Positions 1 to 64,000 of a stretch of 64,000 nucleotides of DNA are shown piece after piece; position 1 is the first letter of the stretch, and every line of letters starts with the position of its first letter. Under the pieces are notes generated by a model that was not told the origin of the DNA, searched no databases, and saw nothing but the letters and a program-made list of their open reading frames with translations. The DNA lies in NCBI GenBank assembly GCA_029834535.1, contig JAQMWT010000670.1, positions 62,001-126,000 of the forward strand. The letters run 5' to 3'. Made by a program: the position numbers and the translations under genes. The stretch comes from Chrysophaeum taylorii (Eukaryota > Sar > Pelagophyceae > Pelagomonadales > Pelagomonadaceae).

Positions 1-1559
1 GATTCCGACGCAATACCCAATGTCATTTTGGCGGCTGCAAGGATCACTTTAAGAGGGAATGCCGAAAGTTTCAGAGTTCCTCGCTATTCACCCTACAACG
101 CCCTACCCACCATCGCCGTTCTTCTCAACAGCGCAACAATTCCAACGACTCCAAGAACACCCAACAACACCAACCCCCCAACACCAACACCACTAACACT
201 CCCCTTTCACCTCCCATGCCTACTCCAACCTTGACTGATTCTCGTTCCACTCCGCCGCTTTTCTTAATACCAAACTTTTTTTTTTTGACTCCCATTGCAC
301 AGGCGCCCTTCGTTCTGTATTTTCATCTCGTCGTTGCTCCACCCCTCGTTCTGTATTTTCACCTAGTCGTTGCTCCCCTCCTCGTTCTGTATTTCACCAC
401 TTCGTTGATTCATTCCTCGTTCTACTATATTTTCAGCTATTCGTTGATCCACTCCCCGTTGTGCTTGTCGGTTTTGGTAAAACCAGCGAATCACGTTCCA
501 TCGCGCATTTTCCCCGACACAACTATGCTGTGCTTTCGTGCTTCCTATGTGGTTGGATCGCTCATCTTCGGGATCCTGGACCGACGCTTCTTCGGCTTCA
601 TCATCTACGGTATCAACACAATGTTGTGGTTATCCTTCGCGCACTATCTGCTCTTCGCCGTTTTTCTGCTAACATTCGGTTTTGCTATCGAAGTGAATCC
701 GTGCTCAGCACCCGCGACGCTATCTGCACTGTTCTTACGTGTCACTGCGACGCTATCTGCAACGTTCTTACGTGTCACCACTGTTTTGCCACTATCGCCA
801 ACTTCTACCGCAGTCTACTCGAGTATGACGAGCAAACGTCGCCGCTTGCTCCTCAAAAGTTGGCCCATATGGCACCTTCGTTCTTGAGAATGCGAAAAAG
901 AGCCACTTTCTTATCTGCCACAGCAGGCTGGCATACAGCAGCCTGGTCTACCCGTGTTCGTTCCTTACACCGCTGGCGCGTCCGAAGTCTTCTATCTTCG
1001 CGTCCAGGACGCGGTCATGAACATGGCAACTTGCTCGCGCCACAACGACCAAACACCAACGTTCGCATCAAACCTGCTTACGCCCGTTTTTGATTCAGTC
1101 GACTCCGACTATCGTCATAACCTGGTCATCATGCAACATATACTGCCCAAAGGCACCGTTCTCCTCAGACGTCTGGTACGCCGCCATCATATATACCAGC
1201 CTGTGTTCCCGCTATCATTGTAACGCTGCGATTCTCGGTGGCAACAATCGCCTAACGCAAGTCTTCCCAGGCACCTTTGTCGCTCTTGTTCTTCAGATCT
1301 CGATTTTGCTGGCAGTTTCGCTTATCAGATTTCCTGCAATGTCACCCACCGAGGGAACTTCAACGTTGTTCCGACTTTCTCGAATCCCGCTTCCAAGCTA
1401 TCGTGTCGATATCAACCCCTACTGGGACTGATCACCCCATCACGCGAACCGACCCATTCTACGAGCTCATGAACTCAGAAGAACCAACAACCCCCAGAAA
1501 AAAGTGCACAACAAAGTCGAGCAAACCAGAGCCGACAACACAAAGAACCCAAAACCTCC
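1..1559 (+). mobile_element. Copia-type element B, left remnant (fossil)
   Basis: Remnant of a Copia-like LTR element. A gag-type cysteine/histidine knuckle (CHFGGCKDHFKREC) is read at 21-62, followed by a Gln/Asn/Pro/Thr-rich linker to about 230, as is usual after a Copia nucleocapsid. The rest, to 1559, is too decayed to assign; a faint methyltransferase-like stretch (FVLEN near 880) is only suggestive. The right-hand part, 10401-12455, belongs to the same broad family as element C. Element A interrupts between the two. Whether left and right parts were one copy is inference. Broken, with many breaks; old. Confidence 0.55.
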
Positions 1560-1755
1560 TAGAGATAGAAAATCTGAACTAGGGTTAGTACCCCCTATTC
1601 TAGGGTTAGTTCACTTAACTTTGCCACCTTTTGATTTAAGAAAACGCTGTGTTATTCACACCGGCTGTCCTCGATTAAGAGACAGATTCGAGGACAGACT
1701 ACCACTGTTCTCACGCTCTGCTGAAGGGTAACACAGTTGTGATTACTGTTCTCTA
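1560..1755 (+). repeat. 5' LTR of element A
   Basis: Direct repeat of 10206-10400. It begins TAGAGA and ends TCTCTA, a 6-bp terminal inverted repeat in place of the usual TG...CA. Related LTRs on the minus strand at 50775-51394 share the ends and the tail GATTACTGTT. Confidence 0.88.
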
Positions 1756-4399
1756 GGTATTGGGCACCAGTCCCGGTATCAGCAGAGCCACAGGATTTCC
1801 AGACAAGTCAAGCTCACTGACGTTCCTGAACCCAAGCAAAATGCCGACGACACAAGAACTCCAAAAGGAGATGCGAGAACAAGAAGCTCGCTTAGAAGCA
1901 AGGCATCAAAAGGAGATGCAATACCAAGCTCTAGCGTACGAAGCTCGGCATAAACAAGAGATGCCAGACCAAGAAACTCGCTTGATGGCACAATTCATTG
2001 CCCAATTAAGCGCGCTGGCCACCCAAGTGCAAGCAACGCAAGCACCACCACCTGCCGTCGCTGCTGCGGCTCAACAAGATCCCAAGTCTAAGATCAACAC
2101 CTTTAGTGACCCACCAAGTGCCGTTCTCAAGTCCATGGACTCGGCGCAAGTCACACCTTAAATGCTTTCGTTTCGTGTCATGCAATTATTCGTCGAACAT
2201 CTGATGCCTGAAACAGGTATAACTCAGTACTTCCTACAGGGCTTCTACACGTGGGAATCCGTCCTGCGCGGATCTAACGACCTCGCTGACGCTCTCCTAA
2301 GCCACTGCATCGACGAATACGACAAGTACCCCGACCACCACTCTACCGCCGGGAACACGCCAGATTTCCAAGGCCGTTACGTCTACTACAAGGGTGTCTA
2401 CCGCAAGTTCGGCAGGCACTTCCTGGACAACGTCTACGAGCCAAAACTCCAAGAACTCAAAGATCAATACAAAAACCCAAACGATATAACAAAAGGCAAG
2501 TTATATCCAATCACTCAACCCCATCTCCAAGGAAAAGAAGCCGACTTCATCGTATATCTCCGCGAGACCGTACACCCCCTCTTTCGCCGTTTCCTACATG
2601 CCGGTAGCGACTCCGTCGAGCACCCAGCATACGACGAAGTCGATGCACTCGGATCCTTCTACCCGATAGGACTCGAATTTGTGCTTCAAGTTCGCCTCGC
2701 ACTCGATAAGCATACGGGCCAGAACCACATCCACCATGCGCATTATGTTTACAATGCCTTTCTGGACACGCCGTTCAACCCTGAAATACATGAGCCAGCT
2801 CACTACATCGACTACATGCGTCATGCCCAGCAACAACTCCGCCAGATCACCACGGACACTTCTCTCCAACTTCCTGACGACAAGATCCTCGAAGAAATTC
2901 GCCAAATTCTCCGATTCAAGTAACCCCCAAGCTTGCTTGACTCCCGCGCCCCAACACACATAAAGGGCTTTGCACGTCTTGCTAGCTGTCTGCGCACTCC
3001 CAACGATTCGCTGTTACTCGACGAAGACAAGGACGCCATCCACCACCTTCCTAAGCTCATCGCTCGCATCACCGTCATCTCCACGTTCGAGCGCAACTTT
3101 TGGGCTCACCTCAAGCCTCACCCCACTCTCAACTTCAAGCCTTTGCGCTTCGTCACAGATTTCGGTCGTCTGCCAACAAAGGACAAAGACAACCCCCGTT
3201 TTTGCTCCCGCCGCCATGGTCTCCACCTCACCGAAGACGATGATGACACCTCTCCCTCTGAAGACGACACCCCACCGGACCCCAATGAAGACACCGACCG
3301 CGTCGCTGTTTTTCTCACGGAGGCCCACCTTGACCACGACGAAGACAATGACCTCATTCACCAACTCCACGCCTACCGCAAAAAGCAAATTTCGCGGCAC
3401 CCCAAGAAGCCCCCTCCTAACAAAAAGCCTCCAAATCCTCGCTCCCCGTCTTACTACGACATCAATGACAGTCCTAAGCCCAAGGCCACCCCTGTCACCC
3501 CACCGAAGAACAAGCAACGTCCCCGTGCTACCCTGACAAACGCGAGCACCTGCATCTTCGCAAGGTCACCTTCCCCACAAAACCTCATCCACCCAAACCA
3601 TCTACTCCTGACCAGCGCTTCAAGGTCCTCCTTCGTGAAGTCCGTCGCAAGCTCCAACCATACGGCATCTTAGCCAAGCCGGTCGCAAACATACGTCCAG
3701 CTCCGAGCGCATGAACAAGCTAATCAACCTCATCACCACCATCTCCGACGAGATACTTCTCTCCGAAGCCGAAAACGATGCCGCAGAATTTCTCCAGATG
3801 TTAACGTCCGATCCCCAGGACGATCCACCTGATGAGGGCGAAGCCGAAACCGATGAACAAGATGAAAAAGGACACCTCGGTTTCTATGACGACAACGGTC
3901 AACTAGACCTCTACGACGACACCATTCCCGAAATCAATGATGAAGATGACTCGGCCGAAGACTACGCACAACGGCACAGTGACTATATGCGTGCTCTCCA
4001 CCAGAGTCGGCTTTTTCGCTGATGGTTGCCGACGACGCCTGTGCCGCCAACCACATCTTACTCCATCAGGCACCAAACCTCAAGATGACGAATTTCCCGA
4101 CATCATCAACCATCTCACCCAGAGTCGCAGATTTTCTTTGTGCAACTTACACTCCAGGAAAGACCTCAAAGAAGACTAACTCGCTGCACGGATGCAATGG
4201 ACCCGGCACTGAAACCTCATTGATTGACGGTGGTGCATCTTTTTGCTTTACGCGCACAATATAAAACTTTGTTCCTGAGTCCATACGCCGGATTCCCGAA
4301 CACACTACTCATATGGGACGAGGCACCCTTGCCGGCCACGTCATGGGTGTTAAACCGTTGTATTTGCAGGCTGCAGGTCTCTCCTCCAAGGATACAAAA

Positions 4400-5910
4400 G
4401 ACACAACCGGTTACGCTTTATATCTCGTATTTATGGCCGTCCCGCAATTCAGGCAAAGTCTTCAAGTTATCGCAGCATCTCAGCTCAAAGCTCTGCATGT
4501 ACAAGCCACCGATCCGCCACTGCCCCATGTCAACATCTGAGTGTAATGAAAGAATACGACGGCTATGCCACTCCGGTCACTGCCGACCTTTTCGTCCAAC
4601 AACAAATCCGCTTCGTTCATTGCACGCTCCCGACCTACGCCATTGTCGAGAACGTACGTCCCAACCCCCGAACTCACCACGAGTATGCTAAACTCGCAAA
4701 AGGTTATCAGCGCTTAGGCTACTTCCGCCACTCCGGTGTCTACAATGCCTCTGCTTTTGGTGATGTCATCAGCAAGACACGCTATCTCGCTGTGTATGCC
4801 CGACACCCGCTCACCGGTTACAACCTCGAGAAAACCGCTTCTACTTGGTTAACCTCGCCTCCGAGCATGGTTCCTCTCTTGGACCCCAGTCCCACCATCC
4901 CTGACGATCTCTGGATCGCCAAACCCGCCCTTCGTGGTACAGTGCCCCGCTCCACCTTGGACTACTACCAGCACAAGGCCACCCACTCCTACAAGCCCGC
5001 CAACGCCACGAAACTCTCGATTTCCGAGAATGCCCGCATCTGCCAAATGCTCGCACGCTCCACCAAGCCCTTCACGGATCTCGGTCTAGATGCCGACGGC
5101 ACCCCCTACGCCACAATGGAGTCCATTTCCTACCCCCTGGTTTTCACATTGCTGCACAGTCATTTATCGCAACACCCAACTCTCGCCGCTTGGAACACCC
5201 TCCGCTCTTTTCATGCCACAGAGTCTCAATGTGCTTACCATTTGGATGGAGCCATCACCGGCACCGCCGTTACTGCCGTCGCATGTGGCTACTTCCCGCG
5301 CGCCTCCCTCACACTACATTCCAGGCCCCCTCAGATATTGGACTGTTCCCATCAACCCGCAGTCTTCTCCCCAACGCACCCCTTTTCCCTGGATGTTCCC
5401 AAGGGCACCGCCTTTCTGGTCGTCGCCCACACCACCTCCTTTGCCGCCGCTCACAGCTGCTCGCGCCCGTCCACTTGGGTCTATTATATGAATCGTTCGC
5501 ATCCTGGCTTTGCCACGATCGACTCACGAGGGCGAATTGCTCTCGATGACCCCAAGGGACTCATTATGTCCAAAGCACGTCACACTTACGCGGACTATGT
5601 CGGCCACATCGGAGACACGCTTCAGAAAAGCACCAAGTGTTACTCGGTCACTGGCTCGTACCCAACCAACACGAGCTACTCCAACGCCTTGCTGCTGATC
5701 TCTCCAGACCACATCCGCTATGCGACCCTCAACGAAATCGCAAAGTTTGGACACCACTCGGACCCGGAACTGCTCCGTCTGTTCCAACAGCACCCGCCGT
5801 ACTTCGCGTTTAAGGCACTGGCCAACGCCGTCCCGCACAACATGCTGCAGGCAAAGTACAGCGCTGTTCTCGCACTCCACGAATCGCACCACCACGTGAA
5901 CCTTCACATC
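4400..5910 (+). mobile_element. C5 cytosine methyltransferase-like domain inside element A
   Basis: Family motifs occur in the canonical DNMT order. A motif VI-type segment (AIVENVRP) lies near 4640. A motif VIII-type segment (VYNASAFGDVISKTRYLAV) follows at about 4735-4800, matching the class pattern of an Asn-Ala, a Gly and then basic residues leading into a hydrophobic strand. A long variable region follows, the place of the target-recognition domain. A motif IX-type segment (HIRYATLNEIAKF) and a motif X-type segment (KALANAVPHNML) are at about 5710-5850. Integrase begins about 250 bases downstream. Known family role: transfer of methyl from S-adenosylmethionine to cytosine C5. Retrotransposon-borne DNMTs have been reported in dinoflagellates and charophytes. 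The domain call rests on motif recognition by eye; activity is not implied. The element is a fossil. Confidence 0.82.
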
Positions 5911-8900
5911 GAATGGGCCACGATACGCCATGGCATCCCCAGCCCCGGAGACATCAACCAGGTTGCAGAATTCTTCTCGGCCATCTCCAGCCGTCTCTTA
6001 GCAGAGGAAGACCTGAACCTCACCTCCCTCTTCAATGATGTTGCAGATGCTCACCATGATGCGATCCGCAGACCAAGCAAATCGACAAACCTCGAGACGC
6101 TTCTTGCCGAGGCAGCCGTTGCTAAGATCCGAGTCGACAAGCGACCCAGCCCTCCCAGCGCTTCGACTGCTGCTCTGCCTCCCTTGCACAAGCCCGGCAC
6201 CATTCAGCACGCCAAAAGAGTGCTTTTGGTCACTCCCTGGCACCGCATACACCACCTGCAACAAGAGATTCTTCGCCGCACGATTGCCGCTAATGTAACG
6301 AATCTTCGCCCAGGTGATGATCGGTATCTGCAAGACTGCAGCGAATGCAAGCGCTGTCAATCGCATGTCAGCTTCCGTCACGACAACACTTCCTGGTCAC
6401 CGGATGAACTAGCCTATGCTCCTGGCCAACACCTCCACGTGGATGTATCATACCCAAGCATCAGCAAGTGTTACGGTGGATTACGTTAGATCATGCATTT
6501 CGTGTGTATTATCTCAGCACACAAGTGGGTCTATTTCCTGCGGAAACTAGACGCACAGGATGTTCTGGCCGGCATCCTCTATGTGGTCAATGTGATTAAG
6601 GTCGAATTCGATGTCAGTGTGAAAATCATATCGTCTGATGCATTCTCAACTTTCCGCTCTGAAGCTTTCCACCCCCTCAAGGTGCAACTTGGCATCCAGT
6701 TTCAAATCCTTGGTCGCCACCTCCACCAGCGGAATTTTGCGGAAAACATAATCAAGGAAAACACCCGAGGCACCGTAGTTCGTCTCCTCAACCTTCGCAG
6801 TGTACGCATCGAAGGAAAGTCCATTGCCGCCGAGTATTATCATCCATTTGCTCTCCTGCATAAGATCCAAGCCGACAACCAGCGCTCTCATGGACCGCCC
6901 TCGCGCAAAAAACATGACATGCACCGTTCCCCTGCGTATCATGTCACCCATGGCACCGCTCTTGAAAAAACTTCTCCCCTTTGGCGAACCTGTCACTTTT
7001 GTCTACCCTCAAAGTCACAATCTGGAACCCTCCAGCGTCTCCGCCTCTTACTTTCATCGTAACAACTATCTCCCGAACCTTCCCGGAACGGACCGATTTA
7101 TCCGTGATGTTCTCAGCTCCATCTTGCTTGTACATCACGATACGGAAAAATCGTCACCTCTAACGACTTTCATGTTGACGCAGACATGCCAGTCAACCGT
7201 AACAAGGAGATCGAACGGATCAAAGCACTCGCACAGATCCCAACAGAGGCACGGCAAGAGGACCCGCTACCAGCTATAAGCGAACAGCAAATGCCGGAAG
7301 TTAGACAGGAATCGCAAAGTGAGGGCGAGACTCACGATGACGAGCACGATGATAAACCTAGCGATGACGACGAACACAAAGAACTGGATCCAACTCCCGA
7401 TGCTCATTCAAGTCCCGTCAGCGACGAGACACCTGAACAGGATTTTTCGTTCCTCAACCGGCCACCTCCACCGGATGGTAGCATTCCGATGCCCAAGCGA
7501 AAAGATCGCCTAGAGGTTGTTCTCGACGATTGTTCTCGACGATTCAGGTTTTACTCCAGTTCTCGTGCATCGCAACCAGAGCGATAAGCTCAAAGCAGAT
7601 CTCAAGGACGAACGTGGATTTCGCATCCCTAAGGATCAACTCTATATCGTGAAGCGTGTTGACGATGGAAAACTCTTCACCAGACGCATTATCGCCTCAG
7701 AGTATGGTCGCAACTGGAAATACCAGCAGGAGCAATCCACGGCTCACGCCACAGCCAGCATGTCCGGCACATTGATGTTCCTCATCAGTGTCAGCGCTCT
7801 GTACCAGGGCCACGCCGCCAGCATCGCATCTGACCTCAACATTCGAAGAGATGCTAAGCCGCCTAATGATGTCCCGAAAGGATGTCTCCTAGCATGTACT
7901 ACACAAGACTATGGCATCATGGGCGGCACCGCACTGGATTTGCAGAGAGAAACCTACGCAGAACTCTTGTATGTTGACTTCCCAAGGAAGCCGCACCACT
8001 CATCAGTATTGGTTGACCACCTTGATAATGACAATTCTGTTCTCGAGAACTATGTGTGCCACGACGAACTGTCACCGGCAGAGTACTATGCGCGTCAATG
8101 GAATCAAGAATTCTGTTGTATGGGTTCCTCTCTTTTGTGGGACATCTCCGCGCATCAACACTACCACCTAGCTTCTCGTCACAGGCATGCCTTCATGCAT
8201 GATTCTGACGAACTCGGACACCTCTTCCTAAGTCAAAGTGATCAGAATCAAGATTTATTCTACAAGAAGTCATGGACTATGATTTGATTTCAAAAAAAAA
8301 ATTTTTTTTATATTTCACATCGATCACGTCGTGTTACAGCTCGTGGCCGCTGAAGATATTGTCTATGAGCCTGAAAAGATTGTCGAACTCAAAGGACTCA
8401 GTGAGGAAGATAAGTTAAAGCATATCGCTTCGATTCGCAAAGAAATTGAAGGATTGTGCTCCAATGGTGTCTTCAAGCTTGAGCCTTTACCGCCAGACCG
8501 TTCGTCTATCTCGACGAAACTCGTGCTGAAGATCAAGTATTTTGCTGACGGCACTCCAGACCGCTATAAAGCTCGTCTAGTCGCCCGAGGTTTCTAGGCA
8601 CGTGTAGGCATTGACGTTTGTGCCACATCTTCCCCAACCGCAATGCTCGCCACCAACCGGCCACCGCTCGCCATCGCTGTGAAGCACAAGCTCCCGGTCG
8701 CGCACGCGGACATCCCTCAGGCATTCATCCAATCGGCACTCGATCGCCCAGTATGGATCGACTTCCCTCGAGGAGTACGTGTCTCGCAAAATCTTATCCA
8801 GCAGATACAGAAGAACAATCCAGAGTCGAAGCTCGCTCTTCGACTCGTCAAGGCTCTCTATGGCCTCAAACAGTCAGCTTTGTTGTGGAACATCAAACTC

Positions 8901-10205
8901 GACTCGTTTCTTCGACAACATGAGTTCGAACGCTCACAAGTCGTCACTTGCCTCTATATCAATTGGGATCGATCTATCAACAAATGGGCTTTACTATCCG
9001 TTTCAGTCGATGGCCTATTGATCACTGGTACCAACACTGCCAAAATTACATCTCTTCGCACTGTTCTGGAGAAGGAATATGGCAAAGGTACGTGGCATGA
9101 CAACATCAGATCCTTTCTTGGCATCGATGTTCACTACAATGTCTCCGCTGGTCATCTCACTATGAATGTAGCAGCGAAGATCACCAAGATGCTTGCTGAG
9201 CATAAGCTCAACCTACATAGTCTAGACGTCCCCTACTCGGACATCCTCACTCACAAACCTTCCACAAAACTTCTCTCAGACTAGGCTCGTACTTTAGACG
9301 TATTACGCCAAAATTTTCCTCACTACTGTGGCACTAGCATTTACTTGTCTGTCACATGTCGGCCTGATATCACCACTTTGTGCAACAGATGCTGCAAGGG
9401 CATGCACAACCCCGATCAGACCCACCTTCTGCACTTATATGTTTTACTTCGCTACTTAAAGGGCACTCCGACTGATTCACTCGACTATTCATCCAACAGC
9501 CCCTCTATTACCCCCCTTTATTCAGCATCTGATCAACCGCTATCCTGAACTGCATCACCTTCGTTCACCTATTATTTGTTTCACTGATGCAAGTTTTGCT
9601 GATCGTTCCGACCCTCGCTTGCGATCGAATTCTGGTGCATGTATCTTACGAGTCTTTGGCAATCTCGTATTTTGGTCTAGCAAACGACAAACTCTTACTG
9701 CCAAAAGCACCATGGAAGCTGAGCTCATCGCCGCCAGCGCAGCCGCCGATGAATGTCACTGGTTTTACAAGCTTTTCTCCTCTTACCCTTATCTGTTTTC
9801 ATGTGATTAAGCTCACGCTATCCCCTGCTTTTTGATAACGCTAGCGCATTACATGTCGCTAATCACCCTAAGGTCAGTGCTCCTTCTCGTCATATCAATT
9901 TACGAGAATTTCGCATTCGTAACTACCAAGCTACTTCGATCATTAGACCTCTCTGGTGTCCTACTCACTACCAGGTCGCTGATCATTTTTCAAAGCTCCT
10001 ACCACGCAATTTATTTCACAAGTTCAAAAACTCCTACGGTGTTCACTCCACCTCCTCCTCACCACCATCTCATCAAGTTACTCTTTCAGCTACTCTTCCA
10101 CCGTACGACTCTGTCCAGAACACTCTCTACATTCTTGTCGATGGTAAGACGCTTCCTGCTTAGTTTGATCCAGATTTCGCGCACCGAGTTCAATATGCGA
10201 GGGCG

Positions 10206-10400
10206 TAGAGATAGAAAATCTGATTTAGGGTTAGTACCCCCATTCTAGGGTTAGCTCCCTTAACTTTGCCACCCTTTGATTTAAGAAAACGCTGTATTAT
10301 TCACACCGGCTGTCCTCGTTTAGGAGACAGATTCGAGGACAGACTACCACTGTTCTCACGCTCTGCTGAAGGGTAACACAGTCGCGATTACTGTTTTCTA
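10206..10400 (+). repeat. 3' LTR of element A
   Basis: Direct repeat of 1560-1755, about 94% identical by eye, preceded by a GAGGGCG purine run that may be the polypurine tract. The same GCGAGGGCG context precedes the related minus-strand LTR ending at 51162. Confidence 0.88.
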
Positions 10401-12455
10401 GTAATGTTCCCCAGCAAGACTATCTCAAGCAGTTCGGTTCTGTGTGTTGTTTGCTTTTAGAATCCAATGAGTGCCATAAATACGAACCCCGGTGTCGACC
10501 TTACATCGATTTATGTGGCGCTAATGCTATTAATCCGCTCGTCACCCCGCACGTTAACCACTTAGCTGATGTTGTTCTTAACCCGGAAAACGGTCAAGTC
10601 CGTGTTTCCTCTAAACTCACCTTTCCCTACTTGACTCCTAAACATCCTCCTGACTATGAGCACTCCCCTCCTCCAGCACCTTCCCCTGAAGTGCCCTTTT
10701 CTGTTCAAAGCACCCCCAGTGATGCGTTGCAGAGGGGGTCTGCTGTGTCTTCTGACACTGAACACGAGAGGGGGACTACCTCAGCTCCTGCACGAGCTCC
10801 AGCTTCTTCAGCTCCAGCCCCCGCCTCTGCTGCCCCAGTCGCCTCACCTACAACGTCTGACCTTTCAAAAAATGCTCTGCCTATCCTGCAGACATTTCGT
10901 GAACTATTCTCTCAAGATGCTATCCGCCTCACCCAAGGTCCTAATAAACCCCAGGCCCGGCGCAAGACCAATCTCAAAGCTGTCCAAGCTCGCCTTGTCT
11001 GACCCACTATTCGCGCTTATAAACGCGCAGGTGGCACTTTGGCCGACTTTAAGTATGACGCCACCAAGCGCTACTTAACTTTCTATGACCCCACCCTCCA
11101 CTCCCTCCACACCAGTAATGGCATCCACTGGCAGTCTCTACTTCCAGAGGGGGAGTTCTCCACACCTCTCCACCATCATGTACATCAACTCCTTTCGCAA
11201 GCTCCTCGCTCACTTCCTGATTATTCTCGTGATGTGGACACGAGCACGTACACACTCCCGTCCTCTGCCCTTCCTGTTCACCTAATCGACACCTCCAGCC
11301 TCGAGGATCTCCACTTGCCTCGTGCTCTCGTTCATACGATTCCGATCACGTTCAGGCATTTCAAGTGCCTACCGATCAATATGCTTATGTACTACTTGCG
11401 CCCCACGCTATTATGGCAAACAACGATGCCCCATGTGGTGATTCTGACCCGCCCCTCCCTGACATCGAGGACCACATCACCGTGCAGGCTCACTACATTG
11501 AGTCCTGTCTACATGCTGATCCACTACTCGTTGTTCAACTTGTTGAAGCTCCCGAACCCGATCCCACTAATACGACTACCGAGTCTTACGCCATCACCTA
11601 TCTGATACAAGATCAAGATTCAAGCACTATCGGTCCTGATGAACGTATTGTCGAAGCCAAGGACATCAAGATCGATGAGTATGAGCTGACCTGCCTAAAA
11701 GGTCTTCCAGACTCTGATCGAAAATTCTGCATTGCCGCTACTTCCAAGGCGATCTTCGACATTGTCAAGTTTGGCTGCTTTAAGTTATCGCTGCCGATGG
11801 CTAACTCCAAGTCCATCGACACCAGGCTCGTGTTGCGCATTCAGACAAATGCGTCCGGCGAGTACATCAAGGCAAGGCTGGGTTTCTCGCTTCTCTTGGT
11901 ACTGACTTCTTTATTACGTTTTCGCCTATGGCACAGCTTACAGGTATATGTTGCCTGCTAGTTGTCGCCGCACACCTTCGGTTTCCCGTCTATCATATAG
12001 ACGTACCCAACACTTTTCGTTCAAGCCCCCATCGATTCTCACGTGTACGTCAAGCTCCCGCCAGGCATCTACCTAATGGAGATCCTGACGATGCCAAGTA
12101 CAAGGGACGTCGTCTCGCGAAACTGCTGCGTTCGCTCTGTGGATTACTGCAGAGCCCAGCCCTTTGGAACCAGAAGACCATCAGCGGTTTATTCGATTCG
12201 ATTCTCTTGGCGGCCATCGCTTTCGCACTGACACGTGCATCTGTGGCTGGGTCGTTTAGAATACCAACCCTAAGTATTCAAAACATACTGAGCAGGGTTG
12301 GTATTCTAAACGACCCAGCCACATACATCCATGCTAAAGCCCGTGATGATGCCTCATTTCTTCTGTGCGCCTTATCAGTAGACGACGTGGCCGTCATTTG
12401 CACTTCAGAACAACTTCGACTTGAGTTTCAGAGCGCCATGAAAAGGGAATATATT
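10401..12455 (+). mobile_element. Copia-type element B/C family, right remnant (fossil)
   Basis: Sequence past the 3' LTR of element A resumes as a different Copia family. About 10415-10990 matches the integrase C-terminal part of element C closely (shared NHLADVVLNPENGQ; element C reads DHLADVVLNPENGQ), followed by the same Pro/Ala/Ser-rich linker. About 11740-12455 is the reverse transcriptase start (FGCFKLSLP, ALSVDDVAVI). RNase H is not present. The long-TIR element at 12456 forms the right edge. Broken, about five or more breaks. Confidence 0.8.
12242..12323. repeat. Perfect 30-bp fold-back palindrome
   Basis: Arms 12242-12271 and 12294-12323 are exact reverse complements over 30 bases (TGTGGCTGGGTCGTTTAGAA at the left arm start), around a 22-base loop. 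It lies inside the decayed reverse transcriptase of the B remnant. Perfect arms in old surroundings point to a recent template-switch event or a tiny fold-back insertion. Confidence 0.9.
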
Positions 12456-13112
12456 TTCAAAGCGAAAATTGGAAAGTACAAAGGAGGAACGATATAATAT
12501 TGAATTAATATCGATATTAAATGATATTATTTTTTGGCTCGTTGAAAAAACGTCGTGTTGTTAAGCTGTTCGACTACGAATCGATACACACTGTGTGGCG
12601 GCGGTAACGCCCTTCCCTGCCTCTTGCCTTGAACTTGGAGATGTCACCCTGTCTGCTTTCCCTCCTGGAACCTCACCTGCTTGAGATTCCTATCCACCTC
12701 CCAAACTATTGATTCTAGCTTGAACTCCCCTTTGAACATACTTTTGGCCAAGCTCAATATGTAGGCGCCATGGGCGGGCCTGTGCCTGGATCACTCACGG
12801 TTCGGACATTTTGTAGATCCCGCCGGTCCTACCTAGGGAAGTGGGTGAACTGAGTTTCCGCTAGAGTGGTAGATTACGAAGGATCGCTGGTGATTGATTC
12901 GGACAAAAGGAATCTTCCACGATGGATTGTGGTCGATCAAAGGGGTAGCTTCTTGGTTCATTTCGAACTACAGTTGTAGACTGGGCTGACTTGAGAATAC
13001 TGAACAGCTTAAAACGTTTTTTTATAACGGGCCAAAATGTAATTTCGTTTTGTATCGATATTATTTTAATATTATATCGTTTCGTTTGTATTTTTTCAAT
13101 TTTCGCTTTGAA
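12456..13112. mobile_element. Non-coding DNA transposon with long terminal inverted repeats
   Basis: The ends 12456-12550 and 13019-13112 are imperfect inverted repeats of about 95 bp, roughly 80% alike. Both start TTCAAAGCGAAAATTG and share AT-rich stretches around ATATAATATT and TAATATCGATA, then GGCYCGTT. The 460-bp middle shows no coding potential. Size and structure fit a MITE-like, non-autonomous DNA transposon. No target-site duplication is visible, and the superfamily cannot be given. It abuts the hAT transposase remnant on its right and may be related to it. Confidence 0.72.
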
Positions 13113-13141
13113 GAGCCTCTCAGCGCGTCGTCAGTACTTGG

Positions 13142-14349
13142 TTGTCCAGTACTTTCGAGATTGCGTCGATGGCGCCGAAGGTTGGTCGCAAAAAGAGCAT
13201 CGTCGCGGACTATATCGTAAAGGGACCTGCGAATTCCGAGAATCAAACGACGTATTCTTGTGCGGCGCATGGCTGCATCTATTCGAAGGAGACGCAGACA
13301 TGGACGGCGTCGTACTGGGCGGATCATATTGTTGGGTGCAAGTTTACTACTGATGAGGTCAAAAACGCCGTCGCCAAGTCCACAAGTACGACGAAGACGC
13401 GGGCCTTTTTGAGCACTATGGAGAAGAGGGCCACGGAACTGGTGACGTGCGCCATGTCTGAATCGATCTGCGTCCCCTCTAAGCGAACTACCGAGTCCGA
13501 GCCAGCCGCGAGCAGTAAGAGTAAGCAGTAAGCAGGCCCGGGTCACTGGCTGCTTTGACCGTTGTGACGACGCGCGTGCACATCGCATCACCGCGACGAT
13601 CACCCTGTTCGTTGTCGGATGCGCTCTCCCGTTCTCCATCGCGGCAGGTTGGTCTCCTGGACTCGCTGCACATCTTCGCCTGGCTGGTAGACTCGTTCAC
13701 AACGCCGACGTATGATGAGCTTCTTAATGTGAAGGACTTGGAAGACCACGGCATCAAGATAATCGAGCGGTTCTACCCAGACTCTACTGATCGCGAGGTG
13801 GCCTTCACCGAGCTCAAGCAGATCGCTCTCCGCCGGGGCTAGCGGGCCGCGCTCATCGAACGCAAGCAGTCCCTCATCAAACCGCCCACCGACATGCGAC
13901 TCAAGACGTCCACCGAGCGCGAGATCTTTGAGCAGTCGCGGATGATGTCCGTCGCCGACGACTCGCGAATCGCCGGCATCAAGCAATTCCCAAAGATCAC
14001 CCCCATCGCCATCCGCATCGACGAGATGGCTGTCCAGTCTGCCGACGTCGAGCGAGTCTGCAAGACCCACAAGCTCATCCATACCAAGACGCGCAACCGC
14101 CTCTACACCCTCACCGTCCATCGCCTTCTCTTTACCTACGTCAACCTCCGCCTCCTCAACAAGTGCACTGAGGAGCTCGGCGACTTTTTTCCTCATGCAG
14201 ACGCTGAGCAACTGCCACGACGAGGACGAGACCCCTCTCGACCAGCCGGGCGCTCCGACTACGAAGACCCAGCCGCAGTCGCCGATGACGCCTCCTTCGT
14301 CGCCGCAGTCTGGCTCGACGACGAGAGCATTTATTTATTCCGAGATAGA
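13142..14349 (+). pseudogene. hAT-superfamily transposase remnant
   Basis: Two conserved ends of a hAT transposase are present. At 13171-13531 an N-terminal BED-type zinc finger is read: the pattern YSCAAHGCIYS, then a Trp, then DHIVGC. At about 13850-14200 is the C-terminal dimerisation region (VERVCKTHKLIHTKTRNRL, then YVNLRLL), the most conserved hAT block, which normally reads close to RxxxxxGLIHSKxRNRL. The catalytic core that should separate them (over 1 kb in intact hATs) is missing, the two parts are in different frames, and an in-frame stop lies at 13840-13842. The gene is therefore an internally deleted relic. Copia element D1 inserted at its 3' end, duplicating AGTTG. Confidence 0.78.
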
Positions 14350-14354
14350 AGTTG

Positions 14355-14450
14355 TGTGAAGAAGCTATGACACTTACCCCTGCACCACGTATCCAGTATC
14401 CTTACGTCTTTCTCTTATCGCTAGTCTAACGCCTCATACCATTCGTAACA
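14355..14450 (+). repeat. 5' LTR of D1
   Basis: 96 bp, TG...CA ends, differing by one base from 19604-19699. Confidence 0.93.
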
Positions 14451-14567
14451 TGGTACCAGGTGTTCCAGGTGTCCAAGGTCGAACGCCCTGAGCTTGACTT
14501 CACGGATAACGGCGACTCCTCCTCGGCTTCAATTCATTGCTACGTGTTCGGTTCGTTATCGTTTATC

Positions 14568-17500
14568 ATGTCCTCGATCGAAATTAAGGATAGCAAGCTT
14601 TCGCAAAAACTCGATGCTTTCAGTGGTGAGCGACATCTTTTTCACCAATGGACCCGACGCCTGGAAAACATGATCATTTCCACCGGTGATCGCATTATCT
14701 TGACCACTGACACTTGGACTAGCATTTCCGCTTCTGGCTGCTCTGAAGAAGAATTTGGTCTCAAGCAGCAACGCTGGTACAGTGCACTCTTCATGGCACT
14801 ACCAATGCATGATACTGATCGTGCGGATATCCGTGAAAACCGCGATATGAACTTCACGCGGCTTTACAAACGCATTACTGATGTTTACATGGGTCATGGA
14901 GATCGTGTCGCTCAGTCTGCAATTGCTTCACTGCATTCCTTGGTGTGCAACAACATCGATGAACTTGAGTCTTTTCTTAACAAGTTCATTACTGGTGTTC
15001 AAGTTGCTCGGCATCATCAAGATTTCCCTGACTCAAGTGCATTGCAGTTGCTTCAAACGAAAATCCCCGACTCGCTCTTGTCTAAGGATCTCATTGCACT
15101 TGATCCTAAATTGCGCACATATGATGGTTTCGTTGATCGCCTCCACAGTAAAGTTTTTGATTATCTTCAGACCAAGTCTGTGCACGTCCATGCTACGTTC
15201 CGTGAAAGTCCCCGTCATCGTGAACGTTCCAACTTTTATGGTCGCCATCCTTCTGAAAAGTATTTTCATCGCTTCAATGCTTTGCGCTCTCAACAACGTT
15301 CTAGCCCACGCCCCTCTTTTCGATCATCATTCCGTCACCCACCTTTATCTTCACGTGGTTTTCATCGCAAGCGCCAACGCCATACTGATCTTTGTCACTT
15401 TTGTGGTATTCCTGGCCATCACCAGAAAGACTGTCATAAGCGTCAGCGCTATTTGCACTCACAAGCTACCGCCCGCCCACGGCATCAACACCAATACCCA
15501 CGTCGGTTGCATTCCCAATACCCACCTCGGTCCACTCCCCAATACCCACCTAGGCCCCATCCACCCTTCTACCAACACCATCTTTTTACCCCCAATCCAC
15601 CCTTGCCACCATCTCAATCCTCTCCGCCGCTTCTTGCGTTGCCACCCTCCACCACACCCTCTGTCCCGCCTTCCACCGCTGTCACCCTTCCTGACCCATC
15701 CCTTTCTGCACCCACCTACCCGTCCTACAATTTCCACCTTCTTTCCATCTCCCCCTCCATTCACCAAGTCCTTTCCTCCACCAACGCCCTTACCGCTCTG
15801 CTCACCGCTCGTGAGCGCGACTACCTTCACAGCACCAACCTTCGTCTCGTTGTCTATGATACCGGCGCCAACGTCAGCCTTTTTAATTCTCCCGCTGGCT
15901 TCACTGACCTGGACAACACTCAACAGCATTCCATCACTTCTGCTATCGGCACTGGCTCTGTTTCTGGTTCTGGCACTGCTCACTTAACGTTCCCTTCAAT
16001 TGGTCCTCTTGACAATCGTGGTCTTCCTTCTCCTGCACCCACTCTTTCCGCCCCTCATGGTATACATGTCGCGTTTCCGCATACCCTCATCTCTCCTGGC
16101 CTTGGTGACAAACGGATTCTTTCGGATCATTCCCTTGAACAAGTTGGTTACGATTGCCACACCATTCAGGCCGTTGATCCTGCTTATCCGCAACGTATTT
16201 TACGTCACCACCAAACGCATCACGTTATTCCCCTGCTTCGTCGCTGTGGTCTTCTTTTGATCGTCTGTTTGATCGGCAATACGACCGCTGCGCCCTACAC
16301 GGACTACGTTTCACATTTTGTGGCATTTTCTTCTTCCCCTCGTGTCCATGATCCTTGTGCGTTTCCCGCTGTGTCTCAACGCACTCAACTCACTTTCGAT
16401 CTTTGGCATGCTCGTCTTGGTCATTATAGTCCTGCCTATATTCGGCGTTTGTCTTCTCTTGCTGTTGGCGCACCGTTTTCCCCGAGCTCCGCGTCGCTTT
16501 CTTTTTGTCCTGCTTGTGCTCTCGGTAAAATGCATGCTGCGCATGTTGGCCAACGTAAAGCTCATGCTTCCACTTCGTCTCCTTCCTCCGAGCCTTTGTC
16601 TCGTCCACGTGCCGTTGCGCCCTGCCTTATTATCCACGCCGATCTCATGTTTGCTGGCGTCCCATCCTACATATATCACGATCGCGCGATCCTCACGTTT
16701 GTCGATGATCATACGCGCCGCCGCACGCGTTACTTTGCTCCACGACACGATGCCCTTACGAACGCTCGACAACTCGAACTTTTTCTGTCTACCGTGGTTC
16801 GCCCATTCGGATATCGCGTTGCCCTCATCTACACTGATCGTGACCGCTCTCTTATGGGCCAATTCGAAACCTTCTGTCTGGGCAACAATATTGCGCTTCG
16901 GCGCGCTCCGGCAGCACAGTCCAAAACTTCACAGGCTCACGCTTTTTCCGGTGTTGTGGAACGCTCTCATCGCGCAACCGCGGATATTACTCGCACTCTT
17001 TTGGTACATGCGCACCGTCCACCTGATTTTTGGCGATGGGCCATGGAAACGGCTGACTTCATCTCTGAGCGTATGCCAAATGCCTCTAATCCTGGATATA
17101 TGACGCCATATGAAATGCTACATGAAACACTCCCGCGTGTCGATTTTCTTCGTGTTTGGGGCTGTCCTGCTGCAATTCTTACTGGCGACAAATGGCCTAC
17201 CAAAGCTATAACCGGTATCTTCATTGGGTATCCCTCTGCAGGCCCTGGATATCGCATATTGCTTCAACGCCCCACAGGTCCTGTCATCCACACCTCGATT
17301 GATGTTGTTTTTGACGAAAATTTCGCTCTGCGTAAGTCACTGTCCACCCAACCCCTTCCTCCGTCTCTCGTGGATTCTCGTTTTCCTGACTTGTTTTATT
17401 ACGACCCTCGTTTATCTTCGGCCGTAAGCCCAATATCTTCTGTTTTTGATGCTCCAGAGCCGGCCTTATCGGGACTGATCACCCCAGCGTCACTGCCCAC

Positions 17501-19427
17501 AATGTTACCGGCCAATACGAAACATGCACCATTACGTCGTGCCAAACGGGGCCGACCGCGCAAAGTCGACCAACCAACAAACTTTTTTACGGGCCATGTT
17601 TCATCCTGTCACAATGGTGATACGGGCCATTCTGATGTTGATACGGGCCATTCTGTTTCCTCTGTCGTTTCTGTTTCCCCCTGTCACTCTTTGTATGTCT
17701 CTTCTGTTAGCTTTCGTTTGTTAGTTCATTATGTCTTCCTTCCCCTTTGTTTAGCTAACACCCTTGTTGATCCTCATGCACACGTTTATTACTCTGCTTC
17801 CGAAGAAATGTCCCAGTATTCAGACCTTGACGAAACTACTCTCACTTCCACCCATTTACGTGAAGCTTTAGCTCCGACCAATCCTGAGCGTCCTGGCTGG
17901 TTGCAAGCCATCGCTAAAGAATACAGCTCTCTTGGTCAACTTGGTTGTTGGGATGTGATTCGCCTCCCTCAGACTTTTTCTGGCAACATTTGTACCCTCA
18001 AGTGGATCCTCCGCAAGAAGTATGACTCTGGCCGCTTCAAATCGTACAAGGCTCGCCTTGTCGTCCGCGGTTACACCCAGGTTCACGGCATTGATTATCA
18101 TGACACCTACTCACCGGTTGCCAACATCGTCACGATCCGTTTCTTTCTGACCTTTGTCGCTGTTCATGACTGGGATTTGCACAAGTTGGATGTTAGCTCC
18201 GCTTTTATTCAAGCTCCCATTGACGAAGACATCTATGTCTGGCCACCCGAAGGCTATGCTCCTCGCCAACCCACCGATGGTTCCAAAATCGTTTACAAGC
18301 TCCGTCGCTCTTGGTATGGTTGCAAACAAGCTTGTCGCAATTGGTGGCTTTATTTGGAACGCTTCCTTCTCAATGATTGTGGCTTCGTCCGCGGATCTGG
18401 TGACACTTGCCATTACAAGCTCGTGCTCAATTCTACCGTGGTCCCCCGTCTCGTTTTGGTCGTTGATGATCTTCTTGTGGCGCACCCTCCTCATTGCATT
18501 GGCCATTACCAAGCCTTTTTCCTCCGTTTCCGCGCTTTCACTGACGTCAATGAACTCGATCTCACCTCTTACGTTGGTCTTCGCATTACGCGTGATCGCC
18601 CTCGGAGAACCCTCACTCTTGACCAATCCCATGCTATCCGTGAAATCCTTACCGAACATCGCTTCATCAACAGTAAACCCGAACTCACTCCCGCTCCCAA
18701 AGGTCTTCATCTTTCTGCGGCTGATTGTCCGGCTCCTGGTTCTCCAGATCACATCTTCATGGCACGCATCCCTTTTCGCCGTATTGTTGGCTGTGTCCTC
18801 TTCATCTCCATCATGACTCGCCCTGATATCACTTGGTCCGTCAATCAGTGTGCGCGTTTTTCCCACAATCCTGGTAAACCCCACTGGCACGCTTTATCCC
18901 ACACTCTGCGTTATCTCAACGGTTCTCAGGATCTTGCCCTTATTCTTGGTCGCGATTCTACCCTTCATCTCTGTGGTTATTCCGACTCCAGCTGGGCCGA
19001 CGACCCTGATGACCGCCACTCTACAAGTGGGTTTTGTTTTCTTCTCAGCGGCTCTATGATAGCCTACTGCTCCCGCTCGCAATACTTACTTGATCGTTCT
19101 TCTTTCGATGCTGAATTGCTTGCTCTTTACGCTGCTACTGCTGAGCTCTCTTGGCTTCTCAAACTTGTTGATGACTTTGATCTCCCTCGTCACACGGTCC
19201 CAATGTATGTTGATAATAGCACCACCGTCACCCAAGTTCGTCTCCAATGTCTCACACGGCGCACCCGCCATATTGACATTCGCTTTTACAGTACCGCCGA
19301 ATATCATCGCAACCACATCATCGATCTCAAGCACATACCCCGCCTTAACAATCTTAGCGACATTTTCACCCGCAGTACGGAAGCTCCTTCCTTCCTCCGG
19401 CTTCGTGCTCGTTACCTCACTTCGTGA
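14568..19427 (+). CDS. Copia Gag-Pol polyprotein of element D1
   Basis: One continuous frame of 1619 codons from ATG 14568 (MSSIEIKDSK). The frame is open upstream to 14460, but the 14568 start is favoured because the related D2 copy has an insertion just before this same ATG. Gag is at about 14568-15450 and ends in a CX2CX4HX4C knuckle (CHFCGIPGHHQKDC). Aspartic protease YDTGANVSL is near 15855. The GAG-pre-integrase segment (LWHARLGH) is near 16405, with the integrase core about 16620-17330. Reverse transcriptase is at about 17960-18700 (HKLDVSSAFIQAP, LVVDDLLVAH) and RNase H at about 18960-19420 (GYSDSSWADDPDDRHSTSG, SSFDAELLALYAATAE). The product would form particles and copy and integrate the element. 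Its GC content is lower than that of the host genes. Confidence 0.93.
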   Translation: MSSIEIKDSKLSQKLDAFSGERHLFHQWTRRLENMIISTGDRIILTTDTWTSISASGCSEEEFGLKQQRWYSALFMALPMHDTDRADIRENRDMNFTRLYKRITDVYMGHGDRVAQSAIASLHSLVCNNIDELESFLNKFITGVQVARHHQDFPDSSALQLLQTKIPDSLLSKDLIALDPKLRTYDGFVDRLHSKVFDYLQTKSVHVHATFRESPRHRERSNFYGRHPSEKYFHRFNALRSQQRSSPRPSFRSSFRHPPLSSRGFHRKRQRHTDLCHFCGIPGHHQKDCHKRQRYLHSQATARPRHQHQYPRRLHSQYPPRSTPQYPPRPHPPFYQHHLFTPNPPLPPSQSSPPLLALPPSTTPSVPPSTAVTLPDPSLSAPTYPSYNFHLLSISPSIHQVLSSTNALTALLTARERDYLHSTNLRLVVYDTGANVSLFNSPAGFTDLDNTQQHSITSAIGTGSVSGSGTAHLTFPSIGPLDNRGLPSPAPTLSAPHGIHVAFPHTLISPGLGDKRILSDHSLEQVGYDCHTIQAVDPAYPQRILRHHQTHHVIPLLRRCGLLLIVCLIGNTTAAPYTDYVSHFVAFSSSPRVHDPCAFPAVSQRTQLTFDLWHARLGHYSPAYIRRLSSLAVGAPFSPSSASLSFCPACALGKMHAAHVGQRKAHASTSSPSSEPLSRPRAVAPCLIIHADLMFAGVPSYIYHDRAILTFVDDHTRRRTRYFAPRHDALTNARQLELFLSTVVRPFGYRVALIYTDRDRSLMGQFETFCLGNNIALRRAPAAQSKTSQAHAFSGVVERSHRATADITRTLLVHAHRPPDFWRWAMETADFISERMPNASNPGYMTPYEMLHETLPRVDFLRVWGCPAAILTGDKWPTKAITGIFIGYPSAGPGYRILLQRPTGPVIHTSIDVVFDENFALRKSLSTQPLPPSLVDSRFPDLFYYDPRLSSAVSPISSVFDAPEPALSGLITPASLPTMLPANTKHAPLRRAKRGRPRKVDQPTNFFTGHVSSCHNGDTGHSDVDTGHSVSSVVSVSPCHSLYVSSVSFRLLVHYVFLPLCLANTLVDPHAHVYYSASEEMSQYSDLDETTLTSTHLREALAPTNPERPGWLQAIAKEYSSLGQLGCWDVIRLPQTFSGNICTLKWILRKKYDSGRFKSYKARLVVRGYTQVHGIDYHDTYSPVANIVTIRFFLTFVAVHDWDLHKLDVSSAFIQAPIDEDIYVWPPEGYAPRQPTDGSKIVYKLRRSWYGCKQACRNWWLYLERFLLNDCGFVRGSGDTCHYKLVLNSTVVPRLVLVVDDLLVAHPPHCIGHYQAFFLRFRAFTDVNELDLTSYVGLRITRDRPRRTLTLDQSHAIREILTEHRFINSKPELTPAPKGLHLSAADCPAPGSPDHIFMARIPFRRIVGCVLFISIMTRPDITWSVNQCARFSHNPGKPHWHALSHTLRYLNGSQDLALILGRDSTLHLCGYSDSSWADDPDDRHSTSGFCFLLSGSMIAYCSRSQYLLDRSSFDAELLALYAATAELSWLLKLVDDFDLPRHTVPMYVDNSTTVTQVRLQCLTRRTRHIDIRFYSTAEYHRNHIIDLKHIPRLNNLSDIFTRSTEAPSFLRLRARYLTS

Positions 19428-19603
19428 TCTTCGCCCTGATCTCTGTTGTCTCTTTTTCTTGCCACAATGCCTCTGTGACGTCTTCCTCAGAGCTTCTCCT
19501 CTGTGAGCGTCTCACTTACCCCTTTTTCTTTTTCCTTCTTTTCCAGCACCTGTGTGAGGACCTCACTTACCCCTTTTTCCTTTTCCTTCTTTTCCAGCAC
19601 CTG

Positions 19604-19699
19604 TGTGAAGAAGCTATGACACTTACCCCTGCACCACGTATCCAGTATCCTTACGTCATTCTCTTATCGCTAGTCTAACGCCTCATACCATTCGTAACA
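19604..19699 (+). repeat. 3' LTR of D1
   Basis: 96 bp, one difference from the 5' LTR; followed by the target duplication AGTTG. Confidence 0.93.
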
Positions 19700-19704
19700 A
19701 GTTG

Positions 19705-19833
19705 GGCTGTTGGCTGTTGGTTTGTCTAATTTTGTATAGGCGTTTTTTTTTTTTAAATGGCATCTATATAATATCAATATAAAAAAAAACGATATTATAA
19801 TATTTTTGGTAATATAATATACTATATTATATA
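19705..19833. other. AT-rich stretch between D1 and the composite element
   Basis: No gene. It holds a run of T followed by AT-rich palindromic sequence (ATATAATATCAATA, CGATATTATAATATT) resembling the AT-rich parts of the TIR element at 12456-13112. It may be the far end of the DNA transposon that D1 split; this is inference. Confidence 0.4.
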
Positions 19834-19891
19834 GCGCTGCTCAAGTCTGACTTGAGAATAGAACTGAAAGAGGTTTGTTTTAAAGCTCGAC
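19834..19891 (+). repeat. 58-bp direct repeat, left copy
   Basis: Identical to 23760-23817 (starts GCGCTGCTCAAGTCTGACTT, ends AGCTCGAC). The two copies bracket the composite element 19892-23728. Confidence 0.93.
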
Positions 19892-20740
19892 AAGTGCAGG
19901 CCAGTAAGTTCACCTAGTCCCAATCTCTAACCCCAGTAAGTTCACCTGGTCCCAGTAAGTTTCATATAAGTTCACCTGGTCAGTAAGTTCACCTAGCTCA
20001 CACCAACTCCTTTGAGCTCGTCGCTCTCGCCTCCGCCAATCTAAGCTGCTTCGATCCGCACGCGCCGCCAACCTTTGAGTGAGTTTACTCTAAACACCCT
20101 TTGCTCTAAAACCCCAGTATGTTCACCTGGTCCCAGTTTCACCTGGTCACCAAGTGCAGGCCAGTAAGTTCACCTAGTCCCAATCTCTAACCCCAGTAAG
20201 TCTCAACCCCCAGTAAGTTCACCTCAGTAAGTTTCATATAAGTTCACCTGGTCAGTAAGTTCACCTAGCTCACACCAACTCCTTTGAGCTCGTCGCTCTC
20301 GCCTCCGCCAATCTAAGCTGCTTCGATCCGCACGCGCCGCCAACCTTTGAGTGCGTTTACTCTAAACACCCTTCGCTCTAAAACCCCAGTATGTTCACCT
20401 GGTCCCAGTTTCACCTGGTCACCAAGTGCAGGCCAGTAAGTTCACCTAGTCCCAATCTCTAACCCCAGTAAGTTCACCTAATCCCAGTAAGTTTCATATA
20501 AGTTCACCTGGTCAGTAAGTCCACCGAGCTCTAACCAACTCCTTTGAGCTCGTCGCTCTCGCCTCCGCCAATCTAAGCTGCTTTGGTCCGCACGCGCCGC
20601 CAACCTTTGAGTTTACTCTAAAAACCCTTTTTTCTGAAAACCCCAGTATGTTCACCTGGTCACGCAGTCCACCTAGTCCCAATCTCTAACCCCAGTAAGT
20701 TCACGTGGTCCCAGTAAGTTCACCTATAGTGCGCGTGTAG
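19892..20740. repeat. Tandem array of AGTAAGTTCACC-containing units
   Basis: Three long units of about 250 bp, each with several CCAGTAAGTTCACCTRGTCC motifs and a constant GAGCTCGTCGCTCTCGCC core followed by a CCGCACGCGCCGCCAACC block. Similar arrays occur at 32141-32470 and, inverted, 52880-53267, always on the 3' side of the helicase fragment. No coding potential. Confidence 0.88.
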
Positions 20741-21330
20741 ACGCCGGGAGGGGGCTTATCGGCATTGCGCAGCACGTGTGGGGTAGGGCGGAGTCGTCGA
20801 CCCAGAAGAGGATATCCTCGGGGTTGCCGATTGACAGAGAGCCACGTCGAGCTGGACGTGGCAGAAGACGGGCTTCGCCAAGAGGACGCCGACCTCGCGG
20901 GACGTCTGGCCCTGGCTCTTGTTGATCGTTTGGCGTAGGCGGGCCTTAAGCGAAACAGGTTGGAGGAGCCTCGGTGACAACGACGCGATCGATCATGTAT
21001 CTGGTACCGTTGCAGTGGCCGTGCGACGGGTCGAGGTTGCGAAGACATTAAGCTCGCGATCAAAGTCAGCATGCCGTTGGTTGTCAGGGAGTTGAAAACT
21101 CTACTGTAAAGAGCGAGGCGTCGTCTTCCGACCCAGCCTAGTCAGCCGAAAAGAACTCCGACGCCTCGTCTCCGGGAAAAAAAGGCCGCGGTCATGCGCG
21201 CGTTGTCAGCATCGACAACATCGTTTCGACGGGGCGTGAGAATGGCGCGCTGAAAGAGCCGCCGCGGGTCGTGGAAATAGTCTGCGAGGTCGCCGTAGAC
21301 GGCTTGGAGGATCACTGTCTGGCTCTCGCG
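20740..21330 (-). pseudogene. Helitron/PIF1-family helicase C-terminal fragment (copy 1)
   Basis: Reading the minus strand in several frames gives the C-terminal blocks of the PIF1-like helicase of Helitrons: RAILTPRRNDVVDADNARM near 21215, RNLDPSHGHCNGTRYMI near 21015, and QTINKSQGQT followed by a KPVFCHVQLDVAL segment at 20850-20930. These match the family blocks LRNLDP..G.CNGTR and TINKSQGQT..VG..L..PVFSHGQLYVA. Such helicases unwind DNA during rolling-circle transposition. The fragment is broken by frame changes and lacks the Walker A/B half and the Rep domain. Its two sister copies break in partly different places, so all three are non-coding passengers. Confidence 0.82.
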
Positions 21331-21390
21331 CCTACCTGATCCTTACTCTCGCTCCTACATGATCCTTACCCTAAATCGAGGGACAAACTT

Positions 21391-21490
21391 ATCTCCGCCC
21401 GTCAGGCACATCCCTCATACCCCACAAACCCACCCACATCCTTCATGCTCCCCACACACCCCCCCCCCTCTTAGCAGTCGACATTTAAAG
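21391..21490 (+). repeat. LINE 3'-end repeat, upstream copy
   Basis: Near-identical to 23576-23690 (CGCCCGTCAGGCACATCCCT ... CTTAGCAGTCGACATTTAAAGACA). It precedes the LINE open frame, so the LINE lies between two copies of its own 3' end. Confidence 0.85.
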
Positions 21491-21493
21491 ACA

Positions 21494-23557
21494 AACAAAC
21501 AAGCAGTACGCCCGCGACATCCAAGCTAGCGGCGAGGAGCTCCGCCTCGACAAGTGCGAGGCGTTCTGTCCGGCACTTGGCATGGGGCTTCTCGACCACC
21601 CCGATGTTCACGACCACGTCCAAGTTGCGCCTGACGGCACGCGTACTCTTGCTGGTATCCCCGTTGTCGCCGACGGCCTCGTAATCTACGGTGTGCCCAT
21701 CGGCTCCCCCGGCCACGCCGGAGATGCCTATGTCGAAGCTACCTTGCAACGCGAGGTTGACGCTCAGTGAGCTACATGAGCCGTATTCGCACCAAGCTCC
21801 AGAACGTCTCCCTCCACTGCATGTACTCGTTGGGCCGCTACTGCATCGCCCCGCGCATGGACTACATCGCGCAACACTGCTACCCCACCAATGCCTTGAG
21901 CGCGCTCCGCCGCTTCGACGTTGCCGCCCTCAGCTTCGTCGCCACAGCACTTGGCGCAGATCCGCGTCAGGTTTTTGACTCCAACGGCATCGTCCTCCAA
22001 CGCCTCCGTCTTCCTGCTCGAAGTGGGGGTGGCGGCATTCGCTCCTGCGCCGACCTCAGCCCCGCCGCCTTTGTTGGCACGGCGGCCCAGGCCCTCCCAC
22101 ACCTCGTCGACCTTCGCGATCCTACGGGTGCCTTGGAGGTCCCTGGCTACCTCCCCCGCCTCGCCTCGGTCCTGGGTGCCACTTCTTTTCGCACAGGTAA
22201 CGAGTTGCACCGTTGGCACCACCTCCTCGCATCCGGTTGCCGCCTGGGGCGGGCACTCGAGACTGCGTGGGACGGACTTCGGGCTGATCTCCGTACCACG
22301 CTGGCTTCCCACGGCGGCGCTGGTTCCGGCGACCCCGCCAACGTTCATCTCGTCGACGGTCCTCTCTCCCACGAATTCGTCTCCATGGGCGTCCTCGTCG
22401 ACCCCACCATCTCGACACCCGTGCTCATACCCCAACTCCAGCGTGCTCTAACCTCCCAGCGCGAGACAGCTCGGGCCACTGCACTCCAGCGCCTTGCGGC
22501 CACCCTTCCCATCACCGAAGCACTTCGAGTAGCGGCGTCCTCATGGGATCGCTTCTCGACCACGTTCATCAGCTCGTGGCCCAGCTCTGGCCTTCAAATC
22601 CCCAACCGCTGCTGGGCTGAGATGTGTGCCCAGTACTTTGGCTACCCCTCTCCAGCTTGTTTGGGCCTCGTGGGCACTCGCATTCTGGGCACTGACGTCG
22701 TTCTCGACGCTCACGGCAAGGTGCTTCTTACGCAGGCCAACCTTGTCAACCGCGGAGGAGCGCGGACCACCTGGCATGACGGCCAGCTCGACTGCGTCCA
22801 CGGCAGCGTCAAAGAGGCCGGTATCCCAGCCCTGTCCGAGGTTTTCGGCATCTTTGCTGACGTCGTCGCCCCTACCATTCGCACGCGCCTCTACGGCCGG
22901 TACCGAGGCAATCTCGCCCGACGTCAAGTCGTCCCAGACATCCTCACCACGCTGGACAACAAGGAGCAACTCTACGACATCAAAACCCTCGCTTGGGGTT
23001 CGTTGTACACCGCCCACTCCCTCCATCCCTCCCACCCGTCGCCTGTCGATCGGCGCGCAGCGCAAGTCCACTCCGAATACCTCGCTCACGCCCGCGGCAT
23101 CGACGCCATCATCCCCCAGCCGGGTACAGCACCACCGCCTGGCTTCTTGGGCCCTGTCGAACAGCGGCTACGTAGCTACGGCACCGTCGCCGGCCTCGTC
23201 TTTGGTGCCTTCGGTGAGGCCAGCGCGGCGTGCCACGCTCTCGCCCAGACATGCGCAGAGCGCATCGCTGCGCGAACCTGGGTGACAAGCGGCTGCGCCA
23301 ACTTCACAGAGGCAAAGGCGGCCCAAACTCGCCGCATCTACCGTGAGTGGGGGATCGCCAGCGCATTAGGCCGGGCTCGCTGTGCCCTCACCGCCCTCAC
23401 CCATGTCGCCGCCTCGGGGAACCCCGCCCAGGCCGCCCGATCCCAGCAGGACGTCACCCTTCGTCGCACATACGTCCGGCGGCAGCATGCGTACGACCTA
23501 CGGGCGGGGCCCGTCCTCTCTTCGCCTGCCCCACGCCTCGGCGATGACCCCGACTAG
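21494..23557 (+). pseudogene. LINE reverse transcriptase C-terminal half with endonuclease-like domain
   Basis: 5'-truncated non-LTR retrotransposon ORF. At 21510-21770 the thumb-proximal RT segment is read (LDKCEAFCP, then LVIYGVPIGSP). A single frame change near 21765 separates it from a 596-codon open stretch at 21767-23557 that starts in the typical post-RT segment (SLGRYCIAPRMDYIAQHC). Further on, residues about 375-400 of this stretch read PDILTTLDN...LYDIKT, the PD...(D/E)xK arrangement of a restriction-like nuclease, followed by a GPVEQRL block and a VFGAFGEAS block. I recall this layout from LINE proteins of algae and other protists, but the identification is by eye. The upstream RT catalytic FADD region is absent. 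The stop at 23555-23557 is followed at once by the LINE 3' end repeat. Confidence 0.75.
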
Positions 23558-23571
23558 GTCCCGCGTACTTA

Positions 23572-23700
23572 TTTCCGCCCGTCAGGCACATCCCTCATAC
23601 CCCACAAACCCACCCACATCCTTCATGCTCCCCACACCCCCCCCCCCCTCTTAGCAGTCGACATTTAAAGACAGACAAACAAACAGACAAACAGACAGAC
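23572..23700 (+). repeat. LINE 3' end with GACA/AAACA tail
   Basis: 3' untranslated end of the LINE: CGCCCGTCAGGCACATCCCT, a C-run, CTTAGCAGTCGAC, then a (GACAAACA)n tail. Other copies: 21391-21490, and inverted at 50918-51095 (two in tandem) and 52066-52240. A 30-bp scrap of the ORF end is also seen inverted at about 23970-24000. Confidence 0.85.
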
Positions 23701-23759
23701 AAACAAACATCTGTCGATTAGTAGTTAAGACTGGCACGAGGGTGGGGGTGCGCGTGGGT

Positions 23760-23817
23760 GCGCTGCTCAAGTCTGACTTGAGAATAGAACTGAAAGAGGT
23801 TTGTTTTAAAGCTCGAC
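23760..23817 (+). repeat. 58-bp direct repeat, right copy
   Basis: Identical to 19834-19891. The TGGCACGAGGGTGGGGG sequence after it is also found directly after the composite element at 23732. The simplest history is a tandem duplication of a roughly 89-bp unit, one copy of which took the element. Confidence 0.93.
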
Positions 23818-23969
23818 TGGCACGAGGGTGGGGGTGCGCGTGGGTGCTTTTGGTGCGTTGTGTGGGGGCACGCAGGATGAGCCTGAAGATGGACTGGCAC
23901 GAGGGTGGGGGTGCGCGTGGGTGCTTTTGGTGCGTTGTGTGGGGGCACGCAGGATGAGCCTGAAGATGG
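23818..23969 (+). repeat. 77-bp tandem repeat, two units
   Basis: Units 23818-23894 and 23895 to about 23969, nearly identical (TGGCACGAGGGTGGGGGTGC ... GATGAGCCTGAAGATGG). GT-rich, no coding potential recognised. Confidence 0.88.
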
Positions 23970-24439
23970 GTATGCGGGGCCTAGTCGGGTCATCGCCGAG
24001 CCGCTGGGGGGGGCGAAGAGAGGCCCGTGTAGTGGGTTTTTCTCAGACACCCGCCCCTCTTGGCCAGGCCGGAGGCCTCAACAACCCTTTCTTCCAACCC
24101 GAACCGCGGGTGAAACCACCACACGTCCGATCTCATCAGCGTAAACAATGACGCCATCACACGAAAATCGGACAATCAAAAGAGGGTAATAATAATATTA
24201 GCAACAAGACAGCAAGAAAGCAGTGCAAATGTCTGGTGCATTGGGTTCAGCGTGGAAGCGCAGGTGAGGGTGTCAAGGTGACACCCCCCCCATAATTGCA
24301 AGGTCAGTACAGGGGCAACAATCAATCAGGGGAAGTCAAGCGGCAGGCAGGCAAGTGCCGGGGGATGGGCGTTACTGCGACGAGGGTTGTCCACCGATTG
24401 GAGGCGAGCGTCGCGGCGCGCGCTGCCAGGGACCGGAGC
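23970..24439. other. Intergenic, no gene recognised
   Basis: Starts with a scrap of inverted LINE ORF end (about 23970-24000). The remainder shows no recognisable gene or repeat; a C-run follows GGTGTCAAGGTGA near 24290. Confidence 0.5.
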
Positions 24440-24779
24440 GGGCAACGGTACGGGAGCGCGGCCGTGCCCTTGGACTTCAACGGGTCGTTGGATGCCGACG
24501 GGTGGGCGGAGGGGTACGGAACGCTCAAGATGTGTGGGGACGTGTACGCGGGCGAATTCCTCGGCGGACAAACCAAACGGGTACGGAGAAATGCGGCACC
24601 GCAGCAGCAGCGGGGCGCACCACGCTGGGTTGTGGCGTGACGGAGTTGCGGAAGGGTATGGTCGGTACGTGAACGCAAGAAGGGGCGAAATCCTCGAGGA
24701 CGGCAACTTGTCGCGGGGGATGGATGCCCAAGGAGCTGGACCTGGGCTTGTCGGCGCGCGTCCTCGTCAAGCTCGATAA
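24440..24779 (+). pseudogene. MORN-repeat protein fragment
   Basis: MORN repeats (YxGxxxxGxxxGxG) are read in two frames. 24440-24575 gives GQRYGS, then GWAEGYGTLKMCGDVYAGEF; about 24560-24724 in another frame gives NGYGEM, then GLWRDGVAEGYGRYV. A frame change near 24575 separates them, at no obvious intron boundary. About three repeats remain. MORN proteins usually bind membrane lipids or scaffold cytoskeletal structures. The fragment has no clear start, ends without a conserved C-terminus and lies tail to tail with the CLC gene, so it is most likely a decayed host gene or an exon of one. Confidence 0.6.
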
Positions 24780-24943
24780 GAGGTTTCGCGAATCGCAACC
24801 CCTGGAGTCCCGTGCGAGGCGCCCCAAAACAAAGATGATAGACCTCTCGCGAGGCGGGCCGGGCCACGGGGCGTCGATTTATAATAAAACAGCAGCAAAA
24901 ATCACGACGACGACGGTGTGGTGTGGTGTGTGCGCCCACCTCA

Positions 24944-27565
24944 CTATTTTCTGTTGTTGAAGTCCCCGATCAAAGGGGGGTGGATCTGGAGGGGGGTGAA
25001 GGTAGGCGGGAGCGCGGGGGAAGCCGGCGACGACGAGTTTTTGAGGTCGTCGAGCGGGGCAACGATGGAGAGGCGCTTCGGGGGTCGGCCGGGCGTGTCT
25101 TCGGGGGGCGGCGGGGGAGGATCCTGATCCCGATCCTGATCCTGATCATCATCATCCTCGTCGTCCTCGTCGCAGCAGAAAAAGTGAGATAGAGGTTTTG
25201 GCGCGGTCGTCCGGAGGTCGCGGTTGAGGACGTCGCGGAGGCGCGCGCGGGTGATGACGCCGACGAGGTTTCCCGAGTTTGTGACGTAAGCGTGGTTGAC
25301 TTTTAAGGTTCGGAAGATGAGGTCGACTTTGAAGAGGTCCATCGTGTCGACGAGCTGGTAGGGCGAGGGGTCCATCAAGACGCTGACCTGGGGGGCGTAG
25401 GCGAAGAAGGGAGAGCTCGGGTTGCCGGCGGCGACGGGCACGGCGCGGCCTCTTTTGTTGACGACGAAATTAATTGTTGCATTCCAGAGGTCGTCGAGGT
25501 CGGGCCTCGCGAGCTGGGGCTGGTGGTCCGTAGGGAGCGCGGCCGTGCCGACGAGGATGGGGTTACGACGGGAGGCGGCGAGCATGGCCGAGAAGGCTCG
25601 GAGAGCCGAGGCCACGTCGTCGAGCAAGACCGATCCCACGAGGACGCGGCCGTCCTGGACGACGGGGACCGAGGTGAGATGAGGATAGTGCCGCAGCTCG
25701 AGGAGTCGTCGCAGTTCGCCGTAGGTCGAATCGAGCCGGACGAAGGGCACCGTCGTCTCGCGGTAGTCGAACGACGAGAGCCGCCTCGCGCGCTTGAGCG
25801 CGCCGTAGGTCGTAGGGAGCTCGACGGCAGGCTTGGACGCCGCCGCCGACCTAAAGGGGATCAGGAGGCTGTCGACGAACGTCATCTTCCTGGGTCCCTC
25901 GGCTGCTTCGGTCGTCGCGAGATCAGACTTGAAAGACGCGACATCCTCGTCTTCTTCGTAACAGTCGTCTTCTTCGTAACAGTCGTCGTCGTCGTCGTCG
26001 AACACCGGCGCGACCGGCTGCATGATCTCCCGCGCCTGGACGCAGTAGCTCTTCGCGGGGAGATCCGGGAGGGTAGGCGTGCCGTTGGTGTCGATGAGGG
26101 CATCGTAGATGTTTTTCGTGAAGCGGTTCCCGATGAAGTGGGCTACTAGCGTCGCGACGAGGAGCGGTTGCCTGCAGTGGTTTTCGCCCGCCAGCTCGAG
26201 GAAAATGACGGCGCTCGAGAGGGTGCGGGTGACGCCCGCGGCGAAGGCGGACGCGCCGACGACCGCGTACTCCCACGGCAGAAACCGCGCAGCGCCCGAA
26301 ACGCGGAGGAGCTCGCCCCACGCCCGCCCGATAGCCGCGCCGGCCGTGAACGTGGGCTTGAAGACGCCCACGGGGAGCGGCAGCACCACGGAGAGCACCG
26401 TCGCGACGAGTTTGTAGGGAACGTACCAGAAGGTCTTCCTCCGGAGGCTGTGGCTCATCGGCTTGCGGGAAAACAGGACCCCGAACACGTTGTTACCCTT
26501 CGCGTCCAAGCCTTTCTGAAGGTCCTCGAACACGAGGAGAGAGACGATCGTCGCGGCCGCGGCTACGAGGCCCGCCTTGCGGGCCAGGCCGCCGTCGAGG
26601 AGCTTGTTGCGCCTCGCCGCGAGCGACGAGACAACCCACACGAACCCGCACCCCAGGAGCCCGCACAATACCCCGAGCCCGACAAAAGCTGCGTAGTCGC
26701 TCTTCTCGAACGGCTGCATCCTCTTGTTGTCGTCGTCGGCCGGGTCGAAGATAGACGTCAGCTTGTCGAGTCCCGCCGCCTGGAGGGCCAGCGCGCCCGC
26801 CATGGCGCACCAGAGAGCCTGGGGAAGCATCTGGATGTTGTAGGTGCTCGCGGTGATTTCGATCGAAAACAGCGCGCCGCCGAACGGCGTGCCGAAGCTC
26901 GCCGCGACGCCGCCCGCGGACGCGGCGCCCAGCACGTCGAGGCGCTTCGCCTCGTTCACCGCGATCGCTCGGAAGCAGCTCAGGTTGCGCATCATCATGT
27001 CGGCGACCGCGCAGGCGATGTGCACGTTGGGGCCTTCCTGGCCGATCGACAGCCCGGCCCCCAGAGCCAACAAAAGCCCGAGCTGCTTGGCCGCGAGCGC
27101 GCGGCCCGACAGCAGCGCCTGCTTCACGACCCCCGACAATATCGTCTTCATCTCGGGCACGCCAGAGCCCGCGGCGTGGGGGCACAGGCAGTGCGTCACC
27201 ACGCAGCTCCCGAGGGCCGCCACGACAGAGAAGACCACGTACGCGGCCCTCGACGTCGACGACCCCCCGACCATCCACTCCCTCGCCGCCATCAGCTGCA
27301 GATTCAGAACGTCCGTCAGCGCCGTCAACAGCGCCGTCGACACGCCCACGAACGCCAGCAGCACGCTCACGTGCGACAAGGTCCACCATCGCTCTGCCGA
27401 GCTCAAGGCCTCGGCGCGCCGTTCGCCCGCGCCCGAACTGCAGCACGGCTGCCCGACGGCCTCCGATCCGAACTCGAGGAACCTGTGGTGCGAAGACCGG
27501 TACGTCTGGAACACGTCCACGTCCTGCCACGAGTCGGACGCCTGCCGACGACGGTACCGCGACAT
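24944..27565 (-). CDS. CLC-family chloride channel with two CBS domains
   Basis: 873-residue intronless gene on the minus strand, typical for eukaryotic CLC proteins. The membrane core runs from about residue 60 to 510 and holds the three anion-pathway signatures: GSGVPE (133-138, Ser at the central chloride site), GQEGP (175-179, with the gating glutamate; the family more often has K or R for the Q) and GVFKP (400-404). At FSIEITAS (233-240) the position that holds the proton glutamate in Cl-/H+ exchangers is isoleucine, as in channel-type members (valine in ClC-1/-2), so a passive chloride channel is favoured. Two cytosolic CBS domains follow (about 515-690 and 735-800), split by an Asp/Glu-rich insert. 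The tail is Asp- and Pro-rich. ATG 27563-27565 is the first Met before the conserved region. Its neighbour on the other strand is the broken antiporter at 28866. Confidence 0.95.
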   Translation of the reverse strand: MSRYRRRQASDSWQDVDVFQTYRSSHHRFLEFGSEAVGQPCCSSGAGERRAEALSSAERWWTLSHVSVLLAFVGVSTALLTALTDVLNLQLMAAREWMVGGSSTSRAAYVVFSVVAALGSCVVTHCLCPHAAGSGVPEMKTILSGVVKQALLSGRALAAKQLGLLLALGAGLSIGQEGPNVHIACAVADMMMRNLSCFRAIAVNEAKRLDVLGAASAGGVAASFGTPFGGALFSIEITASTYNIQMLPQALWCAMAGALALQAAGLDKLTSIFDPADDDNKRMQPFEKSDYAAFVGLGVLCGLLGCGFVWVVSSLAARRNKLLDGGLARKAGLVAAAATIVSLLVFEDLQKGLDAKGNNVFGVLFSRKPMSHSLRRKTFWYVPYKLVATVLSVVLPLPVGVFKPTFTAGAAIGRAWGELLRVSGAARFLPWEYAVVGASAFAAGVTRTLSSAVIFLELAGENHCRQPLLVATLVAHFIGNRFTKNIYDALIDTNGTPTLPDLPAKSYCVQAREIMQPVAPVFDDDDDDCYEEDDCYEEDEDVASFKSDLATTEAAEGPRKMTFVDSLLIPFRSAAASKPAVELPTTYGALKRARRLSSFDYRETTVPFVRLDSTYGELRRLLELRHYPHLTSVPVVQDGRVLVGSVLLDDVASALRAFSAMLAASRRNPILVGTAALPTDHQPQLARPDLDDLWNATINFVVNKRGRAVPVAAGNPSSPFFAYAPQVSVLMDPSPYQLVDTMDLFKVDLIFRTLKVNHAYVTNSGNLVGVITRARLRDVLNRDLRTTAPKPLSHFFCCDEDDEDDDDQDQDRDQDPPPPPPEDTPGRPPKRLSIVAPLDDLKNSSSPASPALPPTFTPLQIHPPLIGDFNNRK

Positions 27566-28265
27566 CAGCCAGCCGCCTCTCCCTTTGCCTCGCGCTGGCA
27601 GCCACGAAGATGTTTACTCGAAAGGGTAAGGAGGCACCATACTATTATGTGTGCCCAATTTTTCGCAGCATTGAAACTCTTTCAATAATTTTTATGGCGA
27701 AAGAAGAAAGGATTGGTGATTGCATTCACCAAAGGTGAAAATTCGAATCGAATCGAATCGAATCGACGAGAAGGGCTCGCTCGCTCGCTCGCTTGCTCGC
27801 TCGCTCGCTTGCTTGCTTGCTAGGGGTCAGTCAGCCGGTGGAGCGCTCGAGTGGTGTTATAGAGACGACGCACTTGCAGATACCCTCCATTTGTCATCAA
27901 AGTGAGTTCGTGGTTCAGAAGCGCGCTACCGACCGACAACGTGGAGTGTGACGGCGAGAGTTTGCGGTCCCTCGGCGCGCGCATGGAGCTGCCGTTGCGC
28001 GCGGCGCAAGGTACAAACCAACATTGGAGGAGAGCGACAACATCATCGATCTCAAGGCAGAGACGCAGCAAGGTTGACCCAGATGGCCCAGGATGCTACT
28101 GCGTGGGAGCACCAAGTTCTGGAAGAGGCTGGATGAGACTGCGTCACAGTCGTCGCCACCCTGTTGTTGTCTGTCTGTCTGTCTCCCGCCCTAGTCTCCG
28201 ACCCTAACCCTTATGTTAAAGTTTGCTCCTAAACCCTGCCGAAAATTTGCAATGGACGAAATCCG
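27566..28265. other. Intergenic between CLC and the next gene
   Basis: Contains the upstream region of the CLC gene and simple repeats (GAATC)n at 27744-27766 and (CTCG/CTTG)n at 27775-27821. Short open frames at 27900-28200 have no recognisable similarity. Confidence 0.5.
27744..27821. repeat. Simple repeats (GAATC)n and (CTCG/CTTG)n
   Basis: Two adjoining microsatellites upstream of the CLC start. Confidence 0.9.
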
Positions 28266-28595
28266 ATGACGAAACGCGGTCGACTTCCGTTATCGCGCGG
28301 AGATCTGCGGCCTTCGCGTCGCCCCTGGTTCGTGCTCGTCCTCGTGGTCCCGGTCGCGTGGATGGCATGGCCCGCGCCGCCGGAGAAGCCGTCGCCGCCG
28401 CCAGCGCCGGTCGAGACGCTGGCGGAGGTTTCTCGTTATGATAAGCTTTTGAGTTCAAACTTTGGTCCAAAGAATATGTCCAAGACTCGACGGCGCCGAG
28501 AACGAAAGAAGCAAGCCCTCGCCCATAAACGCAACGGAAGTCGTCGGCTCACGACGGACGACACGGCGCCGCTCCGCGACGAGGAACGACGCTAG
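28266..28595 (+). CDS. Possible small single-pass membrane protein
   Basis: 109-codon open frame. After a basic N-terminus, residues 20-35 (WFVLVLVVPVAWMAW) form a hydrophobic segment followed by a Pro-rich stretch (PAPPEKPSPPPAP) and then a very basic C-terminal half (KTRRRRERKKQ). The shape is that of a signal-anchored or secreted small protein, but no family is recognised and GC-rich DNA easily produces such frames. It could equally be chance. It lies 270 bp upstream of the band-3/NhaA relic, on the same strand. Confidence 0.3.
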   Translation: MTKRGRLPLSRGDLRPSRRPWFVLVLVVPVAWMAWPAPPEKPSPPPAPVETLAEVSRYDKLLSSNFGPKNMSKTRRRRERKKQALAHKRNGSRRLTTDDTAPLRDEERR

Positions 28596-28734
28596 TGAGG
28601 GTTCCTTGCGTTGTAAACGAACCACGACGACGCTTGAGGCTGGGGGATTATTAGGTAGATTCGGGGCGTGGGTGCGAGTCCTTCCTTTCGACGACGACAA
28701 CGACGACGACGACGACGACGATGAGGGGGTGAGT

Positions 28735-28833
28735 ACAAACATCAGAATCTAACGGACCTGAAGCGCTCTATAGATAGATACAGCACAAACATCAGAATCT
28801 AACGGACCTGAAGCGCTCTGTAGATAGATACGG
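28735..28833 (+). repeat. About 51-bp tandem duplication
   Basis: ACAAACATCAGAATCTAACG ... CTCTRTAGATAGATAC is repeated twice head to tail, just upstream of ATG 28866, so it may lie in that gene's leader or promoter. Confidence 0.88.
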
Positions 28834-28865
28834 TCGTTGAGGCGCGCTAGGAAAATAATCTAATC

Positions 28866-31250
28866 ATGGACACCACGATCGACGAGAAGAATCTGACAAT
28901 GCTCCGGCGGAAGCACCTGTTCGTGGAAATGCACGAGCTCAACGACCGAGAATGGCACGAGACGCGGCGGTGTAACTACGGCCTCGAGGAAGACCTCGAA
29001 GGGTCTGGGTGGTCGCGTGCTCATCTCCCAAAAGTAAGCATGTTCCGAATGATGGCGTTGCGAGAGCGTCTCCGTCCCGAGCTCGTGATACTGGATATCG
29101 GCGAGGACGACGAGAGTCGGTACGACAAGCCGAGCTTGGAGCCGGTCGCCCAGGCGATCGCGAATCACCCGGCGAAAGAAAAAAAATCCGGCGCGATCGA
29201 GGACGCGAGAGCGCGGCGTTTAGCCAACTCGTGGGACACCTCGAGCTTAAGAAGTGCGTGGAGCACGACAATAGGCTGCTGGAGGAGCGACGGGCGCGAC
29301 GGACAAACCACGAGGACTTGCCGCGCGCGGGCAGTTTTTCGAGGCTCGCAGAGTTGCTGTCTTCTTCTTCTTCTTCTTCGCAGCGGTCGAGCTCCGAGCC
29401 GCCGCCGCCGCCGCCGCAAGAGGAACAGCAGAGTCCGCCCGAGCCGAGGAGAGCGAACTCGGCGAGATCGCGGCGGATGACGTTTCCGAAATCCAAGCTC
29501 GCGAGACCATCGCTGCTCGTGGCCGCGATCCCGGCGCGGAGCGACGCGCTCAAGCCCTTGGCCGAGGAGGAAGCCGTTCACGTTTTGATCGAGGACCAGT
29601 TCGACCTCCTCAAGGAGAACGCGGTGGTCGTGGTGCGGTTGCGCACCCCCGCACCTTCGGGGTTGGAGGAGCGCGTCGAGGAAGACTGGTCGAAACAGCA
29701 GCTTTTACCGCGGTTTATCGCGCTCGGGCCTCGGGTGGTCCGAAAAAGGCAAAAGAAGACCGGCGGCACGTGGAGATGGGTGCCGCGGTGGCGGCGCTGA
29801 TGCGGGACGACGCCGTGGTCCACGCCTTGTACGAGGCGAGGTCGGGCACGCAGCTCGTCGATCGGCGTCGCTGCGAATTATGCCGCAGACGTCGAGGCCG
29901 ACGAAGCGCGCGATGAAGCACCGCGCCGCGCAGATGTACAAGCAGCTCGCCGAGCTCAAGCCTGCAAGAAAAACAGGATAACGCTTCTTCTTCTTCTTCT
30001 TCTTCTTCTTCGAGGATGAGGAGGAGAAGGAGTGACGACCTCGTCGAGCTCGAGATGCGGGGGGGGTATTTCGTGCAACTCGAGTACCCCGCGCAGCGCG
30101 ACAAGTGGTTCGAGCGGGAGCAAAATGTGTTCTCGAGCGGCCTCTCGATCGATCACGGCCGTCTTGACGTTCGCGCGAAAGTACGCGCTCCCTCCACTTC
30201 CTGGCGAACGATGTCTCGACGAGCCTGTTCTTCGGCCTCGCCGTCGAGGAGATTTTCGAGGCCTTTCGGCCGGGGGGGTCGCTCTACCCTCCAGCCCAAA
30301 AGGCGCGGTCAACCCCATCCTCGCGACGGCGGGTGGCGTGCTGGGACCCGTCTCGACCTACTTTTTCCTGATCGATCATCCTCGCCTCGAAGCTCGACCT
30401 TATCGCGGCGGGATCGACGCGTGACGACCTCGCTGGGGCATTCCGACCGCGACCGACATATCTGTCGCTTGGGCGACGGCCGTCCTCGTATTCGGCGCCG
30501 GTCACCCCGCCATTAACTTCCTCTTGCGCGGTCATCGACGACGGCATCGGCCTCTTGATCATCTCCGCGGCGTACCCCGATCCCGACCATCCGGTTCAGC
30601 CAGTCTGGCTGTTGTTGGTGGCGCGGCCGTCTCGTGGACCCTTCGGCGCATTTAGTGCGCGCGCTGGGAGATGCACGTTGTTCTCGCCGGACCCGTCGCA
30701 TGGTTCGGCCTTCTCTACGCGGCCCTCTCCCTCGCCCTCTGCTTCGTGGTCCCCTTGACGCCTATCAAATTCAACGACTCGGGCGAGAGACCGCCGCCGC
30801 GCGAGAAATATCCGACTTCGTCGACTTTGAGACCTCCTTGGGCTCTTGTTGGGAAAAAAGCGGACCCTGCAACGTTCGACGCTCCACAACTTTGAGGAAT
30901 CCGTCAAGGGCTTCGTCGACTTAGGTGTGTTGTTCGCGTTCGGCGCCGGAGGAGTGCCCCTCGACGGTCTCGCCGGCTTCTCGGGCTTGATCGTCGTGCC
31001 ACTGGTCCTCGGCAAGACGGCTGGAATGGCCGTCGGCGCCACCATACCCAGCGTCCTCGGCTTCAATCTCCCCGAGGGCGTGACCTTCAGGCACCTAAGC
31101 CTCGCCGGCCGAGCTGACAGTCAGCTCGGTCGGCTCGACCGTCTCGCTCTTCATCGCCGGCGAGGCCTTTCCAAACGACCCGAGGAAAAAAAACTCGGCG
31201 CGCTCCTCAGCGTTGGCCCATCCTTGCTCCTAGCCCTCGCATCCACCTCA
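28866..31250 (+). pseudogene. Broken fusion: SLC4/band-3 cytosolic domain plus NhaA-type Na+/H+ antiporter
   Basis: Start ATG 28866. The first 100 or so residues read as the cytosolic N-domain of SLC4 anion transporters (HLFVEMHEL, then GLEEDLEGSGWSRAHLP, VSMFRMMALRERL). A Ser/Pro-rich insert follows, then in a second frame (about 29520-29730) VHVLIEDQFDLL and LPRFIALGP, and in a third (about 29735-29865) HVEMGAAVAALMRDD, all in SLC4 order. From about 30190 the sequence is NhaA: FLANDVSTSLFFGLAVEE, VNPILATAGGVLGPV, WGIPTATDISVAWATAV (equivalent of the Asp133 region), VIDDGIGLLII (the Asp163/164 pair), LVLGKTAGM with LPEGVTFRHL, and VSLFIAGEAFPND near 31160. At least six frame changes break it, several beside homopolymers (for example near 29170). 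Neighbouring genes are intact, so a pseudogene is favoured over poor sequence, but small introns or assembly indels are not excluded. Confidence 0.75.
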
Positions 31251-32140
31251 AACACCCTCCGATTTGGACGTCGCTCGCTGGGAACGCATCGGCTCGCCGC
31301 GCGCCTCGAGCTGTCGTCGGCGCGGGTGTACTGACTCTACCTGCCCGTCTACGAGTGGATCCGGCGCGCGCCCGCTCTTCGTTGGACTCCTCCAGGGCGC
31401 CGGCGAGACGACGATGTCCCCAACTGTCCGAGGGCAAATCCTGCGCGGTCGCGTCGATCGACGTCTTTTCCAATACATATCCCGACCTCGCCCGACAACC
31501 CGCTCTTCCACACGTCAGAACCCGGACCTCGTTGCGTTCGACTCCCCTGCAAACGCAGTCTGCCTGTCGCTACGACAAGACCGCTCGCGCCGGTCAGTCA
31601 GGCAGTCAGTCAGTCAAACCGAACCGAGCGTCGTCGTCCTGGTGAATCGGATACCGGTCTCCCGAAATAATCGACAATACCCTGATGCTCGTCGTCCTGC
31701 ACCTTTCTACGACAGATTTGACGTCACCATCCTACTCCCAGGCCTCTGCGTCGGCGCGATATTTGCCCGAGCAGCCGCGACGCCCGACCCACTCATGACC
31801 TTCGTCTACCGCTATATACCGAGTACGCCGATGCGCTCTGCGGCACCGACCTCGTTCCCGGCGCTGCGCTTCGTGGATCGACGCCCGCCTCGATGGGTCG
31901 GATCGGATCGGACCAACCCCCCATAGCTGAGGTATGACGACGAGGATCCATCGGCGGCGTACTACCTACCTACCTACCTACCTACTACTAAGTGGCGGCG
32001 TAATCGAGGCCCTTTCGCGATCGACGAGACGGTTGTATGGGCGAGGAAGAGCACCGAGAAACAGGGAAGTGTAAGCGCCGGAGATGGATAGCCGGGGACG
32101 AGCTTGTACTGAAAAAAAAAGCGGTTCTTATTACTAAACA
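31251..32140. other. No gene recognised
   Basis: Open frames here show no recognisable domain; part may be decayed 3' sequence of the antiporter relic. A (CTAC)n microsatellite lies at 31961-31989. Confidence 0.45.
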
Positions 32141-33193
32141 ACAAGTGCAGGCCAGTAAGTTCACCTAGTCCCAATCTCTAACCCCAGGAAGTTCAGGTCT
32201 GGTCTCAGTAAGTTCACCTTAGTCCAAATCTGTGACCGCAGTAAGTTCGGCGTAAACCCACTCGTGCTCACACCAACTCCTTCGAGCTCGTCGCTCTCGC
32301 CTCCGCCAATCTAAGCTGCTTTGATCCGCACGCGCCGCTAACCTTTGAGTTTACTCTAAAACCCCCAGTATGTTCACACTTGGTCTCAGTAAGTTCACCT
32401 GGTCACTCAATCCACCTAGTCCCAATCTCTAACCCCAGTAAGTTCACGTGGTCCCAGCAAGTTCACCTATAGTGCGCGTGTAGACGCCGGGAGGGGGCTT
32501 ATCGGCATTACGCAGCACGTGTGGGGTAGGGCGGAGTCGTCGACCCAGAAGAGGATATCCTCGGGGTTGCCGATCGACAGAGAGCCACGTCGAGCTGGAC
32601 GTGGCAAAAGACGGGCTTGTGGGCAAGAGGACGCGAACCTCGCGGGGCGTCTGGTCCTGGCTCTTGTTGATCGTTTGGCGTAGGCGGGCCTTAAGCGATA
32701 CAGGTTGGAGGAGCCTCGGTGACAACGACACGATCGATCATGTATCTGGTACCGTTGCAGTGGCCGTGCGACGGGTCGAGGTTGCGAAGACATTAAGCTC
32801 GCGCTCAAAGTCAGCATCCCGTTGGTTGTCAGGGAGTTGAAAACTCTACTGTAAAGAGCGAGGCGTCGTCTTCCGACCCAACCTAGTCGGCCGAAAAGAA
32901 CTCCGACGCCTCGTCTCCGGGAAAAAAAAGGCCGCGGTCATGCGCGCGTTGTCAGCATCGACAACATCGTCTCGACGGGGCGTGAGAATGGCGCGCTGGA
33001 AGCGCCGCCGCGGGTCGTGGAAATAGTCTGCGAGGTCGCCGTAGACGGCTTGGAGGATCACTGTCTAGCTCTCGCGCCTACCTGATCCTTACTCTCGCGC
33101 CTACCTGATCCTTACTCTCGCGCCTACCTGATCCTTACCCTAATTCGAGGGACAAACAAACAAACAAACAGACAAACATCTGTCGATTCGTAG
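32141..33193 (-). mobile_element. Helitron-like element, copy 2 (no LINE part)
   Basis: Same ends as 19892-23728: ACAAGTGCAGGCCAGTAAG on the left and CAAACATCTGTCGATTCGTAG on the right. From left: a shorter AGTAAGTTCACC array (32141-32470), the helicase fragment on the minus strand (32480-33060: RAILTPRRDDVVDADNARM, HGHCNGTRYMI, QTINKSQDQT), then three CTCGCGCCTACCTGATCCTTA units and an (AAACA)n tail. Frames are broken. It lacks LINE sequence, which supports the LINE being a later addition in copies 1 and 3. Confidence 0.78.
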
Positions 33194-33225
33194 TTAGGAC
33201 GCGGGTAAGGGTGAATTGCGCCGTT

Positions 33226-33426
33226 ATGGACGAGATCCACTTCAGCGTCGCCGGCCATCGTCGTCGCGCCGCATGGCGGACGTCACTCTACGCTCCATGG
33301 ACCGCAGCCCCGCTTCCAGCGCCCCACGAATCGTACGCCGACTTCGTCTGCGGCCGCCTTTCGCACGAATGGGAAGCTCGCGTTGAACACGAGCAGCGAA
33401 TCATCGAAGATTACTTCAACGACTAG
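33226..33426 (+). CDS. Unrecognised small open frame
   Basis: 66 codons from ATG 33226 (MDEIHFSVAG ... EDYFND), with codon use like the host genes. It may be the last exon or C-terminal scrap of a host gene interrupted by the Helitron-like copy on its left. No family recognised. Confidence 0.25.
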   Translation: MDEIHFSVAGHRRRAAWRTSLYAPWTAAPLPAPHESYADFVCGRLSHEWEARVEHEQRIIEDYFND

Positions 33427-33921
33427 GAACTAGGATAATAGACTTGATCGTGAGATAATAGGATGTGTCTGCCGCACCGGTGCATGCTGTCGAGGTAGGC
33501 TCGCGGTCCGAGGACGGATTTGTGGATCCAGTTGCCCTCCTCGACCCTGTGGTGGTGGTGGCGGCTTTGGTATATGTCTGGCGTTCGAGGTGCGCCGCGA
33601 AGCTATTATTATTAGTACTTGCGAGGGCGCTCAAAGTGCTGGTGGGGATCAACAGCGTGTCCGCTTTAATACACTATAGGCACATGTTAATAATACTGCG
33701 AGGCGCTGCTTCTGGAGAACACCGATGCGTCGTCGTCAATGCGCGCGGCTCTTACTCTAGACGCCGACGCGCCAACGAGGGCCTGTTGTTTGGAGGCTTG
33801 AGACCGGTCCGCGCAGAGCTTTATGTGTCCGTGGCATCCAGGGCGCGATTTTAAACTCAGAAATTGGCCTCGTGAAAAAAGAGATCGGGTTCCAACGTAT
33901 CCGCGGAAAGGGTACAGAGGA
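33427..33921. other. No gene recognised
   Basis: A minus-strand stretch near 33465-33590 (HHRVEEGNWIHKSVLGPR) looks protein-like but is short and unassigned. The LTR element D2 begins at its right edge. Confidence 0.35.
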
Positions 33922-34023
33922 TGTGAGGAAGCTATGACACTTACACTTACCCCTGCACCACGTATCCCGTATCCATACGTCTTTCTCTTATCGCTAGTCT
34001 AACGCCTCATTCCATTCGTAACA
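33922..34023 (+). repeat. 5' LTR of D2
   Basis: 102 bp, TGTGAGG...GTAACA, with a 6-bp ACACTT-type duplication relative to the 3' LTR. Confidence 0.9.
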
Positions 34024-34137
34024 TGGTAGCAGCTGTCGTCCGTCGCGGTCGAACGACTGCTTGACTTCACGGATAACGGCGACTCCTCCTCGGCTTCAGT
34101 TCATTGCTACGTGTTCGGTTCGTTATCGTTTATCATG

Positions 34138-34420
34138 GCGTAGGTTGGCACCTATTCGCCTCTCGGGCGGGCCGGTTGGCAGCCGGAACGTTCGCAGTGG
34201 GACGGGGTATGGCCGGGGGGCGCAGACGGAAGGTTATCGACGAGTTGGTTGTCAGTCACATCGCGGTCTCCTCGTCGCATGGCGACAAGCTTGATGATCA
34301 CTCTCCGCCGACCCACCTTTCGGCGCCCCTCGTCTACAGGCCCGTGATTCCGGACTGGCTCCTGTCGGTCCGGCCTGGCTCCCATGCTCGGGAGAGGTCT
34401 GAAGTTAGTTAGTTAGTTAG
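34138..34420 (+). mobile_element. SINE-like retroposon with (TTAG)n tail, copy 1
   Basis: 283-bp insertion in the leader of Copia D2, exactly flanked by TTATCATG at 34130-34137 and 34421-34428; D1 shows the empty site at 14564-14571. It ends in GAAG(TTAG)4. Relative to copy 3 (62333-62724) it is shortened at the 5' end, and copy 2 (51833-52005) is shorter still; 5' truncation, a simple-repeat tail and target duplications are the marks of target-primed reverse transcription. No clear tRNA-like head was recognised. The shared 3' part contains CTCGGGAGAGG. The partner LINE is unknown. Confidence 0.85.
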
Positions 34421-37400
34421 TTATCATGTCCTCGATCGAAATTAAGGATAGCAAGCTTTCGCAAAAACTCGATGCCTTCAGTGGTGAGCGACATCTTTTT
34501 CACCAATGGACCCGGCGCCTGGAAAACATGATCATTTCCACCGGTGATCGCATTATCTTGACCACTGACACTTGGACTAGCATTTCCGTCTCTGGCTGCT
34601 CTGAAGAAGAATTTGGTCTCAAGCAGCAACGCTGGTACAGTGCACTCTTCATGGCGCTACCAATGCATGATACTGATCGTGCGGATATCCGTGAAAACCG
34701 CGATATGAACTTCACGCGGCTTTACAAGCGCATTACTGATGTTTACATGGGTCATGGAGATCGTGTCGCTCAGTCTGCAATTGCTTCACTGCATTCCTTG
34801 GTGTGCAACAATATCGATGAACTTGAGTCTTTTCTTAACAAGTTCATCACTGGTGTTCAAGTTGCTCGGCATCATCAAGATTTCCCTGACACACATGCAT
34901 TGCAATTGCTTCAGACGAAAATCCCCGACTCGCTCTTGTCTAAGGATCTCATTGCACTTGATCCTAAACTGCGCACATATGATGGTTTCGTTGATCGCCT
35001 CCACAGTAAAGTTGTTGATTATCTTCAGACCAAGTCTGCGCATGTCCATGCTACGTTCCGTGAAAGTCCCCGTCATCGTCAACGTCCCAACTTTTACGGT
35101 CGTCCCAACCATCCTTCAGATAAGTATTTTCATCGCTTCAATGCTTTGCGCTCTCAACAACGTTCTAGCCCTCGCCCACCTTTTCGATCATCATTCCGTA
35201 ACCCGCCTTCATCTTCACGTTTTTTCCATCGCAAGCGCCCACGCCATACTGATCTTTGTCACTTTTGTGGTATTCCTGGCCATCACCAGAAAGATTGTCA
35301 TAAGCGCCAGCGCTATTTGCTCTCACAAGCCACCGCCCGCCCTCGGCATCAACACCAATACCCACGTCGGTCAAATTCCCAATACCCACCTCGGTCCAAT
35401 CCCCAATACCCACCTAGGCCCCATCCACCCTTCTACCAAAAAAAACTACCTTTCCGCCCCCATTCCACTCTTGCCTCCATCTCAATCCTCTCCGCCGCCC
35501 CTTGCGTTGCCACCCTCCACCACACCCTCTGTCCCGCCTTCCACCGCTGTCACCCTTCCTGACCCATCCCTTTCTGCACCCACCTACCCGTCTTTCAATT
35601 TCCATCTTCTCTCCATATCTCCCTCCATTCACCAATTCCTTTCCTCCACCAATGCCCTTACCGCTCTGCTCACCGCTCGTTATCGCGACTACCTTCACAG
35701 CACCAACCTTCGTCTCGTTGTCTATGATACCGGCGCCAACGTCAACCTTTTTAACTCTGCCACTGGTTTCACTGACCTTGACAACACTCAACAGCATCCC
35801 ATCACTTCTGCTATCGGCACTGGCTCTGTTTCTGGTTCTGGCACTGCTCACTTAACGTTCCCTTCAATTGGTCCTCTTGACAATCGTGGTCTTCCTTCTC
35901 CTGCACCCACTCTTTCCACCCCTCATGGTATCCATGTCGCGTTCCCGCATACCCTCATCTCTCCTGGCCTTGGTGACAAACGGATTCTTTCTGATCATGC
36001 CCTTGAGCAAGTTGGTTACGATTGCCACACCATTTAGGCCGTTGGCCCTGCTTATCCGCAACGTATTTTACGTCACCGCCAAACGCATCACGCTATTCCC
36101 CTGCTTCGTCGCTGTGGTCTTCTTTTGATCGTCTGTTGGATCGGCAATACGACCGCTGCGCCCCACGCGGACTACGTTTCACCTTTTGTGGCATTTTCTT
36201 CTTGCCCCCGTGTCCATGACCCTTGCGCGTTTCCCGCTGTGTCTCAACGCACTCAACTTACCTTCGACCTTTGGCATGCTCGTCTTGGTCATTATAGTCC
36301 TCCCTATCTTCGGCGTTTGTCTTCTCTTGCTGTTGGCGCACCGTTTTCCCCGAGCTCCGCGTCGCTTTCTTTTTGTCCTGCTTGTGCTCTCGGTAAAATG
36401 CATGCTGCGCATGTTGGCCAACGTAAAGCTCATGCTTCCGCTTCCACTTCGCCTCCTTCCTCCGAGCCTTTGTCTCGTCCACGTGCCGTTGCGCCCTACC
36501 TTATTATCCACGCCGATCTCATGTTTGCCGGCGTCCCATCCTTTATATATCAAGATCGCGCGATCCTCACGTTTGTCGATGATCATACGCGCCGCCGCAC
36601 GCGTTACTTTGCTCCACGACACGATGCCCTTACGAACGCTCGTCAACTCGAACTTTTTCTGTCTACCGTGGTTCGCCCATTCGGATATCGCGTTGCCCTC
36701 ATCTACACTGATCGTGACCGCTCTCTTATGGGCCAATTCGAAACCTTCTGTCTGGGCAACAACATTGCGCTTAAACGCGCTCCTGCAGCTCAGTCCAAAA
36801 CTTCACAAGCGCACGCTTTTTCCGGTGTTGTGGAACGCTCTCATCGCGCAACCGCTGATATTACTCGCACTCTTTTGGTACATGCGCACCGTCCACCTGA
36901 TTTCTGGCGTTGGGCCATGGAAACGGCTGACTTCATCTCTGAGCGTATGCCAAACGCCTCTAATCCTGGATATATGACGCCATATGAAATGCTACATGAA
37001 ACTCTACCACGTGTCGATTTTCTTCGTGTTTGGGGCTGTCCTGCTGCAATTCTTACTGGCGACAAATGGCCTGCCAAAGCTATAACCGGTATCTTCATTG
37101 GGTATCCCTCTGCAGGCCCTGGATCGCATATTGCTTCAACGCCCCACAGGTCCTGTCATCCACACCTCGATTGATGTTGTTATTGACGAAAATTTCGCTC
37201 TGCGTAAGTCACTGTCCTCTCAACCCCTTCCTCCGTCTCTAGTGGATTCTCGTTTTCCTGACTTATTTTATTACGACCCTCGCTTATCTTCCGCAATCGC
37301 GCCCATGTCTTCTGCTTTTGATGCTCCGGAGCCGGCCTTATCGGGACTGATCACCCCTGAAACAACTCAACCGTCACTGAATACACTGTCACCGGACAAT

Positions 37401-39483
37401 ACGAAACGTGCGCCATTACGTCGCGCCAGACGGGGCCGACCGCGCAAAGTCGACCAACGCGCGTTACAACAACCAACAAACTTTTTTACGGGCGATTCTG
37501 TTTCCTCCTGTCACGATGTTGATTCTGTTTCCTCTGTCGTTTCTGTTTCCCCCTGTCACTCTTTGTATGTCTCTTCTGTTAGCTTTCGTTTGTTAGTTCA
37601 TTATGTCTTCCTTCCCCTTTGTTTAGCTAACACCCTTGTTGATCCTCATGCACACGTTTAGTACTCTGCTTCCGAAGAAATGTCTCAGTATTCAGACCTT
37701 GACGAAACTACTATTACTTCCACCCACTTACGTGAAGCTTTAGCTCCGACCAATCCTGAGCGTCCTGGCTGGTTGCAAGCCATCGCTAAAGAATACGGCT
37801 CTCTTGGTCAGCTTGGTTGCTGGGATGTGGTTCGCCTTCCTTCGACTTTTTCTGGCAACATTTGTACCCTCAAGTGGATCCTCCGCAAGAAGTATGACTC
37901 TGGCCGCTTCAAATCGTACAAGGCTCGCCTCGTCGTCCGTGGTTACACCCAGGTTCACGGCATTGATTATCATGACACCTACTCACCGGTTGCCAACATC
38001 GTCACGATCCGTTTCTTTCTAACCTTTGTCGCTGTTCATGACTGGGATTTGCACAAGTTGGATGTCAGCTCCGCTTTTATTCAAGCTCCCATTGACGAAG
38101 ACATCTATGTCTGGCCACCCGAAGGCTATGCTCCTCGCCAACCCACCGATGGTTCCAAAATCGTTTACAAGCTCCGTCGCTCTTGGTATGGTTGCAAACA
38201 AGCTTGTCGCAACTGGTGGCTTTATTTGGAACGCTTCCTTCTCAATGATTGTGGCTTCGTCCGCGGATCTGGTGACACTTGCCACTACAAGCTCGTGCTC
38301 AATTCTACCGTCGTGCTACGTCTCGTTTTGGTCGTTGATGATCTTCTTGTGGCGCACCCTCGTCATTGCATTGGCCATTACCAAGCCTTTTTCCTCCGTT
38401 TCCGCGCTTTCACTGACGTCAATGAACTTGATCTCGCCTCTTATGTTGGTCTGCGCATTACGCGTGATCGCCCTAGGAGAACCCTCACTCTTGACCAATC
38501 CCATGCTATCCGTGAAATCCTTACCGAACATCGCTTCATCAACAGTAAACCCGAACTCACTCCCGCTCCCAAAGGTCATCATCTTTCTGCGGCTGATTGT
38601 CCTACTCCTGGTTCTCCAGATCACATCTTCATGGCACGCATCCCTTTTCGTCGTATTCTCCGTTGTGTCTTGTTTCCTTCTGTTATGCCTCGCCCTGATA
38701 TCACTCTGTCCGTCAATCAGTGTGCGCGTTTTTCCCACAATCCTGGTAAACCCCACTGGCACGCTTTATCCCACACTCTTCGTTACCTCCATGGTTCTCA
38801 CGATCTTGCCCTTGTTCTTGGTCGCGATTCTACCCTTCGTCTCTGTGGTTATTCCGACTCCAGCTGGGCCGACGACCCTGATGACCGCCACTCCACAACT
38901 GTTTTTTTTTGTTTTCTTCTCAGCGGCTCTATGATAGCCTACTGCTCCCGCTCGCAATACTTACTTGCTCGTTCTTCTTTCGAAGCTGAATTGCTTGCTC
39001 TTTACGCTGCTACTGCTGAGCTCTCTTGGCTTCTCAAACTTTTTGATGACTTTGATCTCCCTCGTCACACGGTCCCAATGTATGTTGATAATAGCACCAC
39101 CGTCACTCAAGTTCGTCTCCAATGTCTCACACGGCGCACCCGCCATATTGACATTCGCTTTTACAGTACCGCCGAATATCATCGCAACCACATCATCGAT
39201 CTCAAGCACATACCCCGCCTTCACAATCTTAGTGACATTTTCACCCGCAGTACGGAAGCTCCTTCCTTCCTCCGGCTTCGTGCTCGTTACCTCACTTCGT
39301 GATCTTCGCCCTGATCTCTGTTGTTTTCTTTCTTGCCACAATGCCTCTATGACGTCTTCCTCAAAGCTTCTCCTCTGTGAGCGTCTCACTTACCCCTTTT
39401 TTTTTTCCTTTTCTTTCTTTTTCCAGCACCTGTGTGAGGACCTCACTTACCCCTTTTTCCTTTTCTTTCTTTTCCAGCACCTG

Positions 39484-39579
39484 TGTGAGGAAGCTATGAC
39501 ACTTACCCCTGCACCACGTATCCAGTATCCATACGTCTTTCTCTTATCGCTCGTCTAACGCCTCATTCCATTCGTAACA
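39484..39579 (+). repeat. 3' LTR of D2
   Basis: 96 bp, same length as the D1 LTRs; followed by GAAGA. Confidence 0.9.
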
Positions 39580-41000
39580 GAAGAGGACGGCTTTGCTTAC
39601 CTTTTTTGTTGACGTCCAGTGATACATTTCGGTATGTCGATACGGCAAGTTCCAGGAAGAGACGAATGTGCGTCGTGGTCTGCGGCGGAGACAGCGCTGG
39701 TTGTGCGGCTGGTGCTCGTGAATTCAATCCTTCCTTCCTTCCTTCCTTCCTTCCTTCCTTCCTTCCTTCCTTCCTTCCTTCCTTCCTCCCTTCCTTCCTT
39801 CCTGGTGGCTGATGCCGCGCGAAACAATTCCCCAGTCGACCACGCCTCGGTTCGCCACACGGTACTCTGACATATGACGAAGATTTTTTCGGCGTCATCA
39901 CCGTCCGTATTGGTGTGGTTTTCAACTCCCAGGCTCATAGGATATCTGAAGATTAATCGGATCGCACCCACTCCGCCTGGAAGCCAGAAGGTATTAGCGG
40001 TTTGATGATGAGCACAACAACAGCAGTCAAGACGCCTGCTTTTGCGGAGACGCGCCACCCTGGCATGACGTTCTACTCTCCTCTAGCGAAGCAAGCCCAT
40101 CCGTATTGTCTATTCCAAAATCGCTCAAGGGCGTTGAAGATCGAACGTTCGTTTCCCGCGTTCAAACAAAGAGATCGCCTGTGCTCCTTTTTTTTTTGCT
40201 GAGAAGTCTGTTTTGCTTTGAAAACGGAAGATACCGCAATTGTCTCACCGTGCGAACACCCACCAATAGCGTTGTGTTTGCTCGCTGTTCTTCTCGAGAG
40301 TTTAGTTTTATGTTCTCTCTGTCGAGAACCGGCTGGTGGTCCGTCAAAGGCCAAGGCGGCGGCGCCTCTGATTATAACCCGTTCGTGAAACACGCGCTGC
40401 GTTGGCTCCCTACTCTCCCGCCTTCGAACATACTTTTCGTATTTGATGAACTTTGTGCCTTCTCTCACGCGCGCCGAGCGGGCTCGCCTTCGAACCACCA
40501 CCCCTAGTCTTGGTGCGTATTCTCCCTTTTCATCAAAACTTGCGCTGCGCGGGATCGCTCGCCCTCGAACAATCGGCGGCCTTGGACTGTCTCGGGCGGT
40601 AGCGTCAACAACGGCGGTTGTGCAGCCCTGCCTTTAAACCAAAACCCAAACCTCTCTCTCCTCGACCACCAAGTCTTCTTGCGCCCCCTCCCACCATGCG
40701 CTCCATTTGCTGTCCCCTCCGTTCTCCACCTCTTTTGCGCCTCATCCCACCGTGCGCTCTTTTTGTTGCTCTCACCATGCTTTTTTTCACTGCGCCTCCC
40801 TACCTTCTGCCATTTTTGCTTACTCTATCGCCGTCCTCTGCGGTCGCCTTTTGTCGTCTCTCCTTTCGAGTGTTTCTCTTCCTTTGAAGCGATCGTCCAT
40901 TCTGGCTCTCTCTGAGCCTGGGAGTTGGTGGTGCTCACAATAATAAACAAATAAGCCAGCAGAGCTATATTTGAGCACAGGACCTCCGCCCCGAACGGGA
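39580..41000. other. Low-confidence region with (CCTT)n microsatellite
   Basis: A (TTCC)n tract lies at 39727-39803. Open frames at 40106-40507 and 40618-40943 are pyrimidine-rich or low complexity and match nothing I know. No gene is called. Confidence 0.45.
39727..39803. repeat. (TTCC)n microsatellite
   Basis: About 77 bp of nearly pure CCTT repeats. Confidence 0.95.
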
Positions 41001-42640
41001 CGAGCACCACGCGCAGCAATTAGTTGCTCAGACAAAGAGCCTCCGCAAGCTTCAGCATGACCCGCACTCAGTGCAGCACACCCCTGGCACCAGCGCGTTT
41101 CCGACCGCTCCGAAGGAGCCGCCACGAGACATCGCACCCGTATTGCGACTGTCGGGCCATCTCCCCGCACCAGACGATCCAAATGATGACGACGACCTGT
41201 CATCGCGGTCTGACTCACCCCACGAAGGCGATGGCGCATCACCGCCGCCACCTCTTTGGCGCGGGACAACACGCGTCAACCCGTCTCGAGACAAAAGAAA
41301 ACTCCGAAGCCACCAGCTCGCTCGATAACCCTAGTCTCGTCGTCTCCTCGGCGTCAACCACCTCCACAGAGCCACATCGAAGCTGAACCGCACGGCAGAC
41401 ACCACTCGTACCAACCACGCATCAACGAGCCTCCCGCTTCGTGTCACGCCGCCTCACTCACCGATGATGATGACGACATCATCCGTCCAACCACGCCCCA
41501 AAGGCGACCGACCGACCGCATCCGTGGTGTACCTCCAAACACCAAACGTCCAAAAGACGTTCGGAGGAGTACCGGAACGCACATCACAGCCAGTGGGACT
41601 GACGCGAAATTCTCGCTTAACAATGCGCCTTCTCCTTCGGTTCTTCCCGCGTGCACGCACGTCGTTTTTGACGTCAACGACGCTCGTAGTACACACAATA
41701 TACAACCAGCAGCCTCTCCGACTCCGGCACCGTCCAGCGCCGTGACGACCCCACACTTTCTTGCGCCCGCACCACCATACCCCTCGCGCACCTCGCGGCG
41801 CCATCCGCCGCAGACAACATCGCCAGCGCCCATTCCGCCCTCGCTCGTTCGGTCTCCATCCCTGTGCGGCCCGACACCAGCACCGACTCCGCCGTCGCCA
41901 CCACGTGCGAGCCGCCCCTCTCCCACGAGATTCGACACGAGGTGCATCATCGTCACACACACCAGGAATTTACAAAAAATGCTACTTGTACCGCCGCCGC
42001 TTCTTCGAATGATCACGCAGATGTTGTCCACGCCAAAGCCGCGCGGCATCCTCGAGCGCATTCGGACCCAATTAGCATGTCCTAGTTCTCTCCACTAGAA
42101 AAGGCACAACAGCAGACCTGCGCGACACTCGTGAGATACAGTTCTTCAAGCTGGACCGCACCGCCGACGAGATCAAGATGGCAACACAACCAGTGGCGCC
42201 CGTAATCCCCGAACGCACGCCGGCGCAGCAGACACATATCATCCCTACGCAACTGGAACTCACCCTCGCGGACTTCCACCAGCGTGTTCACTCGCGACCT
42301 ATGAGGACATTTGTCACCGTACACTTACAGTCTCTGGCTTTACTGACGCTGAATCCGTGGTGGACGCCTTGCTCATCCCGCGCGCGCAAAGATGATGTGC
42401 CACCTGGCATTCCCATCACCAGGCCCACCTACAGTGAGTTGACAAATGAATACGCAGTTGAGTTGGCAAATGGCTACGCGGTCCCTATGCACGACATGCG
42501 TACTGCACACCACAATCACCCCTGCTACGACGCCAATCGCACACCAGGGGGTGTGAGACGCGCGTGCAAATGACTCGCTTGCTACGCTTCCCGGACTTAT
42601 AACGCTCATGCGCGAAAGAAAGAAAGACACTGGCCTGCTT
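41001..42640 (+). other. Unassigned Pro/Thr/Arg-rich coding-like region
   Basis: A 281-codon open frame at 41256-42098 is rich in Pro, Thr, Ser and Arg (DDDDDIIRPTTPQRRPTDR near its start). Another of 132 codons at 42178-42573 contains PERTPAQQTHIIPTQLEL. Neither shows a known domain. Base composition (C-rich, AC-rich codons) resembles the Copia gag linkers more than the host genes, so a decayed mobile element is the likelier source. That is inference. Confidence 0.3.
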
Positions 42641-43347
42641 ACATCTCTCAGGCCACTGCTTTGGTTGATCTAACACTCATTACCTCCAAACAAAGAATTT
42701 TCATTCACCATCTTTTACGGCAGATCGACAACAACAACAACATCGCCTGATACTCCCGTGGCGCCTGCTTAGTAGTCAAGAAAACCAACGTAAACAACGT
42801 TCAACGACCCAGTTAACATCGTTGTTTTGTGCAACGATTTCAACACCTCTCCGTCTCCCATCGCGTGTATTGAGACGTGCGAACGACCTTCATGCTTACT
42901 TACCCCAAGCACCACAAAGCGCTTCCAGAACTTCCAGAATTCTAGTAGAAAGACACCGAAGAAAGAAAAATGGGAGGAGGAGGCTATTGTGATAATCCTT
43001 ACCCGTGAAGAATGGCTTAGCGATAGATAGACTAATATGATCCTACAGTATCCAAGGAAAAGCCTCGAAGAAGCGGCAGTAGGCGAGTGTCCAAAAGAGG
43101 AAGCGGTCGTGGCGTCCGTGGTTTACGTCGTCGTCGTCGATATTTCCAGCGAAGCAACTCCCGGTACGTGCTGGTCGGCGCCTCGACGACGACGAGTCCC
43201 GTGTGAGATAATAAGACGAGTCCTCTCCTCTCCTCTCCTCTCATATGATGGGACTCGTCGTCGTGAGCAGCATCAGCAGTACACTCTATAGTGGGTCGTG
43301 GTGGTGCCGTCCCCGGAAAAGCGAGATCTCCGAAGTTCATAAAGTTC
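42641..43347. other. Intergenic, downstream of the SAM carrier
   Basis: No gene seen. A (CTCTC)n tract lies near 43212-43235. Confidence 0.5.
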
Positions 43348-44133
43348 CTAAATAGAGGGGAGGAGCTTTTGGGAGGCGTCGTAGGCGCCGAAGAAGATAA
43401 AACCGCCGAGGGAAATCCAAAAGACGCGGGCCGAGACGCCGGAAAAGAAGGCGGGAGGGCCCTCGTGGGTAGCGATCCGATGGGCGCACTCGAGGATGCC
43501 CTGGTCGTAGCGGACTCCCGCGAGGTCGGCCCCCAGCATGAGCCTGGTTTTGACGACATCGAGGGGGGTTGTCGCGGCCGCGGCGACGCCGCCGGCGATG
43601 CTACCGCAGACGGCAACCTGCGGCGGCGAGGGTTCGGATCCCTGATAGTCAGCCCACTTGCGCTTCATGAACTCTAGGAGAGGCATCTGGAGCATCGCGA
43701 AGGGGATCTCCCGAAGCACCGTCATGCCGTAGCCCCGGAAGAAGCCGGCGACGCCGTCGGACCGGAGGATGCGACGCGCGCCTTGAGACATGGAGCTGTA
43801 ATGTCCAGCCTGCATGCGCTGCTTGACCACTTCGACGGGGACTCGGACGAGACAGGCCGCGATCTCGCCGACCGAGGCGGCGGCCATGTGGTGGGCGGGG
43901 TGGTCTCCGCGTTTGGCCGACTCGTAGACGGAAAAGAAAAGGGCCGCGCCCGGCACCGAGCCAGCTGCGGCGACGGAAATACCCCGGTATATGCCCGCGA
44001 AGCCCCCCGCCTTGAAGAAGCCCTGCGGCGCCTGGAGCCGCGTCTTGATGGTGTCGATCGGGTACAGGGATACGTCGACCGCGAAGCCCGCGCAGCCGCC
44101 GCAGACGAGCGCGTGGACTGGGGTCGTCTCCAT
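43348..44133 (-). CDS. SAMC: Mitochondrial S-adenosylmethionine carrier (SLC25A26 type)
   Basis: 261 residues, close to the 260-330 usual for the family, intronless. Three tandem carrier repeats each start with the signature Px[DE]xxK: PIDTIKTRLQ (about residue 25), PVEVVKQRMQ (about 98) and PLDVVKTRLM (about 190). Subfamily-specific blocks fit SAM carriers (human SLC25A26, yeast Pet8/Sam5): GGCAGFAVDVSLYPIDTIK, GIYRGISVAAAGSVPGAAL, and REIPFAMLQMPLLEFMK. The protein would exchange cytosolic S-adenosylmethionine for S-adenosylhomocysteine across the inner mitochondrial membrane, feeding organellar methylations. ATG at 44131-44133 gives a full first helix with a short N-tail. It is divergent from the TPR gene, with 102 bp between the starts, and the two may share a promoter. 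Confidence 0.93.
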   Translation of the reverse strand: METTPVHALVCGGCAGFAVDVSLYPIDTIKTRLQAPQGFFKAGGFAGIYRGISVAAAGSVPGAALFFSVYESAKRGDHPAHHMAAASVGEIAACLVRVPVEVVKQRMQAGHYSSMSQGARRILRSDGVAGFFRGYGMTVLREIPFAMLQMPLLEFMKRKWADYQGSEPSPPQVAVCGSIAGGVAAAATTPLDVVKTRLMLGADLAGVRYDQGILECAHRIATHEGPPAFFSGVSARVFWISLGGFIFFGAYDASQKLLPSI

Positions 44134-44235
44134 TAATAATAATAACCCTTATTCTCCCTCATACATTGCATTTCGGTGACATCAGCGGTGTCGTCGAAAT
44201 GGTGAATTCGACGACGCAACTCTAAAGAGCATCGT
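44134..44235. promoter_or_regulatory. Short divergent intergenic region (SAM carrier / TPR protein)
   Basis: 102 bp between two divergent ATGs, with an AT-rich start (TAATAATAATAACC) and a GTGACATCA box that loosely resembles a bZIP site. A bidirectional promoter is inferred from the layout only. Confidence 0.4.
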
Positions 44236-45027
44236 ATGCTTTACGAGAAGTGCGGCGCGACCTTGTCGCGGTGCTGCTGCTTCCTGGGTGGTGTTGGTAG
44301 TGGTTCGAAGGAGAGCGAGCACCTGCTGCTGAGGAAGAAGCCGAGCCCCAAGGACAAGGAGCTCGCGAACAAGTGTTGGGCCGTAGCTGTCGACAGTCAT
44401 AACCGTGGGGATCTCGAGAAGGCGGTCAACCAGTTCACGCAGGCCGCGCGGCTCGACGGAACGCGCGCCGATATCGTGCTGCACTTGGGGACAGCCCTCC
44501 AGGACTCGGGCGCTCTCGACGACGCGGCCGCGTGCTACCGCAAGGTGTTGCTCATCGAACCGCGGAACCATTCGGCCCTATACAATCTCGGCTACATTTG
44601 CGAAGAGCAAAGAAGCTATGCCGAGGCGATCGACTTCTTCCAGGAGGCCCTCCGCGTCTCGCCCGAGGACTCGGACGCCGCGATCAACGTCGGCAATTGT
44701 TACATGCAACTAGAGGACGTCGGTCGGGCGATCGAAACCTACGAAAAAGTCGTCGCCAAAGACGACGCGTGCGCGATTGGCCACTATAATCTCGGCTCGG
44801 CCCTCCACGCGCGCAGGGACCTCCACAAGGCCGCGGAACATTTCGCGAAAACTATTCGAATCGAGCCGAGTTACGCCGACGCTCACTTCAACCTCGGTAT
44901 AGTATACCAGGAGCTCGGCGACCTCGAACGAGCGCTCGCCTGCTACGACCAGGCCTCTAAACTCGACGACAACCTCACCGACGCCTCCTTCGCCGCCGAC
45001 GCCATCCGCAAGTCCCTCCCGCGTTAA
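44236..45027 (+). CDS. Tetratricopeptide-repeat (TPR) protein
   Basis: 263 residues. After a Cys-rich N-tail (CGATLSRCCCFLGG) and a Lys-rich patch, TPR units start near residue 45 and run almost to the end. About six 34-residue repeats are seen, with the W-LG-Y-A-F-A-P pattern: for example DIVLHLGTALQDSGALDDAA, SALYNLGYICEEQRSYAEAI, DAAINVGNCYMQLEDVGRAI, and DAHFNLGIVYQELGDLERAL. Such arrays form a superhelical scaffold for protein binding. No catalytic domain is joined to it, so the partner is unknown. The Cys-rich N-terminus starting MLYEKC could be lipid-modified, but this is speculation. It ends 13 bp before the stop of the convergent bZIP gene. Confidence 0.9.
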   Translation: MLYEKCGATLSRCCCFLGGVGSGSKESEHLLLRKKPSPKDKELANKCWAVAVDSHNRGDLEKAVNQFTQAARLDGTRADIVLHLGTALQDSGALDDAAACYRKVLLIEPRNHSALYNLGYICEEQRSYAEAIDFFQEALRVSPEDSDAAINVGNCYMQLEDVGRAIETYEKVVAKDDACAIGHYNLGSALHARRDLHKAAEHFAKTIRIEPSYADAHFNLGIVYQELGDLERALACYDQASKLDDNLTDASFAADAIRKSLPR

Positions 45028-45040
45028 GCTATTATTCCTA

Positions 45041-45379
45041 CTAATATTCGTCGTCCTCCTCTTCCTCCTCCTCCGGAGGACGGTGGTTCTTGAGGAATAT
45101 CGAGTGGACGTAGTTCCGGAGGTCCTGGTTCTCGGCCATCAACTCGCCGCACCGTCCGCGGAGTTCGTGATTTTCGCGCGCCAGAGCCGCACATTGCGCG
45201 CTCGCGTGCTCGACCATCGCCCTCAGCTGCTGGTTCGCTTGGTCGAGCGACTGCAAGTGTTCGCGCTTCCGCGCGCGACACTTCCTCGCGTGTTCCCTAT
45301 TCTTCGCGCGCCGGAACTCCTCGTACACCTCCAAGTTGCTCTTCGGCGCCGTCGTCGTCTCCTGCTGCTGACTCTCCAT
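45041..45379 (-). CDS. Short bZIP transcription factor
   Basis: 112 residues from ATG 45377-45379. The basic region (RRAKNREHARKCRARKREHL) carries the invariant N-x7-R (Asn-Arg-Glu-His-Ala-Arg-Lys-Cys-Arg), which contacts DNA. It is followed without gap by a leucine zipper with heptad Leu/Ala at roughly SLDQANQQLRAM, ALARENHEL, RCGELMAENQDLRNYV. The C-tail is acidic (PEEEEEEDDEY). The protein is essentially a DNA-binding and dimerisation module; with no long activation domain it could act as a heterodimer partner or repressor. Stramenopile bZIPs often replace the Asn, but here it is kept. It is convergent with the TPR gene. The V-PPase gene beyond it has a TGACGTCA site 65 bp before its ATG, but that 8-mer recurs elsewhere in the window. 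Confidence 0.92.
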   Translation of the reverse strand: MESQQQETTTAPKSNLEVYEEFRRAKNREHARKCRARKREHLQSLDQANQQLRAMVEHASAQCAALARENHELRGRCGELMAENQDLRNYVHSIFLKNHRPPEEEEEEDDEY

Positions 45380-46034
45380 CTTTTTAGGCTACATCAACTT
45401 GAACCCTTTGTATATTCATCAAATTTAATGACTAGGGCGCCTGACACATCTGACTCACTTCCCGAACAATAACTCCGAACAATAACTCCTCCTTATGATT
45501 TCTTTCTTTCTTTCTTTGTCCTGCATCGATCGACGGACGGGACGGACGGACCACGCTGCGTTGGCGGGCGACATTATTCATTTTTGAATAATAATAATAC
45601 GAGGATGGATGAGATTGCTTTTTGTCTCGTTGTTCGTAGACCTTGTCGTGGTGGTGGTTTTTCAAGATGCAGCTAAGCGTCGTCGAGGGCGGGGCGTGGG
45701 TCCATCCACCAAAAAATACGGTATATGGAGGAGGAAAGCAACAGCACGCAAAACCCGAGTGGTCGACGAGGAGGAGGAGGAGGAGGCGAAGAAGATCAGC
45801 AGTAAATATAGTGCTGTTGTTGCTGTTTTAGGCGGTCAGACAGACAGACAGACAGACAGGGCGTGGATGGAAGAAGAGAGCTTGTTGTGTGTGGTCCAGA
45901 GGTTCGTCCATCCTTTCTTTCTTTCTTTCGTTCGTTCTTGGAGGAATGAATTGCGGGGCTTTCTTTCTTCTTCTTGTCAGCAAGGCAAGGCAAGGCAAGG
46001 CGCAAGCGCAAGCGCAAGCGCGAGCGCGAGCAAA
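45380..46034. other. Intergenic with simple repeats
   Basis: Holds (TTTC)n near 45500, (GACA)n near 45838-45860, and (AAGGC)n then (AAGCGC)n at about 45980-46030, directly behind the V-PPase stop. No gene. Confidence 0.6.
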
Positions 46035-48257
46035 CTAGTGGACATTGAAGAGGCCCTTGCCGTTGTTGATGGACTGGAAGTACTGGGCGAAGACGAGGGA
46101 CAAAATCGCCATGAGCTTCATCAAGATGTTGAGGGCCGGGCCCGAGGTGTCCTTGAAGGGGTCGCCCACGGTGTCGCCGGTGACGGCAGCCTGGTGAACG
46201 GGGGTGGACCGGCCGTGCTCGTCCTTCTTGCGGAGCTCGGGGTCCGCATCGAAGGCGCCGGCGATGTACTTTTTGCAGTTGTCCCAGGCGCCGCCCGAGT
46301 TGGACATGGAGATTGCCATCTGGACGCCCGAGACGAGGCCGCCCGTGAGGATGCCGAAGACGGCCTTGACGCCAAACAAGGTGCCGGCGACGAGGGGGGA
46401 GAGCATGACCAGCGCCGCGGGCGCGATCATCTCGCGGAGAGAAGCCGTGGTGGATATCTGGATGCACTTGTCGTAATCGGGGAGGGCATCGCTCGTGGGG
46501 TCGAGGAGCGAGGGGTTTTCCTTGAACTGACGCTCGACCTCTTTCACCATCTCGGCAGCGGCGAGGCCGACGGACTTCATCGTCATCGCCGAGAACCAGA
46601 AGGGGAGGTTCGCGCCGACCATGAGCGCCGCAAAAGTTAGGGGCGTGAGGACGTTGACGCCCTCGGTGATGCCGAGGCGCACGACAAAAGCCCCGTAGAG
46701 CGCGAGAGAGACGAGCGCGGCAGAGCCGATCGCGAAGCCCTTGCCGATGGCCGCCGTCGTGTTGCCCGCGGCGTCGAGGCAGTCCGTTTTCTCGCGGACT
46801 GTTTCGGGGAGCTGGGCCATCTCGGCGATGCCGCCGGCGTTGTCGGTGACGGGACCGTAGCCGTCGATCGTCAGGCCGGTGGCGAGCGTCGAGAGCATGC
46901 CGAGGGCCGCGAGGGCTACGCCGTAAAGGTCCGCGAGCGCGAAGGCGACGTAGACGATCAAGGCGAGCGCAAACACCGGGATAATCGCGGACTTGTAGCC
47001 GAGGGCGAGGCCGTAGATGAGGTTGACCGCGGCGCCCTGCTTGCACGCGTAGGCGCATTCGCGCACGGGCGTGTACGAGTGCGAGGTGTAATACTCCGTC
47101 ACCAAACCGATCAAGAGGCCGCCGATGGCGCCGCCGACCGCGCAGGTCGCCGCGCCGTACCACGAGACGGTGATGGTGTCGGTAACCACCGAGTGCATCT
47201 CGAAACTCGCGGGCAACAAGATGAACGCGAGCGCCAAAATCGCGGGAATGACCAGCGCGGTCGTCGAGATGAGCTGCACCTTCAAGGCTGGCTCGACGTC
47301 GCTCGAGCCACCGACCGGCTTGAGGTCGGTGGCGATGAAGGAGCACGCGAGGCACACCAGGACGCCGGCGGCCGAGATGGTGACGGGGAAGAGCACCGCC
47401 GCCCACCCCGCGTCGAGGAGGTCCTTCGAGGTGGTGCCGATGACGAGCGCGGCGCAAGTCGACTCCGCGAAAGACCCGAAAAGATCCGAGCCCATGCCCG
47501 CGACGTCCCCGACGTTGTCCCCGACATTATCCGCAATGGTCGCAGGATTTTTCGGGTCGTCTTCCTCGAGCCCGTGCACGACTTTGCCGACCAAATCGGC
47601 GCCCACGTCCGCGGCTTTCGTGTAGATGCCGCCGCCGACGCGGCCAAACATCGCCACCGAGGACCCGCCGAGGCCAAACCCCGCAACGCAGTCCATCATG
47701 AGGTTCCAGGAGCCCGGGTCGCTGAAGCGAACACTCTTGTACGCGAGGAGAAGCACGAGCAGCGTGAGGATGCCCATGCCGCAGAGTGCGTGCCCCATCA
47801 CCGCGCCCGCCCTGAACGCGACCGCGAAGGCCGCCGTTAATTTCGAAGGAGGCTCGCTCGCCGCCGCGACCGTGGTGCGCGCGTTGGCGTTGACGGCGAC
47901 CATCATGCCGACGAGGCCCGAGAGAATCGACGTGAAGCCGCCGACCAAGAACGCGATCGTCGTGTAGAACCCGTCCTCGAGCGTGGACCCAAGAGACGTG
48001 AGGACTAACAGCAGCACGGCGAAGCACAGCAGGAACGCGACGCAGATCGAGTACTCGGCCTTGAGGAACGACTTGGCGCCGAGCTCGATAGTAGCGTGGA
48101 TTCCCTCTACCTTGCCGAGGCCGCCCACCAGCCCCTGCAGCGCGCTCGAGGGGCCGCCGCCACCTTTCAAAGTCGTCTTCTGGATAATCGCAAAGTTCAA
48201 CAGCGCCCACGCGAGCCCGATCAGCGCGCTCACGCATATAAAGGTATTCACGCCCAT
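46035..48257 (-). CDS. K+-dependent type I H+-translocating pyrophosphatase (V-PPase)
   Basis: 740 residues, intronless, about 15 membrane segments as expected for M-PPases (family 700-800). Substrate and metal motifs are present: [10 protein letters not shown] (217-226), the following [18 protein letters not shown] block (243-260), and near the C-terminus [14 protein letters not shown]. The segment [10 protein letters not shown] (498-507) has Ala where K+-independent type II enzymes have Lys, so the enzyme should need K+. It hydrolyses cytosolic pyrophosphate and pumps protons into vacuoles or acidocalcisomes. ATG 48255-48257 gives a full first helix. A TGACGTCA bZIP-type palindrome lies 65 bp upstream (48322-48329), which is suggestive only. 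Confidence 0.96.
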
Positions 48258-50224
48258 CGTCGCTGATCGATGACGAGCGGCGATGAGTTTTTGCTGTCTA
48301 CAACAAGTTGAAGCGAATCTCTGACGTCAGTAGGGTCCCAACTCGGCGATCACCTCTTTTTGCCCAGAGAGGGTCTGTGAATCGACCATAATTCCATAAA
48401 ACCATAAACCTGCGGCGGGTCTTTTGAGGCGTAGTAAAGAAATCGGAGGGAGGTCCCCTTGGGCTCGCGTCCGTGGAGGTACAAAGATGACTCGCCCGGT
48501 ATGATACCTCGTATATACACTATGCCTGACGTATGTTGGCTGGCGACCGTATGATGATACGAGTCCAATTTCGGCGCTTTCCGTTCGCGCGCCGCTAGCG
48601 GCCGCCGGAAAAGCGACTCTAGCCGAAGGCCGAAGAGCGGTCGCGATACAACAAGAGGGGACTGTGAACAGCGCGTCCTCTCGCCACGCTTGTCGTGTGC
48701 CGATTTAATTTAATCACCAGAGTCATGCATAGTCAGCGACGTTATCCTCCTCCTCCTCCTCCTCCTGTTGAGTGTTTGCGCTTGAGACAGACAGACAGAC
48801 AGACGCGCAGCCTCTCTTTGTCGCTCGATTTCGGCGTGTTGTTCGAACTCGGCGGTGCCCACGTCCTCGCAGCGGTAGACGAGTTCGTACTCGCGGGCGA
48901 CGCGGTCGAGAACCAACCGCACGAGCTGGAGGAGAGGCGGAAGGATTTAGGGGCCAATGCTGTCGAAGACGCGCTCACGTTGTCGGCGCGACATCTCACT
49001 TTCTGTTCCGGTGTTATGTTGGCGGTAGTACCGCTTTGACTGGCCCCAGCCATACTCGATCACCGGCGAGCTCTGGGTGACGTTTCGCCGACGAGAGTAG
49101 GATGTGGCCAGCCACGGTCAAGGACGAGCTGCTGGAGGAAGTTGAGTTCGTTCTTCAAGTCCGGGCAACTGAATCCCGATGATCTCCTTGGTTGAGATCC
49201 CCGGAACGACGTCGCCGAACTTTTCGAGCTGGCCACCGAGCGAGCGATGCGTGTCCCAACGAGTGGTCGACCTCAATAAGGAACTGGTGACGAAGGAACC
49301 AAATCTCGATGACATCGAGGACGTCCGCGATCTGAAGAAGAAAATTGTCCGAGTCCCAGAAGAAACTTGGTGCCTCGAGCGTCTAGAAGAGAGCCGCAGA
49401 CTTCAGAACCACTTGACATCGCCGCGCTCAGATAGGAAGACCTTTTCAAAGGGGGCTTGATTGTCGCATCAATCGTGAGGTCGCCGTCGTCTTCGTCGTA
49501 AACGTCGGGCACGTTGGTCGCTACTTGGCGAAGCTTGTCCTGCTTGCCACCTGAGTTGTAAAGCCTGTGGAGCCGGGTTCGTGTGAAGCGCGTTTCGTCA
49601 GTGGAAGCCATCAACAGTTGCAGGAGTGTCCAGCACCACTTCTAGTGCATGCGCTGCCGACATGTTGTTGTCGCGCTCGGCGGCTCCTCAGCGAGGCGCT
49701 ACCTAACGCGAAAATCACCGCAAACTCTAACCCCTAGATCTATTCCCAAGTTTTCTCCCTTACCACATAACCCTTTATTTTTGATCCCTAACCACTGAAC
49801 GCCTGTGTGCTCACCAACCCACACCCGACCTTCACACACTCTTGAGAAGGTTTTGGGTTAAGCTTGATATCGGACGTCAAAGGGGGTCGAAGGCGCGTCG
49901 ATCGGCGTCCTGTGCCTCGACAGTCGCGACGCTGAGCAGATTCTACGGAACTTTACGGACAAAAAATTTTTTAAAGCCTAGTAGTCTACGTGTGTGCTAT
50001 CGACGCGTCCAGCTTGTCACAGGACGCCGATCGCAGCAACTCTAACCCTCCTTGATTGCCGAACAACCAACATGACACTAAACCCTCTCAATAATCTGTG
50101 CTATGTTGTTGCGGTTTATGGTCGGATATAACTGTAGAGGAGAAAAAGCATCGGTGCGGCGCTTCCCCGTGACCAACAGAGCCACGACCACCACGAGCGA
50201 ATAGACATAGTCGACGGACGTGTC
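48258..50224. other. Intergenic with unassigned coding-like scraps
   Basis: No confident gene. A minus-strand stretch at about 48800-48960 (LVLDRVAREYELVYRCEDVG) and a plus-strand stretch at 49270-49400 (DLNKELVTKEPNLDDIEDVR) look protein-like but are short, interrupted and of unknown family. (CTC)n and (GACA)n tracts lie near 48750-48805. 49640-50220 shows nothing recognisable. Confidence 0.4.
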
Positions 50225-50705
50225 CTACGCCTCACGGGAGAGATCTACGGCGTAGCATTTTGTTCCCACATAACATTTCACCACCGAAAGATCCGTGTTA
50301 TCACCCCCTACTATCTTGGAGCACCCAAAGTCCGCCACCTTAATCACCTTGATGTCGCGAGATGTTCGAAGAATGCAAATAGCGCGCGGCACACCTGGCG
50401 CACCGCCGAGGCGGCGAGGCGCTCGCTCAGCTCGACGCGATAACCAAATCTCCGTCAAACCAAAGCACTAGCGACACCTCGTTCTATCTCGAATCAAGCA
50501 CGTCCAGCAGTCGCAGCACGTTCTCGTGCGCGCCGCAGGCCTCGAGAATCCGGGTTTCGGTCTCGAGGGACACCACATTTCTCGCGCTCTCCTTTATGAT
50601 CTTCAGCGCGCGCGTCGCCTTCGACGACCTCTCCTCGCACGGCACCACGGTCCCGAAGCTCCCAGAAATCGCTCCTTGGACGTACCCCGTCACCTTCCGC
50701 GCGTA
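50225..50705 (-). pseudogene. Protein kinase fragment
   Basis: Two pieces of a eukaryotic protein kinase on the minus strand. About 50690-50485 is the N-lobe: the Gly-rich loop GSFGTV, the lysine in RALKIIKES, and the helix C/strand 4 region (ETETRILEACGAHENVLRL). About 50360-50230, in another frame, holds VADFGCSKIV (the DFG magnesium motif) and VGTKCYA just before where APE is expected. The catalytic loop and all of the lower lobe are missing, and the join between the pieces is out of frame, so this is a pseudogene scrap. The DFGCSK / GTKCYAAPE style is common in CHK- and CAMK-like kinases. Confidence 0.72.
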
Positions 50706-50774
50706 TTAATATTCCGCGAATTAATTTTGCTTGCTCAAGATATATCGTTGCCGAGCTTCGTCTTGGACCATCCC

Positions 50775-51394
50775 TAGAGAACAGTAAAAATCACCGTGCC
50801 CCTGGTAGAGAATGGTGGCAGTGGTAGTGCCACCCTGTTTGCCCTGTCTCTAACGACATAAAGAGCGGCACGGTGTTCGACACAGCGATTTTATTGGTTT
50901 TTGGGTGTGTCATTAAAGGTCGACTGCTAAGAGGGGGGTGTGTGTGTGGCGCATGAAGGATGTGCGTGGTTTTGTGGGGGAGGAGGGATGTGTTTAAAGG
51001 TCGACTGCTAAGAGAGGGGGGGGGGTGTGGTGCATGAAGGATGTGGGTGGTTTTGTGGGGTAGGAGGGATGTGCCTGACGGGCGGAGATAAGTATAAGTA
51101 TAGGTTTTGGGGTGTGAGTGTGGGGGGGTACTAATAACCCCAAATCAAATTTTGTATCTCTACGCCCTCGCAGATTGAAGTCGGGAAGAGCGAAAATCTG
51201 GACAAACTAGAAAACAGTAAAAATCACTGTGCCTCTGGTAGAGAACGATGGCAGTGGTAGTGCTGCCTTTCGTCCTGTCCTCTAACGACACAAAGAGCAG
51301 CACGGTGTGCGACACAGCGATTTAGTGGTTGTAGGTGAGTGTGAGGTGTGGTTAAGGGGGGGTTCCTAGCCCTAAATTGAATTTTCTATCTCTA
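50775..51394 (-). mobile_element. LTR-pair remnant of an element A relative (fossil)
   Basis: Two related LTRs in the same orientation: 51208-51394 and 50775-51162, with 45 bp between them. Both begin TAGAGATA and end like the element A LTRs (TACTGTT..CTA). The 45-bp spacer ends with GCGAGGGCG, the sequence preceding the 3' LTR of element A. The second LTR contains two LINE 3' ends in tandem (50918-51095). Only LTR sequence remains; old. Confidence 0.8.
50918..51095 (-). repeat. Two tandem LINE 3' ends
   Basis: Inverted copies of the 3' end at 23576-23690 (GGTCGACTGCTAAGAGGGGG ... GTGCCTGACGGGCGGAGATA), head to tail, inserted within an LTR. Confidence 0.85.
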
Positions 51395-51832
51395 CAAACA
51401 AAACAAATGCCTGGCCAAAGACAAAAGAAGTTGAGTTGTGAGGAGGCGTGTGGTGAGAAGTGTGCAAAGTGCACGAGAGAGATAGAGCGGAGTAGCAGGT
51501 GAGTGTGAGTGAGAAAGGAGAAAGAGCGCAAAGTGGAACGTGGAATAGGTAAAAAGGGAAAACAAAATGAAAAGGATAATGCAAGAAGAGGCGCATAATC
51601 GAAAAGGAAAAAGGCATCGCAAAGAAGAGGAAACGTGGAAAAAGATGCTAGATGGGCTAATGGCGAAATATGGGGAGTGATGTGTCCCTAGGGTACGGGT
51701 GATGTGATGTGACCTAAGCATAAATGGGGTACCAGTGATTTGCATAGGGTGTGAGTGATGTGACCTCACTTTTTTGGGTAACAGTGATGTGACCTCAAGA
51801 ACCAGTGATGTGACATTTATTACCCTTTTTTG
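51395..51832. other. Purine-rich region with GTGATGTGAC repeats
   Basis: 51420-51680 is strongly purine-rich on the plus strand. 51690-51815 holds five or so irregular copies of AGTGATGTGACCT. No gene. Confidence 0.6.
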
Positions 51833-52005
51833 GGTTGTCAGTCACATCGCGGTCTCCTCGTCGCATTGCGACAAGCTTGATGGTCACTCTCCGCCGACCG
51901 ACCTTTCGGCGCTCCTCGTCTACAGACCCGTGATTCCGGACTGGCTCCTGTCGGTTCGGCCTGGCTCCCATGCTCGGGAGAGGTCTGAAGTTAGTTAGTT
52001 TAGTT
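51833..52005 (+). mobile_element. SINE-like retroposon, copy 2 (5'-truncated)
   Basis: About 94% identical to 34248-34420, ending in TTAGTTAGTTTAG. Flanking TTTATTACC / TTATTTACC may be an imperfect target duplication. Confidence 0.8.
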
Positions 52006-52065
52006 ATTTACCGACCGGGAAAAAAACTCCCCCCGTGTTGTAAAAAACAGAAAGGTATCCTTACT

Positions 52066-52240
52066 ACTAATCGGCAGATGTTTGTTTGTTTGTTTGTTTG
52101 TTTGCTTGCTTGTCTTTAAAGGTCGACTGCTAAGAGGGGGGTGTGTGGGGGGGGCATGAAGGACGTGGGTGGTTTTGCGGGGTAGGAGGGATGTGCCTGA
52201 CGGGCGGAGATAAGTATGCGGGACCTAGTCGGGGTCATCG
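52066..52240 (-). repeat. LINE 3' end (antisense) at the edge of Helitron-like copy 3
   Basis: (TTTG)n tail, GGTCGACTGCTAAGAGGGGG, GACGGGCGGAGATAAGTA and the last codons of the LINE ORF in reverse (GGACCTAGTCGGGGTCATCG). Confidence 0.85.
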
Positions 52241-53267
52241 TCCCCCGATTCAGGGTAAGGATCAGGTAGGCCCGCGAGGTAGGCATCGATCCTCCAAGCC
52301 GTCTACGGCGACCTCGTAGACAATTTCCACGACCCGCGGCGGCTCTTTTAGCCAGCGCGCCATTCTCACGCCCCGTCGAAACGATGTTGTCGATGCTGAC
52401 AACGCGCGCATGACCGCGGCCTTTTTTTCCCGGAGACGAGGCGTCGGAGTTCTTTTCGGCCGACTAGGTTGGGTCGGAAGACGACGCCTCGCTCTTTACA
52501 GTCGAGTTTTCAACTCCCTGACAACCAACGGCATGCTGACTTTGATCGCGAGCTTAATGTCTTCGCAACCTCGACCCGTCGCACGGCCACTGCAACGGTA
52601 CCAGATACATGATCGATCGTGTCGTTGTCACCGAGGCTCCTCCAGCCTGTATCCCTTAAGGCCCGCCGACGCCAAACGATCACCAAGAGCCAGGGCCAGA
52701 CGCCCCGCGAGGTCGGCGTCCTTTTGCCCAAACCCGTCTTCTGCCACGTCCAGCTCTACGTGGCTCCCTGTCGATCGGCAACCCCGAGGATATCCTCTTC
52801 TGAGTCGACGACTCCACCCTACCTCACACGTGCTCCGCAATACCGATAAGCCCCCTCCCGGCGTCTACACGCGCACTATAGGTGAACTTACTGGGACCAG
52901 GTGAACTTACTGGGGTTTGAGATTGGGACTAGGTGAATATAGTGACCAGGTGAACTTACTGAGACCAGGTGAACTTACTGGGGTTTGAGATTGGGACTAG
53001 GTGAATATAGTGACCAGGTGAACTTACTGAGACCAGGTGAACTTACTGGGGGTTTTAGAGTAAACTCAAAGGTTAGCGGCGTGTGCGGATCAAAGCAGCC
53101 TAGATTGGCGGAGGCGAGAGCGACGAGCTCGAAGGAGTGGTGTGAGCACGAGTGGGTTTACGCCGAACTTACTGGGGTTAGAGATTTGGACTAGGTGAAC
53201 TTACTGACCAGGTGAACTTTCTGGGGTTAGAGATTGGGAGTAGGTGAACTTACTGGCCTGCACTTGT
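52241..53267 (+). mobile_element. Helitron-like element, copy 3
   Basis: Helicase fragment on the plus strand (about 52270-52860: AILTPRRNDVVDADNARM near 52365, HGHCNGTRYMI near 52595, QTITKSQGQTPREVGVLLPK near 52680), followed by the GGTGAACTTACTGGG array and the common terminus CCTGCACTT at 53257-53265. Broken in frame like the others. Confidence 0.8.
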
Positions 53268-53360
53268 ACTAATAATAATAAGTCTTAGGTGGTGTTGAAG
53301 TTGAAGAGACTCTTCTTTTGTTGAAGTCTTGAGTCAGCCCAAGAACTTGGAGCGTTCTTG

Positions 53361-54593
53361 ATGATGACCGAGTCCCGGAAAGTGAGGTATGTGCTCGAGG
53401 CCTTGCTGAACGTGGGAAGGTGTTATTACAAGCTGTTGATGAAATTGCGACATGGGCCCCACCCTAAACTGGCCGATTACATGCCGAGTCTCGCGGATCC
53501 CTCTCTCCCAAACTGCGTCGACCACGAGTTGTACGCGTCGCTCGAAACGCATTGGTCCTTCGAGACGGACCTAAGGCTCGCCGTGTTGACCTCTGCCGCA
53601 CTGGTCTACGATTTCGCGCAGCTTGCCCGAGGCGAGAACAAAGGGGAAGGCAACGAGGGGCAGGCGGGAGGTCGCGCCGGAACGGAAATCGACGAGGTGG
53701 CGAAGAAAGTCTTCAACGGATCTGCACGATTGTTCAAGGCACAACGCGAGGTGAAGTTCCGATGCGTCAAGACCTTTGTCGATTTCGAGGTTGCGCTGAT
53801 CGAGGCGCCAAACGCAGTCGTCCTGGCTTTCTGCGGGACCGAGCCGTTCGAGATTCAGGACTGGCTGACCGACCTGGGTACGTGGGCCGACACGGTCTTC
53901 AACCCCCGCGAGTACCTCGTGCCCTTCGAGGAAGGAGACGATGTACAGGTTCACGCGGGTTTCCTGGCTCACCTCAAGGCTCACGGCGTCTGGGACGACG
54001 TTCGAGCCGAGGTCGGGCGCATCCTCGATGCCAGACCGCGGCCACTCTTCCTGACCGGACACAGCCTGGGCGGCGCGCTGGCGACGCTCGCGGCCTTCGA
54101 CATTGCGCGCAACGACGGACCGCTCCTGCGCGCCATCCTCGACGGAGGCGGCGTGCTTACGATGGGCGCGGCTGGCGCGGGCAATCTCGAGTTCAAGGAC
54201 GCGTTCGAACGCGTCGAAGGCCTCGCGGCCCGCGTGACCCACTTCGTCTCGGGCGACGAGTTCGCGCCGCGCCTGCCGCCGGGCGTTGGTGTTCTCCCTG
54301 GAGCGAACTGGTTCTTCGTCGACCCCGCCGGGGGTCCGCCGCGGACGATGGGACAGTTCGAAGAGTCGATTTTCAAGGTCCTCCCTCGAACAACCGGGCA
54401 ATCCGTGCACGCAACGGCTTACTTCGTGACGATGACGCTGCCGCGTGTGGTCAGCATCAACTTTTTCCCCGACGCTCCGGAAGCCAACGTCCGCCGCTTG
54501 CGCAACTACGTGGAGCACGCCGTCGTGCCCTTGATACACCACCACGCGCCGTACTACACGCTCCACGCGCTACGCGAACTGATCAACACATGA
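53361..54593 (+). CDS. Class 3 (fungal-type) lipase
   Basis: About 410 residues, intronless, start ATG 53361. Alpha/beta-hydrolase of the Lipase_3 family: strand beta-3 and oxyanion segment VVLAFCGTEP (about 154-163) followed by DWLTDL, the VHAGF block before the nucleophile helix (about 198-202), the nucleophile elbow GHSLGGALA (Ser about 235), the acid in FVSGDEFAPRLPP (Asp about 299) and a C-terminal His in HHHAPYYT. All three members of the Ser-Asp-His triad are thus present. The enzyme should hydrolyse acylglycerols or membrane lipids. No clear signal peptide is seen, although the N-terminus holds an amphipathic basic stretch; cytosolic or membrane-associated action is likely. It is flanked by Helitron-like copy 3 and Copia element C yet remains intact. 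Confidence 0.93.
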   Translation: MMTESRKVRYVLEALLNVGRCYYKLLMKLRHGPHPKLADYMPSLADPSLPNCVDHELYASLETHWSFETDLRLAVLTSAALVYDFAQLARGENKGEGNEGQAGGRAGTEIDEVAKKVFNGSARLFKAQREVKFRCVKTFVDFEVALIEAPNAVVLAFCGTEPFEIQDWLTDLGTWADTVFNPREYLVPFEEGDDVQVHAGFLAHLKAHGVWDDVRAEVGRILDARPRPLFLTGHSLGGALATLAAFDIARNDGPLLRAILDGGGVLTMGAAGAGNLEFKDAFERVEGLAARVTHFVSGDEFAPRLPPGVGVLPGANWFFVDPAGGPPRTMGQFEESIFKVLPRTTGQSVHATAYFVTMTLPRVVSINFFPDAPEANVRRLRNYVEHAVVPLIHHHAPYYTLHALRELINT

Positions 54594-55200
54594 ATCGTCT
54601 CCCCCCTCCTCCAAACTTGTCCCGTCCGATGTTGCTTGCTCCGACTTCTGCGGCCAGTGGCTGCCGCCGCGCCCTGGTCCCCGTCCTATCGTTACCTATG
54701 CATGCAGCATTGTTTTGTTTTGTTTTGTTTTGCAACGAGGGCCGTAGTGACTGCAGCGCGCCGAAGTCATCTTTACTTTACTTTTCTTTTCTTTTCTTTT
54801 CTCATCAGGCCTGAAAGCACAGTACGCGGGAAGGAGGCTGGGGCTTGTCTTGACCTCGCGTGAGGTGCTCTTCCCTGCACCTCCCTTCGCATTTTCGTCC
54901 TGTTTCGCGTACAAATCTCTGCGCCCACCTGCGCTGTGCCTCGCACTCTGTATCCAGCGTGCGTTCTGCCGCCGCCGCCTTCGCTTTTCTCCACGCGCAA
55001 AGCGAACCTGGCAACGACGGCGCTTGCAGGCAATCACTGTGATTCGCATCATATATAAAGTAGGGTCAGTTTGCAGAGCATTAGCAAGCAGTGGTAAGTC
55101 ACCTGGGAAACCATCCCGTCTCATCATGAACGTCTGGAAGTATTTAATTCGGGGAATGAAAAGATATGTTCCCTATATCCTCAGAACACGACAGGCGGCA
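54594..55200. other. Intergenic between lipase and element C
   Basis: (TTTTG)n at 54714-54735 and (CTTTT)n near 54780-54802. The 3' edge of element C probably lies near here but no LTR pair can be shown. Confidence 0.5.
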
Positions 55201-56127
55201 TCTAGAACTACACGAGAAAGGTAAAGTGTATAGTGCTAAATACCTCGGGACGCGCTAGACCATGATGATGAGCGTAAGCACAAATCAGAGGACTATTTGA
55301 TTGTGTAGAAAGGAAGAAGAAGGGTAAGGAAGAGATAACGTTCTCAACGGACGGATATGGGTAAGAGGCTGCATATTTGTTTGCACCCCCTCGAGATGTC
55401 TTAAGCGCAAGGTGCGACTGTAGAGCATCTCTTGAGAAAGATGATGATGAAGACAGAACAAAAAAGAAGAAGGAAAGGAGCATACAGCCTTGATGGTCGC
55501 AGAGGTCACATAAGAAGCATCAAGAGCATAGCAGGGTGCCTTGGGGCTTAGGACTTGGACTTGGTGGAGTTGAGAGTCGACTTGACGCTTTTAAACAGAG
55601 CATTACGAAAGACAGGTACAACAGACAGTGTGTTAAGGCTATCTGAGGTGGCGGACATCGTTACTGGTTCGAGAGTATCGGTATCTTCTTCGTCAGCTTC
55701 TGCTGTCAGGTGGTGAACACCAATAGCAGAATGGTGTGGTACCATACGAAACGTGAGTGCAAGTAAAGCATTCAGTATGGATGGCACTAGTAAGTCAAGT
55801 TTTAGGGTGTCCAGTTGGTTTTCCAAGAAGTTGGACTCAGCGAACGGATCCTAGAAGATAGAAGAGTCTTCCGATTCACATGCGAAGGGAATGCTTTGAA
55901 TACACGAGAGCAAATTATCACGCAGATGATGGAGGTGATCGTCCGGGGAGGAATGGTTGGCGGCATATTGGCCATGAGCTGTAAGAGTTAAGCGAGACAG
56001 CAGCTCTGAGATCTTGTACAGTGTTATGAGCAACACGTGTGCATTGGCTGTAGGAGGAAAGAGCCGGATCTCCAGGGAGGTAATTGAAGCAATGGCAGCC
56101 TGCAGATCTGTGTGCAGAGATAGATTC

Positions 56128-57525
56128 TCAGCACTGAGGGTGTTGACCTTGCGAATATGTAGGAGTTTCCTGGAGTTGCTCGGCTTTTTGATGTAAGGCA
56201 TCGACATCATCAGGCGAGACAGAAGGAGCAGAGTGTGTCGATGGCGAAGACATTTCCAGAGTACGTTCTGATGTGGAGAGTGAGTAGTTTAACGACGTTT
56301 TGGTCAACACATGCTGTGCAAGTGGGGGGTATTTCGCGTTTAGAAAATGCAGAAAGTCTTGATGTTCTGCCGGAGTATAGGTGGGGCCGAACATTACATC
56401 CAGGAGTGATGGCGGCTTTGTATCATCTGAGGATGATACGCAGTAGTCAAGATGTTGTGCCCACGATTGGACAACAGTATTAATCACATGGTGGTGTTTG
56501 GAGGGCTTGAACATAGCCTGAGTTTTACGAGCCTGTGTTCGCAAGAGAGTTACAAGAAAGTTAAGATGCTCCAGGTGTATCTGAGTATTAAGCCGAAGAT
56601 CCAGTGCGAATGGCAGTTGAGTGGTGGAGTCTGTGGCTGCATCGGTTACGGATAAGACTAAATAAGCAAGTGACCGATATTGCGTTAGACTGCTAGTCAA
56701 GAGAGTATGTAGCTCCTTTGGCAAATGATACGTGCGTATGATGGTTGCGCGTATATGACCAGCTGAGCACCCATCACAGGGGGGTTGGAAGGAAGTAGCA
56801 TGACGTGCACATACGATAGGTTGTATGGGCACCTGATCGGTGTTGTGACAAGCGCAACAAATGTTAATGGTGATAGTTGAGATGGGAATGTGACCATTCT
56901 TCTTGTGGTCATCTGTGTTGAGGTGACTCAGCACTTCAGTGGGGAGTTCACTAGGTGCTTGTGACTTCGAATTATATGTGGTGGAGGCAAGAAATGTAGG
57001 TTGTCCCAAATCGTTGAGGCATTGCGTACAGTAGGATGACAGAATGAAACGTTCACGTTTGGGGCCTCTGTAGCAGCCAATAGAAGCAATAGCAGGAGAA
57101 GCTCCCCAAAATGTAGTAATGGGTAGGCGCATGGATATGAATGTTGTTAGTTCCACAAACAGTGAAAAGTCAGCAGACTGATAGATCGAGTTGAGTGCCG
57201 TAGAGATTTCCGCTCGCATAAAAGAAGAGAGAAAGGGAGTGGCAGGGGTACGGAAGTTCTCAGAGAGAGAGATTCCTCGTTCAATCGAGGAAAAATCCAT
57301 GTTGAGGCCATCCTGGAGTGTTAGGGATTGTTGTAAAGTATGTTCAGCTGGTGTCGGTGAGACAGTAGCAGCCTGGGAGGTAGCAGGAGTAACAGTGGTT
57401 ATGGGTTGTCGCTTTTGAGACAACTTGGGAGAAGGCTCGGCCGTGGAAAGCGAGCGTGGAATCGTCCTTCGAACGACTCGAGAGATGCCACGGCCACGGC
57501 CACGGGAGTGCCAAGAAAAAGACAT
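56128..57525 (-). mobile_element. Zinc-finger-like extra ORF downstream of pol in element C
   Basis: Open frame beginning about 100 bases after the end of the RNase H region, from ATG 57525 (MSFSWHSRGRGRG). The N-terminus is basic and RG-rich, then Ser/Thr/Pro-rich. A central part holds three CxxC pairs and histidines that could bind zinc: CTQC (near 57030), and INICCACHNTD ... CARH ... CDGCSAGH (56860-56755). There is no signal peptide or membrane segment, so it is not envelope-like. The C-terminal part carries the repeated SLNY motif (56284-56305) and then a predicted coiled coil (DALHQKAEQLQE). No known family; a nucleic-acid-binding accessory protein is a guess. Confidence 0.6.
56284..56305 (-). 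repeat. 22-nt motif, copy 1 (in the extra ORF)
   Basis: Plus-strand TAGTTTAACGACGTTTTGGT(CA); encodes KTSLNY on the minus strand. Confidence 0.8.
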
Positions 57526-57595
57526 GAGCGACACTCACACGACACATACAAAGAAAGAATTGTGGCAAAAGAAGGTAGGGCCAGGGCTAGTTTGC

Positions 57596-57617
57596 TAGTT
57601 TAACGACGTTGCGGTCA
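57596..57617 (-). repeat. 22-nt motif, copy 2 (between pol and the extra ORF)
   Basis: Plus-strand TAGTTTAACGACGTTGCGGT(CA). It lies in the short gap between the RNase H end and the extra ORF. Confidence 0.8.
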
Positions 57618-59502
57618 CTAGGGTTAGGCATCTTCAATCCTGTAAAGGGTTGTCGTCAGAGGCATGATGCATGCCAAGTAGAGAGCAAAAGGTGGAGAAC
57701 TCAGCAGCAAGTGGCTTTGTAAAACCATCCGCCACGTTCAGCTTGCCGGGAACGTGATGGACTCGTATTTTCTGTAGCGAGATGTACTCACTGATTTTAA
57801 ACCATTCGGTCGACAGTGCCTTGGATCGAGAGGACCCATCTGGGTTATTAGAGGTGTGAACAGCGGCAGCATTGTCAGACAAGAGAGGTAGGCATCTGAT
57901 GAAGCGCATATCTTCAGCAATTGGGTTGTCATTGTCATCGAAGTCGACAGGGTCAGCGGTGTTCTCACCATTAGCATTGTTGACGTAGAAGGTGGGGTTG
58001 ACGACAAAGGAGAGTTCCAACAGCAGCTTGCGTAGCCAAACAGCTTCATCAGCACAGATACTGAGGGCAATCAACTCAGCTTCGTGAGTTGAGCAGGAGA
58101 CAATCTGTTGAAGTTTGCTTTTCCAACCAATAAGGCAGTTGAAAAGATAGAAGACAAACCCGGTGGTAGATTTCCTATCTTCCTGTGCTAAGGAAGGGGC
58201 GTTGTCAGCGTCAACCATGGCAACTAAGGGGTCAAACTGTCCAGTAGATACATCCTGCGGTTGGTAGTCGACCACAGTGGATAGATCAATTCGATTAGCG
58301 GAGACAGTGCGAAGGTGAGCTTCAATGGCATTACCTTTAGGATGGAACCAGAGGCGAAGTGAGCGGTTTTCCGGCTTCTTGAGGTAGCGAAGCAAATGCT
58401 CTAGCATTTGGACGTGAACATACGTGGGTGCATGCATACCACGCGAACATCTGCCCAAGGCTTGCGAGAAGTCAGGTCTGCAGGCAACTTGCATGAACAC
58501 CAGCTTGCCAAGGAGGGTGGCAAAGTGCGAATTGATGTACAACTCTGTTTCAGAGCTGGGAGTGCCATCTTTATACTTGAAGGACGATGACATAGGATAT
58601 TTAAGCGGGGTCAGTTGCTGCAAGACTGGGTGATCAGCGAAGAGTTCATCCAGCTTGGCTTGCACATCCAGAGAAATGGAACCGTCAGATGTGCGACACA
58701 CACGCATGCCTAGGAGGGTATGGACAGGTTCAAACTGCTCTACAGCATACCGTTTGTGGAGGGCATCCTGTAACTCGGTACGAAGAGGGTCATCATTGGA
58801 CACAATAACAATGTCGTCTACAGACAGACTGCATACGACGAACTTAGCATGTGCGGATACTCGAGCATATAGGCAAGAGTCCGAATGCAGGCGTTTGTAG
58901 CCAAGGCTACGGAAGAAGCCGTCTATCTCTTTGTTCCAAAGAGATGGTGATTGCCGAAGTCCATAAAGTGACTTCAGCAGTTTCGGTAGACGTCGGCCCT
59001 TGTACTTAGCGTCATCGGGGTCGATAAGCTTGATGCCGTCTGGTAGCTGAACATATACGTTGGCATCAATGTCAGACTGAACGAAGGCGTTCGGGACGTC
59101 TGCATGGTAGACAGGCAATTGCTTGTATGCGGCAATAGCTAGTAGTACCCGGATTGCGGTCATGGTGGCCATGGGGCTGAAGGTGCCAAAGAAATCGGCG
59201 CCAAGAGATGCTAGGAAGCCACGTAGTACGAGGCGAGCCTTGTGCTTAACGTATTTGCCTGCAGAGTCTGTTTTAATCTTCAGCACCATCTTGCTGTCAA
59301 TAGGACGAGAGACACCGTCGGGTAAGGAAAGTTTGAAGCAGCCAAAGCGGATAATGTCGTGGAGTTCCTTGGCGATGGCCTTGAGGTAGGCGTGCCTGTT
59401 TTCAGGCGACAAACCGTGGAGGCACTTAAGTTTATATAGTCAATGAAAACATCAGCTTCTTGGACCTTATATTCGTCAGGACCAACAATGGCTGGTGAAT
59501 TA

Positions 59503-59524
59503 TAGTTTAGCGACGTCGCGGTCG
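59503..59524 (-). repeat. 22-nt motif, copy 3 (integrase/RT linker)
   Basis: Plus-strand TAGTTTAGCGACGTCGCGGT(CG); encodes ATSLNY on the minus strand, between the integrase tail and RT. Confidence 0.8.
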
Positions 59525-61674
59525 AGGCAGTGTGCGCAACTTCGGGATAGGCGGAAACAGCGTCAGTAGGAGTAGTAGGGGCAGATTCCAGTTCCAGTTG
59601 AATATGGATATTAGGGTCGGTGTGTAAGACCTGGGTGATAAACTCTGTAGAGACCAGAAGGTATTCATCCAAGTCAGCCAGAGATGCAGAAGTAGCGCCA
59701 AACTCGGAGGAGTTGTGATCAATAAAGCTGGTCGGTGCCAGGTACGTAAGTGCATATTGTAAGGAAGAAGTGCAAAAGGCAGCAGCGTGTTCAGTGAACG
59801 CAGATAAAAGGGGCTGAGGAATGGGGCACGCAGGTGAACCATCCGCAGTTAAAAAGGTGGCAGCTGGGATGCTGGATGCGCACTTCGCGTGGGCGAAGTA
59901 ACCATCGACGTGCGGGTAGCGGGCAAGTAAGTCAGTGCGCAACGGGAGAAGAAGACGAGCTAACAACGCATGTCCCCCCTCTGAGCAGATAGCAGACCAG
60001 AGGATACCAGCATTGATATGAAGGGCGGAGAGGGCGGGAGACTTGAACGTGAGAAAGTGGTGGCGAAGATCCCAGCGGAAATCGGCGAGTTTGCCACCAG
60101 AGGCTTTGTAAGCACCAATAGTAGACGCTTGTAACCGGGCTCGGATAGTTTTCATAGAAGTGGCCTTGCGGGTGTTGGGCTGTTTGGAACCTGGGACAAG
60201 AATGAGGTCATCTTGTGCAAAAAGATCTTTGTAATAAGGAAGCAAGGGCGGCGGTGACATAGAGCCAGAATCGTCGGCGAGAGTGTTAGAAGAGGGAGAA
60301 GAGGCAGGAGCAGGGGACGAAGAAGGAGCTGAAGGAGGTGGGGCGTGCCCCCTCTGAGGATGAGGAGTCCTTGCCCCCCTCTGAATGACATGGCCTTGGA
60401 TAGCGGTGTGGGGTGTGAGCGAGAAAGGCGCTGGAGGAGCGTGAGGCGGAGGAGCAAGTTCAGGATCAGGAGTAGGATGCTGCAGCATGTAGAGGAATTG
60501 CATCTTGGACGAAACACGAATTTGTCCGTTTTCAGGGTTGAGGACGACGTCAGCGAGATGGTCGACGCGTGGGGAGACGAGCGGGTTTTGTGCGTTGGCG
60601 CAACAGAGATACAGATATTTGCGGCGGCACGGTTCCCACTTGTGGTGTTCATGGGGCTCCAATAGGAGGTAACATTCAGCGCCAAAAATCTTGAGCATAT
60701 CGTGTTGGGGAGTGCTGAGTTGGTTGTAGAGTAGCTGTTGCTAACTCAGAATAGCATGATGAATGCGCTCGAGCGTGGCGTTCGGGAGAAGGTTATAGCT
60801 TTGAACGGTGTGTATCACCGCCCTTGGAAACATGATAGCGGGTTCCACGATCTTGGCGCCACGATAGTGAGCATTAAGGAGAGAACGAAGGCGAGTTGAG
60901 GAGGCGGAGGCGATGAAACCGATGGCAGACTCAACTTCAAAGTTAAAGTGGTGCATGTACGGCGGGAAGGCAATGAGTTGAATGCCCTTATCGACGCGGT
61001 ACGGGGAGGTAATGTGCTGGCTAAAGTAAGGCTTGAATGCATCGGAGTAGAGGGTGCGCATGTGCACGTTGAGTTGTGTACGACAGAAGTCATACACAAA
61101 ATCCAGAGCTTGAGTGAACTCCGTGGCGTTGGTGGTGCATGTAAAGTACACCAAGAGAAATTTCGAAATGAGTTCCTTGAAGACGATGATATGTGTGAAG
61201 CCTCCCCATTCGGATGGGATGGTCACATAGCCGCCGTCGCACGCCCAGACTTCGCCGGCTTTGTGGGTTTGCTCAAAAGAAGGCTTGGTCGCATTGAAAT
61301 GCTTGTGCGGGTGGCGCTTGTTGTGTGCGATGCAGTCGGTGCATAAGTCGCGATATGGTATGTCAGAAGCAGAGAATCCAGGGCGAGCAAGTACGTTGGG
61401 GGCCTTGGCAGCGACGTTGTCGGGGCAGTGATGCACCCGGTGAAAGCGATTAGCACGTTCTTTGGCATTGAGATATTCGGTGGATCCGTGTGCGAGGGAC
61501 TTACGAGGAATGGGATGAGCGGGAATATGCCGTTTGCGCCGAATATCGAACTTGAGTTCGGTGTCTAAGGCAGGGGAAGGCGGTGCGTCGTCATCCTGGT
61601 GCGCAGCAGGGTCACTTAGAGGTGCATCCTCATCATCACGAGTAACGAGAGTATCTTCGTAGGACGAAGATATA

Positions 61675-61696
61675 TAGTTTAACGACATTTCGATCA
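61675..61696 (-). repeat. 22-nt motif, copy 4 (methyltransferase/integrase linker)
   Basis: Plus-strand TAGTTTAACGACATTTCGAT(CA); encodes EMSLNY on the minus strand, between the methyltransferase domain and the integrase zinc head. Confidence 0.8.
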
Positions 61697-61829
61697 AGCA
61701 GTTGCTGGAAATAGACATCATAATAGCTTGTGCCAAAGAAAAGGTATATGTGCTGCACGTGGTGGAAGCTTGATTAATGGTCATGAAATTGGATACATAG
61801 GATTTCTTAGTCACTGCAGCAGTGTGTTG

Positions 61830-63900
61830 GAAGGTAGGGTCCAACACAAGGGGTTTAATATCGGCAACGAGGAGCGAAAGGTGCTTGTACAGAGTGCTGT
61901 ACGTACCGGCAGGCAGAGCATTGCTGAGCATGTCACAGCAAAGGTCATGGTGTAGAGACAAGAGGAAAGATTCCTGTTGTTTGGTGTGGTTGTTAGCACG
62001 AATCAACTCCGGTCGAGTGGGGTAGCGTAATTTCCCGTTGCGAGGGTCGAGTAAAATAATATTGGCATACCCTCGGACGGTGGGCAATGGAGCAAGCATG
62101 GAGTGGATTTTAGAGCCGAGTTTGCGGTCACTTCCACGAAGGTGCCCTATATAGCGACTATGAGATAGGTGGTGATCTTCCAGAATAAAATGAAAATCCT
62201 TGTAATCGAAAGAGTTGTCGGTGGCCTTGTATGTAAGGCAGCCAGGCATCACAAGAGAGCATCTGGACAAGAGTTTTTGTATGGCGGTGCCATAGGTGGC
62301 AGCGGAGCCAACTTGGGGAGGGGCTTGGACTAACTAACTAACTTACTAACTTCAGGCCTCTCCCGAGCATGGGAGCCAGGCCGGACCGGCAGGAGCTGGT
62401 ACGGAATCACAGAGGAAAATCACGCAGTTGGGGCAGGGCGACGGACGAGGACGGACTTGTTAATGGTGGACCGCCACTGCGCGCGGTCTTGTGCGAGGTC
62501 GTGCAAAAGCGTCGCAGGGCGCGGACGTGTTGGTCCACGAAGAATCGACCTGTCTGTCGCGTTCTGCCCAACCGAGCGAACCCCATCCCAGCGCGGACTT
62601 TCCGGGTGCTAACCGGCCAGCCCGGGAGGCGAGCAGGCACCGTCTCACTCCGGGACGGCCGGGGCCGCCGCAGGGAGCAAGCGTGTTAGGCACCGTCCTC
62701 CATCGCAACCAACGGTTAGCGATTGCTTGGACTATCCACAAGTAACCCATAAACGGCTCCAAATATATGGACCTGTCCCGGTCGCGGGGGGTGTCGGAAG
62801 CAGTGAACGTATACGTGCTTCCAAAAGCGTCGATGGGAGTCTAATATTTGGTGGTGGCGTTCTCTATGGTGAGGTTGCCGTCGGAATGGTGGCCACCAGT
62901 TAAGAAGTAGGAGTTGTGTGATGTTGATGAGGTTGTAAGTAATAACCTGTGTGACGGTTGGTTAGTTTCGAAAACGGTAATGTAATAGGACACAGGAGTG
63001 GGTGAGTTAGTGTGTAAGCTGGCAAACAAGTTATAGAGGATTGTAAAAACCTTGACGTGTATAGGGTACGTTGTATTGGGTAGCGGCTCCATAGAGGAGC
63101 GTTTAAAGCACAACTGATGATAAGTACACTCGGATTGAACAGAGTGAGTACGTTGCTCGTGAGCCTGTTGTGAGTGAAGGCGAAGCAGTATCATATTGAG
63201 GGATTCAAGGTCAGCCATAGTACGCTGAGCAGAACCTGTGCGAGAGTAAGGTGCAAAAGTTTTAGGAACGGGGATATATGGAGGATCGGGGAACACCAGA
63301 CACTAGGTTAATTGGTCCAGTAGAATATCTGCGTGCGATGCATATCCATCTTTCTCTAGATTGGTAGTCGCCACAGAGGTAGGTCGGGAGCCTATCAACA
63401 ACATCGACACAGTAATCAAGTGTAGTATGGATAAGTTTGGCCACTGTGATGTGGTCTTGATGACAGTACTTATGTGGAGGCGTCATCTCCGCCAGTAGTA
63501 CCAAGGGCTGGAGCAGCTTGATGACAGACAACATGCTGTCGAAAAGAGAATCGTCCAGCAGGCTTTGTAAGTCTTCTGTCTTATGCTGTTTTAGTAAACT
63601 CCTGTTTGTGCAGGGAGGAGTGATCTCAATTATATCACAATAGAATGTGCGCCTTTCCTCTGGTGAGATTAGGTGAAGATGGTTAATAAAGGCGGGGAGA
63701 GATTCAAATAATAGTACAGTAGGAAAACGGTGGCGTAACATACGAACAAGCGTATCATCAGACTCAACAACAACTTTTATATTGATATTTAAGCCTAAGT
63801 CATTAGTGGCTTGAGACAGGAACGCCGGAGTTGACAAACCAGAACAAAGTAACATGACAGAGGGTTTGAGGAGATTGGACTCTTGTGAGAGAAACACTGG
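61830..63900 (-). mobile_element. C5 cytosine methyltransferase-like domain inside element C
   Basis: DNMT motifs in canonical order on the minus strand: a motif I-type segment (LLCSGLSTPAFLSQA, near 63840), a second acidic strand (VVVESDDTLVRMLRHRFP), a motif IV-type ITPPCTNRS (near 63615), a motif VI-type strand (LQPLVLLAEM, near 63490), a motif VIII-type CGDYQSRERWICIAR (near 63360), and after the variable region a motif IX-type LRYPTRPELIRAN and a motif X-type LSNALPAGT (about 62000-61920). The variable region matches element A in layout (SECTYHQL here, SQCAYHL there). A SINE-like element is inserted in it. Same position relative to integrase as in element A. Fossil; activity not implied. 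Confidence 0.85.
62333..62724 (-). mobile_element. SINE-like retroposon, copy 3 (longest copy)
   Basis: 392 bp, flanked by the exact 10-bp duplication GCTTGGACTA at 62323-62332 and 62725-62734. On the minus strand it starts near AATCGCTAACCGTTGG and ends in a TTAG-type tail. Its middle aligns with the start of copy 1 (GGCCGGTTRGCA), showing that copies 1 and 2 are 5'-truncated. Confidence 0.87.
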
Positions 63901-64000
63901 GCGTGAAAGTAGTCAAGTTAATGGCTGCGTATTTTGCTGAACAAACTTGTTCTGTTTCCGAAGAATGAGAACCAAAGGGCGAATCCACGGGCGATCTGGT

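Follow-up and report, generated by a model that had tools for sequence, protein, structure and literature searches.

The window, the whole 64,000-nt stretch of DNA analysed here, contains a retrotransposon with long terminal repeats (LTRs), element A, alongside other Copia elements and host-like genes. It is best explained as a dead copy from a Copia (Ty1/copia-like) family with many copies, family A, in which pol carries a full C5 cytosine methyltransferase (MTase) between a protease-like part and integrase. The features of element A in the window are as follows.

1560..1756, + strand: 5′ LTR (blastn against 10206-10401, 93.9% identity over 197 columns)
1757..4022, + strand: gag-like region, broken up over several frames (ORFs 1757-2161, 2162-2923, 2924-3673 and 3639-4022; from the ORF list)
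3983..4527, + strand: start of pol in frame +2, with the aspartic-protease-like motif LIDGGAS at about 4214-4240 (tblastn to L009 pol residues 1-182)
4525-4542, + strand: MTase motif IV (PCQ, catalytic Cys)
4527..4528, + strand: deletion junction, 613 bp with MTase motifs I–III lost (L009 4142-4754; best-fit junction scan)
4528..5850, + strand: C5 cytosine methyltransferase remnant (PF00145, dcm, alignment with other copies)
4639-4662, + strand: MTase motif VI, AIVENVRP
4744-4794, + strand: MTase motif VIII, NASAFGD..RYLAV
5719-5748, + strand: MTase motif IX, YATLNEIAKF
5818-5847, + strand: MTase motif X, LANAVPHNML
6292..7059, + strand: integrase region with a stop inside (collinear with L009 pol 975-1230)
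8283..9284, + strand: reverse transcriptase (RVT_2), split over two ORFs (Pfam)
9460..10163, + strand: RNase H-like C-terminal part of pol (by eye, KSTMEAEL)
10206..10401, + strand: 3′ LTR (93.9% identity to 1560-1756)

The LTRs are direct repeats of 196–197 bp each. The 5′ LTR starts with TAGAGAT and ends with TCTCTA(G), TG..CA ends being absent; the left edge TAGAGAT is common to eight of 11 aligned 5′ ends (window copy counted). At the window copy, which alone was compared, the flanks differ (CCTCC vs GTAAT) and no target-site duplication was found. TG..CA ends and a target-site duplication are usual for Copia elements and are not strictly defining. Two telomere-like TAGGGTTAG words lie within the LTR, and most of the aligned 5′ ends retain them. 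Directly after the 5′ LTR, positions 1756-1789 (GGTATTGGGCACCAGTCCCGGTATCAGCAGAGCC) are largely conserved across copies and form a possible primer-binding site.

The gag-like region is collinear, by eye, with the gag-like ORFs of L009 and L010, and the three of its four ORFs that were tested contain no Pfam family at E ≤ 1. The LIDGGAS motif, likewise identified by eye, is conserved in most loci, and the corresponding part of L009 has no match in Pfam. Further downstream, the stretch of L009 pol collinear with the integrase region (975-1230) matches Pfam rve below the cut-off (E = 0.0061, 17.2 bits). RVT_2 was detected at 8598-9281 (E = 1.5e-26) and, below cut-off, at 8283-8594 (E = 0.0029); 9460-9807 gave no Pfam match at E ≤ 1. 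Over the aligned stretches, pol runs through three frames and contains five in-frame stops. With motifs I–III deleted, frameshifts and stops across pol, and gag split as well, the window copy is dead.

A sequence-only reading of this DNA had recognized four cytosine methyltransferase (DNMT) motif strings, VI, VIII, IX and X, in element A. All four are present, in that order, in one open frame (4354-6489, 711 aa); motif IV was absent from its list, and motifs I–III are missing because of the 613-bp deletion. The PF00145 profile search that it had proposed as a check matched the window copy with E = 3.7e-5 (23.8 bits vs a cut-off of 22), and NCBIfam dcm matched 4519-5931 with E = 6.3e-4 (19.5 bits, below the model's cut-off). 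The span given for the domain, 4400..5910, has to be shortened: the MTase begins at about 4528, and the preceding 3983-4527 belongs to the first part of pol and lies in another frame. The domain does lie within a Copia element, with the protease-like motif (by eye) before it and integrase after it, and the accompanying statement that standard Copia elements have nothing at this place agrees with the ordinary Copia family in the window, which has no PF00145 match (14430-19427). The suggestion of a self-methylating element fails for the window copy, which cannot self-methylate because its SAM-binding half is gone and its pol is interrupted; for the family the suggestion is plausible, although CpG sites lack the excess of C/T differences that lasting CpG methylation should leave.

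The 70.8-Mb genome assembly (697 contigs) was scanned for further copies. A six-frame scan with PF00145, in which 123 of 474 candidates were scored, gave 57 matches, all over the cut-off. Of these, L001 and L002 are host-like. Among the other 55, the 17 inspected directly (L003–L018 and the window copy) all align with element pol, and some of the uninspected matches recur in a search with the L009 MTase. That search, with the 601-aa domain as query, returned at least 82 matches of 61–100% identity (73 of 790 candidates scored), several of them fragments of one copy. Fifteen of the 82 cover at least 595 of the 601 residues without a stop (counted by hand from the table), a few of these containing short compensated frameshifts, e.g., L010 and L040. 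L009 itself holds a single 1952-aa frame with a protease-like motif at its start, followed by MTase, rve (residues 1016-1110, 0.0061, below cut-off) and RVT_2 (residues 1686-1933, 1.6e-38). The predicted family A MTase is thus placed between the protease-like part and integrase. The MTase domain is aligned with pol in all 37 loci examined (L027 rearranged). At least 65% of the motif I–II positions are kept in 36 of the 37 (L014 and L046 partial), and the codon for the catalytic Cys is also kept in 36, the exception being L043, which has stops too. In 25 of these loci the MTase domain lies in one frame, which is stop-free in 15. What follows the MTase in the elements is integrase, and not an SNF2 ATPase as in DNMT5.

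Profile comparisons identify the domain as a C5 MTase. Family A sequences tested on PF00145 score from 23.8 to 46.9 bits (cut-off 22); the L009 domain reaches 34.5 bits, and the top score belongs to the motif I–VIII piece of L003. L003 also matches dcm at 3.3e-11 (below the full-length cut-off) and a PHROG DNA methyltransferase at 1.2e-12. Aligned by hhalign against eight prokaryotic and two host MTases, the family A profile reached a probability of 97.9% and an E-value of 6.4e-13, exceeding all 100 column-shuffled controls; the prokaryotic rows had been picked for matching L003, which biases this comparison, and equally the hmmsearch against these MTases and the MTase tree, towards family A. 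The tree, built without DNMT3, left families A and B unplaced, with deep branches unsupported and several branches very long. Searches of the PDB by sequence gave no match for the L009 domain, and none for the L009 RT. A1 had one weak MTase match (E 0.36), and the L003 piece had two unrelated ones (E 0.085 and 1.1). The PDB contains mammalian DNMT3 structures; the ten weak matches of the broader profile A3 were nine M.HhaI entries (E 0.025–0.13) and one other cytosine-specific MTase (0.052), and nothing else.

Family A shares motif order and best profile matches with prokaryotic C5 MTases of the M.HhaI / Dcm type. It differs from them in the ~300 aa between motifs VIII and IX, in the absence of QGFP from motif IX and in being part of a polyprotein. 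Motifs I–II read IIAGGLHQEGF..VVTCEI, motif I departing from the usual DxFxGxGG form, and motif VIII is without QxRxR. In the A3 alignment (rows 66–90% identical to L003), PCQ is invariant and the motif VI Glu nearly so. For these 300 aa, a 2-oxoglutarate dioxygenase suggested by the pattern HLD..H..R was rejected, since Gln replaces the HLD His in L003, L006, L007 and L048 and Pfam found nothing there at E ≤ 5. With the L003 piece as tblastn query, 110 phage and 25 plasmid records were matched, with E 1e-3 at best. Among the 30 matches listed, 23 are annotated as methyltransferase or methylase, and the other seven are unannotated, lack a feature at the matched place, or are labelled ‘hypothetical protein’. 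No relatives outside the genome were found at E 1e-3, 0.01 or 0.1 in protein databases, collections that hardly hold other eukaryotes, and none of 33 pattern matches in viral contigs scanned for MTase relatives was confirmed. In sequence, the family A MTase appears to resemble prokaryotic enzymes more closely than the host's DNMT2 or DNMT5.

Selection was analysed in the 37 loci, from which ten further loci had been dropped beforehand as repeats of included copies; excluded were matching stretches of <60% identity, pairs whose dS was saturated or no higher than 0.15, and those with <80% of positions. Median dN/dS of the MTase, from pairs that are not independent and with post-insertion decay raising the values, was 0.16 for motifs I–VIII (549 pairs), 0.20 for the middle part (453 pairs) and 0.20 for motifs IX–X (396 pairs). 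The corresponding medians were 0.13 for integrase (331 pairs), 0.14 for RT (10 pairs only), 0.23 for the protease part (508 pairs) and 0.22 for the linker (587 pairs). Many related copies keep the MTase under strong purifying selection, which suggests that methylation of DNA (or RNA) plays a part in the life cycle of the element.

A second, very divergent Copia family, family B, probably has the same arrangement, on weaker support. It reaches the right end of the window, and the window also holds a relative of it.

10402..12497, + strand: family B relative, from an SH3-like part to RT (tblastx, blastp; RVT_2 1.4e-8)
57634..64000, − strand: family B, extending past the window end into L049 (RVT_2 2.6e-42; rve 0.003, below cut-off)
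57634-59439, − strand: family B RT ORF
61017-61265, − strand: family B integrase core match
61905-61928, − strand: family B MTase-like motif X
61995-62033, − strand: family B MTase-like motif IX

Motifs I–VIII of family B lie beyond the window, in L049. The L049 ORF matches PF00145 with E = 9.7e-4 (19.1 bits, below the cut-off of 22) and L051 with 12.9 bits, and L050, L052, L053 and L055 gave no PF00145 match at E ≤ 1. PHROG 116, a DNA methyltransferase, matched L049 at 5.3e-4 and L050 at 0.059; NCBIfam had no match on L049. In hhalign, the family B profile aligned with the MTase set at E = 0.0017, with a probability of only 15.5%, above all 300 shuffles and with motifs I, II, IV, VI and VIII in register; in hmmsearch it scored none of ten MTases above shuffled sequences. 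PPC, AEM, QxRxR, RYPTRPEL and LSNALP occur in the expected order. TPPC, AEM and QxRxR are kept in all seven family B rows (A2), including L051 (62%) and L052 (56% identity to L050); motif I is degenerate (MLLCSGLS). Genome-wide, scoring 150 of 952 candidates yielded at least 150 matches to the family, and a 1691-aa pol frame contains MTase (by motif), integrase and RT. For the MTase, dN/dS was obtained for 11 pairs from six of the seven loci (L052 is without the N-terminal part; four further pairs were saturated): six lie at 0.08–0.17 and five at 0.21–0.60, and of these five, four involve the frameshifted L055 and the fifth is the close pair L050–L049. We regard the family B domain as a probable remote C5-MTase.

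Families A and B are related in other parts of pol. Their RTs are 38% identical (141–144 bits for L009), with family C, the ordinary Copia family, further from both (75–91 bits), and integrase comparisons by blastp gave E = 2e-17 for A–B, 0.08 for A–C and 4.6 for B–C. The RT at 10402..12497 matches family B at 58–60% over 109 aa, and no MTase part was seen there. Between the A and B MTases, blastp over the IX–X stretch gave E = 0.005, with RYxT..E....H and L(A/S)NA(V/L)P in common. The profiles aligned by hhalign with E 0.093 at 0.6% and E 0.038 at 1.4%, scores reached by 5 of 300 shuffles. Homology of the two MTases is therefore weak by profile alone and would rest more on the IX–X stretch, the same position and the kinship of RT and integrase. 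With a candidate MTase at the same position in family B, one old capture before the A/B split is the simpler reading, likely and not proven.

Besides these elements, the window contains the following.

14430-19427 and 34417-39302, + strand: ordinary Copia family C, two copies (93–99% alike in the listed segments)
24947-27613, − strand: host-like CLC chloride channel with CBS domain
46038-48326, − strand: host-like H+-pyrophosphatase
53325-54590, + strand: host-like class 3 lipase

Family C, which we used as a control, resembles family A in having RVT_2 and integrase and in sharing the genome; it differs in that it has gag_pre-integrase and no MTase match. A repeat of ~0.7 kb occurs at 20644-21372, 32387-33118 and 52252-52961, two copies direct and one inverted, 93–97% alike in the longer segments and 88–89% in two 101-nt pieces.

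In the six-frame scan with PF00145, only L001 and L002 score higher than the element copies, which reach 46.1 bits at most. L001 (67.1 bits) is a free-standing enzyme, read as a DNMT2-like host gene. It adjoins a chlorophyll-binding protein gene, so the host is probably photosynthetic, perhaps an ochrophyte or a haptophyte. L002 (G000:C621:16962-20237; 61.2 bits) combines DNMT and a partial SNF2 in one 2086-aa frame, with a weak RING match between them, and is read as the host DNMT5. Among the matches inspected there were no host DNMTs beyond the DNMT2-like gene and DNMT5. The genome also has one SRA match and five MBD matches.

We compared the copies for traces of methylation. CpG observed/expected is 1.01 in element A, 1.05–1.07 in the non-DNMT Copia pair, 0.95 in the stretch with family B (53000-64000) and 1.23–1.46 in host gene regions and loci. 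C/T differences among eight A copies amount to 0.083 at CG, 0.086 at CT, 0.062 at CC and 0.053 at CA; the values at CG and CT are 0.111 and 0.108 among six B copies, and 0.048 and 0.057 between two family C copies. Pairwise CpG/non-CpG ratios are 1.04–1.66 for A (11 pairs), 1.02–1.22 for B (four pairs) and 0.98 for the non-DNMT Copia pair. Across A, B and C, there is no clear C/T excess at CpG of the kind left by deamination, which argues against strong lasting CpG methylation of the copies, or for efficient repair.

Starting from the observed domain, its position, the conservation of its motifs, purifying selection and the many copies, we propose a plausible role for the MTase. The enzyme would most likely be cut from the Pol polyprotein, or stay within it, and would be packaged together with RT and integrase. 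If catalytically active on DNA, it would modify nucleic acid of the element itself, most probably its double-stranded cDNA, no later than integration, and this methylation would benefit the element. We give this reading, a Pol-encoded C5 MTase that methylates the element's own nucleic acid to its benefit, a probability of roughly 0.55. Several observations run counter to it: ordinary MTase-free Copia elements thrive in the same genome, motif I is atypical, motif VIII of family A is without QxRxR, C/T differences show no clear excess at CpG, five of the 11 family B pairs have dN/dS of 0.21–0.60, and the family B MTase is remote.

PF00145 includes RNA methyltransferases, e.g., DNMT2, and the lack of a CpG-deamination footprint would also fit an enzyme that, while the element is packaged or reverse-transcribed, acts on RNA, either the genomic RNA of the element or its tRNA primer. 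The authors of a 2018 study raise this possibility for SymbioLINE-Dnmt, and the MTase that they tested left yeast DNA unmethylated (PMC5890265). Nevertheless, the profile matches of family A are to prokaryotic DNA MTases (dcm and, weakly, M.HhaI in nine of the ten listed PDB matches), and its profile scored the host DNMT2, L001, no higher than shuffled sequences; we consider action on RNA possible, if unlikely. Of similar standing is the idea that the transposon enzyme performs de novo methylation which the host DNMT5 then maintains, so that the elements help to write the host methylome. That only L001 and L002 outrank the element copies would fit this idea, and the SRA and MBD matches suggest a genome that reads and maintains 5mC. 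There is also a precedent in Cryptococcus, where the ancestral de novo enzyme has reportedly been lost and DNMT5 acts in maintenance. Against it, a host DNMT3 or DNMT6 that is spliced or divergent could escape an exon-by-exon search of a possibly incomplete assembly, and 17 of the 55 other PF00145 matches were inspected directly.

The divergence of motifs I and VIII, together with the degenerate motif I of family B, could instead point to a non-catalytic passenger kept for nucleic-acid binding, for polyprotein spacing or as a scaffold for protease or integrase. This we find improbable: PCQ is invariant and the motif VI Glu nearly so in A3, the seven family B rows keep TPPC, AEM and QxRxR, and selection is spread across both halves of the MTase. 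The prokaryote-like affinity of the domain is what one would see if a host or bacterial gene had inserted by chance into a single copy. Such an accident has almost no probability left; it is refuted by the multi-copy collinearity, the domain being aligned with pol in 37 of 37 loci and in one open frame with integrase and RT, with a same-place candidate in the second family. A more far-reaching scenario would combine several of these elements: a prokaryote-like C5 MTase captured once by an ancestral Copia before the families split and kept in more than 200 copies, with retrotransposons serving as the de novo methyltransferase and their marks maintained by the host enzyme, in a host with DNMT2 and a maintenance-type DNMT5. 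As a whole we hold this scenario to be doubtful.

DNMTs are known from LINE and DIRS elements of Symbiodinium and a Gypsy element of Klebsormidium, with Ka/Ks mostly below 0.2, and Symbiodinium Copia elements are stated to lack any DNMT domain (de Mendoza et al. 2018, PMC5890265). Family A can be compared with KnitGypsy-Dnmt3 of Klebsormidium nitens, which also has a C5-MTase in the Pol of an LTR retrotransposon, several copies, purifying selection and an algal host; however, KnitGypsy-Dnmt3 is a Gypsy element with a DNMT3-type enzyme, a charophyte host and a DIRS-like repeat arrangement, whereas family A is a Copia element with direct LTRs and a prokaryote-like MTase of a class that the tree does not place. 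SymbioDIRS-Dnmt3 likewise carries an MTase in retrotransposon Pol in many copies, but it is a tyrosine-recombinase DIRS element and its enzyme belongs to the DNMT3 clade. SymbioLINE-Dnmt resembles the families described here as an orphan DNMT lineage on a retrotransposon of high copy number; it differs in being non-LTR, in having the MTase in ORF1 and in being CpG-depleted, which the family A and B copies are not. A later paper (Mol Biol Evol 2025, msaf176; PMC12344493) describes some DNMT3 as embedded in ‘LTR Copia and DIRS’ of streptophytes and dinoflagellates. That wording may be a slip, since the source given is the 2018 paper, where the element is a Gypsy; the statement deals with DNMT3 and with different hosts, and is the sole printed mention of a Copia DNMT that we found.

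Other reports describe pelagophyte and diatom DNMT5 (PMC9998398, PMC3145265), an Ectocarpus Sola element with a ParB-MTase protein (PMC12477816), and Symbiodinium domain counts in passages that mention no fusion (PMC6123633, PMC5670126). The literature searched, with most subscription journals outside its scope and many papers represented in part, yielded no description of a Copia DNMT in a comparable host. Within these bounds, a Copia element carrying an orphan MTase, in a host where only DNMT2 and DNMT5 were found, is not among the known LINE, DIRS and Gypsy cases, and the earlier expectation of novelty is borne out in that the Copia carrier is a new type of element.

For a transposable element to keep a selected methyltransferase is a paradox, because DNA methylation is the usual weapon of the host against transposons. 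The high-copy Copia family described here, and probably a second one as well, in a 70.8-Mb genome and with an MTase unlike the two detected DNMTs of the host, makes a small and tractable system. It allows one to ask what the element gains from the MTase and whether a host with maintenance methylation only relies on that enzyme.
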